Shown: in pieces, positions 1-64,000 of the stretch
How positions within the stretch are numbered: position 1 is the first letter of the stretch
How the letters are laid out: each line of letters begins with the position of its first letter
Source: Hemileia vastatrix
Taxonomy: Eukaryota; Basidiomycota; Pucciniomycetes; Pucciniales; Zaghouaniaceae
Reading direction: 5' to 3'
Length of the DNA: 64,000 nucleotides
Assembly (NCBI GenBank): GCA_030280995.1
Contig: JASXTE010000005.1
Span: 434,001 to 498,000, forward strand
The notes under the pieces: generated by a model
Database searches by the model: none
What the model was told of the DNA's origin: nothing
Seen by the model: the letters and a program-made list of their open reading frames with translations, nothing else
Position numbers and translations under genes: made by a program

Positions 1-530
1 ACCCAAAAACCTTATATTTTTTTCTTCTCTCTCTTTTCTTCTCTTCTTTCTATTCATCTCTCTATCTTCATTTCCTTTTAATCTCTTTACACCTCTTATC
101 TCTTATTAAAAAAAACCCCATACAATATGCAATGACACTCAAGGACAACAGCTCCAAATACACAAAATCCGCCAACTTCCACTACCCAACCACCATCAAC
201 AGCTACTGCCACAACATCAAGCCTCTACCTCCAGATTCACAGCAGATGAAGACACCAACAACAAAAACTTTAAACCCTACCATCAATCAAGACAACAAGC
301 TATCCTTTTAGATGACAAAGAGTACTGAGACCCCTGATCTTCCTCCAGGGACATAGCTAGGAAACATGTGACTAACCTCATCCCTGATATCTAAAAGGAG
401 ATGTTTGCCTGGTCTTGCAAATTAAAAGACAATAAATTGAATTTTTGAATATGGTACAAGGAAACACAAATCATACTTTCTGACTACATAGGCAATCTAA
501 ACTTATTCACCAGACTTAATCCACCCACGG
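1..530 (+). pseudogene. gag: Ty1/copia element D, 5' leader and gag start (decayed)
   Basis: The first 120 bases are a pyrimidine-rich leader. From the ATG at about 131 a copia Gag-like frame can be followed with stops; before the junction it reads ..LFTRLNPP. The frame resumes at 14079 once element A and one copy of its ACGG target duplication are removed, giving ..NPPTASKSE.., so this piece and 14075-15361 are one interrupted gene. The 5' LTR is not visible and is probably left of the window. Assignment to copia rests mainly on the downstream protease and integrase. Confidence 0.6.
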
Positions 531-1686
531 TATGGTAAGGTAAACTCTTACAGTCGCCTTGCTGTAAGCAGAATCCGGAGGAGATATGTGGATTTAGCTG
601 AAAACCCCGTCCTTCCAATAAAAATAACAAAATGGGTGTTATAAATCACTAAGCTAACCAATCTACTTAGATCTGATTGATAAAATAATGAAACTCTAAA
701 ATAATTAACGCTTATTGAGATTTAATGAAAGTGGCTGTTGATAAAGAAATACTGATAACAACAATTAAGGTGTACCAGTGAAAGATCTGAAAAGATTGAC
801 TTTTATGTTTTTATAATAATTTTAATTTTTATGAGACAGCAATAATCAAGTCCCAGCGATGAAGACCTTTCTAAAGATACCCTGTATGAAGTGTGATTTT
901 AATTGTTGAGTAGTATTTCTAAAATGTTATGTAAAAAAAATAATAATGTTATAAGGGTATTACAAGTTATTTTAATTTGTTGTGTAATAAAAAATGAGAC
1001 TGTGGTGGTTAAAGATTAAGCTGTATGATGTGTCCCCCTTCTCAATTTCGAGTTTGAGAAGCGCTTAAGTATTCCTAGTCACGTGCCTAAGTTTTCCCCT
1101 CCAGAGCTCTTCCAGAGTCAATCCGGAGCCGGAACGGAGTCCGTACGGAGTCCGTACGGAGTCAAAGCGGAGTCCGTACGGAGTCCGTACGGAGTCGAAA
1201 CGGAGTCCGTCCGGACTTCCGGACTCAATTTAGAACCTTAAAACTATAATAAAAAATCTAGAAAAATTACACATAATAGAGCTACTTCCCCTTTACATAC
1301 CAATCTAATTTTCGTAGTCCGCGCAGCTCTAATTACCCCGTGAAAATTCATCAAAGTTAAGTAATTTTTGTAAACGTAAATATTTCTATAAAACTTTAAA
1401 ATTCATTTAAAAATATAAAAAAAATAGTAAAAATTCTGGGAAAATTTCCCAAGGTTCTTGAGTAACTCGACTTGATACTTATAAATTTTCAGACCGTAAA
1501 AATAAGTTTTCTCCGTAAAATAAATTGTATTTGTGTAGGCATTCGCTCGTGACCAATTTCTTCATATTTAAACTCCAATAAATTAAATAAAACCCTTTTA
1601 TATAAAAAAATAATAACACCAATCTTGCATGCCGTGATAACTCCATTTACATATTTAGGTGCCGTACTAAACTTTAGGCTACCACA
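531..1686 (-). repeat. 3' LTR of element A
   Basis: 1156 bp, matching 12919-14074 base for base except at 577. On the sense strand it begins TGTGGTAGCC and ends CCTTACCATA. Near the sense 3' end is a 7-bp hairpin, CTTACAG/CTGTAAG (about 547-568). At 1124-1227 lies a CpG-rich array of CGGAGTCCGTA units, very unlike the AT-rich surroundings. Confidence 0.95.
1124..1227. repeat. CGGAGTCCGTA palindromic tandem array in the A LTR
   Basis: About nine CGGAGTC units alternate with CCGTA, giving repeated CCG-N2-CGG and CGG-N3-CCG arrangements and ending in TCCGGAC palindromes. The same array is in the other LTR at about 13512-13615. Closely spaced CGG triplets in inverted or everted order are the known target class of Zn2Cys6 proteins, which this element itself appears to encode. 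The regulatory role is inference. Confidence 0.7.
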
Positions 1687-1696
1687 TCCTCCCTCC
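1687..1696 (-). promoter_or_regulatory. Polypurine tract of element A
   Basis: The sense-strand sequence GGAGGGAGGA directly abuts the LTR start TGTGG, the expected place for the plus-strand primer. The same ten bases abut the 3' LTR of element B, and AGAGGGAGGA that of G. Conservation continues about ten bases further inward, toward the antisense gene start. Confidence 0.88.
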
Positions 1697-1809
1697 AATC
1701 GAGAATGTCCCCATTCTTAAAACTTTGCATAAGTGGTTGAGCACAATATTCATCTTTAACCTTCAACCACCATCTTCTTTAATCAACTAAAAAATTCATC
1801 TTCATCAAT

Positions 1810-2427
1810 ATGTCTTCCAAAGAACTTGTCGCTCCATGTGAACTCTGCGCTCGATACCAGGTACCTTGTTTAATGTCCAACCCTAATCTTCCTGGCAGAA
1901 CAGCTTGCGACTTATGCCGTGTGAAAAAAGTCAAATGCAACCGGCCAATAGTTCCTTCTAAAACAAACGTATATTTAGGACCAGCAGCTCTCCCTGATCC
2001 CTCAACTTCTAAAAAGCGATCCAAAATTCCTGTCTTCTTAAAACGAATAAGATCAAAAACAGCCTCAAAAGTTCAATCTTCATCAACGGATCCCGGCCTA
2101 ATTTTGCCTTCACAAGATCCTAATCCTATAACGCCAGTACCCCCAACTAACTTTGCTGAGACTATGTTTCCTGGCTCTAAATGTAAGACCCTATTTATCT
2201 TACTAAAAAAAACTTTTAATCAAAATTGACTAAATCTATGACTTAACAACATATTTGAACTTCTAGCTGTCGAAATAACCAACACTGATGATGTTGGTAG
2301 AGTGAAGACGGACTATATCAATCATTACCCAAATTTTCATCGCTATCTTTTTCTTGACTTTACTAATGAGTTGAAACGAAAAATGCTGGCCTATTTTCAA
2401 GAAACTCCAGCTAATAACCATGAATAA
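1810..2427 (+). CDS. Antisense accessory gene 1 of element A, Zn2Cys6-like protein, spliced
   Basis: Two exons, 1810-2182 and 2267-2427, separated by an 84-nt intron (GTAAGA...TTCTAG), give an intact protein of about 177 residues. Residues about 10-43 hold a cysteine cluster C-x2-C-x6-C-x12-C-x2-C-x6-C, ending in CDLCRVKKVKC. The spacing fits a fungal binuclear zinc cluster, but the basic stretch is in the second half rather than the first. The rest is Ser/Pro-rich and then a short acidic/aromatic tail in exon 2. It lies antisense to gag-pol, 113 bp from the PPT. The B copy has its intron in the same phase. A DNA-binding regulator is the natural guess; no target is proven. Confidence 0.82.
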
Positions 2428-3092
2428 CTCATGAAAAGAAGAATTTTAATGCAAAGCTTTGATAATGATGTTGAACAATTTCAAAGAAATTATCTTTGCT
2501 AACAGTATAACTTGATAAAATTTTGTTTTTGCTTGGTCTTCTTAAACTTTCAACATAAATGATGTTTTCTTTCTTCTCTGGCTTGATATAACATAAAATA
2601 AAATAATATAAATCTTGTGATGATTCCACTACTGAGAGCAAGGTTTGAATCCCTTCAGACTCCCATATACCAGTCTTCCTTCTTGTCACAGCATTGAGAG
2701 AGTGGATCTTCCTATGAGCCGAATACTCCTGATTCCAACCTCATAGGGCCCCCCACTGAGCCGAATTCTATGATTCCAATCTCGCCATAAGGTCCTCCAA
2801 GCTTCACACCAAAAAAAAAATGGCCTAACTATGAGGCACTAAAAAATCATTCCCTAAAATCCAACTACCATCCTAACTTCTGATTCCTTCATCACAATTT
2901 TCAAACTTTGCTTTACAGCAAACCCATAAAATACTTTTGCCAGGCTTCCAATAATAATATTAACTTTAGACCATGTTAAAGCGCCACAAATTTCACCTAA
3001 TTAACCATTATGCTTTCATTAGCATCATCACCACCTAAAATTTTAACCTCCTAAAGCCTATCAGCACCCAATTCCAGAAATAATTGAATAAC
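2428..3092. other. Noncoding spacer between accessory genes 1 and 2 of A
   Basis: I see no convincing gene. At 2711-2751 the arms CCTATGAG and CTCATAGG form an 8-bp inverted repeat, followed by a degenerate second copy of the same phrase (GAGCCGAAT..TGATTCCAA) at about 2756-2800. The rest is AT-rich. The 3' end of accessory gene 1 and the promoter of gene 2 must lie here or in the next feature. Confidence 0.5.
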
Positions 3093-3560
3093 CAGTTTAG
3101 AGTCTTAGTGGACAGTGATAAATTAAAAGATTGAATTGAGTTATCCAAACAAGATTGACATTCCAGTTTAAAGTCTTGGTGGACCAAACATATAATCGAT
3201 TGCCAGTTTATGGTCTTGGTGGACCAAAGATCGTTTAGGTGCATAAATGTCTTGATATATTCCTAAGTAAGGCCTAGGCTTGACCAAAGATTGAATAAAT
3301 TTGATAATCCAGTTTAATGTCATAGTGGACCAAACATTTGATCGACAAGTAATCCAGTATAAGGCCATAGTGGTCCAATGAATGTTGAATTATCCTGCAG
3401 ATATTAATTTTCCAGTTTAAAGTCATAGTGGACTAAACAATGAATGAACTACCAGTTTAAAGTCATGGTGGACCAAACATTTAATCGATAAGAAATCCAG
3501 TTTAAGGTCATGGTGGACCCAACACTTGATAATAGTCCAGTTTAAGGTCTTGGTGGACCT
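3093..3560 (-). repeat. Array of nine 22-nt hairpin motifs upstream of accessory gene 2 (A)
   Basis: Motifs start at 3093, 3164, 3204, 3310, 3355, 3413, 3453, 3498 and 3538. On the plus strand each reads CAGTTTA, one base, NNTC, a 6-nt loop, GANN. Stems include AGTC/GACT, GGTC/GACC and AGGTC/GACCT. All nine point the same way. A worn tenth copy may lie near 3265-3285. The array ends 94 bp before the ATG of accessory gene 2, so it sits in its promoter or 5' UTR; element B has an equivalent array in the same place. Confidence 0.85.
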
Positions 3561-3653
3561 AACAACTTCTCTATCCTTGAACCCAGATTTTGCCACCAGC
3601 TTTCTTCATCCTAGTTTCAAGTTTTCTTCTTCAAAAAAATATCTCCTAACAAG

Positions 3654-4667
3654 ATGAAACCTTCTGACTTCATTGCTTCAGCTGATCAATCTTGCAAATA
3701 TTGTGCCTTCACCCATAGGGAATGTATCTTCTCTTTTAACTGGCAAAAGCACACTTATAACAGGGCCTGTTTATCCTGCTATGAGAAGAAAAGAAAATGT
3801 TCTGGCTTGAACTGTGGTTCTTTCCCCATCACTGCTACTAGCTTCGCCGCCTTCTGCAATCCTCCTCCTTCTTCTTCACCTTCTACTCCACCCCCTATTC
3901 CATCAACCTCTAAAGATCCCATACCTTTTTCTCCATCAGCCTATTTAAACCTTTCTCCATCACCTAATCCTCTGGGTCCTTCTCTCCAATCTAGACTTGC
4001 TGCTACTCCCCCAAGAACTATTGCTGCTCCCAGGGCCATGCTTCAACCTTCTAACAATTCTTCTCCTTCTTCCAACATCTTGAAGCACAAAAGGTCCTAT
4101 AATAGCCAGCAGTCTTCATCTTCTCTTGTATCATCCAAAAGGCCCAGAACATCTACTTCAAACACCAAATCCAACACCAGTCCTCCTCATCTATCAAAAA
4201 TAAAAAATCCTTTCCTAAACATAAAAAATCCCACTCCATTACCAAGTAAGCCGTTTATCTATGATCATGATAGTGTTGACACAGGTTAGTTGTCTCTTAT
4301 TATTTTCTTAATCTTCAGGTTTTAATTTGCTAATATTTTAATTTGATAAGCGTCCACCGGTTCTCCAATTTCATATTCTGCTTATGAACTACCAGAACCT
4401 AATCCAAGCTTCCCTAGAGTTCCAATTCACCTAGTGTCTGAAAAGCTTTTTGCTAATTTTAATAACCTTATCGCTTATTTCCAACGATACCCGCCCTCTG
4501 ATAGATCAGAATCTTGGATGAGAGAGCAACTGTTAAGAGACCTTTTCAAAATAGCCAACTGGCTTCAACACTATCGTGACCGTGAAATAAGATTCGAATC
4601 CCAGGAAATCGATCAAGGTCCTTCTAAATTTTCTAATTTCGATTCTTCAAAAGATAACAACCCTTGA
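3654..4667 (+). CDS. Antisense accessory gene 2 of element A, Zn2Cys6-like protein, spliced
   Basis: Exons 3654-4284 and 4351-4667 join across a 66-nt intron (CAG|GTTAGT ... GATAAG, with GCTAAT as a likely branch site) into an intact protein of about 315 residues. Residues about 15-49 carry C-x2-C-x6-C-x14-C-x2-C-x6-C, ending in NRACLSCYEKKRKC. A long Ser/Pro/Thr-rich, probably disordered middle follows, then an exon-2 domain of about 100 residues with predicted helices (..LLRDLFKIANWLQHY..). B and G carry a homologue at the same position, with an intron in the same phase. It is distinct from gene 1, having a longer middle loop in the cluster. A regulator of transcription is inferred from the cluster only. 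Confidence 0.82.
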
Positions 4668-4792
4668 TGGTGTTCTTCCTGGTATGTAGCTTTCTTGAAT
4701 AATGTTTGAAAAATAAAATATAAACATCTAAACTACCTAAAACTAAAATACCTTTTATTATTTTTTTCTTATTTTTATTTTTATTTTTATTT

Positions 4793-4825
<33 letters not shown>

Positions 4826-5120
4826 TTTTTTATTTTATTTTTTATTATTATTATTTTTTTATTTATTTTTTTTTTAATTATTTTTTTTAGATTATTATTT
4901 TTTTTTTTTTTTAATTTTTATTTTATTTTTTTATTTTAATTTTAATTTTTTTAATTTTTTTTTTTTTTTTTTTTTAATTTTTTTTTTATTTTATTTTTTT
5001 TAAATTTAAAATAAAAGATTTTAGAAAAGATAGTTTTGAAATAAAAGTTAAAATTTAATTTTAATTTTAAAGAAAGATAAAAAAGGTAATAAAAAAAATA
5101 TCAAAATAAAATTTTTAAAA
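4668..5120. other. T-rich low-complexity spacer of element A
   Basis: About 4750-5010 is an almost pure T/A tract (TTTTTATTTT runs), followed by A-rich sequence. No gene is visible. It separates the 3' ends of the convergent pol and accessory gene 2 units and could act in 3' end formation on either strand. Confidence 0.6.
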
Positions 5121-5196
5121 GATGCCCCCCGGCCATTTGATGAGCCGTACCCTCGACATCATACCCACATCCAAGTGCAACTTGATGTGGTTACAC
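5121..5196 (-). repeat. Conserved hairpin block, type 2 (A copy)
   Basis: On the sense strand CCACATC-AAG-TTGCA-CTT-G-GATGTGG forms a hairpin, followed by a conserved tail GGCTCATCAA..TGGCCGG. Two copies are found in B (25414-25490 and 25607-25683). One B copy changes AAG/CTT to AGG/CCT, so pairing is kept. Confidence 0.7.
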
Positions 5197-5261
5197 AATT
5201 TTAAGAAATTGAAAAGAAAAGAAAATAAATGAAAGTTTTTAGAAGATAATTTTTATAATGA

Positions 5262-5320
5262 TGATCACTGGGTGGGCTCCCTCCAATTTATAAAAATGAT
5301 TAGAGACCACCAGTGAGCAT
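5262..5320 (-). repeat. Conserved hairpin block, type 4 (A copy)
   Basis: The sense strand reads GCTCACTGGTGGTCTC ... GGAGGGAGCCCACCCAGTGATC. B has the same block at 25184-25242, with strong identity in the arms and divergence in the loop. The arms pair over about ten or more bases. Function unknown. Confidence 0.65.
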
Positions 5321-5450
5321 CGCCTTTACAATAATTCATAATATATATTAAAGAAAAGAAATCACAATCTAACATAAAAAAAATCAAAAACAAAATAAAA
5401 TAAAAAAAATCTTGAATCCGGCGTTGAGAGCGGTGTCTCTTGATTCGTTC

Positions 5451-5620
5451 CAGTTTATAGTCTTAGTGGACTTCCTAAAATTAAAAGACAAAGCCAGGAT
5501 TCAACTAGAAACAGGGAAAATTTTGGAAACGAACATTATGGGGTAATTGTGTATAGAGCAGCCAGCCCATCAATTACCCCCACACTTGCCAATATTAAAT
5601 TAAGAAGGTTCCCCTGTGAA
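5451..5620 (-). repeat. 180-bp conserved noncoding unit (A copy)
   Basis: A unit shared with B, which has three copies (24700-24876, 24961-25139, 27749-27929). In sense order it has a GGTNCCC..GGG start, GGCAAGTGTGGG, a hairpin with arms GGGGTAATTG/CAATTACCCC around GATGGGCTGGCTGCTC, a TTGAATCCTGG phrase, and one 22-nt hairpin motif (5451-5472). No coding potential is seen. Confidence 0.75.
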
Positions 5621-5803
5621 CACTTCTTCCAATAAATTTTTAAAATTTTCCAACACTATCTTCACCCATATTTTTAGAAATTTTAAGTTTTTTTTTGAAA
5701 ATTTCAAAGAAGGTCTTCTTGAATTTCGTTAAGTTTCATCATAGTTTCGTCGACCATATACAGTGTAACAATAGTAAAGTATTTTTTTATAAAAATAAGA
5801 AGA

Positions 5804-6025
5804 TAGTTTATCCTCGTTGCGGAGGTATCCATAAAATTTCATAGATATCATTAAAATTGTAGTTTATCCTCATTCCGGAGTTCGTCCATATAATTTCATA
5901 AATGTCATAATTTATCCTCATTGCGGAGGAATAAATTTAATAAAAGTCATTAAAATTGTAGTTTATCCTCATTTCGGAGTTGATAAAATTTAAGAAATTT
6001 CATAGTTTATCCTCATTGCGGAGGA
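5804..6025 (-). repeat. Five 22-nt hairpin motifs at the pol 3' end (A)
   Basis: Copies start at 5804, 5860, 5908, 5959 and 6003, with TAGTTTAT followed by CCTC...GAGG or TCCTC...GAGGA stems. The copy at 6003-6025 encodes the last residues of Pol (..RNEDKL); the other four are in the 3' UTR. The stems differ from the AGTC/GACT type upstream of accessory gene 2, yet the rest of the motif is the same. Confidence 0.85.
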
Positions 6026-7658
6026 AGACTTCGGCACTCCTGGTGCCTCTAGGATAGAACCGTTTCACTTGATCGGCAGCTACCCTCTTCTTCAATACAA
6101 CTCCATCCAACTCTTCTAGCACATATGAACCGCCGGAAACTTGCTCCTTGATTTTATACGGTCCATTCCACCTATCTGCAAACATTTTTCCCCACTGACT
6201 TTCCAAACTCCTATTATACACCAGGACCATATCACCTGGGTTCAAAGGTTTCCTTAATCGATGTGCCAACCGCTCATCCCAATATCTAACTGATTGATTT
6301 CGGATCTTCATCATCCGCGAATATGCCTTTTCTAAATATTCTTCTTTCTTTTCTAGCTGCATCATTCTCGCACACAATAATTCTTCAGTAGTTTTGACCG
6401 TGTCCCAGTCAACTCCAAGATATGATTCAGCTTCTAAATCAACCGGTAAAACTGCTTTCTGTCCAAAAACAAGTTCATAAGGTGAAAATCCGGTCGTCCT
6501 TTTGGCAGTGATTCAATCAGCAAATAAAACTAAAGGTAAATAGTGCCTCCACTTTTCAGCACTTGTCCCACACATTTTAACTAAAGCATCCTTAATAACT
6601 TGATGCCCTCTTTCAACCATGCCTTCAGCTTCGGGATAATATGGGGTTGCTACCCTAACCTTTGATCCAACTTTCAATACGGCCTCTTTAAACTCTGTCC
6701 CAAATTCAGGACCTCCATCTACCGTTACCAACTTCATCACCCCATACCTATATACCCAATTATTCAAAAAAAATTCTGCCACATTTTTGGCAGTTAAATT
6801 AATAAGAGGCGCTGCCTCTACCCAACCAGATAAATCATCTCTGGCCACAATTAAATATTTATACCGTCCCTCTTTTATATGAACGGCATCTAAACTAACT
6901 CTCCCAAAGAGCGTATATTCACCGGTCGCGCGTCCAGGTTCTTTTGGCCTTAAATAACTTCGTCTTTGACATTCTTCGCATGACTGAACCCACTGTTTAA
7001 CAGCCATCTTCATGCCAGGCCACCAAAATCGATCAGAAATTCTTCTAAATGTTTCTCCAACGCCTCTATGCCCGAGATCTTCATGCAGTGATTTCAAAAC
7101 TAATTCTTGCCCCTTCTGTTGAGTTATAACTACTTGAGGATTTGGATACCTCCTCCTCATTAAACGTCGACCAGATAGGTAAAACGTAGATGACTTCCTC
7201 TTGATAGCCACCCATTCATCGTCTTCACAATCTTCTGGCCTCTCTAAAGTCAACAAATATTTGACTAACAAAAAATAAAAACCAGTCTGACCCCAGACTT
7301 CATCTTGAAAATCGATTAATATAACATCAATAGGGACTTCTCTATCACCAATATCACCTGCACATGAATGAGCCAATAATCGTTGACCCCTAAATAAATC
7401 TTTAATCGAGCTATGTCGTTGTTTTTCTTCTGAACCTTTGGATCCTTCGAAAACCGTATTTGAAAATACCTCTTTTTCTTTATCCACCTTTTTATTTAAA
7501 TTCTCTAATTCTCCAACATATACACCATTCCTTAATTTACTACTATCCCACACTACCAATCCATTTTCCTCTACATACACCACATCTTCTTCTACCTCCT
7601 CTCTGCCGAATTTATCTACACCTTTTCCAACACCTTTATTAACATAAAAACTATTTTC

Positions 7659-7738
7659 CAGTTTATCCTCTTGGTGGAGGTCATCATCATCATAATCTAA
7701 ACACAATAGTCCTGCCAGTTTAACCTCATGGGGGAGGT
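7659..7738 (-). repeat. Two hairpin motifs in the RNase H-integrase spacer (A)
   Basis: Copies at 7659-7680 (CCTC/GAGG) and 7716-7738 (ACCTC/GAGGT) lie in frame within pol and encode ..HQEDKL and ..PHEVKL. B and G have two copies in the same spacer. Confidence 0.85.
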
Positions 7739-9704
7739 ATGGAAAGTCTTCAGCTCCTTTAGTGCTGGCTTTGATAATAGGTATATCTTCATCGAACTCT
7801 TCTGAGTCTGAATCTTCTTCAGTGGGTGGTCTCCTTGATAAACCATCTGGCATAGTAAAAGTTTTGCCAGGCTTATGAACTAAATCAAATGAAAAATGTT
7901 GAATAAAAGCTACCCATCTCGTCATGGGTGCGTTCGGTAAACTTGGGGAATTAATCATCTGGATTAACGATTTCGCATCCACTTGCAACTCAAAATGTTG
8001 CCCCCACAAAATATGCTGAAGTTTCTTCAGTATTTTCGCCACACCACATAATTCCAATTTTGGTTGAGAATATCTTGATTCGACCTCAGTAAATACTACA
8101 GATTCATACCTAACTGGCCTGATGTAACCAGCTTTATCCATCTGAGACAAAACCGCCCCAGCTGCAACCTGACTTGAATCGACTGCTAAATAAATTCTGC
8201 CAGCTTCTTTTCCATAATCCAACTTGTGCAGGACTAAATCCTTCCCTACAACCTCCTTCAACTTCACAAACGCCTTCTCACACTCTTCATCCCACTCCCA
8301 GTCTGCATCCTTTCTTGTTAACCGTCTCAATGGAGCTGCCAATGAAGAAAAGTCCTTGATAAACATTCTAACATATACGCAAACGCCTAAAAACCCTCTA
8401 ACTTCGGTCGTATTCTTGGGTCTTGGCCAGGACTGAATTTTGTTAACCTTCTTCTTGGACATAATCCTACCCTCTCTACATACCACATGGCCTAATATTT
8501 CTAAGGCTGGCACACAACATGAAAATTTTGAACCTGAAATAGTTAAACCAGCCTCTTCAATTCGAAACAAGATTCTTTCTAAAGTAATTGCAAACTCCCA
8601 AATGAATTTGCGTATCCCGGGATTCTCTTCCAACACCTGGTTATCATAGTCGGTTGTTGGTCCCTTAATTCCTCCATCATCTATAAAGATTCCAGCATAT
8701 TGTGGAATTTCATCTTGAAGGATCCAAGCCATCTGAGCTTGATAAACTGCAACCGAATTTGTTGCTCCTTGAGGTAATCTTGTTAACTGTAAACGTCCAA
8801 GTGGTGTATCGAATGTAGTGAGAGGCCTTGAGTCCGGATGTAACTCTCTCTCATCATATCCACCCATAATATCTCCCAAACCATAACACACTCTCCCTGC
8901 AAACGCTTCAACAAACTCCTCACCACTAGGTGGTATCCCAGCATCCTTTATTGTAACCCTATTTAATTCCCTAAGATCATGAACAACTCTAAGCTTGCCA
9001 TTCGGTTTCTTGATACAAAATACCGGACTAGAATAACTTGACGTTGATTGCTCATACAGTCCAGTGCGTATCCGTTCTCTGACAACTTCGATATAAGCTT
9101 CTTTCAATGCAGCCGGAATAGGAATCGGTTTCTGCTGCCACGGTTCATGACATACCACAGGAATCTTGTAAGGCTCCCCATAGGAATGCTTCAACACACC
9201 CCTCTCCTCTTCTACAAAAGCAATGGCCTTCTCTCGCTTGACCATCACATCCAACAACAACTTCTTCTCTTCTCCAGACAACCAACCATCAGGTCCAAAA
9301 TTAACAACACCCAGTCTCTCAAAAGTGATTCTTGACGTCTCAGAAAATTCAGGCGGATTCTTTACCAAGGGACTTTCATAAGGATCTCTTGATAACCTTG
9401 GTCTTCTCAAAGGTGGATTTAATTCAGCAGGTAGCGGTTCATTAATAGGTCGAACTTTATTTGCTACTTTCTTATATTTGGCTGCGTCCACATCTAAATA
9501 AACTTGAGGTAAAACATCGCCATTAAAACTTTCATCAAATGAATCATCTTCATCGCCAGAATCAGAATAAGAAAAATTAGAAAAATATTTTATTTCATTT
9601 TTAAATTTTACCCTTTTCTCCTTTCCCTCGTCTAATTTATAAACAGATTTTCCAACACCTTTGCTTCCCTTATCCAACAGTAAATCACCTGTAAAGAAAG
9701 TCGG

Positions 9705-9877
9705 CAGTTTAACCTCTTGCTGGAGGACCGGAATTGAATTTTCACAAAAATTATTTTTTTGTGTTTTAATTATACTAAGATTTTTAATCGGGTTTTGATG
9801 ATATTTTCGCAGTTTACCCTCTTGCTGGAGGTCCGTAATAGAAGGAGATACTTGCAGTTTAACCTCTTGCTGGAGGT
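9705..9877 (-). repeat. Three hairpin motifs in the Pol N-terminal spacer (A)
   Basis: Copies at 9705, 9810 and 9855 share CCTC TTGCTG GAGG and encode LQQEVKL or LQQEGKL. They are separated by 105 and 45 bp. B has two copies at the equivalent place. Confidence 0.85.
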
Positions 9878-10132
9878 CATAAAACATACCCTTCCAATTT
9901 TTATCCAACCTAATTTGGCCCATTTTGCCTTTTTCACCGTTTTTAAATTTAATAGAAAAACCAGGTAAATCCAATAAACATATAGAAAAGTCCAAAACGT
10001 ATTTGCACTCCAAAGTAATATTAACAGAAAATAATTGAGAATCCACTTGAATTATCTCCAAGTGAGCTGACCTATTGCAATCCGGGATCTCATCCTGAGG
10101 AGAGATTACAACATTAGAGCGATCAGCCCCTG

Positions 10133-12742
10133 CTACCCCAAAAAATGAGGGCATTCATCCCTTTCCGACAAACATAATTCACCAGAAGCCGTCCGTTTTA
10201 TATGCCGCTTCTTGGTGCAAACACAACACTGGCACAGAGTAGTAATCCCTGGCCGTGTTTCCCAACCTTCATCTCCAGGAGGCGCTAACCGCATATGTAA
10301 CCTCCGCATATCTTCACCAGTGATCTCCAAACTAATCCCCATGCCAGCTTGATACCCTATCCTGGCCTCAAAATCCATCAAAAAAGGACCACCAAGAACA
10401 GTTTTGACTGCTCCTCTGGCCACATAAAAGTGAACCTTACCAACAGATCCACCAATGCCTAACCTGACATGCTCAGCTGTACCCATCAGCTCTGTTGCAT
10501 GCCCTCCAATACCTCTGAGGTTTCCCCCAGTTCCACTTTTAATTGGCAAGCCTATACTCGTTGCTTGCTCCAATGAAATTAAATTAATTTGAGACCCTGA
10601 ATCGACCAAGGCCTTTACTTCTTTACCATTAAGAGTTACCACCAGGTAACCCAGGGGAGCGGAAAAATGTGTATCTACATCTTCCCCAAACTTTTCTGCA
10701 TTTTCACAAATATATTCCACCTCTCCAGTGGAAACCCGACGCCTCGTCAAATGCTTCTTTTGCTTTTCAGCAAGCGCCGGACTAATTGTAAATAACTCCC
10801 CCAAAGATAAGGGAATCTGCAGTTGATTCACCCTATTCAAAACTGCGTCCATCGCATTAGCTTGACCAGAAACTACTGGCCGCTCATACTGGACCTTTGA
10901 TTTAACAACCTTGGCCCTGGGTACCTCTTGAGGTCCAACCGAGCCATCTTCACCCCCCATTATAACATCTTCACTTTCTATAACCCTAACTCCGTCACCA
11001 GCTTCTTGCACTAATCCTGATCCATCGCTAGTCCTTCTTACACCCTCCATTGGGATGGGACCGCTAAAACTTGGTCTGGGTAGAGACGCCAACGGTACGT
11101 CCTCCTCAGAATCCGAATCATCCTCTGGCATAGGCTCACCATTTAAATCAAACTTGCCATAACTAGGGGGCCCCATATCAGCAATCCCCTTCTGCATTTT
11201 ATATAATTCGTCCTTAGAGTAAGGGTTCAATTTGTTGGCGGCAGTTTGAGCACTAGAATTCTTGTCCTTAGAGTAAGGGTTCACTTTGTTATTGGCCTTG
11301 CCAGGATTAGCCCTCAATTGGCTCTGAATGCTACTTTTCGCCTTAGTAGCAGCTGCTCTTCTAGCAGCATTAACATCATATTCGCCAGCCATACAGCTAC
11401 CCTCCACCTGGGCAACCGTCGCCAGCTCTAAACCACCAAAAGAAGTAGAAAATGTGGCTTTACTGACCTCTTTCTCTTTACCTTTGTCAGCTTTTCCACC
11501 ATTACCGTTACCATTTTTGCCACCCTTGGCATTAACATCTTCATCCGTCACCTCTTCAAATCTGGCTCTCCTTTCAGCCGTTAAACTTCTTCTGACCAAA
11601 TCAGAAGGAGACTGTCCATCACTGGGCTTGATGAACGAACCATCAGGAAATTTATAAACTTTACCATCAAATAAAACTCGCCCAGCATCCATATCCTTAT
11701 CAAGAGCAAAACAAACTGTTGCTCTATGACCCCTCCTATTACAATAGGAGCACACCTTTGGCTCATCGTAGCCACCTCTATATCCATTACCACCATTCCC
11801 ACCATTTCTCCCATTGCCTGGGAAGCGGTTACCGTTATTATTGCCATTATAATTTCGACGTTCATAACCTCTGGACTGATAAGAAGTCGACGTCGACGAA
11901 GAAGCGATTGGGGCCTTGTTGGCCTTTTGAGTCTCTTGGACAAATATCTTTAGCTGTTTCGTTAAATCGGCCAAGTGATCGACCATCTTGTTGTCTACAT
12001 TGCCCTCAACTTTTGCAGCAGGAACACCCATTTGTGCCTTCTTGGCCTCCTGGGCTTTGACCATAATATCGTTGTTCTCGGCCAAAACTTCGCTAACCTT
12101 ACTGACATATTGAGTGCAAGACTCTTGATACTTGTCCAACGCTAATAACTTTAGATGGGCTTGGATGTTCTCTTTAATAACCTCCAGAGCCGGTAACTTC
12201 TGCTCACCGTTTGGCAGTTCCTTCATTAAATTCTTTCTTGAGAGATCCTTCAAGACGTCCATTCGAATATCCCTACTGCATGCTGACCAAAACAAATCTT
12301 TTGCTTGATTTTCATGCACTAATTCATCCACCAGTATGAGATATTCCACCACTTCATCAAACTGAACACAGAGCTTTTTGAAGTCAGCCATAGAAGAAAC
12401 ACCACCTTTTGCTTGCCAGTCTCCAACAATTTTATTGAGGTCCATCATAGTAAACCTAACACCCCATCTATCAACCATAGCTTTAGAAAGCTTAACCCAA
12501 TCCTTGTCCTTGAATGCCTGCATAGCAATAACCTCTTTTTCCACCTCCCTATCGGCAATAAAAAATCTAACTTGCTTCACCATATCCACATGAGAAGCAC
12601 CATCAACAGCAGCAGCAGCTTCATACCTGCTAATGAACCATTTAACCTCCTCCCCATCAAACTTTGGGCCATCCCAAGAAACAATTCTAACTGAGGGAGT
12701 AAGAGGGTTAGAAGATCCAGAAGCAACAGCAGAAGAAGACAT
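10133..12742 (-). CDS. gag: Gag-protease polyprotein of element A, intact
   Basis: 869 residues with no break. It opens with a capsid-like helical region (about 20-250, ..VKWFISRYEAAAAVDG..), then a Gly/Asn-rich stretch and a zinc knuckle CSYCNRRGHRATVC (about 329-342). A Lys/Ser-rich linker follows, then a retropepsin-like domain with the active-site box ALVDSGSQINLIS (about residue 713) and its flap and GGPFLMDF end, and a Cys-rich tail (CQCCVC). The ATG at 12742 lies about 160 nt from the PBS. Protease is in the Gag frame rather than the Pol frame, so both are made at the Gag level. B Gag is alignable throughout. Confidence 0.94.
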   Translation of the reverse strand: MSSSAVASGSSNPLTPSVRIVSWDGPKFDGEEVKWFISRYEAAAAVDGASHVDMVKQVRFFIADREVEKEVIAMQAFKDKDWVKLSKAMVDRWGVRFTMMDLNKIVGDWQAKGGVSSMADFKKLCVQFDEVVEYLILVDELVHENQAKDLFWSACSRDIRMDVLKDLSRKNLMKELPNGEQKLPALEVIKENIQAHLKLLALDKYQESCTQYVSKVSEVLAENNDIMVKAQEAKKAQMGVPAAKVEGNVDNKMVDHLADLTKQLKIFVQETQKANKAPIASSSTSTSYQSRGYERRNYNGNNNGNRFPGNGRNGGNGGNGYRGGYDEPKVCSYCNRRGHRATVCFALDKDMDAGRVLFDGKVYKFPDGSFIKPSDGQSPSDLVRRSLTAERRARFEEVTDEDVNAKGGKNGNGNGGKADKGKEKEVSKATFSTSFGGLELATVAQVEGSCMAGEYDVNAARRAAATKAKSSIQSQLRANPGKANNKVNPYSKDKNSSAQTAANKLNPYSKDELYKMQKGIADMGPPSYGKFDLNGEPMPEDDSDSEEDVPLASLPRPSFSGPIPMEGVRRTSDGSGLVQEAGDGVRVIESEDVIMGGEDGSVGPQEVPRAKVVKSKVQYERPVVSGQANAMDAVLNRVNQLQIPLSLGELFTISPALAEKQKKHLTRRRVSTGEVEYICENAEKFGEDVDTHFSAPLGYLVVTLNGKEVKALVDSGSQINLISLEQATSIGLPIKSGTGGNLRGIGGHATELMGTAEHVRLGIGGSVGKVHFYVARGAVKTVLGGPFLMDFEARIGYQAGMGISLEITGEDMRRLHMRLAPPGDEGWETRPGITTLCQCCVCTKKRHIKRTASGELCLSERDECPHFLG
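10139..10145 (-). promoter_or_regulatory. Putative -1 frameshift site T TTT TTG (A gag-pro/pol)
   Basis: In the gag frame the codons read CAT TTT TTG GGG TAG, so the heptamer T TTT TTG sits four nucleotides before the gag stop (TAG at 10133-10135). Pol is open in the -1 frame across the overlap. B has T TTT TTA at the homologous place. This is the X XXY YYZ class known from retroviruses. Confidence 0.8.
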
Positions 12743-12899
12743 CCCAATAAGTAAAGAAAAGCGTTAACAATCGATAAAATAACAAGCCTCTTGCAGGCCA
12801 ATAACAAAAATCCAATTAGAGTTCCAGAAAATAAGCCTCTTGCAGGCTAAGAACGTTCTTGATCCAAGTAAGTCTTTAAAGAAAGCTAGAGAAATCGAA
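12743..12899 (-). other. 5' UTR of element A with a duplicated hairpin
   Basis: The phrase AAGCCTCTTGCAGGC occurs twice, at about 12782-12796 and 12834-12848, and folds as GCCT/AGGC around a short loop. It resembles the 22-nt motif without its TAAACTG tail. As it lies between PBS and gag, a packaging or dimerisation role is possible but unproven. Confidence 0.5.
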
Positions 12900-12916
12900 C
12901 CCCACGTTGGGCGCCA
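12900..12916 (-). promoter_or_regulatory. Primer binding site of A, tRNA-Lys(CUU) type
   Basis: TGGCGCCCAACGTGGGG, just inside the 5' LTR, is complementary to the 3' end of tRNA-Lys(CUU) including CCA, the same primer used by Mason-Pfizer-type retroviruses. Element B carries the same 17 bases. Confidence 0.88.
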
Positions 12917-12918
12917 AC

Positions 12919-14074
12919 TATGGTAAGGTAAACTCTTACAGTCGCCTTGCTGTAAGCAGAATCCAGAGGAGATATGTGGATTTAGCTGAAAACCCCGTCC
13001 TTCCAATAAAAATAACAAAATGGGTGTTATAAATCACTAAGCTAACCAATCTACTTAGATCTGATTGATAAAATAATGAAACTCTAAAATAATTAACGCT
13101 TATTGAGATTTAATGAAAGTGGCTGTTGATAAAGAAATACTGATAACAACAATTAAGGTGTACCAGTGAAAGATCTGAAAAGATTGACTTTTATGTTTTT
13201 ATAATAATTTTAATTTTTATGAGACAGCAATAATCAAGTCCCAGCGATGAAGACCTTTCTAAAGATACCCTGTATGAAGTGTGATTTTAATTGTTGAGTA
13301 GTATTTCTAAAATGTTATGTAAAAAAAATAATAATGTTATAAGGGTATTACAAGTTATTTTAATTTGTTGTGTAATAAAAAATGAGACTGTGGTGGTTAA
13401 AGATTAAGCTGTATGATGTGTCCCCCTTCTCAATTTCGAGTTTGAGAAGCGCTTAAGTATTCCTAGTCACGTGCCTAAGTTTTCCCCTCCAGAGCTCTTC
13501 CAGAGTCAATCCGGAGCCGGAACGGAGTCCGTACGGAGTCCGTACGGAGTCAAAGCGGAGTCCGTACGGAGTCCGTACGGAGTCGAAACGGAGTCCGTCC
13601 GGACTTCCGGACTCAATTTAGAACCTTAAAACTATAATAAAAAATCTAGAAAAATTACACATAATAGAGCTACTTCCCCTTTACATACCAATCTAATTTT
13701 CGTAGTCCGCGCAGCTCTAATTACCCCGTGAAAATTCATCAAAGTTAAGTAATTTTTGTAAACGTAAATATTTCTATAAAACTTTAAAATTCATTTAAAA
13801 ATATAAAAAAAATAGTAAAAATTCTGGGAAAATTTCCCAAGGTTCTTGAGTAACTCGACTTGATACTTATAAATTTTCAGACCGTAAAAATAAGTTTTCT
13901 CCGTAAAATAAATTGTATTTGTGTAGGCATTCGCTCGTGACCAATTTCTTCATATTTAAACTCCAATAAATTAAATAAAACCCTTTTATATAAAAAAATA
14001 ATAACACCAATCTTGCATGCCGTGATAACTCCATTTACATATTTAGGTGCCGTACTAAACTTTAGGCTACCACA
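12919..14074 (-). repeat. 5' LTR of element A
   Basis: The partner of 531-1686, with the same length of 1156 bp. It includes the CGGAGTCCGTA array at about 13512-13615. ACGG directly follows at 14075-14078. Confidence 0.95.
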
Positions 14075-15361
14075 ACGGCATCTAAAAGTGAAAGGATTGG
14101 CCAGGCTATATTGGTCAAAAACGTAGACTTGAATGTAAAAATACAAATAATGTTGATAGTCCTGTGTACTGAGGAATTTCAAAATCTTTTTCAAAAATAC
14201 AATGTACTTTCCTGAGCTGTTCAACTGAATACCCTAGACAGGCTTTTGGATGTGCAATCAAAAAACTTTGCCAATCCTGCGGCCATGATTGCACAAATGA
14301 AAGACTGATATTCCAACTTGAAAGCCCAAGGTTTACAACTGGACAGAAACATTGTAGCTCTTATCTTCCAATGGGCAATCAAAGATGATTTAAGGTTCAG
14401 AAATGAAGCAATGCATGATCTGAAACTCCTAATGAAGATCTCCAGAGAAATACCTTCAATGGTGGCAGTTCAACAAGCCCTTACATCTACTTGGGATAGA
14501 ATGAAGAGTGATCACTCCAACAGACTCAACTCTAATCTTAGCAACCTTACTGCTACTCATTCCTTGCTCCCATCAGAGACACATATCTCTGCTCATTACA
14601 CTAGCACCAACTCAAGAAATAATGGCAACTCTGTTGCACTTGACCAGTCCCTAGAGGGCCCCCAAGCCTCAGATGCAGGACTTTTTAGGCCACTCACATG
14701 CTGGAACTGAAATAGTCCCAGCCACTACCAAGAAACCTTCCCAAAGGGACCGGCTTTCAACAACCAACAGCAACATCAGCTATCATAATATGTACCACAT
14801 GGTCTGAAACCAGTTTATACAATGGTTATACAACCTTCTTTCCTACCACCTGAAACAGTTTCAATAATTGACAATTTAATCCCCCACCCCCTTCTCAATG
14901 CAAAACGGACTCTTACCATCCTACATATCCATCTCCTTCATCTTCCAATGCTCCTCCCTGAAATGTTTCACCCATGAAAGCCAAAGAATTGGAAATAACC
15001 AAAAATTTTGCTGAGGGTACTTCAGCTGCCTTTCAAAGACTCAAAATTGAATCAGAAAAAGCTTCACCAGCACCACTTTTTTGACACAGGAGCTACACAT
15101 CACTTCTCAGGCAACATCAATGAGTTAGTAGATTTCACTCTATTCATGACACCTTTGAGGATGAAAGTTGAAACTAATGGAACTGTACCTTATATTACAG
15201 GGAGAAGGACTCTGTGCCGCACTGGTGAAACTGGTCACACTATTAGTATTAGTCTGGTATTCTACTGCAAAGAAGCAACAGGCATGCTAATCTCACCAGC
15301 CTCTCTTATCAAAGGTGGAGCTAGAGTGCTTAAAACTATGTCACATGACTTTCATTTCTTG
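14075..15361 (+). pseudogene. Copia element D: gag remainder and protease
   Basis: Gag continues from 530, with stops, through a helical segment (14318-14710, ..LMKISREIPSMVAVQQALTS..) into a protease region at 15008-15361. The active-site box FFDTGATHHFSGN is the copia type D-(S/T)-G-A-(T/S)-H-H. The frame stops where chromovirus C enters after ..HDFHFL and resumes at 37444 once C and one TCTTG copy are removed. Multiple stops show it is long dead. Confidence 0.82.
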
Positions 15362-16539
15362 TGTCAGACTAGGTATCCCCAGGACTGAGAAATTCTTATG
15401 ATTATAATAAGATAACCTTAATTAAATTAAGCCTATAACTTAAAGATAAGGTTAAAATACTTATACATATGATTATAATACATATATATATAATTATTAC
15501 ACTATTATACAACTTATAGAAGTTTAAATAGCTTATCCATAGCCTAATAATACTTATTAAGGTGTTAATGGAGCCATAATATACTTACCTTAGGTGATAT
15601 TAAGTAATTATAGACATACATAAGCTTATATGTATACATAAACCTCATATTCAGTGAAATATGTAGTTATATTATGTATATTTAGGCCTATAAGTGGGAT
15701 TTAACCTCTTAATAGCCTATAACCTTTGTTTTTCTGCTTATTTTAGGTCATATGGATGCATTCAGTGGACTCACAATTCCTACACAAGCATATACACCTA
15801 TTTCATGTGCATATATCCAGTTTGGTCAACTTAATCTGCTTCCTTGGATGGATTTTCACAGATTTATGGGTTGGGATATGATTAATGGGTTAATATGGAT
15901 GCTTGTGGATGTTATTAAGGACTTTTACAGTTAATTTGGTTCCTTTATATGTTTTGGGTTTCATTATATTCTCTTTGGATGAGTTATTTTACCTGTTTCT
16001 TTATGGTATCTGCTTTTATCTGTTTATTCTATTTATGGTATGGGTCTGTGGTATCATTAATTGTGATGGAGGGTCCTTACTGGAGGTCAGGGTTTTGAAT
16101 CTGCTTGAAGTGGATGCAATGGGGAGGTGATGGGCCCTCACAGTGCTGTAATTTCCGGGGATAGCAGTGACATCATCTGGATTGAAGGTCTGTGCACTCC
16201 AGTGGATTTTGGTATAAATAAGGGAGGATTTGACGGGTTATTGGACATCACTTACTTACTAAACTTAAATTAAACACTAAAAAACAATTATTATAATATA
16301 TAGATATATTATAAAGCATTTATAAATTGATATTATCTTTATATAAGCTAAAACTATATTTTATTTATCTATTTTCCACCACTAGCACACATAAAAATCC
16401 AAGTATTGTAAGTTTATATGAAGAATAACTATTTTATTAGTATTACCATGAGGTTTAATCACTAAATAATTTATCAATAAGTAGTAGGACCAATAATATT
16501 TACTATTAAATCATACTTAGATAATAGAATACACTGACA
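15362..16539 (+). repeat. 5' LTR of chromovirus C
   Basis: 1178 bp with 6-bp terminal inverted repeats TGTCAG/CTGACA. It is clearly diverged from the 3' copy by substitutions and small indels, so this insertion is older than A or B. Confidence 0.93.
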
Positions 16540-16843
16540 ATCGGGGGTCTTTCCTAAATTATTACTTATTATTTAGTATAAGCCTTAGGACATGATTTTT
16601 ACTCTAGTATATCTCAAAAAAGCCAAATATTTGGGTCTGCTGAACATTAGTGGGTCATAATAACTCAGTGATTGCAGAAAATAACCCTTATAATAATTGT
16701 ACTAATTTTTTATAATGAAAATTAGGTATTTACAGTAGTAACTGTACCCAAGATAAACCCAATTTTACTTGGTATTTGGTCACCAATATAACACCCAATT
16801 AAATTATTATTTGGTTAAATCTTGGTAAGATAATTATTCATGT
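16540..16843 (+). other. Leader of chromovirus C, left of the B insertion
   Basis: About 300 bp of AT-rich noncoding sequence starting ATCGGGGGTC. It is the 5' half of the C leader; the other half resumes at 29799. I see no gene and no confident tRNA-complementary PBS. Confidence 0.6.
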
Positions 16844-17913
16844 TGTGTTCTTCCAACATTAGCAGGGGCCTTTGTTGTGTGATTTGGCGCTGTTTGTGCA
16901 TGTCTTAATTGACATCTGTTAAGGAATTTGGTATTTTTCTGGTTCTATCCCGTGGATATTGGGTCTGCGGGTATGTGGGTACTATCATTGGATAGCCCCG
17001 GTTTTTCTCTATATTTTATATCTTGAAGACATTTTTCATATTCTGAGTTTTAAGGGGTCATTTCCTCATTTTTCATTAATAAAAGATTGCTGTTTAATTT
17101 TGTTTTTTGTGTTTTATGGGCTAACCTTAAGTCTTAGGGTTAATTGCTTAGTACCATTTGATAGAGCTAATTTTTCTCTATATTTCATGTCTCAATGTTG
17201 TTATAGTGAAATTCCGTGTTTTAAAGGTTTTAGTAGTTGTAGCTAATTTTTCTAAGTAGATTAGTGGTTTTTATTGGTTTTCTGGCTTCAGGGAGGCCGG
17301 GCCGCTTCAGGCGGCTCGCCCGCCTCTGTTTTAGGAGGTTGGGGAGCGCTTCAGGAGGGTTTTTTATGCAATTTGGCAGGTACAGGCGCCAGATTGGTGG
17401 GCGCGCATGGGCTCTTAGTGGTCTGTGTGTACATAGTGAATAAGACAGTTTGGGGCAACCTTAATCATCATACAACCATCTGGAGGTGATATCATTGTTC
17501 CTCACTCAGTTTTCACTGTTTTCTGGCCACAATTGGCTGTGTTTGTTGCAAGTAAGTTCTTCATTTAACTTAACTTTGGCAACTGTTTTCTCTGTTATAG
17601 TCTTGCAAGCTATAGCAAGTATTATTGCTGTCTCTGGTGTGGATTTGCAGCCTACATCAAGTATCTTTGCTGTCTCTGGTGTGGACTTTGTTCTACATTT
17701 CAGTTCTTTGGTCTGGTAGTCTATCTGGGGACTACTTTCTTGGCTCATCAAGCAGTCAAGTGTGTTAAAAAGGAGCTTTAGCAAAACAGGAACCAACTTA
17801 CTTTAGCAAGTAAATCTCACTCTATTTTTCTAAAGGGACAGGGGATTTTCGCTCTGGTTTTTCTCCAACTCCCTTGGTCAAGGCCTATAGCTAGTACTAT
17901 AGGATTGTCTACA
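16844..17913 (+). repeat. 5' LTR of element B
   Basis: 1070 bp, starting TGTGTTCTTCC and ending GATTGTCTACA. A GC-rich CCGGGCCGCTTCAGGCGG cluster is at about 17297-17325. The phrase TTGCTGTCTCTGGTGTGGA occurs twice at about 17624-17687. Confidence 0.93.
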
Positions 17914-17917
17914 TTTC

Positions 17918-17934
17918 TGGCGCCCAACGTGGGG
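17918..17934 (+). promoter_or_regulatory. Primer binding site of B, tRNA-Lys(CUU) type
   Basis: TGGCGCCCAACGTGGGG, four bases after the LTR end, identical to the PBS of element A. Confidence 0.9.
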
Positions 17935-17984
17935 GTGGAACTTGCTAGTTCTTTGGAATCTCTGTTTTCTTTGGTTGGCTCTTT

Positions 17985-20387
17985 TTGGTGTTTTGGACTG
18001 GAGGAATGGCTTCTGGTTCTGCTATTCCTGTGGTGACTGTCAGTGGGGGGGATGGTCCTCCTTCTGTGATGGTTAGGGAGTGTGTGAGGATTAAAACTTG
18101 GGATGGTACCAAGTTTAATGAGGAGGATGTCAAGTGGTTTCTAGAGAAGTATGAAACTGCTGCTGGAGTGGATGGTGCTTCCTACCTGGACATGGTGAAG
18201 CAGATTATCTTCTTCATTGGTGATAGGTCAGTGGAGAAGGAGATTGTGGCCATGTCTGGCTACAAGAAGAGGGATTGGAAATTGTTGTGTAGGGAAATGG
18301 TGGATAGATGGGGTGTCAGGTTCACTATGGTGGATATGAACAAGGTTTTCAGTGAATGGCAATCTTATGGTGGTGTTGGTAACTTACATAGTTACAGGAA
18401 GTTTCTGCTACAGTTTGATCCTGTGGTGGAATATTTGGTGGAAGTGGAGGAGCTGGCACATGAAAATGCTGCCAAGGATGTTTTTTGGTCTGCCCTGGCT
18501 AGAGATGTCAGGATGGATGTGTTGAAGGAGTTGTCAAGAAAGGAATTGATGAAGACTCTTTCTAATGGGGACCAGAAGTTGCCTGCCTTGGATAAGGTGA
18601 AGGAGGCTGTTGAGGCCCATTTAAAGTTATTGGCTGTAGACACCTATCAGGAGGGGTGTGCCAAGTATGTCAGCAAAGTCAGTGAGGCTTTGGCTGAAGA
18701 GGAAGTTAGGGAGAAGAAGGAGGAGAAAAATTTGGTGCAGGTTCCCAAACAGGAGAGGGACCCAATGGTGGAGAAGTTGGCTGATCTGACAAAACAGCTG
18801 CACATTTTTGTCCAGGAGGCCAAGAAGGTTAATAAGGCACCTTCTCAGCCAAGAGATTTTGAAAGGAGGGCTGGTAGGAGTGATCCTTGGGTTTGCTCTT
18901 ATTGCAGTAGGAGGGGGCACAGGACCAATGATTGTTGGGCACTGAACAGAGATGTGTCTGAAGGAAAAGTGGAGTTTGATGGCAGGGTTTTTAAGTTCCC
19001 TGACGGTTCTTTTGTGAAGCCCAGTGAGGGGCAGGCTCCTGTTGATTTGGTCAGGAGAAGGGGTGGTCTCAATCAAAGGAGGCCAAGGTTTGAGGAGATT
19101 CCTGATCAGGGGAAGTCTTCTGTTAAGGTAGATGAGGACGTCAAGGGAAAGGGGAAGGAGGTCAATAAGGTCTCTTTTTCTACTTCCTTTGGTGGTTTGG
19201 AGTTGTATTCTTGTAGTGGACAGTCAAGTGGTGAATGCTTGGCTGGTGTTTATGATGTGGAAGCAGGGAAGGTGGGTAGGCCTAAGAGCAGTTCTCAGGC
19301 CCAACCAAAGTCAAATGCTTCAAAGGGTGATCCTAAGCTGAGTGCAGCTAGGAAAAGGTACAGCAAAGAGGAGCTGTACAAGATGCAGAAGGGTATGGCT
19401 GACATGGCCCCCCCTAGTTTTGGTGCATTGGACCTGAATGGTGAGCCAATGCCAATGGATGTGGATTCTGACTCTGAGGAGGATGTCCCTTTGGCTTCAT
19501 TGCCAAAGCCTTCTGGAGTCAGAGGTTCTGGTGAGGGATCTGGTTTGGTTCCTGTTAATGGTAAATCTGTTGGTGGTGCTGGTCCTCAAGAAGCTTCTAG
19601 AACCAAGGCGGTGAAGCAAAGAGCTCACTTTGAGAGGCCAGTAGTGTCTGGTCAAGTTAATGTTATGGACTCTTTCCTGGAAAGGATGAACCAGGGTCAG
19701 GTTTCCCTATCTTATGGGGAATTGTATGCTATAAGTCCAGGGTTGGCTGATAGGCAGAAAAAGTTGTTGACCAGGAGAAGGGTTTCTTCTGGTGAGGTGA
19801 AATACATTTGTGATTCTACTGAAAAGTTTGGTGAGGGGTTGGAAACTCATTTTTCTGCTCCTCTGGGATATGTCAATGTCACTCTGAATGGCAGGGAGGC
19901 AAGGGCATTGGTGGATTCAGGTTCTCAGATAAACCTGATTTCATTGTTTGAGGCAACTCATATGGGCCTCCCCATCAAAACTGGTATCGGTGGGAATTTG
20001 AGAGGGATCGGTGGCCATCTCACTGAATTGGTTGGAACTTCAGAGTTTGTGAAGTTGGATGTTGGAGGAGCCTCAGGGAAGGTTCATTTTTACATTGCTA
20101 AAGGTAATGTAAAAGCAGTTTTGGGTGGGCCATTCTTGATGGATTTTCAGGCAAGAATAGGTTATCAATTTGATTTGGGAATCAGTTTGGAGTTGACTGG
20201 TGAAGACGAAAGGAGGCTTGACATGAGGTTATCATCCCCTGGAGAGGATGGTCGGAAGACTAGGCCTGGTTTATCTTCAATGTGCCAGTGCATGGACTGC
20301 TGCAGGAGAAGGAAGGAAGTGGGTGCTGCCTCTGGTTTTTTGGAGTGCGGTTCAGACTCTATTGAGAGTCTGTCTTTTTTAGAGTAA
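17985..20387 (+). CDS. gag: Gag-protease polyprotein of element B, intact
   Basis: 800 residues from ATG 17985; an in-frame ATG at 18006 (MASGSAIP..) aligns better with A Gag and may be the real start. Order: capsid-like region (..VKWFLEKYETAAGVDG..), zinc knuckle CSYCSRRGHRTNDC (about residues 303-316), charged linker, retropepsin box ALVDSGSQINLIS, GGPFLMDF, and a Cys-rich tail CQCMDCCRRR. It is shorter than A Gag, mainly in the Gly/Asn-rich and linker parts. It remains fully open although pol downstream is broken. It ends in ..SLSFLE at a slippery site. Confidence 0.93.
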   Translation: MVFWTGGMASGSAIPVVTVSGGDGPPSVMVRECVRIKTWDGTKFNEEDVKWFLEKYETAAGVDGASYLDMVKQIIFFIGDRSVEKEIVAMSGYKKRDWKLLCREMVDRWGVRFTMVDMNKVFSEWQSYGGVGNLHSYRKFLLQFDPVVEYLVEVEELAHENAAKDVFWSALARDVRMDVLKELSRKELMKTLSNGDQKLPALDKVKEAVEAHLKLLAVDTYQEGCAKYVSKVSEALAEEEVREKKEEKNLVQVPKQERDPMVEKLADLTKQLHIFVQEAKKVNKAPSQPRDFERRAGRSDPWVCSYCSRRGHRTNDCWALNRDVSEGKVEFDGRVFKFPDGSFVKPSEGQAPVDLVRRRGGLNQRRPRFEEIPDQGKSSVKVDEDVKGKGKEVNKVSFSTSFGGLELYSCSGQSSGECLAGVYDVEAGKVGRPKSSSQAQPKSNASKGDPKLSAARKRYSKEELYKMQKGMADMAPPSFGALDLNGEPMPMDVDSDSEEDVPLASLPKPSGVRGSGEGSGLVPVNGKSVGGAGPQEASRTKAVKQRAHFERPVVSGQVNVMDSFLERMNQGQVSLSYGELYAISPGLADRQKKLLTRRRVSSGEVKYICDSTEKFGEGLETHFSAPLGYVNVTLNGREARALVDSGSQINLISLFEATHMGLPIKTGIGGNLRGIGGHLTELVGTSEFVKLDVGGASGKVHFYIAKGNVKAVLGGPFLMDFQARIGYQFDLGISLELTGEDERRLDMRLSSPGEDGRKTRPGLSSMCQCMDCCRRRKEVGAASGFLECGSDSIESLSFLE
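20375..20381 (+). promoter_or_regulatory. Putative -1 frameshift site T TTT TTA (B gag-pro/pol)
   Basis: The gag codons TCT TTT TTA GAG TAA contain T TTT TTA, the same heptamer used by HIV-1. The -1 frame continues as FFRV..ADHPSSTTSPRDEEIP, alignable with the A Pol N terminus (FFGVAGADRSN..SPQDEIP). The site is thus conserved in place and type while the neighbouring sequence has diverged. Confidence 0.82.
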
Positions 20388-20632
20388 TGAGGGCTGATCA
20401 CCCTAGTTCTACAACCTCTCCCCGAGATGAGGAAATCCCAGGTTGTAGTAGGTCAGCTCCCTTGGAGATATACCAATAGGATTTTCAACTTTCTCTTTTT
20501 AATTTTTCTCTTCTCTGCAAGTATTGATCAAGTTTTTTATCAAGTCTCTGTTCTCTCTCAAGATTCTTAATTATTTTTAATTCAAGTTCAAAGAAGAAGA
20601 TTGGTTATATATCTTTATTGAAAGATATTCCG

Positions 20633-21220
20633 AAAAGTTTAGGGGTGGTGAGATTGGGGTCTAAAAGTAAGTCCTCCCAATTGTGCACCACTAGGGTTTC
20701 TTCTACACCTTTCAAAAACATTACCTGGGCCACACCTGTGAGCATTGGGGAAACCCCTGGTTATTTTTGTAGGACAGAAGAAAACTCAAGAAAAGAAGAT
20801 AAAAAATTCAAGATAATTCAATAAAATCAAGAAAAAAATCTGAAGATAATGAAGAAAGAAGATGAAAAATATTTTTGTGAAGATCTTCAAGATCTATTTT
20901 TGGGCCTCCAGCATGAGGTTAAACTGTAGAAAATTTTGAAGAAAGAAGATCATCAAGATCTATTTTTGGACCTCCAGCATGAGGATAAACTGCACAATTT
21001 TAGAAGATGTGATTCAGAAGATGAATCAAGATTTGAAGATTTGGAAGTTGGAAGTGAGGATGAAGATGTGGAATTGCAGAAAAGTTTTGGAGTGGTGAGA
21101 TTGGGGTGTAAAAGTAAGTCTTCCCAATTGTGCACCGCTAGGGTTTCTTCTACACCTTTCAAAAACATTACCTTGGCCACACATGTGAGCAATGGGGAAA
21201 CCCTTGGTTTTTGTTCCAGG
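20633..21220 (+). repeat. 142-bp direct duplication in the B Pol spacer
   Basis: 20633-20775 and 21078-21220 are near copies (GGTGGTGAGATTGGGGT..TAAAAGTAAGTC .. CACCTTTCAAAAACATTACC), 445 bp apart and in the same frame. Between them a shorter phrase of about 65 bp carrying the hairpin motif is also doubled (20904-20926 and 20971-20992). A lacks the duplication, so it arose in the B lineage. Confidence 0.8.
20904..20992 (+). repeat. Two hairpin motifs in the Pol N-terminal spacer (B)
   Basis: CCTCCAGCATGAGG followed by TTAAACTG or ATAAACTG at 20905 and 20971, encoding LQHEVKL and LQHEDKL, in the same spacer as the three A copies. Confidence 0.85.
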
Positions 21221-23013
21221 TCTGGTGGTGAAGATTTCCTGAAGATCCCTCAAGTTGAAGGTGGAGCGGCAAAGTATAAGAAGGTAGCGCAGAAGATTAG
21301 GCCTGTCAATGAGCCTATGCCTGTGGGTTTGAATCCGCCTTTGAAAAGACCTCCTTTGTCAAGAGATCCGTACTGTACTCCTTTGGTGAAGAATCCTCTA
21401 GAATTTGTAGAGACGGCTAGGGTGACCATGGAAAGATTGAAAGTTGTTAATTTTGGTCCTGATGGGTGGTTGTCTGAGGAAGAAAAGAAGTTGTTGTTGC
21501 ACGTTATTGTGCTAAGGGAAAAAGCGGTGGCATTTGTTGAGGAGGAAAGGGGTGTATTGAAGCACTCTTATGGGGAACCTTACTTGATTCCTGTTGTTTG
21601 TCATGAACCTTGGCAAATCAAACCTATTCCGATTCCAGCCGCTATTCGAGAGGATTTTGTAGAGATTGTTAGGGAAAGAGTCAGGACTGGGTTATATGAA
21701 CAATCAACATCCAGTTACTCAAGTCCGGTGTTCTGTGTAAAGAAGCAGAATGGAAAGTTGAGGGTGGTTCATGATCTTAGAGCCTTGAATAGAGTCACTA
21801 TCAAGGATGCTGGTATGCCGCCAAGTGCAGAGGATTTTGTTGAAGATTTTGCTGGAAGGGTGTGTTATGGTTTGGGTGATATTATGGGTGGTTATTATGA
21901 GAGGGAACTACATATGGATTCAAGGCCTCTCACAACTTTTGAGACTCCTTTGGGAAGATTTCAGCTCACTAGGTTGCCTCAGGGAGACAATAATTCAGTG
22001 ACAGTTTATCAAGCACAGATGGCTTGGATTTTGCAGGATGAGGTTCCTACTCATTCTGGTATTTTTATTGATGACGGTGGAATTAAAGGACCATCCACTG
22101 ATTATGGTAATGAGGTGTTATATGAGAACCCTGGCATAAGGAGGTTTGTGTGGGAATATGCAATAACTCTAGAGAGAGTGTTGTTCAGGATTGAAGAGGC
22201 TGGGTTGACCATTTCAGGGTCAAAATTCTGTTGTTGTGTTCCTGCTTTGGAAATTCTGGGTCATGTGGTATGTAAAGAGGGAAGGATTATGGCGAAGAAG
22301 AAGATTAATAAAATTCAGTCATGGCCAAGGCCTAAAAATACTACTGAAGTCAGAGGATTTTTGGGTGTATGTGTATATTTCAGGATTTTCATTAAGGATT
22401 TTTCTTTGTTGGCTTCACCTTTAAGAAGGTTGACCAGAAAAGATGCAGATTGGGAATGGACTGACGAGTGTGAAGAGGCTTTTCAGAAGCTGAAAAAGGT
22501 TGTTGGTGAAGATATTGTTCTTCACAAGTTGGATTATGGTGTTGGTGCTGGAAAGATTTATCTGGCAGTGGACTCAAGTTATATTGCTGCTGGTGCTGTT
22601 TTGTCTCAGGAGGATAAGACTGCGAGGGTCAGGCCAGTAAGATATGAGTCTGTGGTGTTTAATGAGGTGGAATCTAGGTATTCTCAACCTAAGTTGGAAT
22701 TGTGTGGCGTAGCTAAAATTTTAAAGAAGCTACAGACGGTTTTGTGGGGGCAGCATTTTGAGCTGCAGGTAGATGCAAAATCTTTGGTTCAGATGATCAA
22801 TACACCTAGTCTTCCGAATGCTCCAATGACTAGGTGGGTGGCATTTATTCAACATTTTTCTTTTGACCTGGTACACAAACCAGGTAAAACTTTTACTATG
22901 CCTGATGGATTATCAAGGAGGCCACCTACAGATGAGGATTCTGATTCTGAAGAGTTTGACGAAGATGTTCCAGTGATTAGGGCCAGCACAAAGGGTGCTG
23001 AGGATTTTTCTTT

Positions 23014-23071
23014 CCTCCCCCATGAGGCTAAACTGGACGATTGTTCTGACCTCCCCCAAGAGGCTAAACTG
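23014..23071 (+). repeat. Two hairpin motifs in the RNase H-integrase spacer (B)
   Basis: Copies at 23014-23035 and 23050-23071, with CCTC/GAGG stems, loop CCCATG-like, then CTAAACTGG. They encode LPHEAKL and LPQEAKL, as in A. Confidence 0.85.
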
Positions 23072-24604
23072 GCTGGATCTGATCTTGATTCTGGTGATCA
23101 GGATGTTTTTGTTGATGAAGATGGAGTTGTTGTTTGGGACAGCTCAAAATTGGAAAAGGGTGTTTTTGTTAGTGAACTGGATTCTCACAAGGTTCAGTGG
23201 AAAGAGAAGGACGTGCCAAAATTTAAGGATGGGTGTCCTGGTTGGGCTGCTCAATTGGCTCATGTTCACACTGGTGATTTTGATGACAGAGCTGTACCCT
23301 TGGATGTTGTTTTGTTGGATTTTGAAGATGAGAACTGGGGTCAGTCTGGGTTTTATTTTATCCTGGTGGAATATCTGTTGACCTTGGAGAGGCCAGATAG
23401 TTGTGATGATGATACTTGGTTGGCAATCAAGAAGAAGAGTCCTGGATTTTATGTGCCAGGAAGGCGGTTGATGAGAAGGAGACATCCTAATCCTCAAGTG
23501 GTGGTGACTCAGAAGAAGGGTCAAGAATTAGTTTTGAAGTCTTTGCATGAAAACCTTGGTCATAGAGGCTTTGGGGAGACTTATAGAAGAGTAGCAGACA
23601 GATTTTGGTGGCCGGGTATGAAGTTGGCTGTGCAGGGTTGGGTTCAATCTTGTGAAGAATGTCAAAGAAGAAGTCATTTGAAACCTAAAGAGGTGGGCCG
23701 TGCTACTGGTGAATCAACTATCTTTGGAAGAGTCAGTCTGGATGCTGTCCATATTAAAGAGGGCAGGTATAAATACTTGATTGTTGCTAGGGATGATTTG
23801 TCTGGTTGGGTTGAGGCAGTGCCTCTGGTTAATTTGACTGCCAAGAATGTGGCAGAGTTTTTGAAGAAGGAGTGGATTTATAGGTATGGGTTGATGAAGT
23901 TGGTGACTGTTGATGGTGGGCCGGAGTTTGGTGCCGAATTTAAAGAAGCTGTGGCTAGTTCTGGTTCTAGGGTTAGAGTGGCTACACCGTATTATCCTGA
24001 AGCTGAAGGCATTGTTGAAAGAGGCCATCAAGTTATCAAGAATGCTTTGGTGAAGATGTGCGGAGATAGTGCCGAAAAGTGGAGGCATTATTTACCCTTG
24101 GTTTTATTTGCTGATAGGGTCACTGTGAAGAGGACAACTGGCTATTCTCCTTATGAGTTAATGTTTGGTCAAAAAGCCGTTCTACCAGTGGACTTGGAAG
24201 CTGTCTCTTATCTTGGAATTGATTGGGATGACGTTCACTCAACAGAAGATTTGCTCTGTGCCAGGATGCAACAGTTGGAATGTAGAGAGGAATGTCAAGA
24301 GAAGGCATACTCTAGAATGATGAAGATTAGGAATCAATCAGTCAGATACTGAGACAAGAAGTTGGCTCATAGACTCAGGAATCCCTTGAAACCTGGTTGT
24401 TTGGTTTTGGTGTATAATAGAAGTTTGGAGAGTCAGTGGGGCAAAATGTTCGCTTACAGATGGAATGGACCTTACAGAGTCAGATCTCAGGCGTCTGGAG
24501 GTTCTTATGTTTTGGAAGAGTTGGATGGTGCAGTCTTGAAAAGAGGGTGGCTGCAGACCAAGTGAAGAGGTTTTATCCCAGGGGCACTAGGCATGAAGAA
24601 GATT

Positions 24605-25139
24605 GACTCTGCAATGAGGATAAACTATGGAACATTTTTTTTTGTTTTGGAATTTTGTGGTGATGCTATGCATCTGTTTGTTGGAAACTTTTGTTAGAGG
24701 GTACCCATGGGTGGGACTTCTAGATTTGATCTTGGCAAGTGTAGGGGTGACTGATGGGCTGGCTGCTCTATCAACAGTTACCCCAGATTGTCTGTTTCCA
24801 ACCCTTTTTCTTAATTTGGTTGAACCCTAGTATTGGTTTCTTTTCACAGGTTTTAGTCCTCTATGACTTTAAACTGGAAATTGCTTTGGTTTTCAAGTGC
24901 CGGACTCTTCACTCTTATTGGTTTTGGTTTTTTTTGTGTTGGATGTTGTGTTTTTGTTAGAAGGTACCCAGGGGGGGCTTCTAGATTTTATTTTGGCAAG
25001 TGTGGGGGTAACTGATGAGCTGGCTTCTCTGTAGAACAGTTACCCCAGAATGTCTGTCTCAAGTCTTTTGTTTTTCCTAGTTGAATTCTAGTTCTGTTGT
25101 TTATTATTCAGGTTTCAAGTCCGCTATGACTTTAAACTG
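24605..25139 (+). repeat. Pol 3' UTR of B: three hairpin motifs and two 180-bp units
   Basis: Hairpin motifs lie at 24605-24627 (just after pol), 24855-24876 (AGTC/GACT) and 25118-25139 (AGTC/GACT). The last two close 180-bp units at 24700-24876 and 24961-25139. These units carry hairpins GGGGTGACTG/CAGTTACCCC (24744-24784) and GGGGTAACTG/CAGTTACCCC (25005-25046), whereas A has GGGGTAATTG/CAATTACCCC. The C/G versus T/A exchange keeps the pair. No gene is present. Confidence 0.8.
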
Positions 25140-25183
25140 TTTGGGACTGGCTTCTTAATCTTTGGTTCTTTCAGATTGGTGGT

Positions 25184-25242
25184 GGATCACTGGTGGTCTC
25201 CCGTCATTTTTACTTATTGGAGGGAGCCCACCCAGTGATTAT
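25184..25242 (+). repeat. Conserved hairpin block, type 4 (B copy)
   Basis: GATCACTGGTGGTCTCC pairs imperfectly with GGAGGGAGCCCACCCAGTGATT across a T-rich loop. It is the match to 5262-5320 in A, and lies in the same order after the 180-bp unit. Confidence 0.65.
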
Positions 25243-25413
25243 TTCTATGGACCGGACTTTCCCTTATTGGACAATTTATGGAGCTGGTCTTTCTTTGATT
25301 TTTGCAGTTATGTTTTTGCTAGATAGCAGTTTTAGATTATTTTCTTTTTTCTCTTTTTTTCTTTTAATTTTTTTATGGGGGTTGTTTAAAATTATAAAAT
25401 CAAAAATATAGGG

Positions 25414-25683
25414 TGTTACCACATCAGGGTCACCTGGATGTAGGCAAGCATTGGTGGGGAAAGGCTCATCAATTGGCCGGGCAATGCTATTTTATTTTTG
25501 TTTATTATTTATTACATGTGTTTCTGTGTTTCATTATTTTTATTATCTTCTGAATTTCTAAATTTTTTGAATTTTGTTTTCTGTTAATCATTTAAAAGAT
25601 TTAATTGTGTATCCACATCAAGGTGCACTTGGATGTGGGTAAGGTATCAGGGGATCAGCTCATCAATTGGCTGGGGGATACCA
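25414..25683 (+). repeat. Conserved hairpin block, type 2, two copies (B)
   Basis: 25419-25444 (CCACATC-AGG..CCT-GATGTAGG) and 25613-25638 (CCACATC-AAG..CTT-GATGTGG). Each is followed by a GGCTCATCAATTGG or AGCTCATCAATTGG tail. AT-rich sequence fills the gap, and T-rich sequence follows to 25850. Confidence 0.7.
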
Positions 25684-25932
25684 TTTGTATTATTTTTTAT
25701 ATTTTATTTTATTTCATTTCATTTTAATTATTAATTTTTGTTATTTTAGTATATCAGTAGACCGTATAAAAAAAAAAAAAATTCTTTAATTATTTTTATT
25801 AATTGTTTTATATTATTATTATGTTTCTAATATGTGTGCAGGAGCTCATTGTCTGGATGATGAAGCTTCTGGAGGCTGGTCCAGATTGTGATGACGTTTT
25901 TGTTTTTTGTTGGGATTGTGGGAAGCACTGTG

Positions 25933-27379
25933 TTATTTGAAGTGCATCCTGCTGGAGAGATTATAGGGATTGTAATGGTCAGGAATTGGATTAGAGGGAA
26001 GTTCAGAGGAGGAAGAAGAAGAGGCAGGAATGGAGTGCTGGAGGGTGTGTTTAATGATCCTAGACATTTTCCAGTGGTCGTCCAGTAGGCTCTTTCTCAG
26101 GGATTTTTCAAAGTCATTCAAAGGTCCATGGAGGGCAAAGGCTTTCAGCATATTGGAACACATGGTGCTTAGGTGTTTCTTCATGTCTCCATAATCCAGG
26201 GTCAAAGAAGTTTCAAGAGTTTGGCCAACTCCAATAATAGATTCAGGAGGAGGAGTGCCAACTAGACAGGAAGAATTGGATCAGTAATTATTTTTGTTGA
26301 AGAAATGGAATAATTAATTTGGTACTTACAGATTGGAAGCTCATCAAATCTGTAAGCAGCTGGGATTTGGATCTCTGACGATTTTGTAATGGTCATAGTG
26401 GGTGGGTCAACTAGGGAAAGATATGGATTCTCATGGTCTTCCTCTGAAGGATCCTGAGAAGGTGAACTGGGATGCTGAGGTTCCTGGGGCCTAGTTGGAG
26501 CAGTGAGATTGTGGTTGTTGTTGTGGTTGTTATTTCTGTTGGATTCAGCTGGAGGAGGTGCTGGTGATGGAGTACCAGGGTTGTTAAAGGATGGAGCAGG
26601 AGAGGGGGATTTGGAAGCAGACTGCTCTCTTCTGGATGGAGAATTTGAAGAGATGGAACTGTCAGAAGAGTAGTTGGCTGACAGAGGAGATGTGTATTTT
26701 CTTTGTCTTAGTTGGCGACAAAGTTGTTGTTGTGGAGCAGTGTGTAGTGTTCTGGTTTCTTCTTGGGGTTCTCTGGCAGTTCTCTTAGAAATCTGGTAAA
26801 TTTTGGTGCTTTTGGACTTTGGAAGGGTGGATTGCATTGCTCTGGGAGCAGTAGGAGGTAGTTGGGTTGAGTTGTTGTTGTTGTCTGGATGACTTTGGCT
26901 ATTTTCTGGCCGTTTTTGGAGGTTTTGGCCCTAATTTTCACTGTTTGGTGAGGCGGGCGGGCGAAGCCTGGGAGTTGATTTTGAAGCTTTTGGAGCTAAT
27001 TTTACGGAGATAAAAGCTGTTTCATGTGAGGCTAAGGCTGGTCTTTTGGGAAGAGTGCGGGAAGCTGAGCTTCTGGATCTTCTGGAAGGAGCAGAAGATA
27101 GAGAGGAAGAGGAAGGACCAAGCTCTGGGGATCTTGTAAGGGATCTGGAGATGTATTTGTGAGAAGGAGAAGGCGGAGGAATAGGGTAGTTGGCGTCTCT
27201 GTCACATCTTTTTTTTTGGAATAACAAGAGTCACAAGCCCTGTTGTAGAATTTGGATTCAGGATTTGGAAGAGTGAATGTGCAAGGTCTGCACATGTGGA
27301 TGCACTGTTTGCAGGCATAGTCCTTGGGAGCAGTGAAGCAAGGGAGAGTAGAAGGGTTAACATCAGGAGATCCAGCCAT
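25933..27379 (-). pseudogene. Antisense accessory gene 2 of element B, Zn2Cys6-like, two lesions
   Basis: Exon 1 (27379-26330) and exon 2 (26261-25933) flank a 68-nt intron (GTAAGTACC ... CTGTCTAG) at the same place and phase as in A. The cluster reads CKQC-x6-C-x15-CDSC, then a run of A in codons for Lys, after which the last Cys is only found in the +1 register (KKRCDRD). The gene therefore has a 1-base homopolymer shift near 27210. A TAG at 26931-26933 interrupts the Ser/Pro-rich middle. The exon-2 domain (..LRKSLLDDHWKMSRIIKHTLQH..) aligns with A and is open. Sequencing error in the A run is an alternative for the first lesion. Confidence 0.75.
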
Positions 27380-28097
27380 GATCTGTGGTGAGAAAAGATG
27401 ATAAAAAGGGATAGGAGGAGATTTTTGTCAGTGACGGGTAGATGATGAAGTGAAGGTGGAAGTTCAGCAGGTTGGTTGTAGAGGTGTGCTGCATGAAATT
27501 GGCTGTGTCCATTTTATGCAAAATTCCGTCAGTCCATCAAGACTTTAAACTGAAATCTGGTTTCTGTTAGTCCTCCAAGACTTTAAACTGGCTGGTTTCA
27601 AGATTTTATCAAGGCTAGTCTGTCAAGACTTTAAACTGAACACTGTGTTAGTCCCCCAAGACTTTAAACTGAGGGTTGTAAGTCCCCCAAGACTATAAAC
27701 TGAGGAAAAATTTTTTGTTGTTGGAGTTGGTTTTGAAAGATTGGTGGAGGGTATCCACAGGGGGAGCCTCCGAATTTAGCAAAGGCAAGTTTGGGGGTAA
27801 TTGATGGGCTGGCTGCTCTATTCACAAATACCCCAGAATGTTAGTTTTTTCTCTGTGTCTTAATGTGGTTGATCTCTGGTTCTGGGTTTATGATTTAGGT
27901 TTTTTGAGTCCCCCAAGACTATAAAATGAGGATGGTCCCCCAAGACTTAAAACTGAGGGTTGTTTGTGGTTACATCCTATAGAGGGTGTGGTCAATTTTT
28001 CTTTTCTGAATCAAACTCAAGTACTAGTGGAATTACAGAGGGAATCAAGAGAGGAAATGAAGTGTTCAGAATTAGCCTTGAACTGGTGAATGAGGTG
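27380..28097 (-). promoter_or_regulatory. Upstream region of B accessory gene 2 with seven hairpin motifs and a 180-bp unit
   Basis: Hairpin motifs at 27531, 27569, 27617, 27650, 27681, 27908 and 27935 have AGTC/GACT stems (one AGTC changed to GGTC), all in pol-sense orientation. Between them, 27749-27929 is a third 180-bp unit with GGGGTAATTG (27794-27803) and CAAATACCCC (27825-27834). The array lies about 150 bp upstream of the ATG, as in A. No separate gene is seen. Confidence 0.78.
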
Positions 28098-28657
28098 TCA
28101 TCTGTTCTCAATGTCCTGTGGATCTCTAGCAGGAGGTGATTGGAAGTAGTGAAGCTGAAGTTGTTTCTGTTGAGATGTGTGTTGTTGGAACTTGGTCTTG
28201 ATAGTGGGCAAGTGCGTTGGTGTTGGTGGTGCAATGGATCCTACATTGTTATCATCACTATCAGAAGAGGAAGGAACTGAGAAGTTATCAGTTTTAAAGT
28301 TGAAGGAACGAATGAATGTTCTTTACCATCAGATGGACCAGGGATGGGGGAACTAGTTGTTTTATGAGTTGTGGCACTCTTCTGGGAAGGGTGGAGCTTT
28401 TTGATTAATCTGGGTATCAGGATGGATGGCCTAGATCTTTTGGTGCTGGTAGAAGAAGGACAAGGTTGAGGTGGAGGTGAATCTGTTGTGGAAGAAAGTG
28501 GACCAGGTCTGTGGCAGGACTTCTTTCTGGAGTGGCAGACATCGCAGGACGTTCTGTATGGATGGACAGGTGGTGTCATGGCGCAGATTAAATGATTGTC
28601 AATGCAGTATTGGCAGGGGCCCATTTCAGAGGCAGATTTGGGAAGGAGGTTAAACAT
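28098..28657 (-). CDS. Antisense accessory gene 1 of element B, Zn2Cys6-like protein, spliced
   Basis: Exon 1 28657-28327 and exon 2 28276-28098 join across a 50-nt intron (GTAAAG ... TTCTCAG, branch-like CTGATAAC) into an intact protein of about 169 residues. I start at the ATG at 28657 (MFNLLPKSASEMGPCQYC); the longer open frame to 28777 runs into the LTR. The cluster is C-x2-C-x6-C-x12-C-x2-C-x6-C, ending TSCDVCHSRKKSC, with the same spacing as gene 1 of A. A Ser/Pro/Thr linker and a short polar tail follow. The intron phase equals that in A. The ATG is only 38 bp from the PPT, so its transcript should start within the 3' LTR. Confidence 0.8.
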
Positions 28658-28695
28658 GGTGGTTGGATGAAGAAAGAATGCTGAAATTCTCAATT

Positions 28696-28705
28696 GGAGG
28701 GAGGA
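28696..28705 (+). promoter_or_regulatory. Polypurine tract of element B
   Basis: GGAGGGAGGA immediately before the 3' LTR start TGTGG, identical to the PPT of A. Confidence 0.88.
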
Positions 28706-29798
28706 TGTGGTCTTCCAAAATTGGCAGGGGCCTTTGTTGTGTGATTTGGCGCTGCTTGTGCATGTCTTAATTGACATCTGTTAAGGAATTTGGTATTTTT
28801 CTGGTTTTATCCCGTGGATATTGGGTCTGCGGGTATGTGGGTACTATCATTGGATAGCCCTGGTTGTTCTCTATATATTATGTCTTGTAGACATTTTTCA
28901 TATTCTGAGTTTTAAGGGGTCATTTCCTCATTTTTCATTTATAAAAGATTGCTGTTTAATTTTGTTTTTTGTGTTTTATGGGCTAACCTTAAGTCTTAGG
29001 GTTAAGTGCTTAGTACCATTTGATAGAGCTAATTTTTCTCTATATTTCATGTCTCAATGTTGTTATAGTGAAATTCCGTGTTTTAAAGGTTTTAGTAGTT
29101 GTAGCTAATTTTTCTAAGTAGATTAGTGGTTTTTATTGGTTTTCTGGCTTCAGGGAGGCCGGGCCGCTTCAGGCGGCATCTCCGACGTCGGGCGGCCCGC
29201 CCGCCTCTGTTTTAGGAGGTTGGGGAGCGCTCCAGGAGGGTTTTTTATGTAATTTGGCGGGTACAGGCGCCAGATTGGTGAGTGCGCATGGGCTCTTAGT
29301 TAGTGGTCTGTGTGTACATAGTGAATAAGACAGTTTGGGGCAACTTTAATCATCATACAACCATCCGGAGGTGATATCATTGTTCCTCACTCAGTTTTCA
29401 CTGTTTTCTGGCCACAATTGGCTGTGTTTGTTGCAAGTAAGTTCTTCATTTAACTTAACTTTGGCAACTGTTTTCTCTGTTATAGTCTTACAAGCTATAG
29501 CAAGTATTATTGCTGTCTCTGGTGTGGATTTGCAGCCTACATCAAGTATCTTTGCTGTCTCTGGTGTGGACTTTGTTCTACATTTCAGTTCTTTGGTCTG
29601 GTAGTCTATCTGGGGACTACTTTCTTGGCTCATCAAGCAGTCAAGTGTGTTAAAAAGGAGCTTTAGAAAAACAGGAACCAACTTACTTTAGCAAGTAAAT
29701 CTCACTCTATTTTTCTAAAGGGACAGGGGATTTTCTCTCTGGTTTTTCTCCAACTCCCTTGGTCAAGGCCTATAGCTAGTACTATAGGATTGTCTACA
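28706..29798 (+). repeat. 3' LTR of element B
   Basis: 1093 bp. Relative to the 5' LTR it has an extra GC-rich segment of about 18 bp near 29178 (TCTCCGACGTCGGGCGG), a 4-bp TTAG duplication and roughly 25 substitutions. Confidence 0.93.
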
Positions 29799-29993
29799 AC
29801 GTTAAACTTATTATTTTATTTTTAACAGATTTTTTCAATTTTTTCTTAAATTTTATTTAAAATAAATAAAGATATAAATTCAGGGTAAGCTCCAGTGCTT
29901 TTATTAGTAATTGTTTTGCTAATAATTTTTGTCTAGTAATTACCATATAAGTTTTCCATTTTGTAAACGTGAAGAATTGTTATTTAAGACACA

Positions 29994-32546
29994 ATGAGTT
30001 CTCCACAGGACAATGTAAGTCAAAACCCTGCTTAGAACCCCAGTTCAAAAGCTAAAAACATTCCTCCAGGACATTGCCATGGAGTGCCAAACTTACCCAC
30101 AACCAGAGTCTATGAGCATAGAGGAAAAGTACAACCTTATAAAAAAGATAACAATCAAAATGACTTCACCTCCTCTGCAGGATCAACTGTCCCATCTGGC
30201 CAAGCAGGTTCTGAAACTAGAGAAATAAAGGTCTACCATGCTAAAGGAGGTAGAGCAGTTGCAAAACAACTGCAAGGTAGGGTTCCAACAAATGAATCAA
30301 ACCTTGGCGGAGTTAAAGGTAGGGCAGCCAAGCTAACAACCCCCTACCCAAGGAGGGTCACATCATTCCCAGGAAAAATTCTTGGTAGAGAAATGGAAGC
30401 GGGATTGGTTCCACCAGAAGTGGTCCAGCCACAATTGCAACAGGGATCCTACCCCTCATCAGACTGCCTCAGCTCACCCTTACAAAGGAAAACAAAAGTG
30501 CCAAAAATCAGGGCTTGCACCTATCCCATGGTAAGTAGATTATCCTCTCAGATTGAAAACAATACTGATGATTACAATATAGGTAATGTTATTGATGTAA
30601 AATATGTACAGAAAATTGAGGAGGACTTAAGACAATTAGGTTTTTATGTAGATACACCTGATTTATCTTTTGTTAATACCAACAGTACTATTTATAATAA
30701 TAATACAGTTAAACCTCAGTTGCCACCACGTATTAGTGAGATGAGAAGTTCACAAAACAGTGAAAAAATTGAGAAGGAAGACATGGAGTATTTTAATAAT
30801 AACCCAACTGTCCATAGAATTGTTTCAGCATTATGGAATAGAATGACTGAGTGTGAGGAATAGACAATTAAGCTCACAAGTGATACAATTTTGTCCTTGA
30901 CATTGAAAATTTCTCAACTGGAAACAAGAAATAAAGAGTTAGAGAATGAAAACTTGGCTCTAACTCTTAAGTATGATTCTTTAAGTAATAAATATAGTGA
31001 ACTTTCAAACAAATTCTGTGAGTTAGAAAAGTTGTATGAAGCACATTTATTAAAATCTGAATCAAGAACAAAGTTATCTTTTGCACAAACAAATCAGAGT
31101 GTTTCTGATCTGTTACAAAGAATAACTAAAGTTGAGATTGAAACTGCTAATCTACTAATGAATCAGGATAATCATAAGTATACACAGTATAATAATAATC
31201 CTTTCATTGGCAAAAATGAATCTCAGTTATTTCCAATACCACCACAAGTAAAACCATCTGGTGGTAGTGTCAAGTCTGAGAAAACAAATGTAAGTCACAA
31301 ATATGTGTAAGAGGAGATAAAAGACCATTTATCCAGAGTAAATGAGTTATTGAATTCACCTAAGATTAGTGAAACAAAATCCAATCAGAAGAACTGGCCT
31401 AAGATTGATCAGTACCCAAATTATGATGGGGAAGCCAGCTCTGATTGGCAACATTTTATCCAAAGAATTGACAAATTAAAATTCTCATATAAGTTACAAG
31501 ATGAAGAAATAACATCAAAATTAATTTCTTTATTTAAAAATGTTGCTTTATTATGGTTTGAAGCTGTATTGAGTGAGGGTAAAGATTACTCTTGGGCTGA
31601 ATGGAAGCAACTAATTGAAAAACAATTTGGAGGTTCTAAATTCAGACTCACTCAGCAAAGATTATATGATAAAACTAGGTATAATCCGTTGAATGGTGAC
31701 AAACCTATGGTATTTTTAATGAATTTAAATAAAATATTAAAAGCCATTGAGCCAAAGATGGATTTTAACTTATGGAAAGATAAGATAATATATAAATTAC
31801 CTATATCTGTCAGAGACATTGTTGTAGCTAGAACAATAATGGTTACTGAATATTCTGAATTTATTAATATTTGTAATGAAATATTGTTAAACCATAAGTA
31901 TGAAGCACAGTACACCACTTATAAACAAAATAATGAACATGTAAAAAATCAGAATTCAAAAACACTTCAGGAGAAGCAGAAAAAACCTACTGCACCTGTA
32001 GTACCTAAAAAGTATGAAACTAATACTTGTTATAAGTGTAATAAGCCTTGGGTTAAAGGTCACAAATGTGAGAAAAACATAAATATTGTTGAAAATCCAC
32101 ATGAATCTGAAATTGAAACAGAAAAATGTAAAGATTCAAGTGATTATGACAGTAATATCTCATATAGTGATGACAATGAAGTCTGTATGTTGGAAGATGA
32201 TCTGTCCATCTTTGAAAATCCAATATTAAATATGGACTCAAATGAATCTTTAATGAATTTTGAGGATGCTGAAAGCATTAAGGATATACAAGCTGATAAT
32301 TTAAAGATGACACCTATAACAGTTCCAGCTATCATTTCTGGTGAAAATGTTAATATAGTATTGGACACAGGTGCTGCTGGTTCTGTTGTTTCTACAAATA
32401 CATTACAGAAAATTGATAGTGAGTATAAATCAAAGCTTGAACCCTTCAAAGTTAAAATTGGAGATGTTTTGGATCAGTACTACACCCCATTAGAAGATAC
32501 AAAGCTGCTGTTTTCTTTAAACATCAACATGGTTATGTTAGAGTAA
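29994..32546 (+). pseudogene. gag: Gag-protease of chromovirus C, decayed
   Basis: One frame from ATG 29994 (MSSPQDN..), broken by TAG 30033, TAG 30861 and TAA 31308. A basic N-terminal part is followed by a coiled coil (about 30891-31080, ..LETRNKELENENLALTLK..), a Retrotrans_gag capsid (31390-31900, ..WLWFEAVL-like box), a zinc knuckle CYKCNKPWVKGHKC (about 32030-32075) and a protease box IVLDTGAAGSVVS (about 32350). A frameshift near 32505 leads into the pol frame. No similarity to A/B Gag is evident. Confidence 0.85.
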
Positions 32547-35500
32547 CATGTGACTTTGTAGTAATGGATATTACTAGTTGTAGTAACTGTTTTATCATTG
32601 GAAATGATATTCTGACTAAGTTTGGTGTGAAATTAGACCCTACTAATAATAATTTTACAAGTGGCATGAATGGTAAAAAGGAAATTTAAAATAAATTCTT
32701 TTAACACAGTCTTACACATTGAGTCAGTAACAAATATTCCGTGCAAAGGAAGAGAATCCAATGAAATGGAACTTCTGGAAACAGAAATTTTAAAAGCATC
32801 ATTTGGCACTCAGATAAGTGAAGCTGAGAAGACAAATATTTTGAACTTAATTAAAGCATTTCCAATGGCTTTTGCACATGGGACCAATGAACTTGGCCTT
32901 GTAAAAGATCATGAGATGAGAATTAGTTTAACCTGTAATATGGATAATATTCCTGCTAGTCTTAAAAAGAAACAATACCCTGCTTCACCAATGAAGAGGA
33001 AAGACATAGAGGAAAATATTAAGATATTTCTAAAAATGAAAATTCTTGAGAAGGTTGAAACTACACCAAAATATTGTGTAATATTACCAGTGATAGTTTC
33101 TTATGAACAAGATAAAGAAAGACTGTGCGGTGATTATAGAGTATTAAATACATTTACAGTAGATGATATTTATCCCTTGAAAAGTATCACCTCTATACAT
33201 GCTACCCTTAAAGGCGCTAAGTATATAAGTTTCCTAGATGGAAATGAAGGGTACCATCAAATTCCTGTAGAAAAGAATTCACAGAACTTTTTGTTGATAA
33301 CAAAACATATGGGAATATATAAATATGTCAGGATGCCATTTGGACCAAAAAATGCTCCTTCAGTATTTCAGAAATAAATGGATATAACATTCCATAATGA
33401 AATGATTGAGGGATGGTTAATGGTATACATTGATGACATCACAGTGTTCTCTAAGACATATGATGAACACTTAATTTAATTAAAGAAGGTATTTAAAAAA
33501 ATGGATTAAATCAAAATGACCCTTGCATTGAAAAAATGTAAATTTGGGTTTGAGTCTTTAAAAGTTATTGGTCATATTGTATCTGGCTTACAAATATGTG
33601 TAGACCAAAATAAGGTGGCTTCAATCAAGAATATTGGAATTCCTCAAAATGTAAAGGATGTACAATCTTTTCTTGGTATGTGTGGTTATTATAGACAATA
33701 CACCACACAATATGGGGGGCGGACTTTCTAGCAAGTCCACAACCTTGGACCCAAACTCATCCCAGATTGAGCACACATTGAGCTATTGACAAAGGAACCA
33801 TACAATCAGGGATGAAAACCACTCAGCCAAAAAGTTTGAGGTGGGTGTTCAAGTAGAGTTCAGTATGGGTTCAGTATAAGTTCAGTCTGAGTTCAATCTC
33901 AATTCCATCTGAGTTCAGGTTGGGGACTTGCTAGCAAGTCCACCCCCTATATTGTGTAGTGATATATAAAGAACTACAAATTAATTGCTGCACCATTGAC
34001 CACACTGATAAAGAAATCAGAAGTTTTCATTTGGAATAATGAAAGACAACAGGCTTTTTATAAGTTGAAAGAATGTTTGATGACAGCTCCTATTTTGGGA
34101 TTACCAGATTTCCAATTTCCTTTTGTATTGTATACAGATGCAAGTTTTATTGGTCTGGGTGCTGCTTTGCATCAAAAACAACTTATTGAAGGGAAAATTT
34201 CAGAGGTAGTAATTTGCTATACTTCATGTTCTCTAAGAAGTAGATAATTGAAATATGATGCTACTCAACTTGAATGTTTGGCAGTAGTATGGGCTCTTGA
34301 GAATCTACATTATTACCTAGAAAACCAAAAATTTGAGTTAATAGCTGACTGTAGTTCAGTTAAGTCACTCTTAAACATGAAAACTCCTAATAGACACAGG
34401 TATAGATGGCAATTAGCTTTACAAGAATACAGAGGACAGATGACTATTACACATAGAGCAGGAGCCTTACACTCTAATGTAGATCTGTTATCTAGAGTAC
34501 CTCTACCTAATAATGATGATAATCCTGCTTATGTTCTGGAGTCAGAGATTATTAAAATTTATGGCATTTATATTGTAGATCTTGAGGATGAATTCATGCA
34601 ATCAATTCTTGATAATTATGCTTCAAATCCTGACTTGAGTAAACTTACTACAATATTAAATGATCCATCTAATACTTCAATGAATGTTTTAATAAAAACA
34701 TTACCACATAAGTATAAGGAAGCATTAGAAATAGGAAAATTTTCCATTGAGGATGGTTTTATATATTACAGGAAAAAATTAAGTAATGTAATTGTAATTC
34801 CCCCTTCAATGAAGGAGTTAATGTTAAGTATATGTCATGATGATATATTAGCAGGTCATTTTGACTTCCATAAAACATTAACCAAAGTAAAAAATATAGC
34901 TTGGTGGATTAACATGTCTGATGATGCTCAAAAATATGTTGAGACATGTGATTCTTGTCAAAAAATCTAAAAGATTAACAGGAAAAAGAGCTGGGTTATT
35001 ACAACAAATTGAGAAACCAAAAGCTCCATGGGAAATAGTCAACATGGACTTTGTAACAGGTTTTCCAATAGCAGGACATAAGAGTTATAACTCCTGCTGG
35101 GTAATTGTAGATAGATTTACAAAAATGTGTAAATTTATTCCTACCCACAAAGAGGTTTCTGCAAAGGACTTAGCTTTTTTATGGTGGACACAAATGTTAA
35201 ATATAGCAGGGTTCCCCAAAGCAATAGTTTCAGACAGAGATCCAAAATTTACTTCTGAGTTCTGGAAATCACTTATGGATGTTTCAGGTTGCCAATTAAA
35301 ACTTTCTACAGCACACCATCCACAAACTGATGGGCTAGCAGAAAGAATGATACAAGCTTTAGAATATATGATAAGAAGATATTGTGATTTTGGTCTTAAC
35401 TTTAAAGACAATGTCAAATTCATGCATGATTGGGTAACCCTTATCCCAGGTTTAGAATTTGAATACAATAGTACAGTACATTCTGTCACTGGCGAAAAGC

Positions 35501-36126
35501 CATTTGAGTTATGGTTGGGTTATGTACCTAATACCCCTGCTAAAACTCTTAATAAATTACCTAGATTGGATATCCATCCAGGTACAAAATCTTTTCTTCA
35601 GATGCAAGAATTATGCAGAAAGCATGTTCAAGAATGTATAAATAAGGCATTTGAGTATGAGAAGAAAAGATGGGATAAAGCCCATCAAGCAAAAATGTTC
35701 AAAGAGGGTGATGAAGTCCTTATTTCTACACTAAATTTCAATTTAAATGGAAATGTTAAATTGAAGGATCCATTCATTGAACCATTTGTAGTAAAAAAGA
35801 TGGTTGGTAACAATGCTGTTGAAGTTATTCTATACGCACCATGTGATAGAAAACATCCAGTATTTCCTATTTCTCTTATAAAAACATACCATTCTAGTGA
35901 TACTGCTCTATTTACAAGAAGATCAGGAAGGAATAAACAGCAACCTGAAGAAATAGTTGAAAAAGCAGAAATTGAAAAGATACTTAAAAAGAGACACCTT
36001 ACAAAAGAAAAGGGAGTTGACTATCTATTAAGATTTAAAAATAAATCAAGTGAATATGACCAGTGGGTTCCAGAAACTGAAATCTCTGATCTTAAAAATT
36101 TCTTAAAAAAATTTAAATCCAAATAA
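32505..36126 (+). pseudogene. pol: Pol of chromovirus C with C-terminal chromodomain, decayed
   Basis: It begins with the protease end (..IIGNDILTKFGV), then RT from 32670 (..RLCGDYRVLN.., ..FLDGNEGYHQIPV.., catalytic VYIDD at about 33426-33440), RNase H (YTDASFIGLGAAL), HHCC finger (H-x3-H, CDSC), integrase (NMDFVTG, VSDRDPKFTSEFW, HHPQTDGLAERM) and, at about 35980-36115, a chromodomain (..YLLRFKNKSSEYDQWVPE..). Lesions include a stop after 33372, two more at about 33477 and 33507, a CACTA MITE at 33701, a stop at 34245 and a frameshift near 34967. The chromodomain places it among chromoviruses. Confidence 0.9.
33701..33961. mobile_element. 261-bp CACTA-type MITE in the RT of C
   Basis: Ends are CACCACACAATATGGGGGG and, inverted, CACTACACAATATAGGGGG, followed by CTAGCAAGTCC in both arms. 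The flanks are ATA on both sides (33698-33700 and 33962-33964), and removing the MITE plus one ATA restores ..YYRQYIKNY.. of RT. A subterminal run of about 10-bp AGTTCAGTNT repeats lies at 33852-33920. The same ends and subterminal repeats occur in element E, so this is a deletion derivative of that family. Confidence 0.9.
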
Positions 36127-36244
36127 TACTGTTTAATTCAGTATATGTATTATAAAAAATTTAAAAATTATTTTTCTATTCACTCCTTACTTATTAATTA
36201 AAATGTCTTAACATTTTTTTTGTTGTTTTTTTTGGGTGAGGAAG

Positions 36245-37443
36245 TGTCAGCCTAGGTATCGCCAGGACTGAGTAATTCTTATGATTATAATAAGATAACC
36301 TTAATTAAATTAAGCTTATAACTTAAAGATAAGGTTGAAATACTTATATATATGGTTATAATACATATATATATGGTTATAATATATATATATATAATTA
36401 TTACACTATTATATAACTTATAGTAGTTTAACCAGCTTATCCACAGCCTAATAATACTTATTAAGGTGTTAATGGAGTCATAATATACTTATATTAAGTA
36501 ATATTAAGTAATTATAGACATACATAAGCTTATATGTATACATAAACCTCATATTCAGTGAAATATGTAGTTATATTATGTATATTTAGGTCTATAAGTG
36601 GGGTTTAACCTCTTAATAGCCTATAAAATCTCTTTTTCTACTTATTTTAGGTCATATGGACATATTCAGTGGACTCACAACACCTACACAAGCATATACA
36701 CCTATTTCAGGCGCATATATCCAGTTTGGTCAACTTAATCTGCTTCCTTGGATGAATTTTCACAGATTTATGGGTTGGGATATGATTACTGGGTTAATAT
36801 GGATGCTTGTGGATGTTATTAAGGACTTTGAAAGTTAATTTGGTTCCTTTATATGTTTTGGGCTTCATTATATTCTCTTTGGATGAGCTATTTTACCTGT
36901 TTCTTTATGGTATCTGCTTTTATCTGTTTATTCTATTTATGGTATGGGTCTGTGGTATCATTAATTGTGATGGAGGGTCCTTACTGGAGGTATGGGTGTT
37001 GAATCTTCTTGAAGTGGATGCCATGGGGAGGTTATGTGCCCTCACAGTGCTGTAATTGCCGGGGATAGCAGTGACATCATTTGGATTGAAGGTCTGTGCA
37101 CTCCAGTTGATTTTGGTATAAGTAAGGGAGGATTTGATGGGTTATTGGACATCAATTACTTACTACACTTCAATTAACCACTAAAACACAATTATTATCA
37201 TATAGAAGTATATTATAAAGCATTTATAAATTGATATTATCTTTATATAAGCTATAACTATATTTTATTTATCTATTTTCCACCACTAGCACACATAAAA
37301 ATCCAAGTATTGTGAGTTTATATGGAAAATAACTATTTTATTTGTCTTCCCTTAAAGTTTAATCACTAAATCATTTACCAATAAGTAGTAGGACCATTAA
37401 TATTTACTATTAAATAATACTTAGATACTAGCATATACTGACA
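36245..37443 (+). repeat. 3' LTR of chromovirus C
   Basis: 1199 bp, TGTCAG ... CTGACA, followed by the TCTTG target copy. It has more TATATA repeats near 36350-36395 than the 5' LTR. Confidence 0.93.
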
Positions 37444-38367
37444 TCTTGTTTGAAAAGGAAATTATCATGTTTGCCAAATTCAACTCTCCCCAACAATTAT
37501 GGATTACACCAAAGCCTCATGACTCTTACTATCATACAAATACACTTGCAAAAAGTGCAGAAGTAAATTTTTCTGCTGATTTGAATGATAAAACAGTTTC
37601 CCCTAAAGTTTTCAGTCTAGAACTACCTCTAAGCTTCCCTGAACCAAGAGTAAGATCAAAAAATGAGGAAACCTTATACTGTTGGCACTGTCATCTAGGG
37701 CATTCAAGCCTAAGACAAATTAGGAAAATGGTAGAATAAAAGATATCTTTTAGTCTCCTAGAGAAATTTCAACCTGGAAAAATTATTTGAAATGCATGTC
37801 AAATGTGTAAAAGCAGACAGGACGCATTCTTAGATTCAACAGGTAGATTGCCTCACTAATTGGAGATCTTGACTGCTGACTTAATAGGTCCTATCAAAGA
37901 GACTTCAATTGAGAATGGTCTATACATTCTCACTATAAAGGATGTTTTTATTTCATACAGTGAGTGTCACACCTTTGGACACAAAAATGAAGCAGCAGGG
38001 CAGGTTATCAACATTATCAATTGTCTGGAAACTCAAACCAATTTTTCTGTAAAGGTGTTTGGATCAGAAAATGGTGGTAAGTTCTACAATAAAACACTAG
38101 ATACTTATTTGAATACAAAAGGTTTAGTTCACAAATAATCCTTACCTTATTATCACAAATGGAATGGCTCCATTAAAAGATACAATAAAATGGTCACCAA
38201 ATCTGATAGAAAAATGTTGTTTGATAGACACCTACAAAAATCCTTCTGGAGTTTTTCCTTCAAATGGGCTTCATAGATTCTCAACAGAATCTCTAACAAA
38301 ATATCAAATGAAAAAAACTCCCTATGAAGCCATGTTCAACCTAAAACTGCAACTAGGTATCATTAGA
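37444..38367 (+). pseudogene. Copia element D: integrase (decayed)
   Basis: It resumes the D frame after C. It holds a GAG-pre-integrase finger (LYCWHCHLGHSSLRQIRKM, about 37673-37733), the integrase core (LTADLIGPI at about 37868, VFGSENGGKF with Glu where Asp is usual) and the ..KKTPYEAMFN.. box near 38312-38341. Stops at 37737, near 37790, 37857 and 38136 break it. The frame continues at 49530 after element E. Confidence 0.82.
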
Positions 38368-38419
38368 CACCACACAATATGGGAGGTGGACTTGCTAGCA
38401 AGTCCGCAAATTTAAACCC

Positions 38420-41400
38420 TAATTTATATCTAATTGAGAACACATTGAGGCAGTGATGAAACAATCATGAAGAAATATTCAATTTACTTTGAAAACACCT
38501 TGAAACTAATTTCAACCTTCATTGAACCACAGTTGATTAATAGTTCAAAAAATATCTATACTTGAATTAGAGGATTTTTTGAACAGATAAAAACTTAAAT
38601 GAGCCCCACTCTCAATCTAGCCTTGTGGATTCATAAGATTTTGAAAAATTTTAAATTTTTTTCATTTTTTGAATCTAATGAAACTCTCAGATACTTTGAA
38701 TTATAAGAGATTTCACTAAAATTTACAGGTTATTCACCCTATGAATATAAAGATAAAACATCCAATATTTCAAGAAATTATTCATTAGGAAATATTTATT
38801 GAATTTCTATATATTATTAAATTTTTATCAGTAAAAAATTGAGAAATAAAGACCTTTTCTGATTATAGTAATCAATATTATTGTTTATTTATCCAATTTC
38901 AAAATATTTGTGGAAGTTGAAACACTCTTTAAAATATTTCAACATTAAATTTAGTCAATAGAACAATTTGTAAAATTGATTTACATCCCATATTTATATA
39001 AGTTAAAACAGGAAATGAGCCCAATTCTATTAAAAATATAACTTATCATGATCTTCATTATATCAAAAGAATAAAAAATCAAATTTTTATGAGAATAAAA
39101 TCTATGGTTAATAAATATTTAAAAATATTTTTGAGTTTTTTTTGGGATGTTTCATGCCACTATGATTTTGAAGTCTCAAAATATATTATATAACTTTTGT
39201 GCTTACATTGTTTCAAAATTTTCCTTACAAGTTCTTTCCTCCCTCAAACTTCAAATATCATTCTTCTCCCATCTAAAATTTTCTCCCTCTTACATTTTAT
39301 TTAAGTCTACCAAGAACTGTCCCATCCCAAACCGTTATTCCCCCTACTCCACCCCTAATCATCCCATTACACCCCTCCTCACTTATTTATCTCCCCTTAA
39401 CCCCCTATTTATTCCCCTCTTCACCATTTTCCATCCCAAATTTCTTGATATCACTCCTTTTGTTCCCCTTTTAACCCCTTTTACTCTATAGGCAGAAAAG
39501 GGGGTGATTTGGAAAGCCATAGGGGTTGGATGAAAATTGAAAGGGTGTATTGGGGTGGGGTGGGGAATTTCTGGGGTAAAGAGTGATAAAAGAGAGGTTG
39601 AAAGCAAAAGCATTTTAATTAGTTATAAAAGGAGTGGGGTGGAGTTGAGGCAAAAATAGATAGGGTAAGGTTGGAAGGGGTAGGGTAGGGTAGGAAAAGG
39701 CAAGAAAGGAGTGGTGAGGGATGAGGATGGTAGCAAAAGGGGTGGAGTTGTGTTAAAGTGAAAATAGAGTGGAGGGGAATAGTGAGGAGGGCTTAAACTT
39801 GGATTTTGAAGCTTAGAGGGTGTAGCAAATGTATCAGGAGGGCAATAAAAGGGTGGGGGTGGTAATAGAATTAACAGACATGACAAGGTAGAAAAAGTTG
39901 TGTGGAGAGATTGAGAGGTTGTTGATTGAGGTGACAAAAAATGGAGAATGTACTCTATTCTTCAGGCAAACATCAGAGTCCACCCCCTCAATCTACAGCT
40001 CTATTCTGCCAATATGAAAAAGTGATTGATAATTATCGTTTCTTTATATTTTGAACCTAAAACTATAGTTTATACATCTTTATTTAATATTTTTTATTTA
40101 AAATGCAATTTAAGACTAAGAAAGTAATATAATAAAATAATTGGTAACAAAATACTATTTTGATTTTTTACAAAAGAATTGACAGTATTCTTCTGATAAG
40201 TATACATGATATAAATAAATAATATAATAGGAAAATTTTAGAAAAAAGTTGAAAACTAAAACAAGAAATTTAAAGAAATTTTAAACAATTGAACTTATGT
40301 ATTTATTCTTAAATGTAATAGTAAAATATGTTGGTTAGATTAAAAATATCTTTGAATTAAATTAAATAATTCAAGTAAAGTTTGAAGAAAAGATCTATCT
40401 ACATATATAACCATTTAGCTTCATTTCTTGTTTTGTGATTACTATATATAACTGGATAATTGACTGTAATAACTGCAAATTTAAGAAAATTTAATAATTT
40501 ATCTGCCTCAATATATTTATGATAATCTATTCAGTAACAGAAAAAAATTTCTGAGTCAATTCTTTTACTAGTTTTATTCATTTCAATGACTATATACATT
40601 TTCAAAAAAATATTTATCATGTTTTTGGTGGAACTTAGATTGAACTCTCAATGAAATCCTGTTTCCAAGTGGGGTTCAAGCTAAGTTAAGGCATGAAAAA
40701 ATTTATAATTTTTTATAAGTATTTTTAAGTATAAAAATAATTATATTTTTATATCAAAATGTTTTTATTAAATACTTTGAAGTTGTGAAAATAAGTGCAA
40801 ATTAAGAATCATTTTGATAAAATATCATATTAAGAATAGTTTTAAGTTTATCATATATTATTATGATATGAGTTCTTTCCATATAGAAGATTAAGAAAAT
40901 AACTGAAAATTAATTTTATACAACTATATTATATAAAAAAGGTATCAGCTCTTTTGCTTAGATTTTAAGTACTTCAAAAAAATTATTTTTTGCTTTAGGT
41001 ACACATCATATAGAGTCTTCAGAGAATCATATTAATTTTTTAGACTTATATTTGTAAGTTGAAGGGAAGCCTCACAGGATAAAATTGGAGGGTTTGTAAA
41101 AAAAATAAGTAAATATCATTTAAATCAATATATATTTCTATAAAAAGCCAAATTTTAATATTTATTTTCTGTTTTAAATATGTAATGAAGATTTAAAATA
41201 ATTCTATTTAAATTAATTTTTATAAAAATATGCTCATTCCAGTATTGCTTTGTGAAAAGGCCAATTTCAAGAGGATTTATAAATTCTTCTGTTAAATAAA
41301 TATCAAAGGGATTATTTTTCATACACTAAGAAATTGAAAAGAAACATCATACAAGATCTACAAATCAGTAAAAATATCATTATTCCAATAAATCATCAAT

Positions 41401-42279
41401 AGATCCTGAACGCATATATTTAATTTTAAAATTGTGTGTAAGTGTTCAGTTGTGAATTACTCCTATCAAAACTTTTATTTTAAAGACTAAAAAAGTGTAC
41501 CTGAAACATTTCACTTAATTTATTTTTCAGCACCATAGAATTGAAATATTTTTTCTATTCATTTTAAATATGGAATAATATTATTTTTAATCGAAATATG
41601 ATTGCCTTTACAGCTGCTTTGCTACATGGGCATAATATAAAGTATTTATTGTGTCTTTTTTACAAAATAAATAACATATAATAGTTTTTCAATTTTAAAC
41701 TGATAGAATTATGAAAATATACCACTTTCACCTATTTAAATCATTTTTTGAGCAATAATACAATCAAAATTTTTATCTGAAGCACATTTTTTAACATGAT
41801 AACACTTTGCAAAATATATGGTGCTTATTCCCAAGTTGACAATGAAATTATCCCACAATACAGCATTAAAGCAAAATCAAGCACTAAAATTAAAGTTTAA
41901 ATAAATTTATACTACTTTGTTTTTATTATCTTTAAAGATTTACATCTAGCTTGAATTTCAGTTTTTTTTTATGAAAAATTTACTGAGTAGTGATTTATTA
42001 TTTAAACTCATGATATTACTCTACCAAATAACCATATTTACATGCAATTTTGATGAAATAAATCATGAAAAGTTCCAGAATATCATATATGTATTACATT
42101 GAATAAATGTATATTGCAAAAATTCTTAGTAGTTGAATATTCAATAGAACAAAAAAAAGAGCAAAAATATATTTTCTTTTAATTTTAATCATCTTCTTGC
42201 ATATAAAAATGTAAAAAAAATGATTAAAGTCCACTGGTATAAGAATTATACTTCTTTCTAAAATTATAATAAAACAATA
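38420..42279. other. AT-rich left interior of element E
   Basis: No gene recognised over 3.8 kb. At 39240-39490 the plus strand is C/T-rich and at 39490-39945 it is G-rich, meeting at 39480-39505 (CCCCTTTT .. AAAAGGGG), so a loose fold-back is possible. A fragment AGTCCACCCCCTCAATCTAC at 39976-39995 resembles an inverted CACTA end. The rest is featureless. Confidence 0.5.
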
Positions 42280-43860
42280 GGGGGTATCAATGTTCAGGGA
42301 TATGCAATTGGGGATCAGGAATTTTTTTCCCAGGATCAGAAATTATTAATTGATGAAATTCTTATCCATGATAATGTATTATCCTGCCTCTTATACCCCA
42401 ATTTCTATTCCTAATTCCTGATCCCAAACTCATTGCATCCATGATGGATTATTAAGAAAGTCACATGACTTATAATTGCTGATGCCATCCTTAAGTCTCT
42501 CCTCACTCTATGATACTTAATTTTGGTGGAAAAAACATAATTTTTTTTCTATCTACACACCCCACCTGCCCATTTGGTGGTGAATTCCCACCTCCCACTC
42601 ATAACCTAAACCTTCTACCTACAATAATGAAGTACCTCTCTACTAGGAAGAAAATTCACAGAGCTATGAATTCTATCACTTTAGTTTTAGCTGCTGACTC
42701 TGATTCTGAATCTGGTTTGGAAGACACTTTAGCTTATATGTCTTATCTATCCAAAAAGTGTTACATCATCCCAAGGGGGCCAAATCTTTATCATGATCCC
42801 AGATATGATCTCTGCTCCATTCTCAACATTCCTCAACTAAACTTCACTCAACTATTTCGAAATTCTCCTGATTCTTTTTTCAAACTTTCTCAACTCATCT
42901 CCAATCATCCTATCTTCCATAATAATTCCCATAACAAACAGCATGATCCTGCCTTTTAACTTGCTGTTGCACTATGTTGCTTTGGTTCAAATGAAAATGG
43001 TGCTGCTGTATGACACCTAGATAATCTCTTTACCATAGGATATAGTACCGTCATATTATACACCAAGCGCTGCATGATTGCTATCATTTCTCTCAAGTCT
43101 CAGACACTTGCTTAGCCAACTCCACAATAGCAAATTGAGTCCTCTCAAGTAATGCAAGCTAAAGGTTTCCCTAGATGTGTAGGCTTTGTTGATGGTACAG
43201 CTATACCTTTGAGTCAAAAGCCTGCTCATAATGGCAACCATTATTTTGATTGCAAAAAAACGTTTCTTCAAAATGTTCTCCAATTTAACATCTTTCATAA
43301 ACTAACTTTTTATCTTCTTTTTAGATACTCTATTGCCATTCAACTTGTCTGTGACACCAACAAAAAAGTTTATTTCTTTTCATAGTGGCTGCCCCGGCTC
43401 ATGTCATGACTCTTCCATCTTCTAAAGAGTGAGGATTTCTCAAAGTCCTGACTCATACTTTGAAAAATCTCAGTACCTCCTTTCAGACTCAGCATATGAA
43501 AGTGGAAAGTAAATTATAACTGCTTTCCATGGTGCAACCTTAGAAAATCACCCCAAAACCACCTTTAATTATCACCTTGCCCAATCAAGAGTACAGATTG
43601 AACATGCTATTGGGATTTTAAAGGGAAGATTATCTAGTCTCTGGAGACTCAGAATCCAATTTCAAAAAAAAATGGAAATAAAACTGCAAATAACTGGATA
43701 ATGAATTGTGTTATAATCCACAATATCTTAGCTGAATTAAAGGATGAGTGGAATGATCTTTATGAATAAGAGGATCCTGAACCAGCACTGGCTCTCCCCT
43801 CAAATCACAAAACATTCTTTCAACCGGCATATGCTCTGTAATTATGCCAATCACCCTCCA
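42280..43860 (+). pseudogene. PIF/Harbinger-like transposon copy 1, DDE nuclease (decayed)
   Basis: It starts at GGGGGTATCAA, the same end as copy 2 at 56621. The nuclease can be traced from about 42628 (MKYLSTRKKI..) through GFPRCVGFVDGTAIPLSQKP and HYFDCKK (43155-43260), an intron-like segment ending TTTTTAG at about 43323, then RYSIAIQLVCD. Later pieces are in shifted frames, including the conserved ..QSRVQIEHAIGILKGR.. stretch near 43585-43630. This matches HARBI1-type DDE_Tnp_4 nucleases. Many stops; no right terminal repeat found. Confidence 0.78.
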
Positions 43861-44279
43861 CCATTTTGACACACAACCCTTTTATTTTTTTGTTTTCATA
43901 CCCTTTAAATGTCCACTTTGTATACTTTATTCACTTGGCTTGGTATTTTTGTTTGTTGCATATTAATTTTTTTTAAATTTACAGTGAATATCTCTTTTTT
44001 GGATGGCTCATTGGTTTTCTTTCACCAGCTCAACATGAAAATCACATATTTTTTCAGTGTTTCTTTTTTTCATTCTTCACTCATATCCTTTTCCTCCTCT
44101 TCTCAAACATACCTCAAATATTTTGGTTCCATTTTTTTTAACCCATCTCACCAGGTAAGTCTTTTTTTCATTTTTATTGAATTTTTATTTACTAATCATG
44201 ATTTTTTTTGCTTTATTTTGTTTTTGTTTTTTTTGTTAGTTCCTCACCTGTCATTCCTCATCTTTCCCCCCTTTTTATC

Positions 44280-44740
44280 ACCTGTAGGCATTCTTTTTTT
44301 GCCCTCTTTAGGCCGCCTCACCCCTCCCCCCTCTCATCCCCCTCTCCCCTCCACCGCTTCCCCCCCTCATCCCCCTACCCATTATTCCTTTCCCCCCTCC
44401 CCCCTCCCCTCTCACCTTGCCTCCACCCCCCTTTTATCCCTAAAAAAATGGCTTAGCGATTTGTTTAGGTATCTTCCTATGGGGAGAAGCAAATTAAAGA
44501 GGGGGGGGGAGGGGGGAGAGTGGGGAAAGGAATAATGGGTAGGGGGATGAGGGGGGGAAGTGGTGGAGGGGAGAGGGGGATGGGGGGGGGGAAAGAGGTG
44601 ACTGAAGGGGGAAAAAGGCGCCTCAAGGTGGGAAAAGGGAGGAGGAACTGGTAAAAAAGGGGCTAAGGGGATTTTGAGGAGATCAGGAAGGGGGAGGGGG
44701 GGTTTGAGGATACCAAAACGAGTGAAATGAGGCAGACATG
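44280..44740. repeat. GC-skewed fold-back (inverted repeat) in E
   Basis: The C-rich arm at about 44310-44405 is matched by a G-rich arm at about 44500-44590 (for example CTACCCATTATTCCTTTCCCC against GGGGAAAGGAATAATGGGTAG), around a centre of about 60-90 bp near 44455. Weaker pairing continues outward. The plus strand flips from nearly pure pyrimidine to nearly pure purine. The ORFs predicted here are low-complexity artefacts. Confidence 0.75.
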
Positions 44741-44984
44741 GAGGGGTAATATGGGAGTTTTCAAAAGAAACCATTTTTTATTTTTATTAACATTATTTTG
44801 TTTTTTTTTGTTTTTTTTTTTACAGAATATTATAAAAATTTTTTTTTATGGTTCAAGCTGAATCAAAAATAAATTTGGTGTGTTTATAATTTTTATTTTT
44901 ATTTTTAGGAAAAAATTTTCTGATACAAAATTTTTTTTTTGCTTTAATTTTTTGATTATAATTTTTTTTATCATTTTTTTTCAA

Positions 44985-45215
44985 GGACTTTGGAAACCTT
45001 TTGGCACTTTTCTGGCTATTTTGGGGAGGTTTTAGGGGACTTTCAGGACACTTTTTTTGAAACTTTTGAAACACTTTTAGGAGACTTTTGGAACACTCTT
45101 TTGTAAAATTTTGGAACACTTTTTAGGCACTTTTGGGACTCTTTTTTGGCAACTTTTGGGGCTCTTTCATTGAAATTTTGGGACTCTATTTTGGCAATTT
45201 TTGTGACTATTTCTT
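44985..45215. repeat. Degenerate tandem repeat GGNACTTTTT
   Basis: About nine imperfect units of 23-30 bp of the form TTTTGGAACACTTTTTAGG on the plus strand. Read on the minus strand they give Lys/Pro/Ser-rich peptide, which I regard as incidental. Confidence 0.6.
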
Positions 45216-45310
45216 TCAAGTAGTTTGAGGAGAGCTTTTTAGGTAATTTTGATCCAATTTTGTTTAATTTTTTCTTTTAGATTGATATTTTTCTTTTTTT
45301 TTTAAAAAAA

Positions 45311-46297
45311 TGACTGAGAATCTATACTCATCTAAAAATAAAGAAATGTCTTCCTCAAACTCATCCCTTTCATCACTTACCTTGATATCTTCATTTTCTC
45401 TTTCTTCACTTTCTTCAATATCATCTCTTTCAAAACCTGGTCACAGTAGAAATTACATAAGAGAAAATATTTTTTGCTAAAAATTTATTGGAAGCTCAAC
45501 TGGCTTCAGTCACTTCAAAACTAGATTCTTCCAAAAAAAGTTATCCAAAAAAACTACCTGAAAATATGAATTTTTTTCCTGAGCATATAACCAATAAAAA
45601 GTTAAAGTCAAGTAACAATGAAGAAGATAAGACTGGAAATAAAAATAAAATTGCTGTTATTTCTAATTCTTTCAAAAATCAATTTGTTTTTGAGATCCAC
45701 TCATTTAAAGAAAATACAAATGAAACATTTCAAAATTTATCAGATATTATATTGACTTTGTATCAAATGGCCTTAGCTCATCAACCTTTATCAAAAAAAA
45801 TATTCTTGGAGGTTTCATGTATGGTATTGGTTGGAGACCAGGATATGACAAAGGTTTTTCACTCGGTAAGCTTATTTATAGATGAATGAATATAAAAAAA
45901 TCTATTATTCTTTCTGAAGGTATTTATTCTTTACTCTGAGATCTTACGACCCAAGAAATGAAAGAAGATTTAAAAAAATGGGACTCCTTGTCAAGATTCA
46001 ACAATTTTTTAGCTTATCAATTAAAGTTGCTTTGAATATAATCATCAATTGGAAAAATGGATTAGAATCTCTAATTGGAAAGATGCAGAATGGCTAAAAC
46101 TTGTTGATGATGATATTTTTTCTTATAACCTCATGACAACCTTTGATGGTTTTTATAACAAAATTCACATGGATGAAAATGATCTCAATTCACTTTCATT
46201 TGGAATATTCTCATACATTAATCCAAAAACTGATATTCCTATCCCCTCACCCTCCTCATCTACAAAAGTCCATGGTCTATACTTTCCAGACCATTGA
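45311..46297 (+). pseudogene. Unrecognised gene in element E (broken)
   Basis: It starts at ATG 45311 with a Ser-rich N terminus, shifts frame near 45475, runs open at 45488-45889 (KLDSSKKSYPKK.. to ..VGDQDMTKVFHSVS..), and after a gap with stops continues at 46049-46297 (..WIRISNWKDAEWLKLVDDD..). The pieces look like one protein by codon use and order, but I recognise no family. It could be a CACTA-borne cargo gene or part of its transposition machinery. Confidence 0.45.
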
Positions 46298-46979
46298 TGA
46301 ATTTTTGACTTTGGAACAGGAAATGGAATAATTTCAGAAATTTGGTATTCAAATCTTCACAATCACCAGACGACTAAAGCACCACCTGGCTTAGAATCCT
46401 GTGAAGAATTCACACATTTTAGATGTTCATTTCAAATCAATAGGGAGCTGGTCAATAGGATTGATAAGGTAAGAGAAAAAGGTGAGGTAAAAAAACATTA
46501 GGTGTAAAGAAAAAGTATGGGGTGTAATATAGGTTGTCAAATTTTATTTTTACATCACAAATTAACATTTTAAAAGTCATATATGATAATCTATTTACCT
46601 AAATTAATGAGCCATTGGCTGTGCGTTGTATAATGGTAATCACGAGGAAATATGTTTTTCTCAAGAGGTTCATGTATACATTTGTGTTTGATTTCATTGA
46701 ATTTGGTCACAGACAATTTCCACTCACATTTTTACTTGAATTGTTATTAATTTAGGTTTTTTAATTATCTTATAAGACTTGTTTTCATGTTAATTTATGC
46801 AATGAACATAAATTTTGGCAATCTATGCCCCTACTTCAATAAAACACAAGGGAGGGTATTGCCATTTTTTTGTCATAAATTTTTTTCTGACTTAGAAAAA
46901 AAATGGTGATCCCCAACCCCTGTTTTTGTAAATAGCAGCGGAGGGTATTGTCAAAAAAAAAATTAGGGACACTCTAAAG

Positions 46980-47033
46980 TTCAGGAGAGGGGATTTCTAG
47001 CAGTTCATCCCTAGATTTCCCATGGTGAATGTT
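46980..47033. repeat. Isolated CACTA-like end inside E
   Basis: GGGGATTTCTAGCAGTTCATCCCTAG..TTTCCCATGGTG resembles the right end of E (49490-49529). I could not find a matching left end, so this may be the remnant of another, truncated family member. Confidence 0.45.
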
Positions 47034-47149
47034 TCAAATCTCAGTGAGGAGTATGTGCCAAGGATTGATTATTAGCTTTAATGCATTCTATCAAGAAAAC
47101 TTTGTAAACAAAATAAAAAAAACTAGTTATCAAAAAATTTCATTGAGCG

Positions 47150-48450
47150 TTAAATTTCCTCAATATATTTATTAGCTTTAACACAATCTCTCAAGAAATC
47201 TTTCTTTTTTAAACCTTCTTCAAGTTGGTACTTGAGTTTTATTTGATTCAATAGGAAATTGTACTCAAGAGCCTTCTCCTCTTTCTTTATCTCAAATTTC
47301 TTCTCCTCCAAGTCATGTGCCCTCTCATCCCTCTTTAAAGAAAGCTTGAATTTCTTCTCCTCAAAGTCTTTTATCCTCCCATCCCTCTGTAAAGAAAGAT
47401 CTAATTTATTCTCCTCCAAGTCATGTGCCCTCTCATCCTTCTTTAAAGAAAACTCAAATTTCTTCTCCTCCAAGTCTTGTGCCCTATCATCACTTTGTAA
47501 AGAGAGCTGGTATTGTTTCTTTTGAAAGTTGAGAGTATCTATTGAAACTTCAAATTTACCTAGAGTGAAAAAGAATATTAGCAAAAGAAAAGAAAAACTC
47601 ACTTAATTATTAAGAGGTATGCTATCACTTACCAGATTCATGTCTCTCCAGAAAATCATTAATGGAAGAAAAAGGTGTTTGGGAAAAACTATCTCTGTTT
47701 TGCTTTCTATGACTGTTGAAATTCAAAGTAGTTGATGGTCTTTGATTTTTTTTGGAGATAGAATTTTCCTCTTCATCATTGATGCTAGCTTAAGACTCAC
47801 TTGATTGAGGATCCTGGGTTTGTTCATTAGTCTTTTTAGAAATAAAAAAAATAAAAAAACTAGACAAGAAATAAAAAATTACTGGAGTGGGATCACATTG
47901 GTTTATATCATCATAAGGATCTATTGGAAAGCTATCTAGATTTGTAAATTTAGAACAGGGGAGGCTTGAGTGGAGGAAGAGGATGGGAAAAGATTTCTTT
48001 TGACATCATGCTTGGAGATAGGATCTTCACCATCCAACATGCTGGCAGGATTAACATCAGCTCGCTCTTCAAAAATAGCATCCATCTCTTTAAAGTATGG
48101 ACATAGCAATTCAATTTTATCATCTACAGATTCTATGCCCTTACTGATACCGATGTTGGTAATACCAAAACCAGTATAAAATGAAAGAGTCTTTGCCTTC
48201 TTGTATTTGGCTCAGTAATGCTTGAAACGTTCAGACATCTGTTTAGGCAAAAGATAAATCCTTCCCTTTGTCTTATTTTGTAATTAATTTGCCCTTAGAA
48301 GATAGCCATTGACTTTTGATGCAGGGGGCTGTCCTACTTTAGTTGCATTCTCAGTACCAAAAGAAGAATCATAATTAGTTTTTATTTTTAGCCAGTTGAT
48401 AAGTATGAGATTATAATCTTTTTTTAGTTGAACAGTCTTTGATTTCTCAG
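47150..48450 (-). pseudogene. SANT/Myb-like protein with a coiled-coil repeat tail
   Basis: On the minus strand from about 48435: ..KKDYNLILINWLKIKTNYDS.., ..KVGQPPASKVNGY.., ..QMSERFKHY.., ..CPYFKEMDAIFEERADVNP... This resembles the SANT-like domain proteins expanded in rust fungi (from memory). An intron at 47632-47560 (GTAAGT ... CTCTAG) leads to the last exon, whose protein has four 18-residue repeats of SLKKDERAHDLEEKKFEL type, a predicted coiled coil. Stops at about 48280, 48213 and 47790 break the upstream exons. Harbinger transposons often carry a Myb/SANT-like partner, so it may belong with the nearby nuclease. Confidence 0.65.
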
Positions 48451-48639
48451 ATGAGTGGGGGAAAGAGGGAGTAATGGGATTTGAAGAAAAACTGGGGGAA
48501 GGCTGCCTTTGAGAAGATCTATGATAATGGGGAATGTTGAGATTGAAGATGAAAAGGAGAAGAAAAAAACAGATGCAATGTGGAGGGGTTTTGAATGGAA
48601 ATGAATAGACAGGATGGGAGTGAAAAGCAAGTTAGGGAG

Positions 48640-49400
48640 GCCGGCACATCCAGAAAGTTGTCCAAGATGTGGTTATGAAAAATTGAGGAAACAAATGTCA
48701 GATAGAGGTAAAAATTGACACTTAAAAGGTCTGATTACCCAATTATTAGCAAAAATAATTGCAGAAAATAATTTGGGTATAAATATTTTTATCCGCAATT
48801 AATTTAATTGCAGATTGGTCAACATTAATACCCCCTAATTTATTAATTATTAGTGCTTAGTTTAGAGAAGCTATGAGAGGACTTCATTGAAACAGAAATT
48901 AGGAAAACATATTGCTATGTTTTATTTTTTTAATTATGAGTCTTTTCACAGTATTACAGAATAAAATACTTGAGAATTTTGATGGTTCAATGTTTTTTTT
49001 AAATAAATCCATTGAGCTGAAAATATTTATATTGCATCATCAGAAATGATAAAAGAACAAAAAATATCAGGTAATATGGTTTAAATTAAAAAATAAAAGC
49101 TTCAAATTCTTGGATAAAAAAGCTATCAATAAAAAGAACCACTGATCTTATTATATATTTTTTCAAAAAAAACCCAATAAATTCATTAGAGAGGTTAAAA
49201 GTGATGCATTTTTAAATAAATAGTATAATTTTCAATCTTTTCAATGATCAGGTGAGATTCAAAAAAAAAATTAAATTGTGTTTTATGAAAAAAATTCTGT
49301 GAATGGATCAGATTCTTGATCTTCTTTTGTCATTATTTCTATAAATTATTCATTAAACTTTCACTATTATTCCAGCACAGACTCATCCATTATTGGTTAC
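48640..49400. other. AT-rich right interior of element E
   Basis: No gene or strong repeat seen until the subterminal AGTTCAG repeats begin at about 49420. Confidence 0.5.
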
Positions 49401-49529
49401 AAGCTCAAGATGAGCTCAAAGTAAAGTTCAGTATCAGTTCATTATAAGTTCAGTCTGAGTTCCATCTGAGTTCCATCTAAGTTTAATTTGAGGAATTTCT
49501 AGCAAGTACACCCCAAATATTCCATGGTG

Positions 49530-51390
49530 AGAAAGTTTTGCAAAGTAGCATATGTCCACATTCCTGAAGAAAAACGTGAAAAACTAGATGCGCAAGCTAA
49601 AAGATGCTATGAAATTGGATTTCCTCTTGGAATAAAAGGATGCATCTTTTGGGACCCATAATTAGGAAAAGTTATTGCCTCCACATGGGCAAGATTTGCA
49701 GATGGACAAAAACCAAAAGTAACACCCAACAAAGTGTCTATTGATTTCTTTTTAAACAAAACTACTATTGAGAATAGCTTCAGGAAACTGTGAGAATTCA
49801 CAGATGAAGAACTAATGCTAGATCAAGAGTGAACAACTACCATGATACAGAAAAACTGTGATTTCTTTGTTACCAACATACCAAAGTTTTTCAAAGAAGC
49901 CCAAAAATCAAAAGATAGTATAGCATGGGTAGAGGCATGAAAATCAGAAATCAGACATCAATGAATGTATGGACATGCAAAACACTACCCTCTGCTTTAA
50001 GAATACTAGATTTGAAATGGGTTTTCTCAGAAAATCTGGACAGTGTAACAGGAAAAGTTAAACTTAAAGCGTGATACATTTCTAAGGGTTTCAGCCAAAT
50101 AAAGGGTATTGACTATTCTTCCACATTTGCTCCAACAGCTTTGTTTACAGAACAACTAATAATTCTGACAATTTCTGCAACAAATAACTGGCCTGTACAT
50201 GCCTTAAATGTTATGGCAGCATATCTGCACAGCCCCATTGAAGAAGCTGTCTGGGTACAGGATCCTCCAGGATTTGAGTTTAAATATGGAAAGGCCATCA
50301 AACTGAAGAAAGCTCACTACAGTACTTGTCAAGTGGCTTGATGTTGGTGGAAACAGTTTGGAAGTCAATCAAAAGAAATAGGTTACACAATGTGTCAATA
50401 TGACCAAAGCATCTCCTTTCTTTGGAAAAACATACGTAAGCTATGTTGTGGATACATGTAAATGATGGGCTTGTCATGGGTAACAGTAAATCAACACTCA
50501 GACAACTGGAAAAGGATTTAAAAAATCACTCATTATTAAATAGCAGGACAACCTATCCGGGATAGTAAGGATTAGATTAGAACACAAAAACAATGGTTTT
50601 TAACTAAGCCAGCCTGAAATCATAGACAAGATAATTGTAAGACATCATCCTAACAAATTAACACATCATAAGCCAGTAAAATCTAATAGAAACTTAAACT
50701 CTTCTATCTCTCAACAAAATACTGTAAGGAAAAGAAAATATTTGTCAATAACGGGCTCCCTCAGCTATATAGCCACAGACACAAGACCTGACTTAAGCTT
50801 CACAGTCAATCAACTTACTTGACTTGCTTGCCATGCAAAGCATCCAAACGCCAAATATTGGAGAGCATTAAATTATTTACTAGGATATTTCCTCTACACC
50901 ACAAAAAAGAAAATTAACCTATATCTGCATATTACACCTGACATGCTACTCATAGTATACTTGGATGTGAACTGGGGAGGTAAATTATCCAGGTCCACAG
51001 CAGGAATGGTCATCATGCTGAATGGTGCACACATTTTCTGGTCATCCAAAAGAATTCCATCTTTTGCAAAATCTAATTGCTATGCTGAATACATGGAACT
51101 AGGAGAAGTGAAAAGAATGGGACTTTGGATACAAAATCTTCTGAGTGAATAAGTAGCTTATGACAGACCATTCTAAATTATTTGCAACAATCAGGAATCA
51201 ATTAAAGTATTAACTGAAAAAACATCAAACAAGAGGACAAGACAAAGTGATAGGGAATTTTACTTAGTAAATGAACAACTACACAAGAAAAAAGCAATAA
51301 TAAAATGGGTGCCGACTAAGAATCAAAAGGCTGATATCATTACCAAACCATTGAATAAACAATGTTATGAAAAATGGGTGTAAGGCATTG
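49530..51390 (+). pseudogene. Copia element D: RT and RNase H (decayed)
   Basis: The frame resumes after E with ..KFCKVAYVHIPEEKREKLD.. and ..KGCIFWDP, the usual copia linker. RT pieces include ..VMAAYLHSPIEEAVWVQDPPGFEFKYGKAIKLKKA.. (50210-50310). RNase H is at 50943-51150 (YLDVNWGGKLSRSTAGMVI, FWSSKRIPSFAKSNCYAEYM), and the typical end ..KADIITKPLN is at about 51330. There are many stops and frameshifts. Confidence 0.85.
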
Positions 51391-51525
51391 GGTCTATATT
51401 GAACTCTGATCTACAATGATTTTTCCTTTACTTCTTTTCCATTTTTTCTTTCCTCGTTTTTTAAACTACAAATCTCTCTTTTCAAATTATTAATTTTAAC
51501 AACACACCAACTTCAGCAACTTGTT

Positions 51526-51536
51526 GAGGGGGCGAG
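51526..51536 (+). promoter_or_regulatory. Probable PPT of copia element D
   Basis: GAGGGGGCGAG stands where a copia PPT is expected, about 140 bp after the RNase H end. The 3' LTR should start just after it (TTTTAGGTCTTGAC, perhaps a mutated TG start), but I cannot define its end; sequence to about 51700 may belong to it. Confidence 0.55.
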
Positions 51537-51699
51537 TTTTAGGTCTTGACTACACCACAGTATCATAATGTATATAATTAGCTCTACAGAAATTAAGATA
51601 ATTCATTCATTTTTTTTCTAAATAATTAAAATTTCCCCACTGTAGCCAGCCAATAGATATAGTCAATTCCCTAGAGGACACAAGAATCTCTCACCCACA

Positions 51700-54291
51700 A
51701 CTTCTCTTCATGGCTTTCCAACTGTTCCCCCCCTTCCTCCTCTTCCTCCTCCCATAGAAATATCTCCCCTGGCCTCATCAGCTCCTTTTCAAGCTAAATC
51801 ACTTGACGGCTCCCTCCACAACCCCCTAAACCCCTGTTTTGGTTTTGGCCTTGCCTTGGCTCCCACACCCACTCTCAATCAAAACTCTCCTTCAGCCTGC
51901 CTTGCCTTATTAATTGGCCAATAGAATTTCAATGATCCAATCTCAATCACGTAATGCCTCAAAAATATAACTAGAACATTTAAAGATCCCCCCAAGAGGA
52001 TCAAAAGTCTCTTTCCACATTGCAAAAATGGTGGACATTTGCATACTCTCAACACACTCCTTCCAATCCTCCAAAACTCCTCATTCCAAAAAGAAGCTCC
52101 TCATTCCCTTCCCCCTACCCCAGCCTCCAATAAGTCTCCCCCCTCTCACATATTGAGCAGAAACTAGAAAATATCCTCCTCCACCTAAAAAAAAAACTCC
52201 CCCCTCACTCACCAACCCACCCCTCCCCCAAAACTTTCACTCAAGCTACAGCCTCTGCTACCCCAAATCCACCTCACATGCAACAACCCCCTCAACAAGG
52301 AATGCAACAAATAACCAAAAAACAACTAACCCTGACTGCCCCAGTCCTTACAATATACATAAACTCCCAGCTCCTCACCTTCATCAACAAAAGTATTGCT
52401 GCTCAAAAGATTTCTTTCCCATCCTCCACCTCACCCATTTGCATCTGCTGCACTTTCTGCCAATTTTCCAATGATATCAAGCTAATTTTCAACACTGAAG
52501 AATAAAATCATACCTTGGTAAATTCCTGGAAAAAATTGGTCCCTCAGAGAATTATGTTAAACCCAACATCCTTCCCTATTGTCGCACATGGTGTCCCTAC
52601 TTTGTTTGACCTGTCAGATCAATCCTGCATACACACATTCATAGCCAAAATCCCAGAAACTCTCTCCAATTCCTCTACCACATATCATTTCTCAAACAAG
52701 AGGAAGATAGATGGCTAAAAAACCATTCCTCAGTCATTCTTCACCTTCTTAATAGAGCTGACATGGACCTCCTTTCCCCTTTATTTGCAACAGAAAGGTA
52801 AGATACACTGAAGCAATAAACAGCAAATGAAGTCTTTGTTTTAAATGCTGGGGAAAAAGCCACCTAGCTATTTGCTTCCCTCTCCCCCTGAGGCTCTCCA
52901 ACTTTTCCAGTCATCAAAACACTAAAGCATGCAAAAAGCCTAAGTTGGGTTCTCAAGTATGCTTTAGGTGTGTAGATACACTACCTCTTGACCACCCCCT
53001 GAAATCCTCAACAATCAGGCTTCAAGACTTGATAAATGACTCTCCTTTTTCCCTGGATATCTTCCATCTCCCCCATCAAGCTGCCTGTCCCCATCTCTCC
53101 ACCCAATAATGAGCCATCAGCACTTTCCCAACAAAAACCAATTTCAGATCAACATTCTGCAACTCAATCACCACCATTCGTCCCATTGTTTCTACTCCCT
53201 GTTCAACAACCCACTCAATTCAGCTTTTGACATACTTTCCCTACAAGAAACCTTCCTATCTCATGATCACACCTCCCCAGCCCAAATGCACAGATGGAAC
53301 CTAATACTCCCATACCTCAAATACCTGCCCTCTCCTCCCCTTAGATTCTGCTTCTACGTCAATAGAAGAGTCGTGACACATATCTTCCTCTTCCCTCCCA
53401 GCCCTTTCCTCAACATTTCCCTCCTCCTGATAAAAACTTCCACATCACTTTTACTAATTGCCAACATCTACAACCCTACTGGCACCTTCTCTTCACTTCC
53501 ATCCATATTCCCAGACCTTTCCCCTCATAAACATCTCACTTTCCTCTTTCTTACTGACTCAAACCTCAATCAAAATCAATGTCACAGCCCCAAAAATCAC
53601 TCAAGGAAACACCCCAAAGCCACTTCCCTCCTTTACTCAACTTCTCAAATCAACATGTTTCTTGCTCCTTGAACAGGAATTGCCACTTTCTGAAACACAA
53701 GAGACTTCACATCTATGATTGCTCTGGTGTTTGAAAACAAGAAGGCAGGAAAAATGATCATCAAATATTTTATGGACAAATAAGGAAATTTCTCTAACCT
53801 TTCTGAACACAAAGAAATCCTCACCTCTCTATCTATCTCCTCCTTTCCCTTTCCTTATCAAAACTGGAACAAGTTTGATAAGTATCCTCTCGTGGCTGCT
53901 CTTTCCTTTCTCCCCTACCTCCCCAGCTCATACTGAACTGGCTGCTGAGCACCCCACTTCCTCTTTTATCAAACTATTGGATTGTTTTATCCCACTGAAG
54001 CAGCCCAGATCATCATGCCACACCTGGTGGAACAAAAGTATCCTGGATCCCCTCAAGAAGTCATGCTATCAGGCCCAGTGATTACTCAAAGTTTCCCAGG
54101 ACCCCCACAATGTAGCTGATTTCAAAGCAGCACACAAAAACTTCCACACAAAAATAAATTTTCTCAAAAAACACCACTGGTGCCAAAATCTGGCCTCCCT
54201 CACCCCTAATTCTCTTTAAAAAACAGCTAAGTTCTCACCAGTGTCCCAAAATCCTCATGCTAAACCTCCTCTAGTTAATCAAGATGGTAAC
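51700..54291 (+). pseudogene. Tad-like LINE fragment: ORF1 with zinc knuckles, endonuclease start
   Basis: A Pro/Ser-rich ORF1 region leads to CCHC knuckles at about 52840-53000 (CFKCWGKSHLAICF and a second CFRC). The endonuclease follows: LNHHHSSHCFYSLFNN and FDILSLQETFL (53170-53260), ..ANIYNPTGTFSS (53460). A linker at about 53870-54290 (..LKQPRSSCHTWWNKSILDPLKKS..) is typical of this LINE group just before RT. RT is missing because fragment F begins. Stops and frameshifts throughout. Confidence 0.75.
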
Positions 54292-56340
54292 TGTTAGGAT
54301 TTGGTTGTGAGGTGGGGAGAAGGAGCGCTATGGGCACTATGCATTGTAAAGAGGCAAAGGAGTGGATATTGCATAAGGAAGTTATATGAGGCAAGCGCTG
54401 TGGAGCGCTCCTCATAGCACAACTTCTATATTAATCTAATTACTCTCTTGTCTCACTTCTAAAAGTAACATAGTCAGTCCCACCTTCCCTCACTGTTGGT
54501 AGTCCTAACATAGTCAGTCTAGTTTGTCTCACTGCAGTTCCCAGAATAGTCAGTCCCATTGAGGCTAGCATTAGCACTAGTAGTAGTCTGTCTTTCTAGG
54601 TCTTAAAATTTTTCCAATCTTAATTGACACACTACTAAAAGAAAAATGAATCCCTCAGGATAACCTGATGCAGAAACCCTTTCTGAAATACAAAGACAAA
54701 TGGAACACTTGCGGGAACAAAACTCCAGACTCATGGAAAGTTTGGAAGAGGAAACAACCTCATATTGTGGCCCCACTGAAGCCCAGTCACAGGCACCTCC
54801 TACAACACCAGTGCCACTTGTTGAAGGCCCAAATAATGCATTCCCAGACATTTTTGATGAGAAAAAAGATCCCCTGGAAGATCATTAAGTGTCACAGGCA
54901 AACATCTATGTCCTGCTCAATAAACATAAGTTCCCAGACAAATGAGTGAAAATTGGGTTCACAATATTATACCTCACAGATGAGGCTGCACGCTGGGAAA
55001 GGACATACACCAAGGAGCTCCTCTAGAACTCTCAGATGACAACAACCTTCTGTCAGCTCATGGTGGCTTTTGAATTAGCCTTTGGGAACCCAAATGTGGC
55101 CACAACCTCAAGGCATGCGCTCAATCAGTTGCAACAAAGAAACTTGGTTGCTGAGTATGTGTCTGAGTTTCGGGGAAATTCCAGCTATGTCACAACATGG
55201 GGAGAAGGGGCGCTCATGTTCCACTTTAGGAATGGGCTATCACCAAGAATAATAAATGCCCTAATCAGTCACCCTCATTCAACCTCCCTGCAAACACTCA
55301 TAGAACTGGCCATCCAAGTCAACAAATGGATGGTTGGAGTGGTTCTTGTCCTTGCCACAGCTATGCCTCATTGAGAGGGGCTAGTTCCAGGGACCCAAAC
55401 ACCATGGATATCAATGAAGAAAATGTGCATGGCGCTAGTGAGAGGAAAAATTTATTGGATGATGAGTATCAGAGGCGCATGAGCAAAGGTCTGTGCCTCA
55501 GGTGTGGAAGAAGTGGTCATCTGGAAAGGGAGTGCAGAGGGAAAATGAGGGTTATTGAGGTGTAGGATAGTGCAGGAAAGGCACAGGTAAAAGAAAGCTC
55601 TTGGGAGTGAAGGTTGTGCCCTCTTTGAGAAGATTAGAGGGAAAAGATAAGGAGGTTTTAGTAGAAGAATTATCAGCATGTAATCCACTTGAAGTGGATG
55701 ATAATCTTACTATACTGAACTTGCCTTTAATGAACCTTGATTCCACATCAAATGTACAAGCCCTGATTGAATTCGGGGCCACAGATTGTTTAATTTCCAA
55801 CAAGTTCTTACATCAAAATAAAAAGAAAAAAGAAAAAATGGACTACCCTAGGCGTCTAATTATGTTTAAAGGATCCCCAGATGGGGGAGGAGAATTAAGA
55901 GACAAAGTTTTTTTCAGGCTTTGGTGTGATGAAAGGGAGTCTCAGTGCAAGGAATATGAGAAAAACCTGAAGGACCCGTACAACATGGTACTGGGTATGA
56001 CTTGGCTTGACCAATAAATCCCACAAATTGATTGGAAGGAAAGGGATTCCTGGTGCTAAAGTATTGGCCTCCTGGCTCCTGAAGGGGCCAGGGGCCTATA
56101 CCAGCAAGTCTCATGATGTTTTGTTATCATCAGTAGACTTGCTGCCAGAACTGATGCTTCCTCTTGATTCTGAGAAGCAGACTGGGGAGGGGTCACCAAT
56201 GGGGAGCACCAAAGAGGGCCAAAAAGAAAATTAAGAACACCAAGGAAAGGAGAAGGTGCAACAAAGATGGGGAGAGTAGAAAATGAAAGGGTGTATGGCA
56301 CTGAGAAAGCATGTGTCCCCTGGCCCTGCAAGGCAAGTCT
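54292..56340 (+). pseudogene. Ty3/gypsy chromovirus fragment F: LTR-like start, gag, protease
   Basis: It starts TGTTAGGATTTGG at 54292, with an LTR-like stretch to about 54610 containing AGCGC boxes and three ATAGTCAGTC phrases. Gag runs from ATG 54645 with stops (..MEHLREQNSRLMESLEEE.., ..EAARWERTYTKELL.., ..LVAEYVSEFRGNSS..), a zinc knuckle CLRCGRSGHLEREC at about 55495, and a protease (ALIEFGATDCLIS, Asp changed to Glu) at 55765-56015 ending MVLGMTWLD. The phrase GCAAGTCTC..TTATCATCAGTAGAC occurs at 56103 and 56331, so part of the linker is duplicated. RT and integrase are absent. Confidence 0.8.
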
Positions 56341-56369
56341 CCTGGTGTTTTATTATCATCAGTAGACAT

Positions 56370-56610
56370 TCCAGAAGAACTGACACTTTCTCTTTTTTAT
56401 TTTTTCAGTTCTTTCTTTATTTTTATTTTTTTTTATTTTCATTTCTCCTTTTTTTTTAATTTTTGTAAATTTTTTTCTCTTTTTTCTTTTTCTTTTTTTC
56501 TTTTTATTTCATTTTTTCTCATTTTCTCATTTTTTTTCATTTTCATTTCATCCCTTTTTGCATTTTTCATTTTTATTTTTCATTTCTTTCTCTTTTTTTT
56601 GATCATTTTT
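56370..56610. repeat. T-rich low-complexity tract
   Basis: An almost pure T/C tract with ATTTTTCATTT phrases between F and Harbinger copy 2. No gene. Confidence 0.7.
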
Positions 56611-56614
56611 ATTA

Positions 56615-57860
56615 ATTTAATAGGGGGTATCAAAGTTGAGGGATCCGCAATTAGGGATCAGACATTACTAATTGTGGAAGATTCTTATCCACTAGCCCCA
56701 GAACTAGTGGATAAGGAATCCATGATAATGCATTATCCTGGCTCTTATACCCCAATTTCCATTCCTAATTCCTGATCCCAAACTCATCACATCTATGATG
56801 GATTTTTAAGAAAGTACATGACTTATAATTGATGATGCCATCCTTAAGTCTTTCCTCACTCTATGCTACTTAATTTTGGTTGCAAACACTTAAATTTTTT
56901 TTCTATCTACACACCTCAACTGCACATTTGGTGGTGAATTCCCACTTCCCTCATCACATAAGCCTTCCACTGACAACTATGAAACACCTCTCTACTAGGC
57001 AGCTACTTCACTCAACTATGAATGCTATTGCTTTACTTTTAGTTCTTTACTAGTAATTGGACTCTGATTTTGAAGATTTTTAGCCTGTATGTCTTTTCTT
57101 TCCAAGAAGTGTTACATAAACCCAAGGGGGAAAAATATGATCTCCGCTCCATTATCAACATTCCTCTACTAAACATCACTCAACTATTTTGAACTTCTCA
57201 CAATTCTTTCTTCAAACTTTATCAACTCATCTCCAAAAATTCTATCCTTCATAATAATTCTCAAAATAAAAAGGGTGATCCTGCTATTCAACTTGCTGTT
57301 GCACTATGTTTCTTTGGCTCAAATGGAAATGGTGCTGCTGTAAGACGTTTGGATAATCTCTTTAACATAGGATATGGTACAGTGATATAGTACACCAAGC
57401 GCTGTATGATTGCTATCCTTTCCCTCAAGTCTCAAACACTTGCTTGGCCAACTCCACAACAGCAACTTGAATCCTCTCAAGTAATGCAAGCTAAAGGTTT
57501 CCCTGTATGTGTAGGTTTTGTTGATGGCACAACTATACCTTTGAGTCAAAAGCCTGCTCATGATGGCAACCATTATTTTGATTGCAAAAAAAGGTTTCTT
57601 CAAAATGTTCTCCAATTTCACATCTTTCATAAACTAACTTTTTATCTTATTTGTAGATACGCTATTGCTGTTCAACTTGTGTGTGACATCAACAAAAAGT
57701 TTATTGCTTTTCATAGTGTCTTCCCTGGCTCATGTCATGAATCTTCCGTTGTAGAGAGTTCTAAAGTACTAAGCAGTAGACACAATGCAAGATGGGTTGG
57801 TTCTTCTTTTCAATTTCTAAAAAGAAGCTCCTGCCACTCTTATTTTTAAAGACAGCGCAA
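56615..57860 (+). pseudogene. PIF/Harbinger-like transposon copy 2, truncated
   Basis: It has the same GGGGGTATCAA start as copy 1 and aligns along its length. The nuclease frame includes GFPVCVGFVDGTTIPLSQKP and HYFDCKKRF (57490-57600), an intron-like segment, then RYAIAVQLVCDINKKFIAFHSVFPGSCHESS (57655-57750), which is cleaner here than in copy 1. It is cut off at about 57860 where the LTR of G begins. Confidence 0.78.
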
Positions 57861-57863
57861 TAA

Positions 57864-58865
57864 TGTGTAACACTAATATGTGATTAGAAAGTTTATAAGT
57901 TGAGAACTGTGTTTAAAAAATTGGAAAAACAAGTATTACTATCTGGATATTTCTATCCTTAACAAGCGCTAATAACCACAGCTACTCCCTCTTGAAGCGC
58001 TCTCTTTGAATATGCCTTATTATAGCAATAAGATAACTCTAATAATAGTTAATCCTACTGAATCTATATATTCTCAAACAATTGATTGCAGAAAATCTAA
58101 TATCTTTGACTCCACAATTATTAACTACTTGTATTTTTTCTAACTATTTGTCAATTTGTTCTCCCCCTTTATTACTAGATGTGATACCCTTTTTATATTT
58201 TTCCAGCGCTCTAAACACAGTTCCCTAGTAGATCTCTAGCACTGACTCTAGCTCTACATTATTAAAACAGTAACTAATCTATTAGTAAACTATGTACACC
58301 GCTTGTAACAACTACAGCTCCTAAAAATACCCTATCCTTACTAACACTAGTATTAACTTGTTTCACTCATGCTTGACATCTTGACATGCGCGCCCCTGAA
58401 TGTACCTTTGTTTGTTTCAGCGCTACTTCCAAGTTTGACTCCTTCTAACGCTGATCCTAGTTGCTTTGAATTTTAACTAGTTAACCTCCTATATCACCTT
58501 TTTTCATTAAGTTAAAACACTAGCCGCAGTGCAGTATACTTTGCACTTGAGTCTTTCTTTAAGCCATAATTCCTTCCTTAGTGCGTAACACATGATTATT
58601 GGAAAATCCAAGTCCATATTGGTCAGCGCTTGCAGTCCTAAATCAATAACACACAATTCCCCTATTGTGCAGCGCATCCTGCTGCAAAATCAGAGCACAC
58701 AGACCCTGAATCCTCTTCCTCACTTCTATTTCCCTTTGTCCTTGAAACACACAAAAACACATTGTAGTTTAGCACTTCCTACTGTGCTATGAATCCCCTT
58801 TGTTCTTCCTGGACTATGTGAGCTGATTGGTCCCAAATCAAACTACCTGCAAGGCACATACCACA
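57864..58865 (-). repeat. 3' LTR of element G (single copy in window)
   Basis: About 1 kb, bounded by TGTGGTATG on the sense strand at 58865. No partner LTR is in the window, so the inner end is not confirmed. At least seven AGCGC boxes are present (for example 57964, 57996, 58205, 58421, 58625, 58670). No gene seen. Confidence 0.7.
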
Positions 58866-58875
58866 TCCTCCCTCT
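58866..58875 (-). promoter_or_regulatory. Polypurine tract of element G
   Basis: AGAGGGAGGA on the sense strand abuts TGTGG. On the plus strand, TCCTCCCTCTACTCGCGACTGTCCCC continues the similarity to A (1687-1712). Confidence 0.82.
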
Positions 58876-58898
58876 ACTCGCGACTGTCCCCAGGAGCC

Positions 58899-58906
58899 TA
58901 TAAATA
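58899..58906 (+). promoter_or_regulatory. TATA box candidate for G accessory gene 1
   Basis: TATAAATA lies 72 bp before the ATG of the antisense gene and just inside the PPT, suggesting a dedicated promoter. Confidence 0.6.
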
Positions 58907-58977
58907 TCCTGCGTCTCGCAGCGTCTTCTTCCTCCATCTTCTCTTATTTATTACAATCCTCTTTTTTTTTACCTTCA

Positions 58978-59957
58978 ATGAATACTAGAAATACTACCAT
59001 TAATACCAAAAATACCGCCAATGTTGTGGACGCTATCGGTCAGTTTGTGCATACCCAGCCTGCTGCTGCTCCACCTGCGACACCAGTTACTACACTGATG
59101 GGTGGGACAAGATGCACCTGCTGCATTGAGAATGGCATAACTCCCTGTCATTTCTCAATAGCCTGCCGTGGCAATGTTTTCTTTACTTTAAGTTTTCTTC
59201 TTTTCTTTTCCTTCCTTTCTCCTTATTACTAATCTTCTATTTTTTTTCTTTTTTAGTCATGCAATTACTGTAAACAACGCAAGAAGAAGTGTAGTTATGA
59301 TGGGCCTCCCACTGTTGCGCACCTAGATCCCAACGCCTCAACCTCAAATATTATGAGTCAGTTGGCCATCAAGCGCCCTGCGCCCACCTCTTCAACTCCA
59401 CCTGGCAACAAGCGAGCCAAGTTTAGTCACTGTGCACCTACACCTAGTAGTGTCGCCTCCATTCCAAATTCTCTCTTTTCAGAGGAGAGTACAGTAAGTT
59501 ATTATTTTTTTTGCCTTCTTATCTCTTTTTTTTTAACACTAACATAATCTCTTCTCTCTCTTAGAATGCTCCAGGCACACCTTATGCTGCATTGCCTCCA
59601 CATCCTAATGCTCCCCTTTTCCTTCAAGCCTTGGAAGAAGATCCCGTCTGGGATACCAATCCTATTCCTGAGTGCACTCTGTGCTCACTGACTCCTGACT
59701 GGACTACTCTTCAGCCAGTCTTCAACGCAATCATCCCAGATGATTGGCCAGCCAACGTCCCCCCTGACAACAACAAAGAAGAGCCTGCCATGGCTCAAAA
59801 CTGGGAATTTTCAGAGCACATTTCCTGTGCACCATATGATGCAACCATGTGTCATATGAACAATATGATAGTTGCCGTCAAAAAATTCCTCGAGGCGGTC
59901 CCGGTCTATACTCAGGCCGAGTATGACAAAAGAAAACAGCTAGTCACCACCTTGTAG
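58978..59957 (+). CDS. Antisense accessory gene 1 of element G, Zn2Cys6-like protein, three exons
   Basis: Exons 58978-59175, 59257-59493 and 59565-59957 give an open frame of about 275 residues. Intron 1 (81 nt, weak donor AAT|GTTTTC, branch TTACTAATC, acceptor TTTTAG) splits the cysteine cluster. Intron 2 (71 nt, ACA|GTAAGT ... CTCTTAG, branch CACTAACA) is canonical. The cluster after splicing is C-x2-C-x7-C-x10-C-x2-C-x6-C, ending SCNYCKQRKKKC, with a following basic patch (..GNKRAKF). Exon 3 is mostly acidic with a short helical end. The stop TAG at 59955 may be a mutated CAG, since the frame stays open to TAA at 60024. Position equals gene 1 of A and B. Confidence 0.72.
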
Positions 59958-60025
59958 CAAAACATGCAAGAGGCTGTTTATGACTGGGCCTTCTGCGTCC
60001 CTATCTACAATGATGCAGAATACTA

Positions 60026-60537
60026 AAAAATCTTCTTTATATATTCCTTAAAAATTGTACATAGTTTTGTAAAAAAAATTTAATAATAATTGTTCTTTCT
60101 TCTTAATTCTGCTTGACCCCAAGTCCCTTGTGAGAACACAACATCTGCGAGATGAGTTGCCCCCAAAAAAAACATCATCCTTTTTCCAAACAGCGCACCT
60201 TACTACTAAGTGCTGATGAAAGGTGAAACAATAAACACAAAATAAATCTGAGATTGGAACTACTCCCTATAGCAGCAAATACATCCCCTGTATCATATAT
60301 GCATGCATTCCCTTGAAATCTTCAGATCTTCGCAGTGTATGACTTTCCCTTGACTGCAAAGGATTCACCTTTCCTTAGGTCCCTTATTTTTCTTCTTTGA
60401 TGAAAATTCTTCACATCCTTCTTAGAAACCATTCAGCGCTCATGTCAGTTATTGCGCAACTGATGTCTCTTTCATAATGCTATTATTAACCTATAAATAG
60501 CCCATCTAATAAACCGGATTACCTTCATCCAAACATC
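60026..60537. promoter_or_regulatory. Spacer with promoter of G accessory gene 2
   Basis: Noncoding. TATAAATA at 60492-60499 lies 39 bp before the ATG at 60538. AGCGC boxes at 60193 and 60433. Unlike A and B, no 22-nt hairpin array is present here. Confidence 0.6.
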
Positions 60538-61343
60538 ATGACTCAATATCACACAGTTCCCAAAGATCAAGTGTGCTCCTTTTGTAAATGCCGCAACTTT
60601 CATTGTACATTTTCTAGACCTTGGGGGTATGCCTCCTTTAGACCTGCCTGTGACAACTGCTTTAGATACCACAAAACTTGCAATATCTCTCTGAACCATA
60701 ATACTCCTCAGCCTACTGGCTATATTCACTTTCCTCCTAGTTCCACCAGTAGCGCCCCCATAATTACAACTACTAGTCCCGCTAGACCAAATTCTTCCAC
60801 CAATAACAACATTCCTTATGAGTCGCCATTGTTTCCTACTTTTCCCAGGTGCAAAATATCTATCCAGCCTAGCACTGCGCCTTCTTCCACTCCAATCTCT
60901 AATGCTTCCATGCACTCAGGCTCCACTACAGCTGCACCTGATGCAATTACCATTTCTTTGCCATCAGTGCGCCCACAAAACTTATTAGCAAGTAAGTACC
61001 CTTCATTATACTTACGCTTCATTTACCCGCTGACTCTTTTTCAGGCTTCAATGAATCCATCTCCCTGGGATGGGTTCCTATTCCTTTACCTTTTGTCCAT
61101 TCCATGCGAATGTTTTCCAGACTTTGTCTTATATATGACGCTATGTCTCTATCCTATTATAACACACCAGCTTTTTCTGACGCTGAACTTGAAGCCCGCT
61201 ACAACCATATAGAAATGATAGGTCAACTAATGAATGAAATCATTTCATCAAATATTCTTGGATTCCCCACCAATCCTCATCATTTTGTCATGCCTGCAGA
61301 CTGGAAAGGATATCCTAATAGCTTTCACCCTGATACTGAATAG
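60538..61343 (+). CDS. Antisense accessory gene 2 of element G, Zn2Cys6-like protein, spliced
   Basis: Exons 60538-60991 and 61045-61343 join across a 53-nt intron (GCAA|GTAAGT ... TTTTTCAG), same phase as gene 2 of A and B, into an intact protein of about 250 residues. The cluster is C-x2-C-x6-C-x14-C-x2-C-x6-C, reading CSFC..ACDNCFRYHKTC. It keeps the spacing of A gene 2 but has fewer basic residues at the end. A Ser/Thr/Pro-rich middle follows, then an exon-2 domain of about 98 residues (..LEARYNHIEMIGQLMNEI..). It is open although pol of the same element has at least three stops. Confidence 0.8.
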
Positions 61344-61938
61344 TCCACTAGCGCTCTCCATATGAGCCTTCTCTATCCATTATCCCTGTACATAGTCTTC
61401 ATCTTTTTTTCTTGCTATGCCTTTAAATAATCATTTTTAGACACGGCGCTATTCTTCTACACCTGTCTTCCATACTACTTGTCTTCTAAATTTAGAGCGC
61501 CTAACTTTTCTCCCTCTACTTTCTTTAAAAGACTGTAAACCCTATAAAAAATCATAAATAAACTTTTTAAATCATAAAACTTTACTGCCTTTACTGCAAT
61601 ACAAAAATACACAATGTAAATAAGAATCAAACTGTAGAGCGCCCCATCTATAAATCATTATTCCACTCCTGATTAGTTAACCCATTAGCTAAATTCCCAG
61701 CGTCTTTTGCATTTACATGGTATGCGCCTCCTTTAATCCAATCACCTATCTCGTCATGTCCCCTCAAATGCTGAAAATATAAGATTTCATTTTCCTCTGT
61801 GCCCTCATCTGAGTGCTTATGCCAGTTGCCTGCTCAGCCATAGTGCACCTAACTTCCAGTTAGTGCCCTCTATCTGTCACAACTGTGTCAAAGCCTCCTG
61901 TGAGTTCTCTTAGGAAAACAAAGCTTAACATAAATTGT
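61344..61938. other. Spacer between G accessory gene 2 and pol
   Basis: Noncoding, AT-rich with AGCGC boxes. The type 2, type 3 and type 4 hairpin blocks of A and B were looked for and not found here. Confidence 0.5.
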
Positions 61939-61961
61939 TAGTTTAACCTCTTCCCGGAGGT
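61939..61961 (-). repeat. Hairpin motif at the pol 3' end (G)
   Basis: TAGTTTAACCTC TTCCCG GAGGT on the plus strand, with a 5-bp stem ACCTC/GAGGT. It lies directly after the pol stop, in the same place and orientation as in A and B. Confidence 0.8.
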
Positions 61962-64000
61962 CATTCTGGAAGTTTTTCCTCATTCCCAAGGTTATCTTGT
62001 ATCACTGGAACACCCCTTGGGTAGAACCTTTTGATCTGATCTGCTGCCACATGCCACTTCCATTCAGTACCATCCAGTTCCTCCAGTAAGTAAGACCCCC
62101 CAGTTATCTGCTTTCTGATCCTATAAGGACCATTCCATCTGTCAGCAAACATCTTCCCCCATTGGCATTCTAAACTTCAATTATAAACCAAAACTAAATC
62201 TCCTGGGTTGAATGGCTTCCTTAAACTATGCCCTAAATGCTCATCCCAATATTTAACTGACTTGTCCCAGATCTGCATCATTCTATTATATGGCTTCTCC
62301 ACAAAATTGTCCTTTCTTTCAAGCTGTGCTACCCTTGCTAGAATTAAATCTTCAGTCAAGCGCACTTGATCCCAGTCACATACTAGAAAAGATCCAGCCT
62401 CTAGATCAATAGGTAATACCGCCCTTTGACCAAACATAAGTTCATACAGTGAAAACCCTGTTGTCCTTTTAACTGAAATCCTGTCTGCAAACAAAACTAA
62501 TGGCAAGTAGTTCTTCCACTTCTCCCCATTATTCCCACATAATTTAACTAGCGCATCCTTTATAACTTGATGCCCTCTTTCTATCATCCCCTCTGCTTCA
62601 GGATAATATGGTGTTGTAACTCGTAGCCTTGCCCCAATACCTCTAACTACTTCTTGGAATTCTCAAGCAAATTCAGCTCCACCATCTAAAGTCACCATCT
62701 TCATTACCCCGTACCTATAAACCCATTCTTTTTTCAAGAACTCAGCTACATTACTCACCTGAAGATTTACCAACGGCGCTGCTTTGACCCATCCTGAAAG
62801 ATCATCCCTGTATACTACCAAGTATTTAAAGCATCCTTCTTTTATATGAACTGCATCTAAACTGACCCTACCAAAAACAGTATCTTTGCCCGTCGCTCTA
62901 CCTTTCTCTTTTGGCTTTCTGTAACTCCTGCACTGACATTCAGGACAAGATTTGACCCAATCTCTTACTTCATTCTTCATATTGGGCCACCAGAATCTTT
63001 CCCTAACTCTGTGATAAGTCTTGTCTTGACCTCTATGTCCTAAATTCTCATGTAACTCCCTGAGTATTTTCTCCTTCCTTTTCCTAGTTTGAACAACTAA
63101 CTGAGGAAACAAAGCTTGATCCTTCCATAACTTCCCATCTTTGGTAAAATAGCCTTTAGCGCGCTTTTCAATATTGCCCCAAACCTTTTTATTGCAAAAA
63201 TCTGGTTTACTACTGCCTTCCAGATCTACTTCCTCATCAATAGATGTGTCATCTTTGGAATACTCCCCCTCTTCAGGATAAGTGCTACTATCTCAACTTC
63301 CCCTTGAATCATCTTTGTCATCTGACTCTTCCACTGCCTTGCCTAGTGCACTCCTTGTTGCTATGTTAGCTTCAGTGTTCTCTAAATCCAGTTGCAGACT
63401 ACCTTTGCAAACATCCTGCACATCATCAACATCTAGTCTTATGTCTTTACGGGCATTCCACGCAACTAGTTTATTGTCATCACGGATGACCTTGCCTGCT
63501 AGTTTATTGTCATTGTGGACAAACTTGCCAAATCTTTGATAACAATAATCTATGCCATTTACCCATCTCTTATCTTCTTCAAATTCTTTGGCTTCCAAGT
63601 CTTCTTCACATGGCAGTCTTCTAGATAATGAATATGGAATAGTGAAAGTTTTTCCTGGATTGTGGACCAAATCAAAAGAAAATGAATTAATCAGCGCCAC
63701 CCACCTCCTCATGGGCTCATCTGGAAAACTTGGGCTACTAATCATTTGCACCAACAATAGCGCATCAACCTGCAACTCAAAATGTTGCCCCCAAAGCATC
63801 CATTTCAGCTTCTTAAGAATCTTCGCTACTCTGCATATCTCCAGCTTAGACTGAGAGTACCTAGACTCTACTCTAGTGAAAGCTTTAGATTCATAAAGGA
63901 CAGGTCTATCATTACCTTCCTCATCCTCCTGCATCAAAACTGCGCCCACTGCAGACACACTAGAATCCACTGTTAGAGTAATTTTCCCAGAACCTGGCCA
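61961..64000 (-). pseudogene. pol: Pol of element G, C-terminal half (RNase H, integrase), three stops
   Basis: A single frame from the window edge to 61961 with TGA at 63293-63295, 62663-62665 and 62177-62179. RNase H (VDSSVSAVGAVLM, LWGQHFELQVDA), spacer, HHCC finger (H-x3-H, CPEC), integrase D/D/E (SLDAVHIKE, TLDGGAEF, YPEAEGMIERG) and WNGPYRI at the C terminus. It aligns throughout with A and B. RT lies beyond the window. Confidence 0.88.
63467..63522 (-). repeat. Two hairpin motifs in the RNase H-integrase spacer (G)
   Basis: 63500-63522 is TAGTTTAT TGTC ATTGTG GACA, with stem TTGTC/GACAA, a pairing not seen in A or B. 63467-63490 is a worn copy whose arms GTCAT/ATGAC still pair. They encode DDNKL and NDNKL in frame, at the same place as the paired motifs of A and B. 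Confidence 0.78.

What the first reader, a model, noticed from the sequence alone, without database searches (positions are those of the whole stretch)
531..14074. A Ty3 retrotransposon family with two conserved antisense, spliced zinc-cluster genes
A, B and G each carry, between pol and the 3' LTR and on the opposite strand, two genes in fixed order. Gene 1 (1810-2427; 28657-28098; 58978-59957) and gene 2 (3654-4667; 27379-25933; 60538-61343) each begin with six cysteines in Zn2Cys6-like spacing and each have a short intron; in gene 2 the intron phase is the same in all three copies, and in gene 1 it is the same in A and B. Five of six are intact after splicing, although pol has stops in A, B and G. 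Seen directly: cysteines, splice sites, frames, strand and order. Known: Zn2Cys6 proteins are fungal transcription factors, and some retroviruses carry antisense genes. Inferred: these are element-encoded regulators kept by selection. I know of no described Ty3 lineage with this pair.
Basis: partly seen in the sequence, partly recalled or inferred. Interest (0 to 1): 0.95.

Follow-up and report, generated by a model that had tools for sequence, protein, structure and literature searches.

The report
Rust retrotransposon with antisense zinc-cluster genes
A huge retrotransposon lineage in what looks like a rust fungus genome carries, on its back strand, two conserved genes for DNA-binding-type zinc proteins, and its body is sprinkled with a matching kind of paired DNA signal, which suggests the parasite brings its own gene regulator and its own target sites.

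Summary
A, B and G are Ty3 elements with two antisense, intron-bearing genes between pol and the 3' LTR, each opening with six cysteines. The genes belong to the lineage: of 40 neighbouring 3' LTR junctions on another contig, 33 carry gene 1, and the other 7 share one deletion. Substitutions follow codons (third-position excess p=0.0005 in seven of seven exon tests; pN/pS 0.25-0.47 between subfamilies, about 0.94 expected without selection; pooled McDonald-Kreitman odds ratio 0.58, p=0.001). Correction: against relatives, all three window copies of gene 1 end early and one gene 2 is broken. The clusters match zinc-cluster profiles with their two halves in swapped order. New here: a dyad, AGTTTA-NN-GTC-N6-GAC or -CTC-N6-GAG, lies in one orientation along A, B and G: 33 sites in the window, about 138,000 in the genome, against 794 with mixed halves. 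I read this as an element-encoded regulator with candidate target sites, working like plant Retand/Grande antisense proteins and Arabidopsis VANC. Codon-level selection is shown; antisense RNA, DNA binding and the protein-site link are inferred. Other fungi could not be tested.

The parts
531..1686 (-). 3' LTR of element A (1156 bp)
   Evidence: pair with 12919-14074, 1 mismatch
1124..1215 (.). palindromic ACGGAGTCCGT array in A LTR (CGG/CCG triplets)
   Evidence: 7.5 copies of 11 bp; CGG-N0-12-CCG 8 against 0.7 in shuffles, 0 of 200
1810..2427 (+). A antisense gene 1 (exons 1810-2182, 2267-2427); early stop in this copy
   Evidence: Pfam Zn_clus 23.2 bits, cut-off 21
3094..3558 (+). array of dyad motif, GTC-N6-GAC type, 8 sites upstream of gene 2
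3654..4667 (+). A antisense gene 2 (exons 3654-4284, 4351-4667; 315 aa)
   Evidence: 27 of 30 A copies, the window copy among them, splice to 315 aa
5452..5471 (+). single dyad site, GTC type
5805..6023 (+). dyad sites, CTC-N6-GAG type (4 exact), at the end of pol
6513..10154 (-). A pol ORF (RT, RNase H, integrase; interrupted at its end); 5 CTC-type dyad sites inside (7660, 7717, 9706, 9811, 9856)
10133..12742 (-). A gag-protease ORF
12919..14074 (-). 5' LTR of element A
16844..17913 (+). 5' LTR of element B
   Evidence: 95.8% to 28706-29798
17985..20387 (+). B gag-protease ORF
20936..24352 (+). B pol ORF; CTC-type dyad sites on the minus strand at 20972, 23015, 23051 (a further one at 20906, just upstream)
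25933..27379 (-). B antisense gene 2 (last intron 26262-26329); frame broken within the cluster in this copy; middle exon structure uncertain
27532..27701 (-). array of 5 GTC-type dyad sites between B gene 1 and gene 2
28098..28657 (-). B antisense gene 1 (intron 28277-28326); early stop in this copy
28706..29798 (+). 3' LTR of element B
58860..58874 (+). 3' LTR/polypurine junction of element G (15-mer ACCACATCCTCCCTC; exact in A too, and in B as GACCACATCCTCCCTC)
58978..59957 (+). G antisense gene 1 (two introns); early stop and lost first donor in this copy; TATA-like box 79 bp upstream of the ATG
60538..61343 (+). G antisense gene 2 (intron 60992-61044; 250 aa)
63468..63520 (+). two GTC-type dyad sites (one imperfect) in the G pol linker, where A and B have CTC-type sites

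Best explanation
The two antisense genes are element-encoded, zinc-cluster-type DNA-binding proteins that regulate the element itself. Steps: (1) Shown: they lie antisense between pol and the 3' LTR, beside the polypurine tract, in A, B and G. (2) Shown: codon-level purifying selection between subfamilies. (3) Inferred: they are transcribed from promoters at or inside the 3' LTR edge (gene 1) and upstream of gene 2; because the replicating RNA is the other strand, their introns cannot be spliced out of it, which would explain why introns persist. (4) Inferred: the proteins enter the nucleus and bind, as dimers, sites in the element. The candidates are the one-orientation dyad AGTTTA-NN-(G/C)TC-N6-GA(C/G) along pol and the pol-3' region, and palindrome arrays in the LTR. 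(5) Inferred: binding turns the element's transcription up or protects it from silencing, as VANC does for VANDAL, or balances it, as HBZ does for HTLV-1 (recalled).
For: Lineage-wide presence: 15-mer junction 7456 times in the genome against 1 reversed; 40 of 40 junctions assignable, 33 with gene 1; RT tag on the opposite strand 5.6-6.9 kb away for 30 of 43 exact gene 1 tags and 4.7-5.0 kb for 11 of 11 exact gene 2 tags on C2; 8 of these 11 have a gene 1 tag at 1860-1880 bp. Selection; pooled MK and neutral yardstick. Zinc cluster: six cysteines and Met1 are the only invariant residues in 8 proteins of gene 1 and gene 2 from A, B and G groups; A gene 1 is over the Pfam cut-off; 9 of 11 PDB matches to the cluster profile are Zn2Cys6 proteins, best E 0.014; 22 of 24 Foldseek matches are zinc-cluster entries, all weak (that CBF3 counts is recalled). 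Dyad: spacer 6 in 43 sites, at most 2 for each of nine other spacers; 32 of 33 unique sites symmetric; genome 79,258 and 58,839 symmetric, 461 and 333 mixed; none in the LTRs, gag, both genes and 28 kb of other DNA in the window.
Confidence: 0.62

Rival explanations
1. The proteins act on the element's RNA or particles (export, packaging, chaperone), and the dyad is an RNA signal in the genomic transcript rather than a DNA site.
For: The dyad keeps one orientation along the element and lies inside pol; inverted repeats can pair in RNA; Cer1 CERV is such an accessory protein (title and start of abstract of PMC10309623 in the listing; retroviral Rev recalled).
Against: Zinc-cluster rather than zinc-knuckle spacing; the constant arms are three bases with a six-base loop, a weak hairpin; the same motif sits in non-coding arrays upstream of gene 2.
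Confidence: 0.15
2. Captured host zinc-cluster genes that ride along without a role in the element.
For: Zn2Cys6 proteins are typical of fungi (recalled); one A-like subfamily lacks gene 1 and still spread.
Against: Same place and order in A, B and G, gene 2 intron phase shared, and codon constraint between subfamilies; a passenger would decay.
Confidence: 0.08
3. The selected thing is the antisense transcript (for example to make small RNA or to block sense transcription); the proteins are incidental.
For: Antisense RNAs without coding capacity are known in other retroelements (passages of PMC7264820).
Against: Third-position excess in seven of seven exon tests and in neither of the two introns tested.
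Confidence: 0.05
4. The proteins serve the host or act on host genes (domesticated or antagonist) rather than on the element.
For: Thousands of copies could reach host promoters (inference).
Against: The genes travel with the element in near-identical copies; whether host-only copies exist was not looked for.
Confidence: 0.1

Closest known systems
[quoted passage not shown] also Grande gene23, RIRE2 (PMC11963269 abstract and passages; PMC7264820 passages)
   Same: Ty3 elements, long pol-3'LTR region with antisense genes in most young clusters, tandem repeats in about half, predicted DNA binding or nuclear protein, proposed regulator
   Different: Plants; TRP28 domain (no match here); the words zinc and intron do not occur in the main text
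Boty-like elements of Botrytis cinerea with antisense gene brtn (cited in passages of PMC7264820, PMC8365987, PMC4227169; the 2011 paper itself not read)
   Same: Fungal LTR element with an antisense gene between pol and the 3' LTR
   Different: One gene named; CHROMO-type gag-pol; sequence of brtn not available here, so relation untested
VANC proteins of Arabidopsis VANDAL elements (PMC5735166, abstract and sections 8, 9)
   Same: Element-encoded protein with target motifs arrayed in one orientation at high density, often in tandem repeats, with two motif types
   Different: DNA transposon (recalled); VANC motifs lie mainly in non-coding DNA, here also in pol; binding proved there, not here
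HBZ of HTLV-1 (recalled; nuclear role named in passages of PMC11963269, antisense promoter in the 3' LTR in PMC7264820)
   Same: Antisense gene for a nuclear regulator, started at the 3' LTR; spliced (recalled)
   Different: bZIP (recalled), one gene, animal retrovirus
Gal4-type Zn2Cys6 transcription factors (Pfam PF00172)
   Same: C-x2-C-x6-C, spacer, C-x2-C-x6-C; basic residues; fungal
   Different: Basic half comes second; short proteins; no further domain found

Membership tests
Ty3/Gypsy LTR retrotransposon | two LTRs flanking gag-PR-RT-RNaseH-INT in that order | tested here: met
   A and B; G incomplete
Ty3/Gypsy LTR retrotransposon | polypurine tract at the 3' LTR | tested here: met
   junction shared by A, B, G; 15-mer at 7456 places
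Zn2Cys6 zinc cluster (Pfam PF00172) | six cysteines in Zn2Cys6 spacing | tested here: met
   six cysteines invariant in 8 of 8 proteins
Zn2Cys6 zinc cluster (Pfam PF00172) | score over Pfam gathering cut-off | tested here: inconclusive
   1 of 5 proteins over 21 bits (A gene 1, 23.2), four at 9.4-18.2; two at 12.5 and 12.1 and A gene 2 with none at E<=1
Zn2Cys6 zinc cluster (Pfam PF00172) | basic half first, as in the profile and in Gal4 | tested here: not met
   second half matches the profile's start in 4 of 5 proteins, first half its end in the fifth; halves swapped in 5 of 5 alignments shown (Lac9, Leu3 twice, Gal4, AlcR). One weak in-order match, 9slr, E 3.1, not seen
Zn2Cys6 zinc cluster (Pfam PF00172) | zinc binding and dimeric DNA binding | not testable with these tools
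   -
[quoted passage not shown]
Retand-type antisense TRP28 gene | TRP28 domain (PF04195) | tested here: not met
   no match to it in the proteins scanned
Boty/brtn | homology to brtn | not tested
   no brtn sequence held
VANC-like anti-silencing system | dense one-orientation target motif in the element, rare elsewhere | tested here: inconclusive
   dense and one-orientation; rarity elsewhere only from reversed controls and 28 kb of the window
VANC-like anti-silencing system | protein binds the motif and lifts silencing | not testable with these tools
   -

The most novel reading that the evidence does not exclude
A fungal Ty3 lineage carries a two-protein, antisense, spliced zinc-cluster system with a half-swapped cluster, whose own targets are the about 138,000 dyads AGTTTA-NN-(G/C)TC-N6-GA(C/G) written in one orientation through its coding and non-coding DNA; the two dyad types (one in pol, one in the accessory region) answer to the two proteins, and this self-addressed anti-silencing or activating system helped the lineage fill a 748 Mb genome.
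Probability: 0.3. Interest if true: 0.93.

Novelty: new variant of a known kind. Interest (0 to 1): 0.8.

Why it matters
How retrotransposons outrun silencing in giant rust genomes is an open question. An element-encoded DNA-binding pair with its own target sites would be the fungal, retrotransposon counterpart of VANC and HBZ, probably arisen independently, and is directly testable with stranded RNA data and a binding assay. It could also account for part of the zinc-cluster genes that annotation finds in such genomes.

Tried and rejected
Homologues outside this genome: phmmer with A gene 2 and hmmsearch with a gene 1 alignment against 5.8 billion proteins found nothing at E<=10, although the same database holds close relatives of pol (638 at E<=1e-10 among 7978 candidates scored; 120 listed, up to 77% identical, named ones from Puccinia, Austropuccinia, Phenoliferia). 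So the genes change fast, or are unpredicted because spliced; absence elsewhere is not shown. Scans of viral and prokaryote genome contigs with a pol alignment found none. PDB sequence searches with whole gene 1 or gene 1/2 alignments gave weak zinc-cluster and chance matches, with A gene 2 exon 1 none.

Common origin of gene 1 and gene 2: the C-termini look alike (YFQ-x2-P) but profile comparison gave probabilities of 7-23% only; left open.

Chance ORFs or antisense shadow coding: rejected by codon-position tests. Canonical Gal4 membership: not filed, order of halves not met. Chromo domain: none in the A and B ORFs scanned, but these stop before the C-terminal end of pol.
Full report
Setting. 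The window is part of a 747.6 Mb assembly in 791 contigs; 18 contigs have hits beyond 24 Mb. RT-RNaseH of element A is 62-74% identical to proteins named from Puccinia striiformis, P. coronata and Austropuccinia and 50-62% to those named from Phenoliferia; the best match, 77%, is unnamed.

The elements. A lies on the minus strand: LTRs 531-1686 and 12919-14074 with one mismatch in 1156, gag-protease 12742-10133 and RT-RNaseH-integrase 10154-6513, the latter interrupted at its end. B lies on the plus strand with LTRs 95.8% alike. G runs beyond the window end and its pol is in pieces; its 5' LTR was not found in the next 7 kb. A and B pol are 74% identical and carry a distinctive FIDDGG in RT.

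The antisense genes. Gene 1 starts 54 bp (B), 129 bp (A) or 118 bp (G) inside the 3' LTR junction; gene 2 starts about 1.3-1.8 kb further on. Splice sites look regular: gene 2 in G has GTAAGT and a CTGAC branch-like site; gene 1 in G and its sister group G' has GTAAGT donors in 6 of 7 copies and a TTACTAA branch-like site in 7 of 7 (branch-site labels recalled). The same 7 copies have TATAAAT (3) or CATAAAT (4) about 40 bp inside the junction. In the window, gene 1 ends early in all three copies, G gene 1 has lost a donor, and B gene 2 is broken in the cluster. Relatives are better. Of 30 A copies picked by exon 1 of gene 1 (one is the window copy), 26 fit my splice pattern: 23 give 202 aa, the window copy 177, two end at once. 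Of 30 A copies picked by exon 1 of gene 2 (one is the window copy), 27 splice to 315 aa and 26 have gene 1 exon 2 upstream; only exon 2 is an unbiased test there. In B, exon 1 of gene 1 is free of stops and net indels in 11 of 15 copies and exon 2 in 11 of 15.

How common. The 15-mer at the polypurine/LTR junction occurs 7456 times against 1 for the reversed pattern. I took the first 40 places on contig C2, in order of position, not at random over the genome. All 40 could be assigned by best match: A with gene 1, 8; A-like with one shared deletion of gene 1, 7; B 14; B' 5 (L077 weakly); G 2; G' 4. At least one gene-1-less copy keeps gene 2 (exact tag at C2:859798). With up to 3 mismatches, tags of A RT, gene 1 and gene 2 occur 3334, 1580 and 811 times; the lower numbers for the genes may reflect faster change, the gene-1-less subfamily, or loss. 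Exact tags on C2 show the antisense layout: 30 of 43 gene 1 tags (of 47 listed on C2; 4 lie near the end of the capped RT list) and 11 of 11 gene 2 tags have an RT tag on the opposite strand at the right distance; 2 of 43 gene 1 tags have one in a wrong place within 9 kb.

Selection. Divergence by codon position, B against B', gene 1: 0.205/0.135/0.406 in exon 1 and 0.318/0.195/0.430 in exon 2; G against G', gene 1: 0.180/0.108/0.348 and 0.182/0.101/0.396; gene 2, B against B': 0.186/0.098/0.405, 0.230/0.258/0.424, 0.173/0.147/0.478. The third-position excess has permutation p=0.0005, the least possible, in all seven; the two introns tested show none (p 0.99 and 0.83). Pooled pN/pS between subfamilies, in the same order: 0.34, 0.42, 0.30, 0.25, 0.27, 0.47, 0.26; within subfamilies 0.29-0.88. 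The neutral yardstick, from spacer substitutions among eight B copies applied to one exon, is 0.94. MK tables: one of seven significant alone (gene 2 last exon, p=0.039), one opposite in sign (gene 1 exon 2, B against B'), pooled odds ratio 0.58, p=0.001; gene 1 alone 0.67, p=0.10; gene 2 alone 0.50, p=0.004. Left out: L077 from B' (degenerate), and L086 from the gene 2 middle and last exon (foreign sequence). Gene 2 tests rest on four B and one or two B' copies. Independence of sites and copies is assumed.

The proteins. Over 8 proteins of gene 1 and gene 2 from the A, B/B' and G/G' groups only Met1 and six cysteines are invariant: C-x2-C-x6/7-C, a gap of 12-15, C-x2-C-x6-C. A gene 1 passes the Pfam Zn_clus cut-off; in 4 of 5 proteins the best match joins the second half to the start of the profile, in the fifth the first half to its end. 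A profile of 20 clusters finds 11 PDB sequences at E<=10, 9 of them Zn2Cys6 proteins, best E 0.014; in all 5 alignments shown (Lac9, Leu3 twice, Gal4, AlcR) the halves pair in swapped order. So the basic half is second. A weak in-order match to 9slr (E 3.1) did not recur. AlphaFold gives two short helices, at residues 11-16 and 34-39, at low confidence; 22 of 24 Foldseek matches are zinc-cluster entries (Put3, Ppr1, Gal4, Leu3, Hap1, Pho7, Lac9, AlcR, CBF3), none with E below 0.39.

The dyad. The spacer between gene 1 and gene 2 of A holds a tandem array of CCAGTTTAAAGTCTTGGTGGAC-like units; the window has 15 matches with up to 3 mismatches in A and B, none in 100 shuffles. Reduced to its constant parts it reads AGTTTA-NN-(G/C)TC-N6-GA(C/G). 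The window has 33 sites: 18 in A, 12 in B, 3 in G, 0 in 28 kb of other DNA, 0 in LTRs, gag or the genes, all on the antisense strand. In A and B the CTC...GAG type lies in and around pol, the GTC...GAC type nearer the antisense genes. In window plus L116, 32 of 33 unique sites are symmetric. In the genome: 79,258 GTC...GAC, 58,839 CTC...GAG, 461 and 333 mixed; reversed controls 60, 36, 162, 82. These are copies, not events, and decay of symmetric sites alone would give some mixed ones, so I rest little on the ratio. One comparison counts as an event: in the RNase H-integrase linker, A and B have two CTC-type sites each (peptides LPHEVKL, LHQEDKL, LPHEAKL, LPQEAKL) where G has GTC-type ones (HNDNKL, RDDNKL), one of the two imperfect: the dyad was kept or rebuilt while the peptide changed. 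This points to a constraint on nucleic acid, not on protein. Zn2Cys6 dimers bind inverted triplets at fixed spacing (recalled; Ppr1 uses a 6-bp spacer), which makes these proteins natural candidates. LTRs have other palindromes: ACGGAGTCCGT in A, CGG...CCG in B (4 against 0.2), AGCGC/GCGCT in G (11 against 0.6, overlapping matches counted; 960 bp taken as LTR); TCCGTACGGA is present in 23 and CGGAGTCCG in 27 of 30 A LTRs, the window copy included.

Reading. The parts fit an autonomous regulatory module. The nearest described systems are plant Retand/Grande antisense genes and VANC; Boty brtn is a fungal precedent for the layout. The case differs in the zinc cluster, the pair, the introns and the dyad. 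What is shown: genes, layout, spread, codon constraint, dyad. What is inferred: transcription, zinc and DNA binding, the link between protein and dyad, and the direction of regulation.

Noticed in passing
window:26262-26329 and L089: The last gene 2 intron differs little between B copies and the B' copy L070 (7-16% by position) while third codon positions of the neighbouring exons differ by 42-48%; the G intron is likewise well kept (by eye). Cause unknown: a signal on either strand, or gene conversion.
   Followed up: no
L069, L081, L085, L087, L107, L109, L113: An A-like subfamily with one shared deletion removing gene 1, 83-87% like A next to it; at least L081 keeps the gene 2 tag.
   Followed up: partly
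window:57135-57800 and 42803-43102: Two stretches 86% alike; the first reads GFVDGTTIPLSQKPAHDGNHYF, like a PIF/Harbinger transposase (label recalled, no domain search).
   Followed up: no
window:30084-36126: A separate Ty3 element with a Chromo domain; it has no dyad sites.
   Followed up: partly
L116 (66561-70740 if window numbering is run on): Beyond the window end lies more of this lineage: a G-like junction stretch at 66561 and an A-like dyad array at 67970-70737.
   Followed up: partly
window:4753-5001 and 56386-56613: Long T-rich tracts on the plus strand, the first between A gene 2 and pol.
   Followed up: no
window:8670: RT active site reads FIDDGG instead of the usual Y-x-DD, shared by A and B.
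   Followed up: no
PDB 9slr (Superfamily Pmag-02): Weak match (E 3.1) to the gene 1/2 profile with the cysteine halves in the same order; not opened.
   Followed up: no
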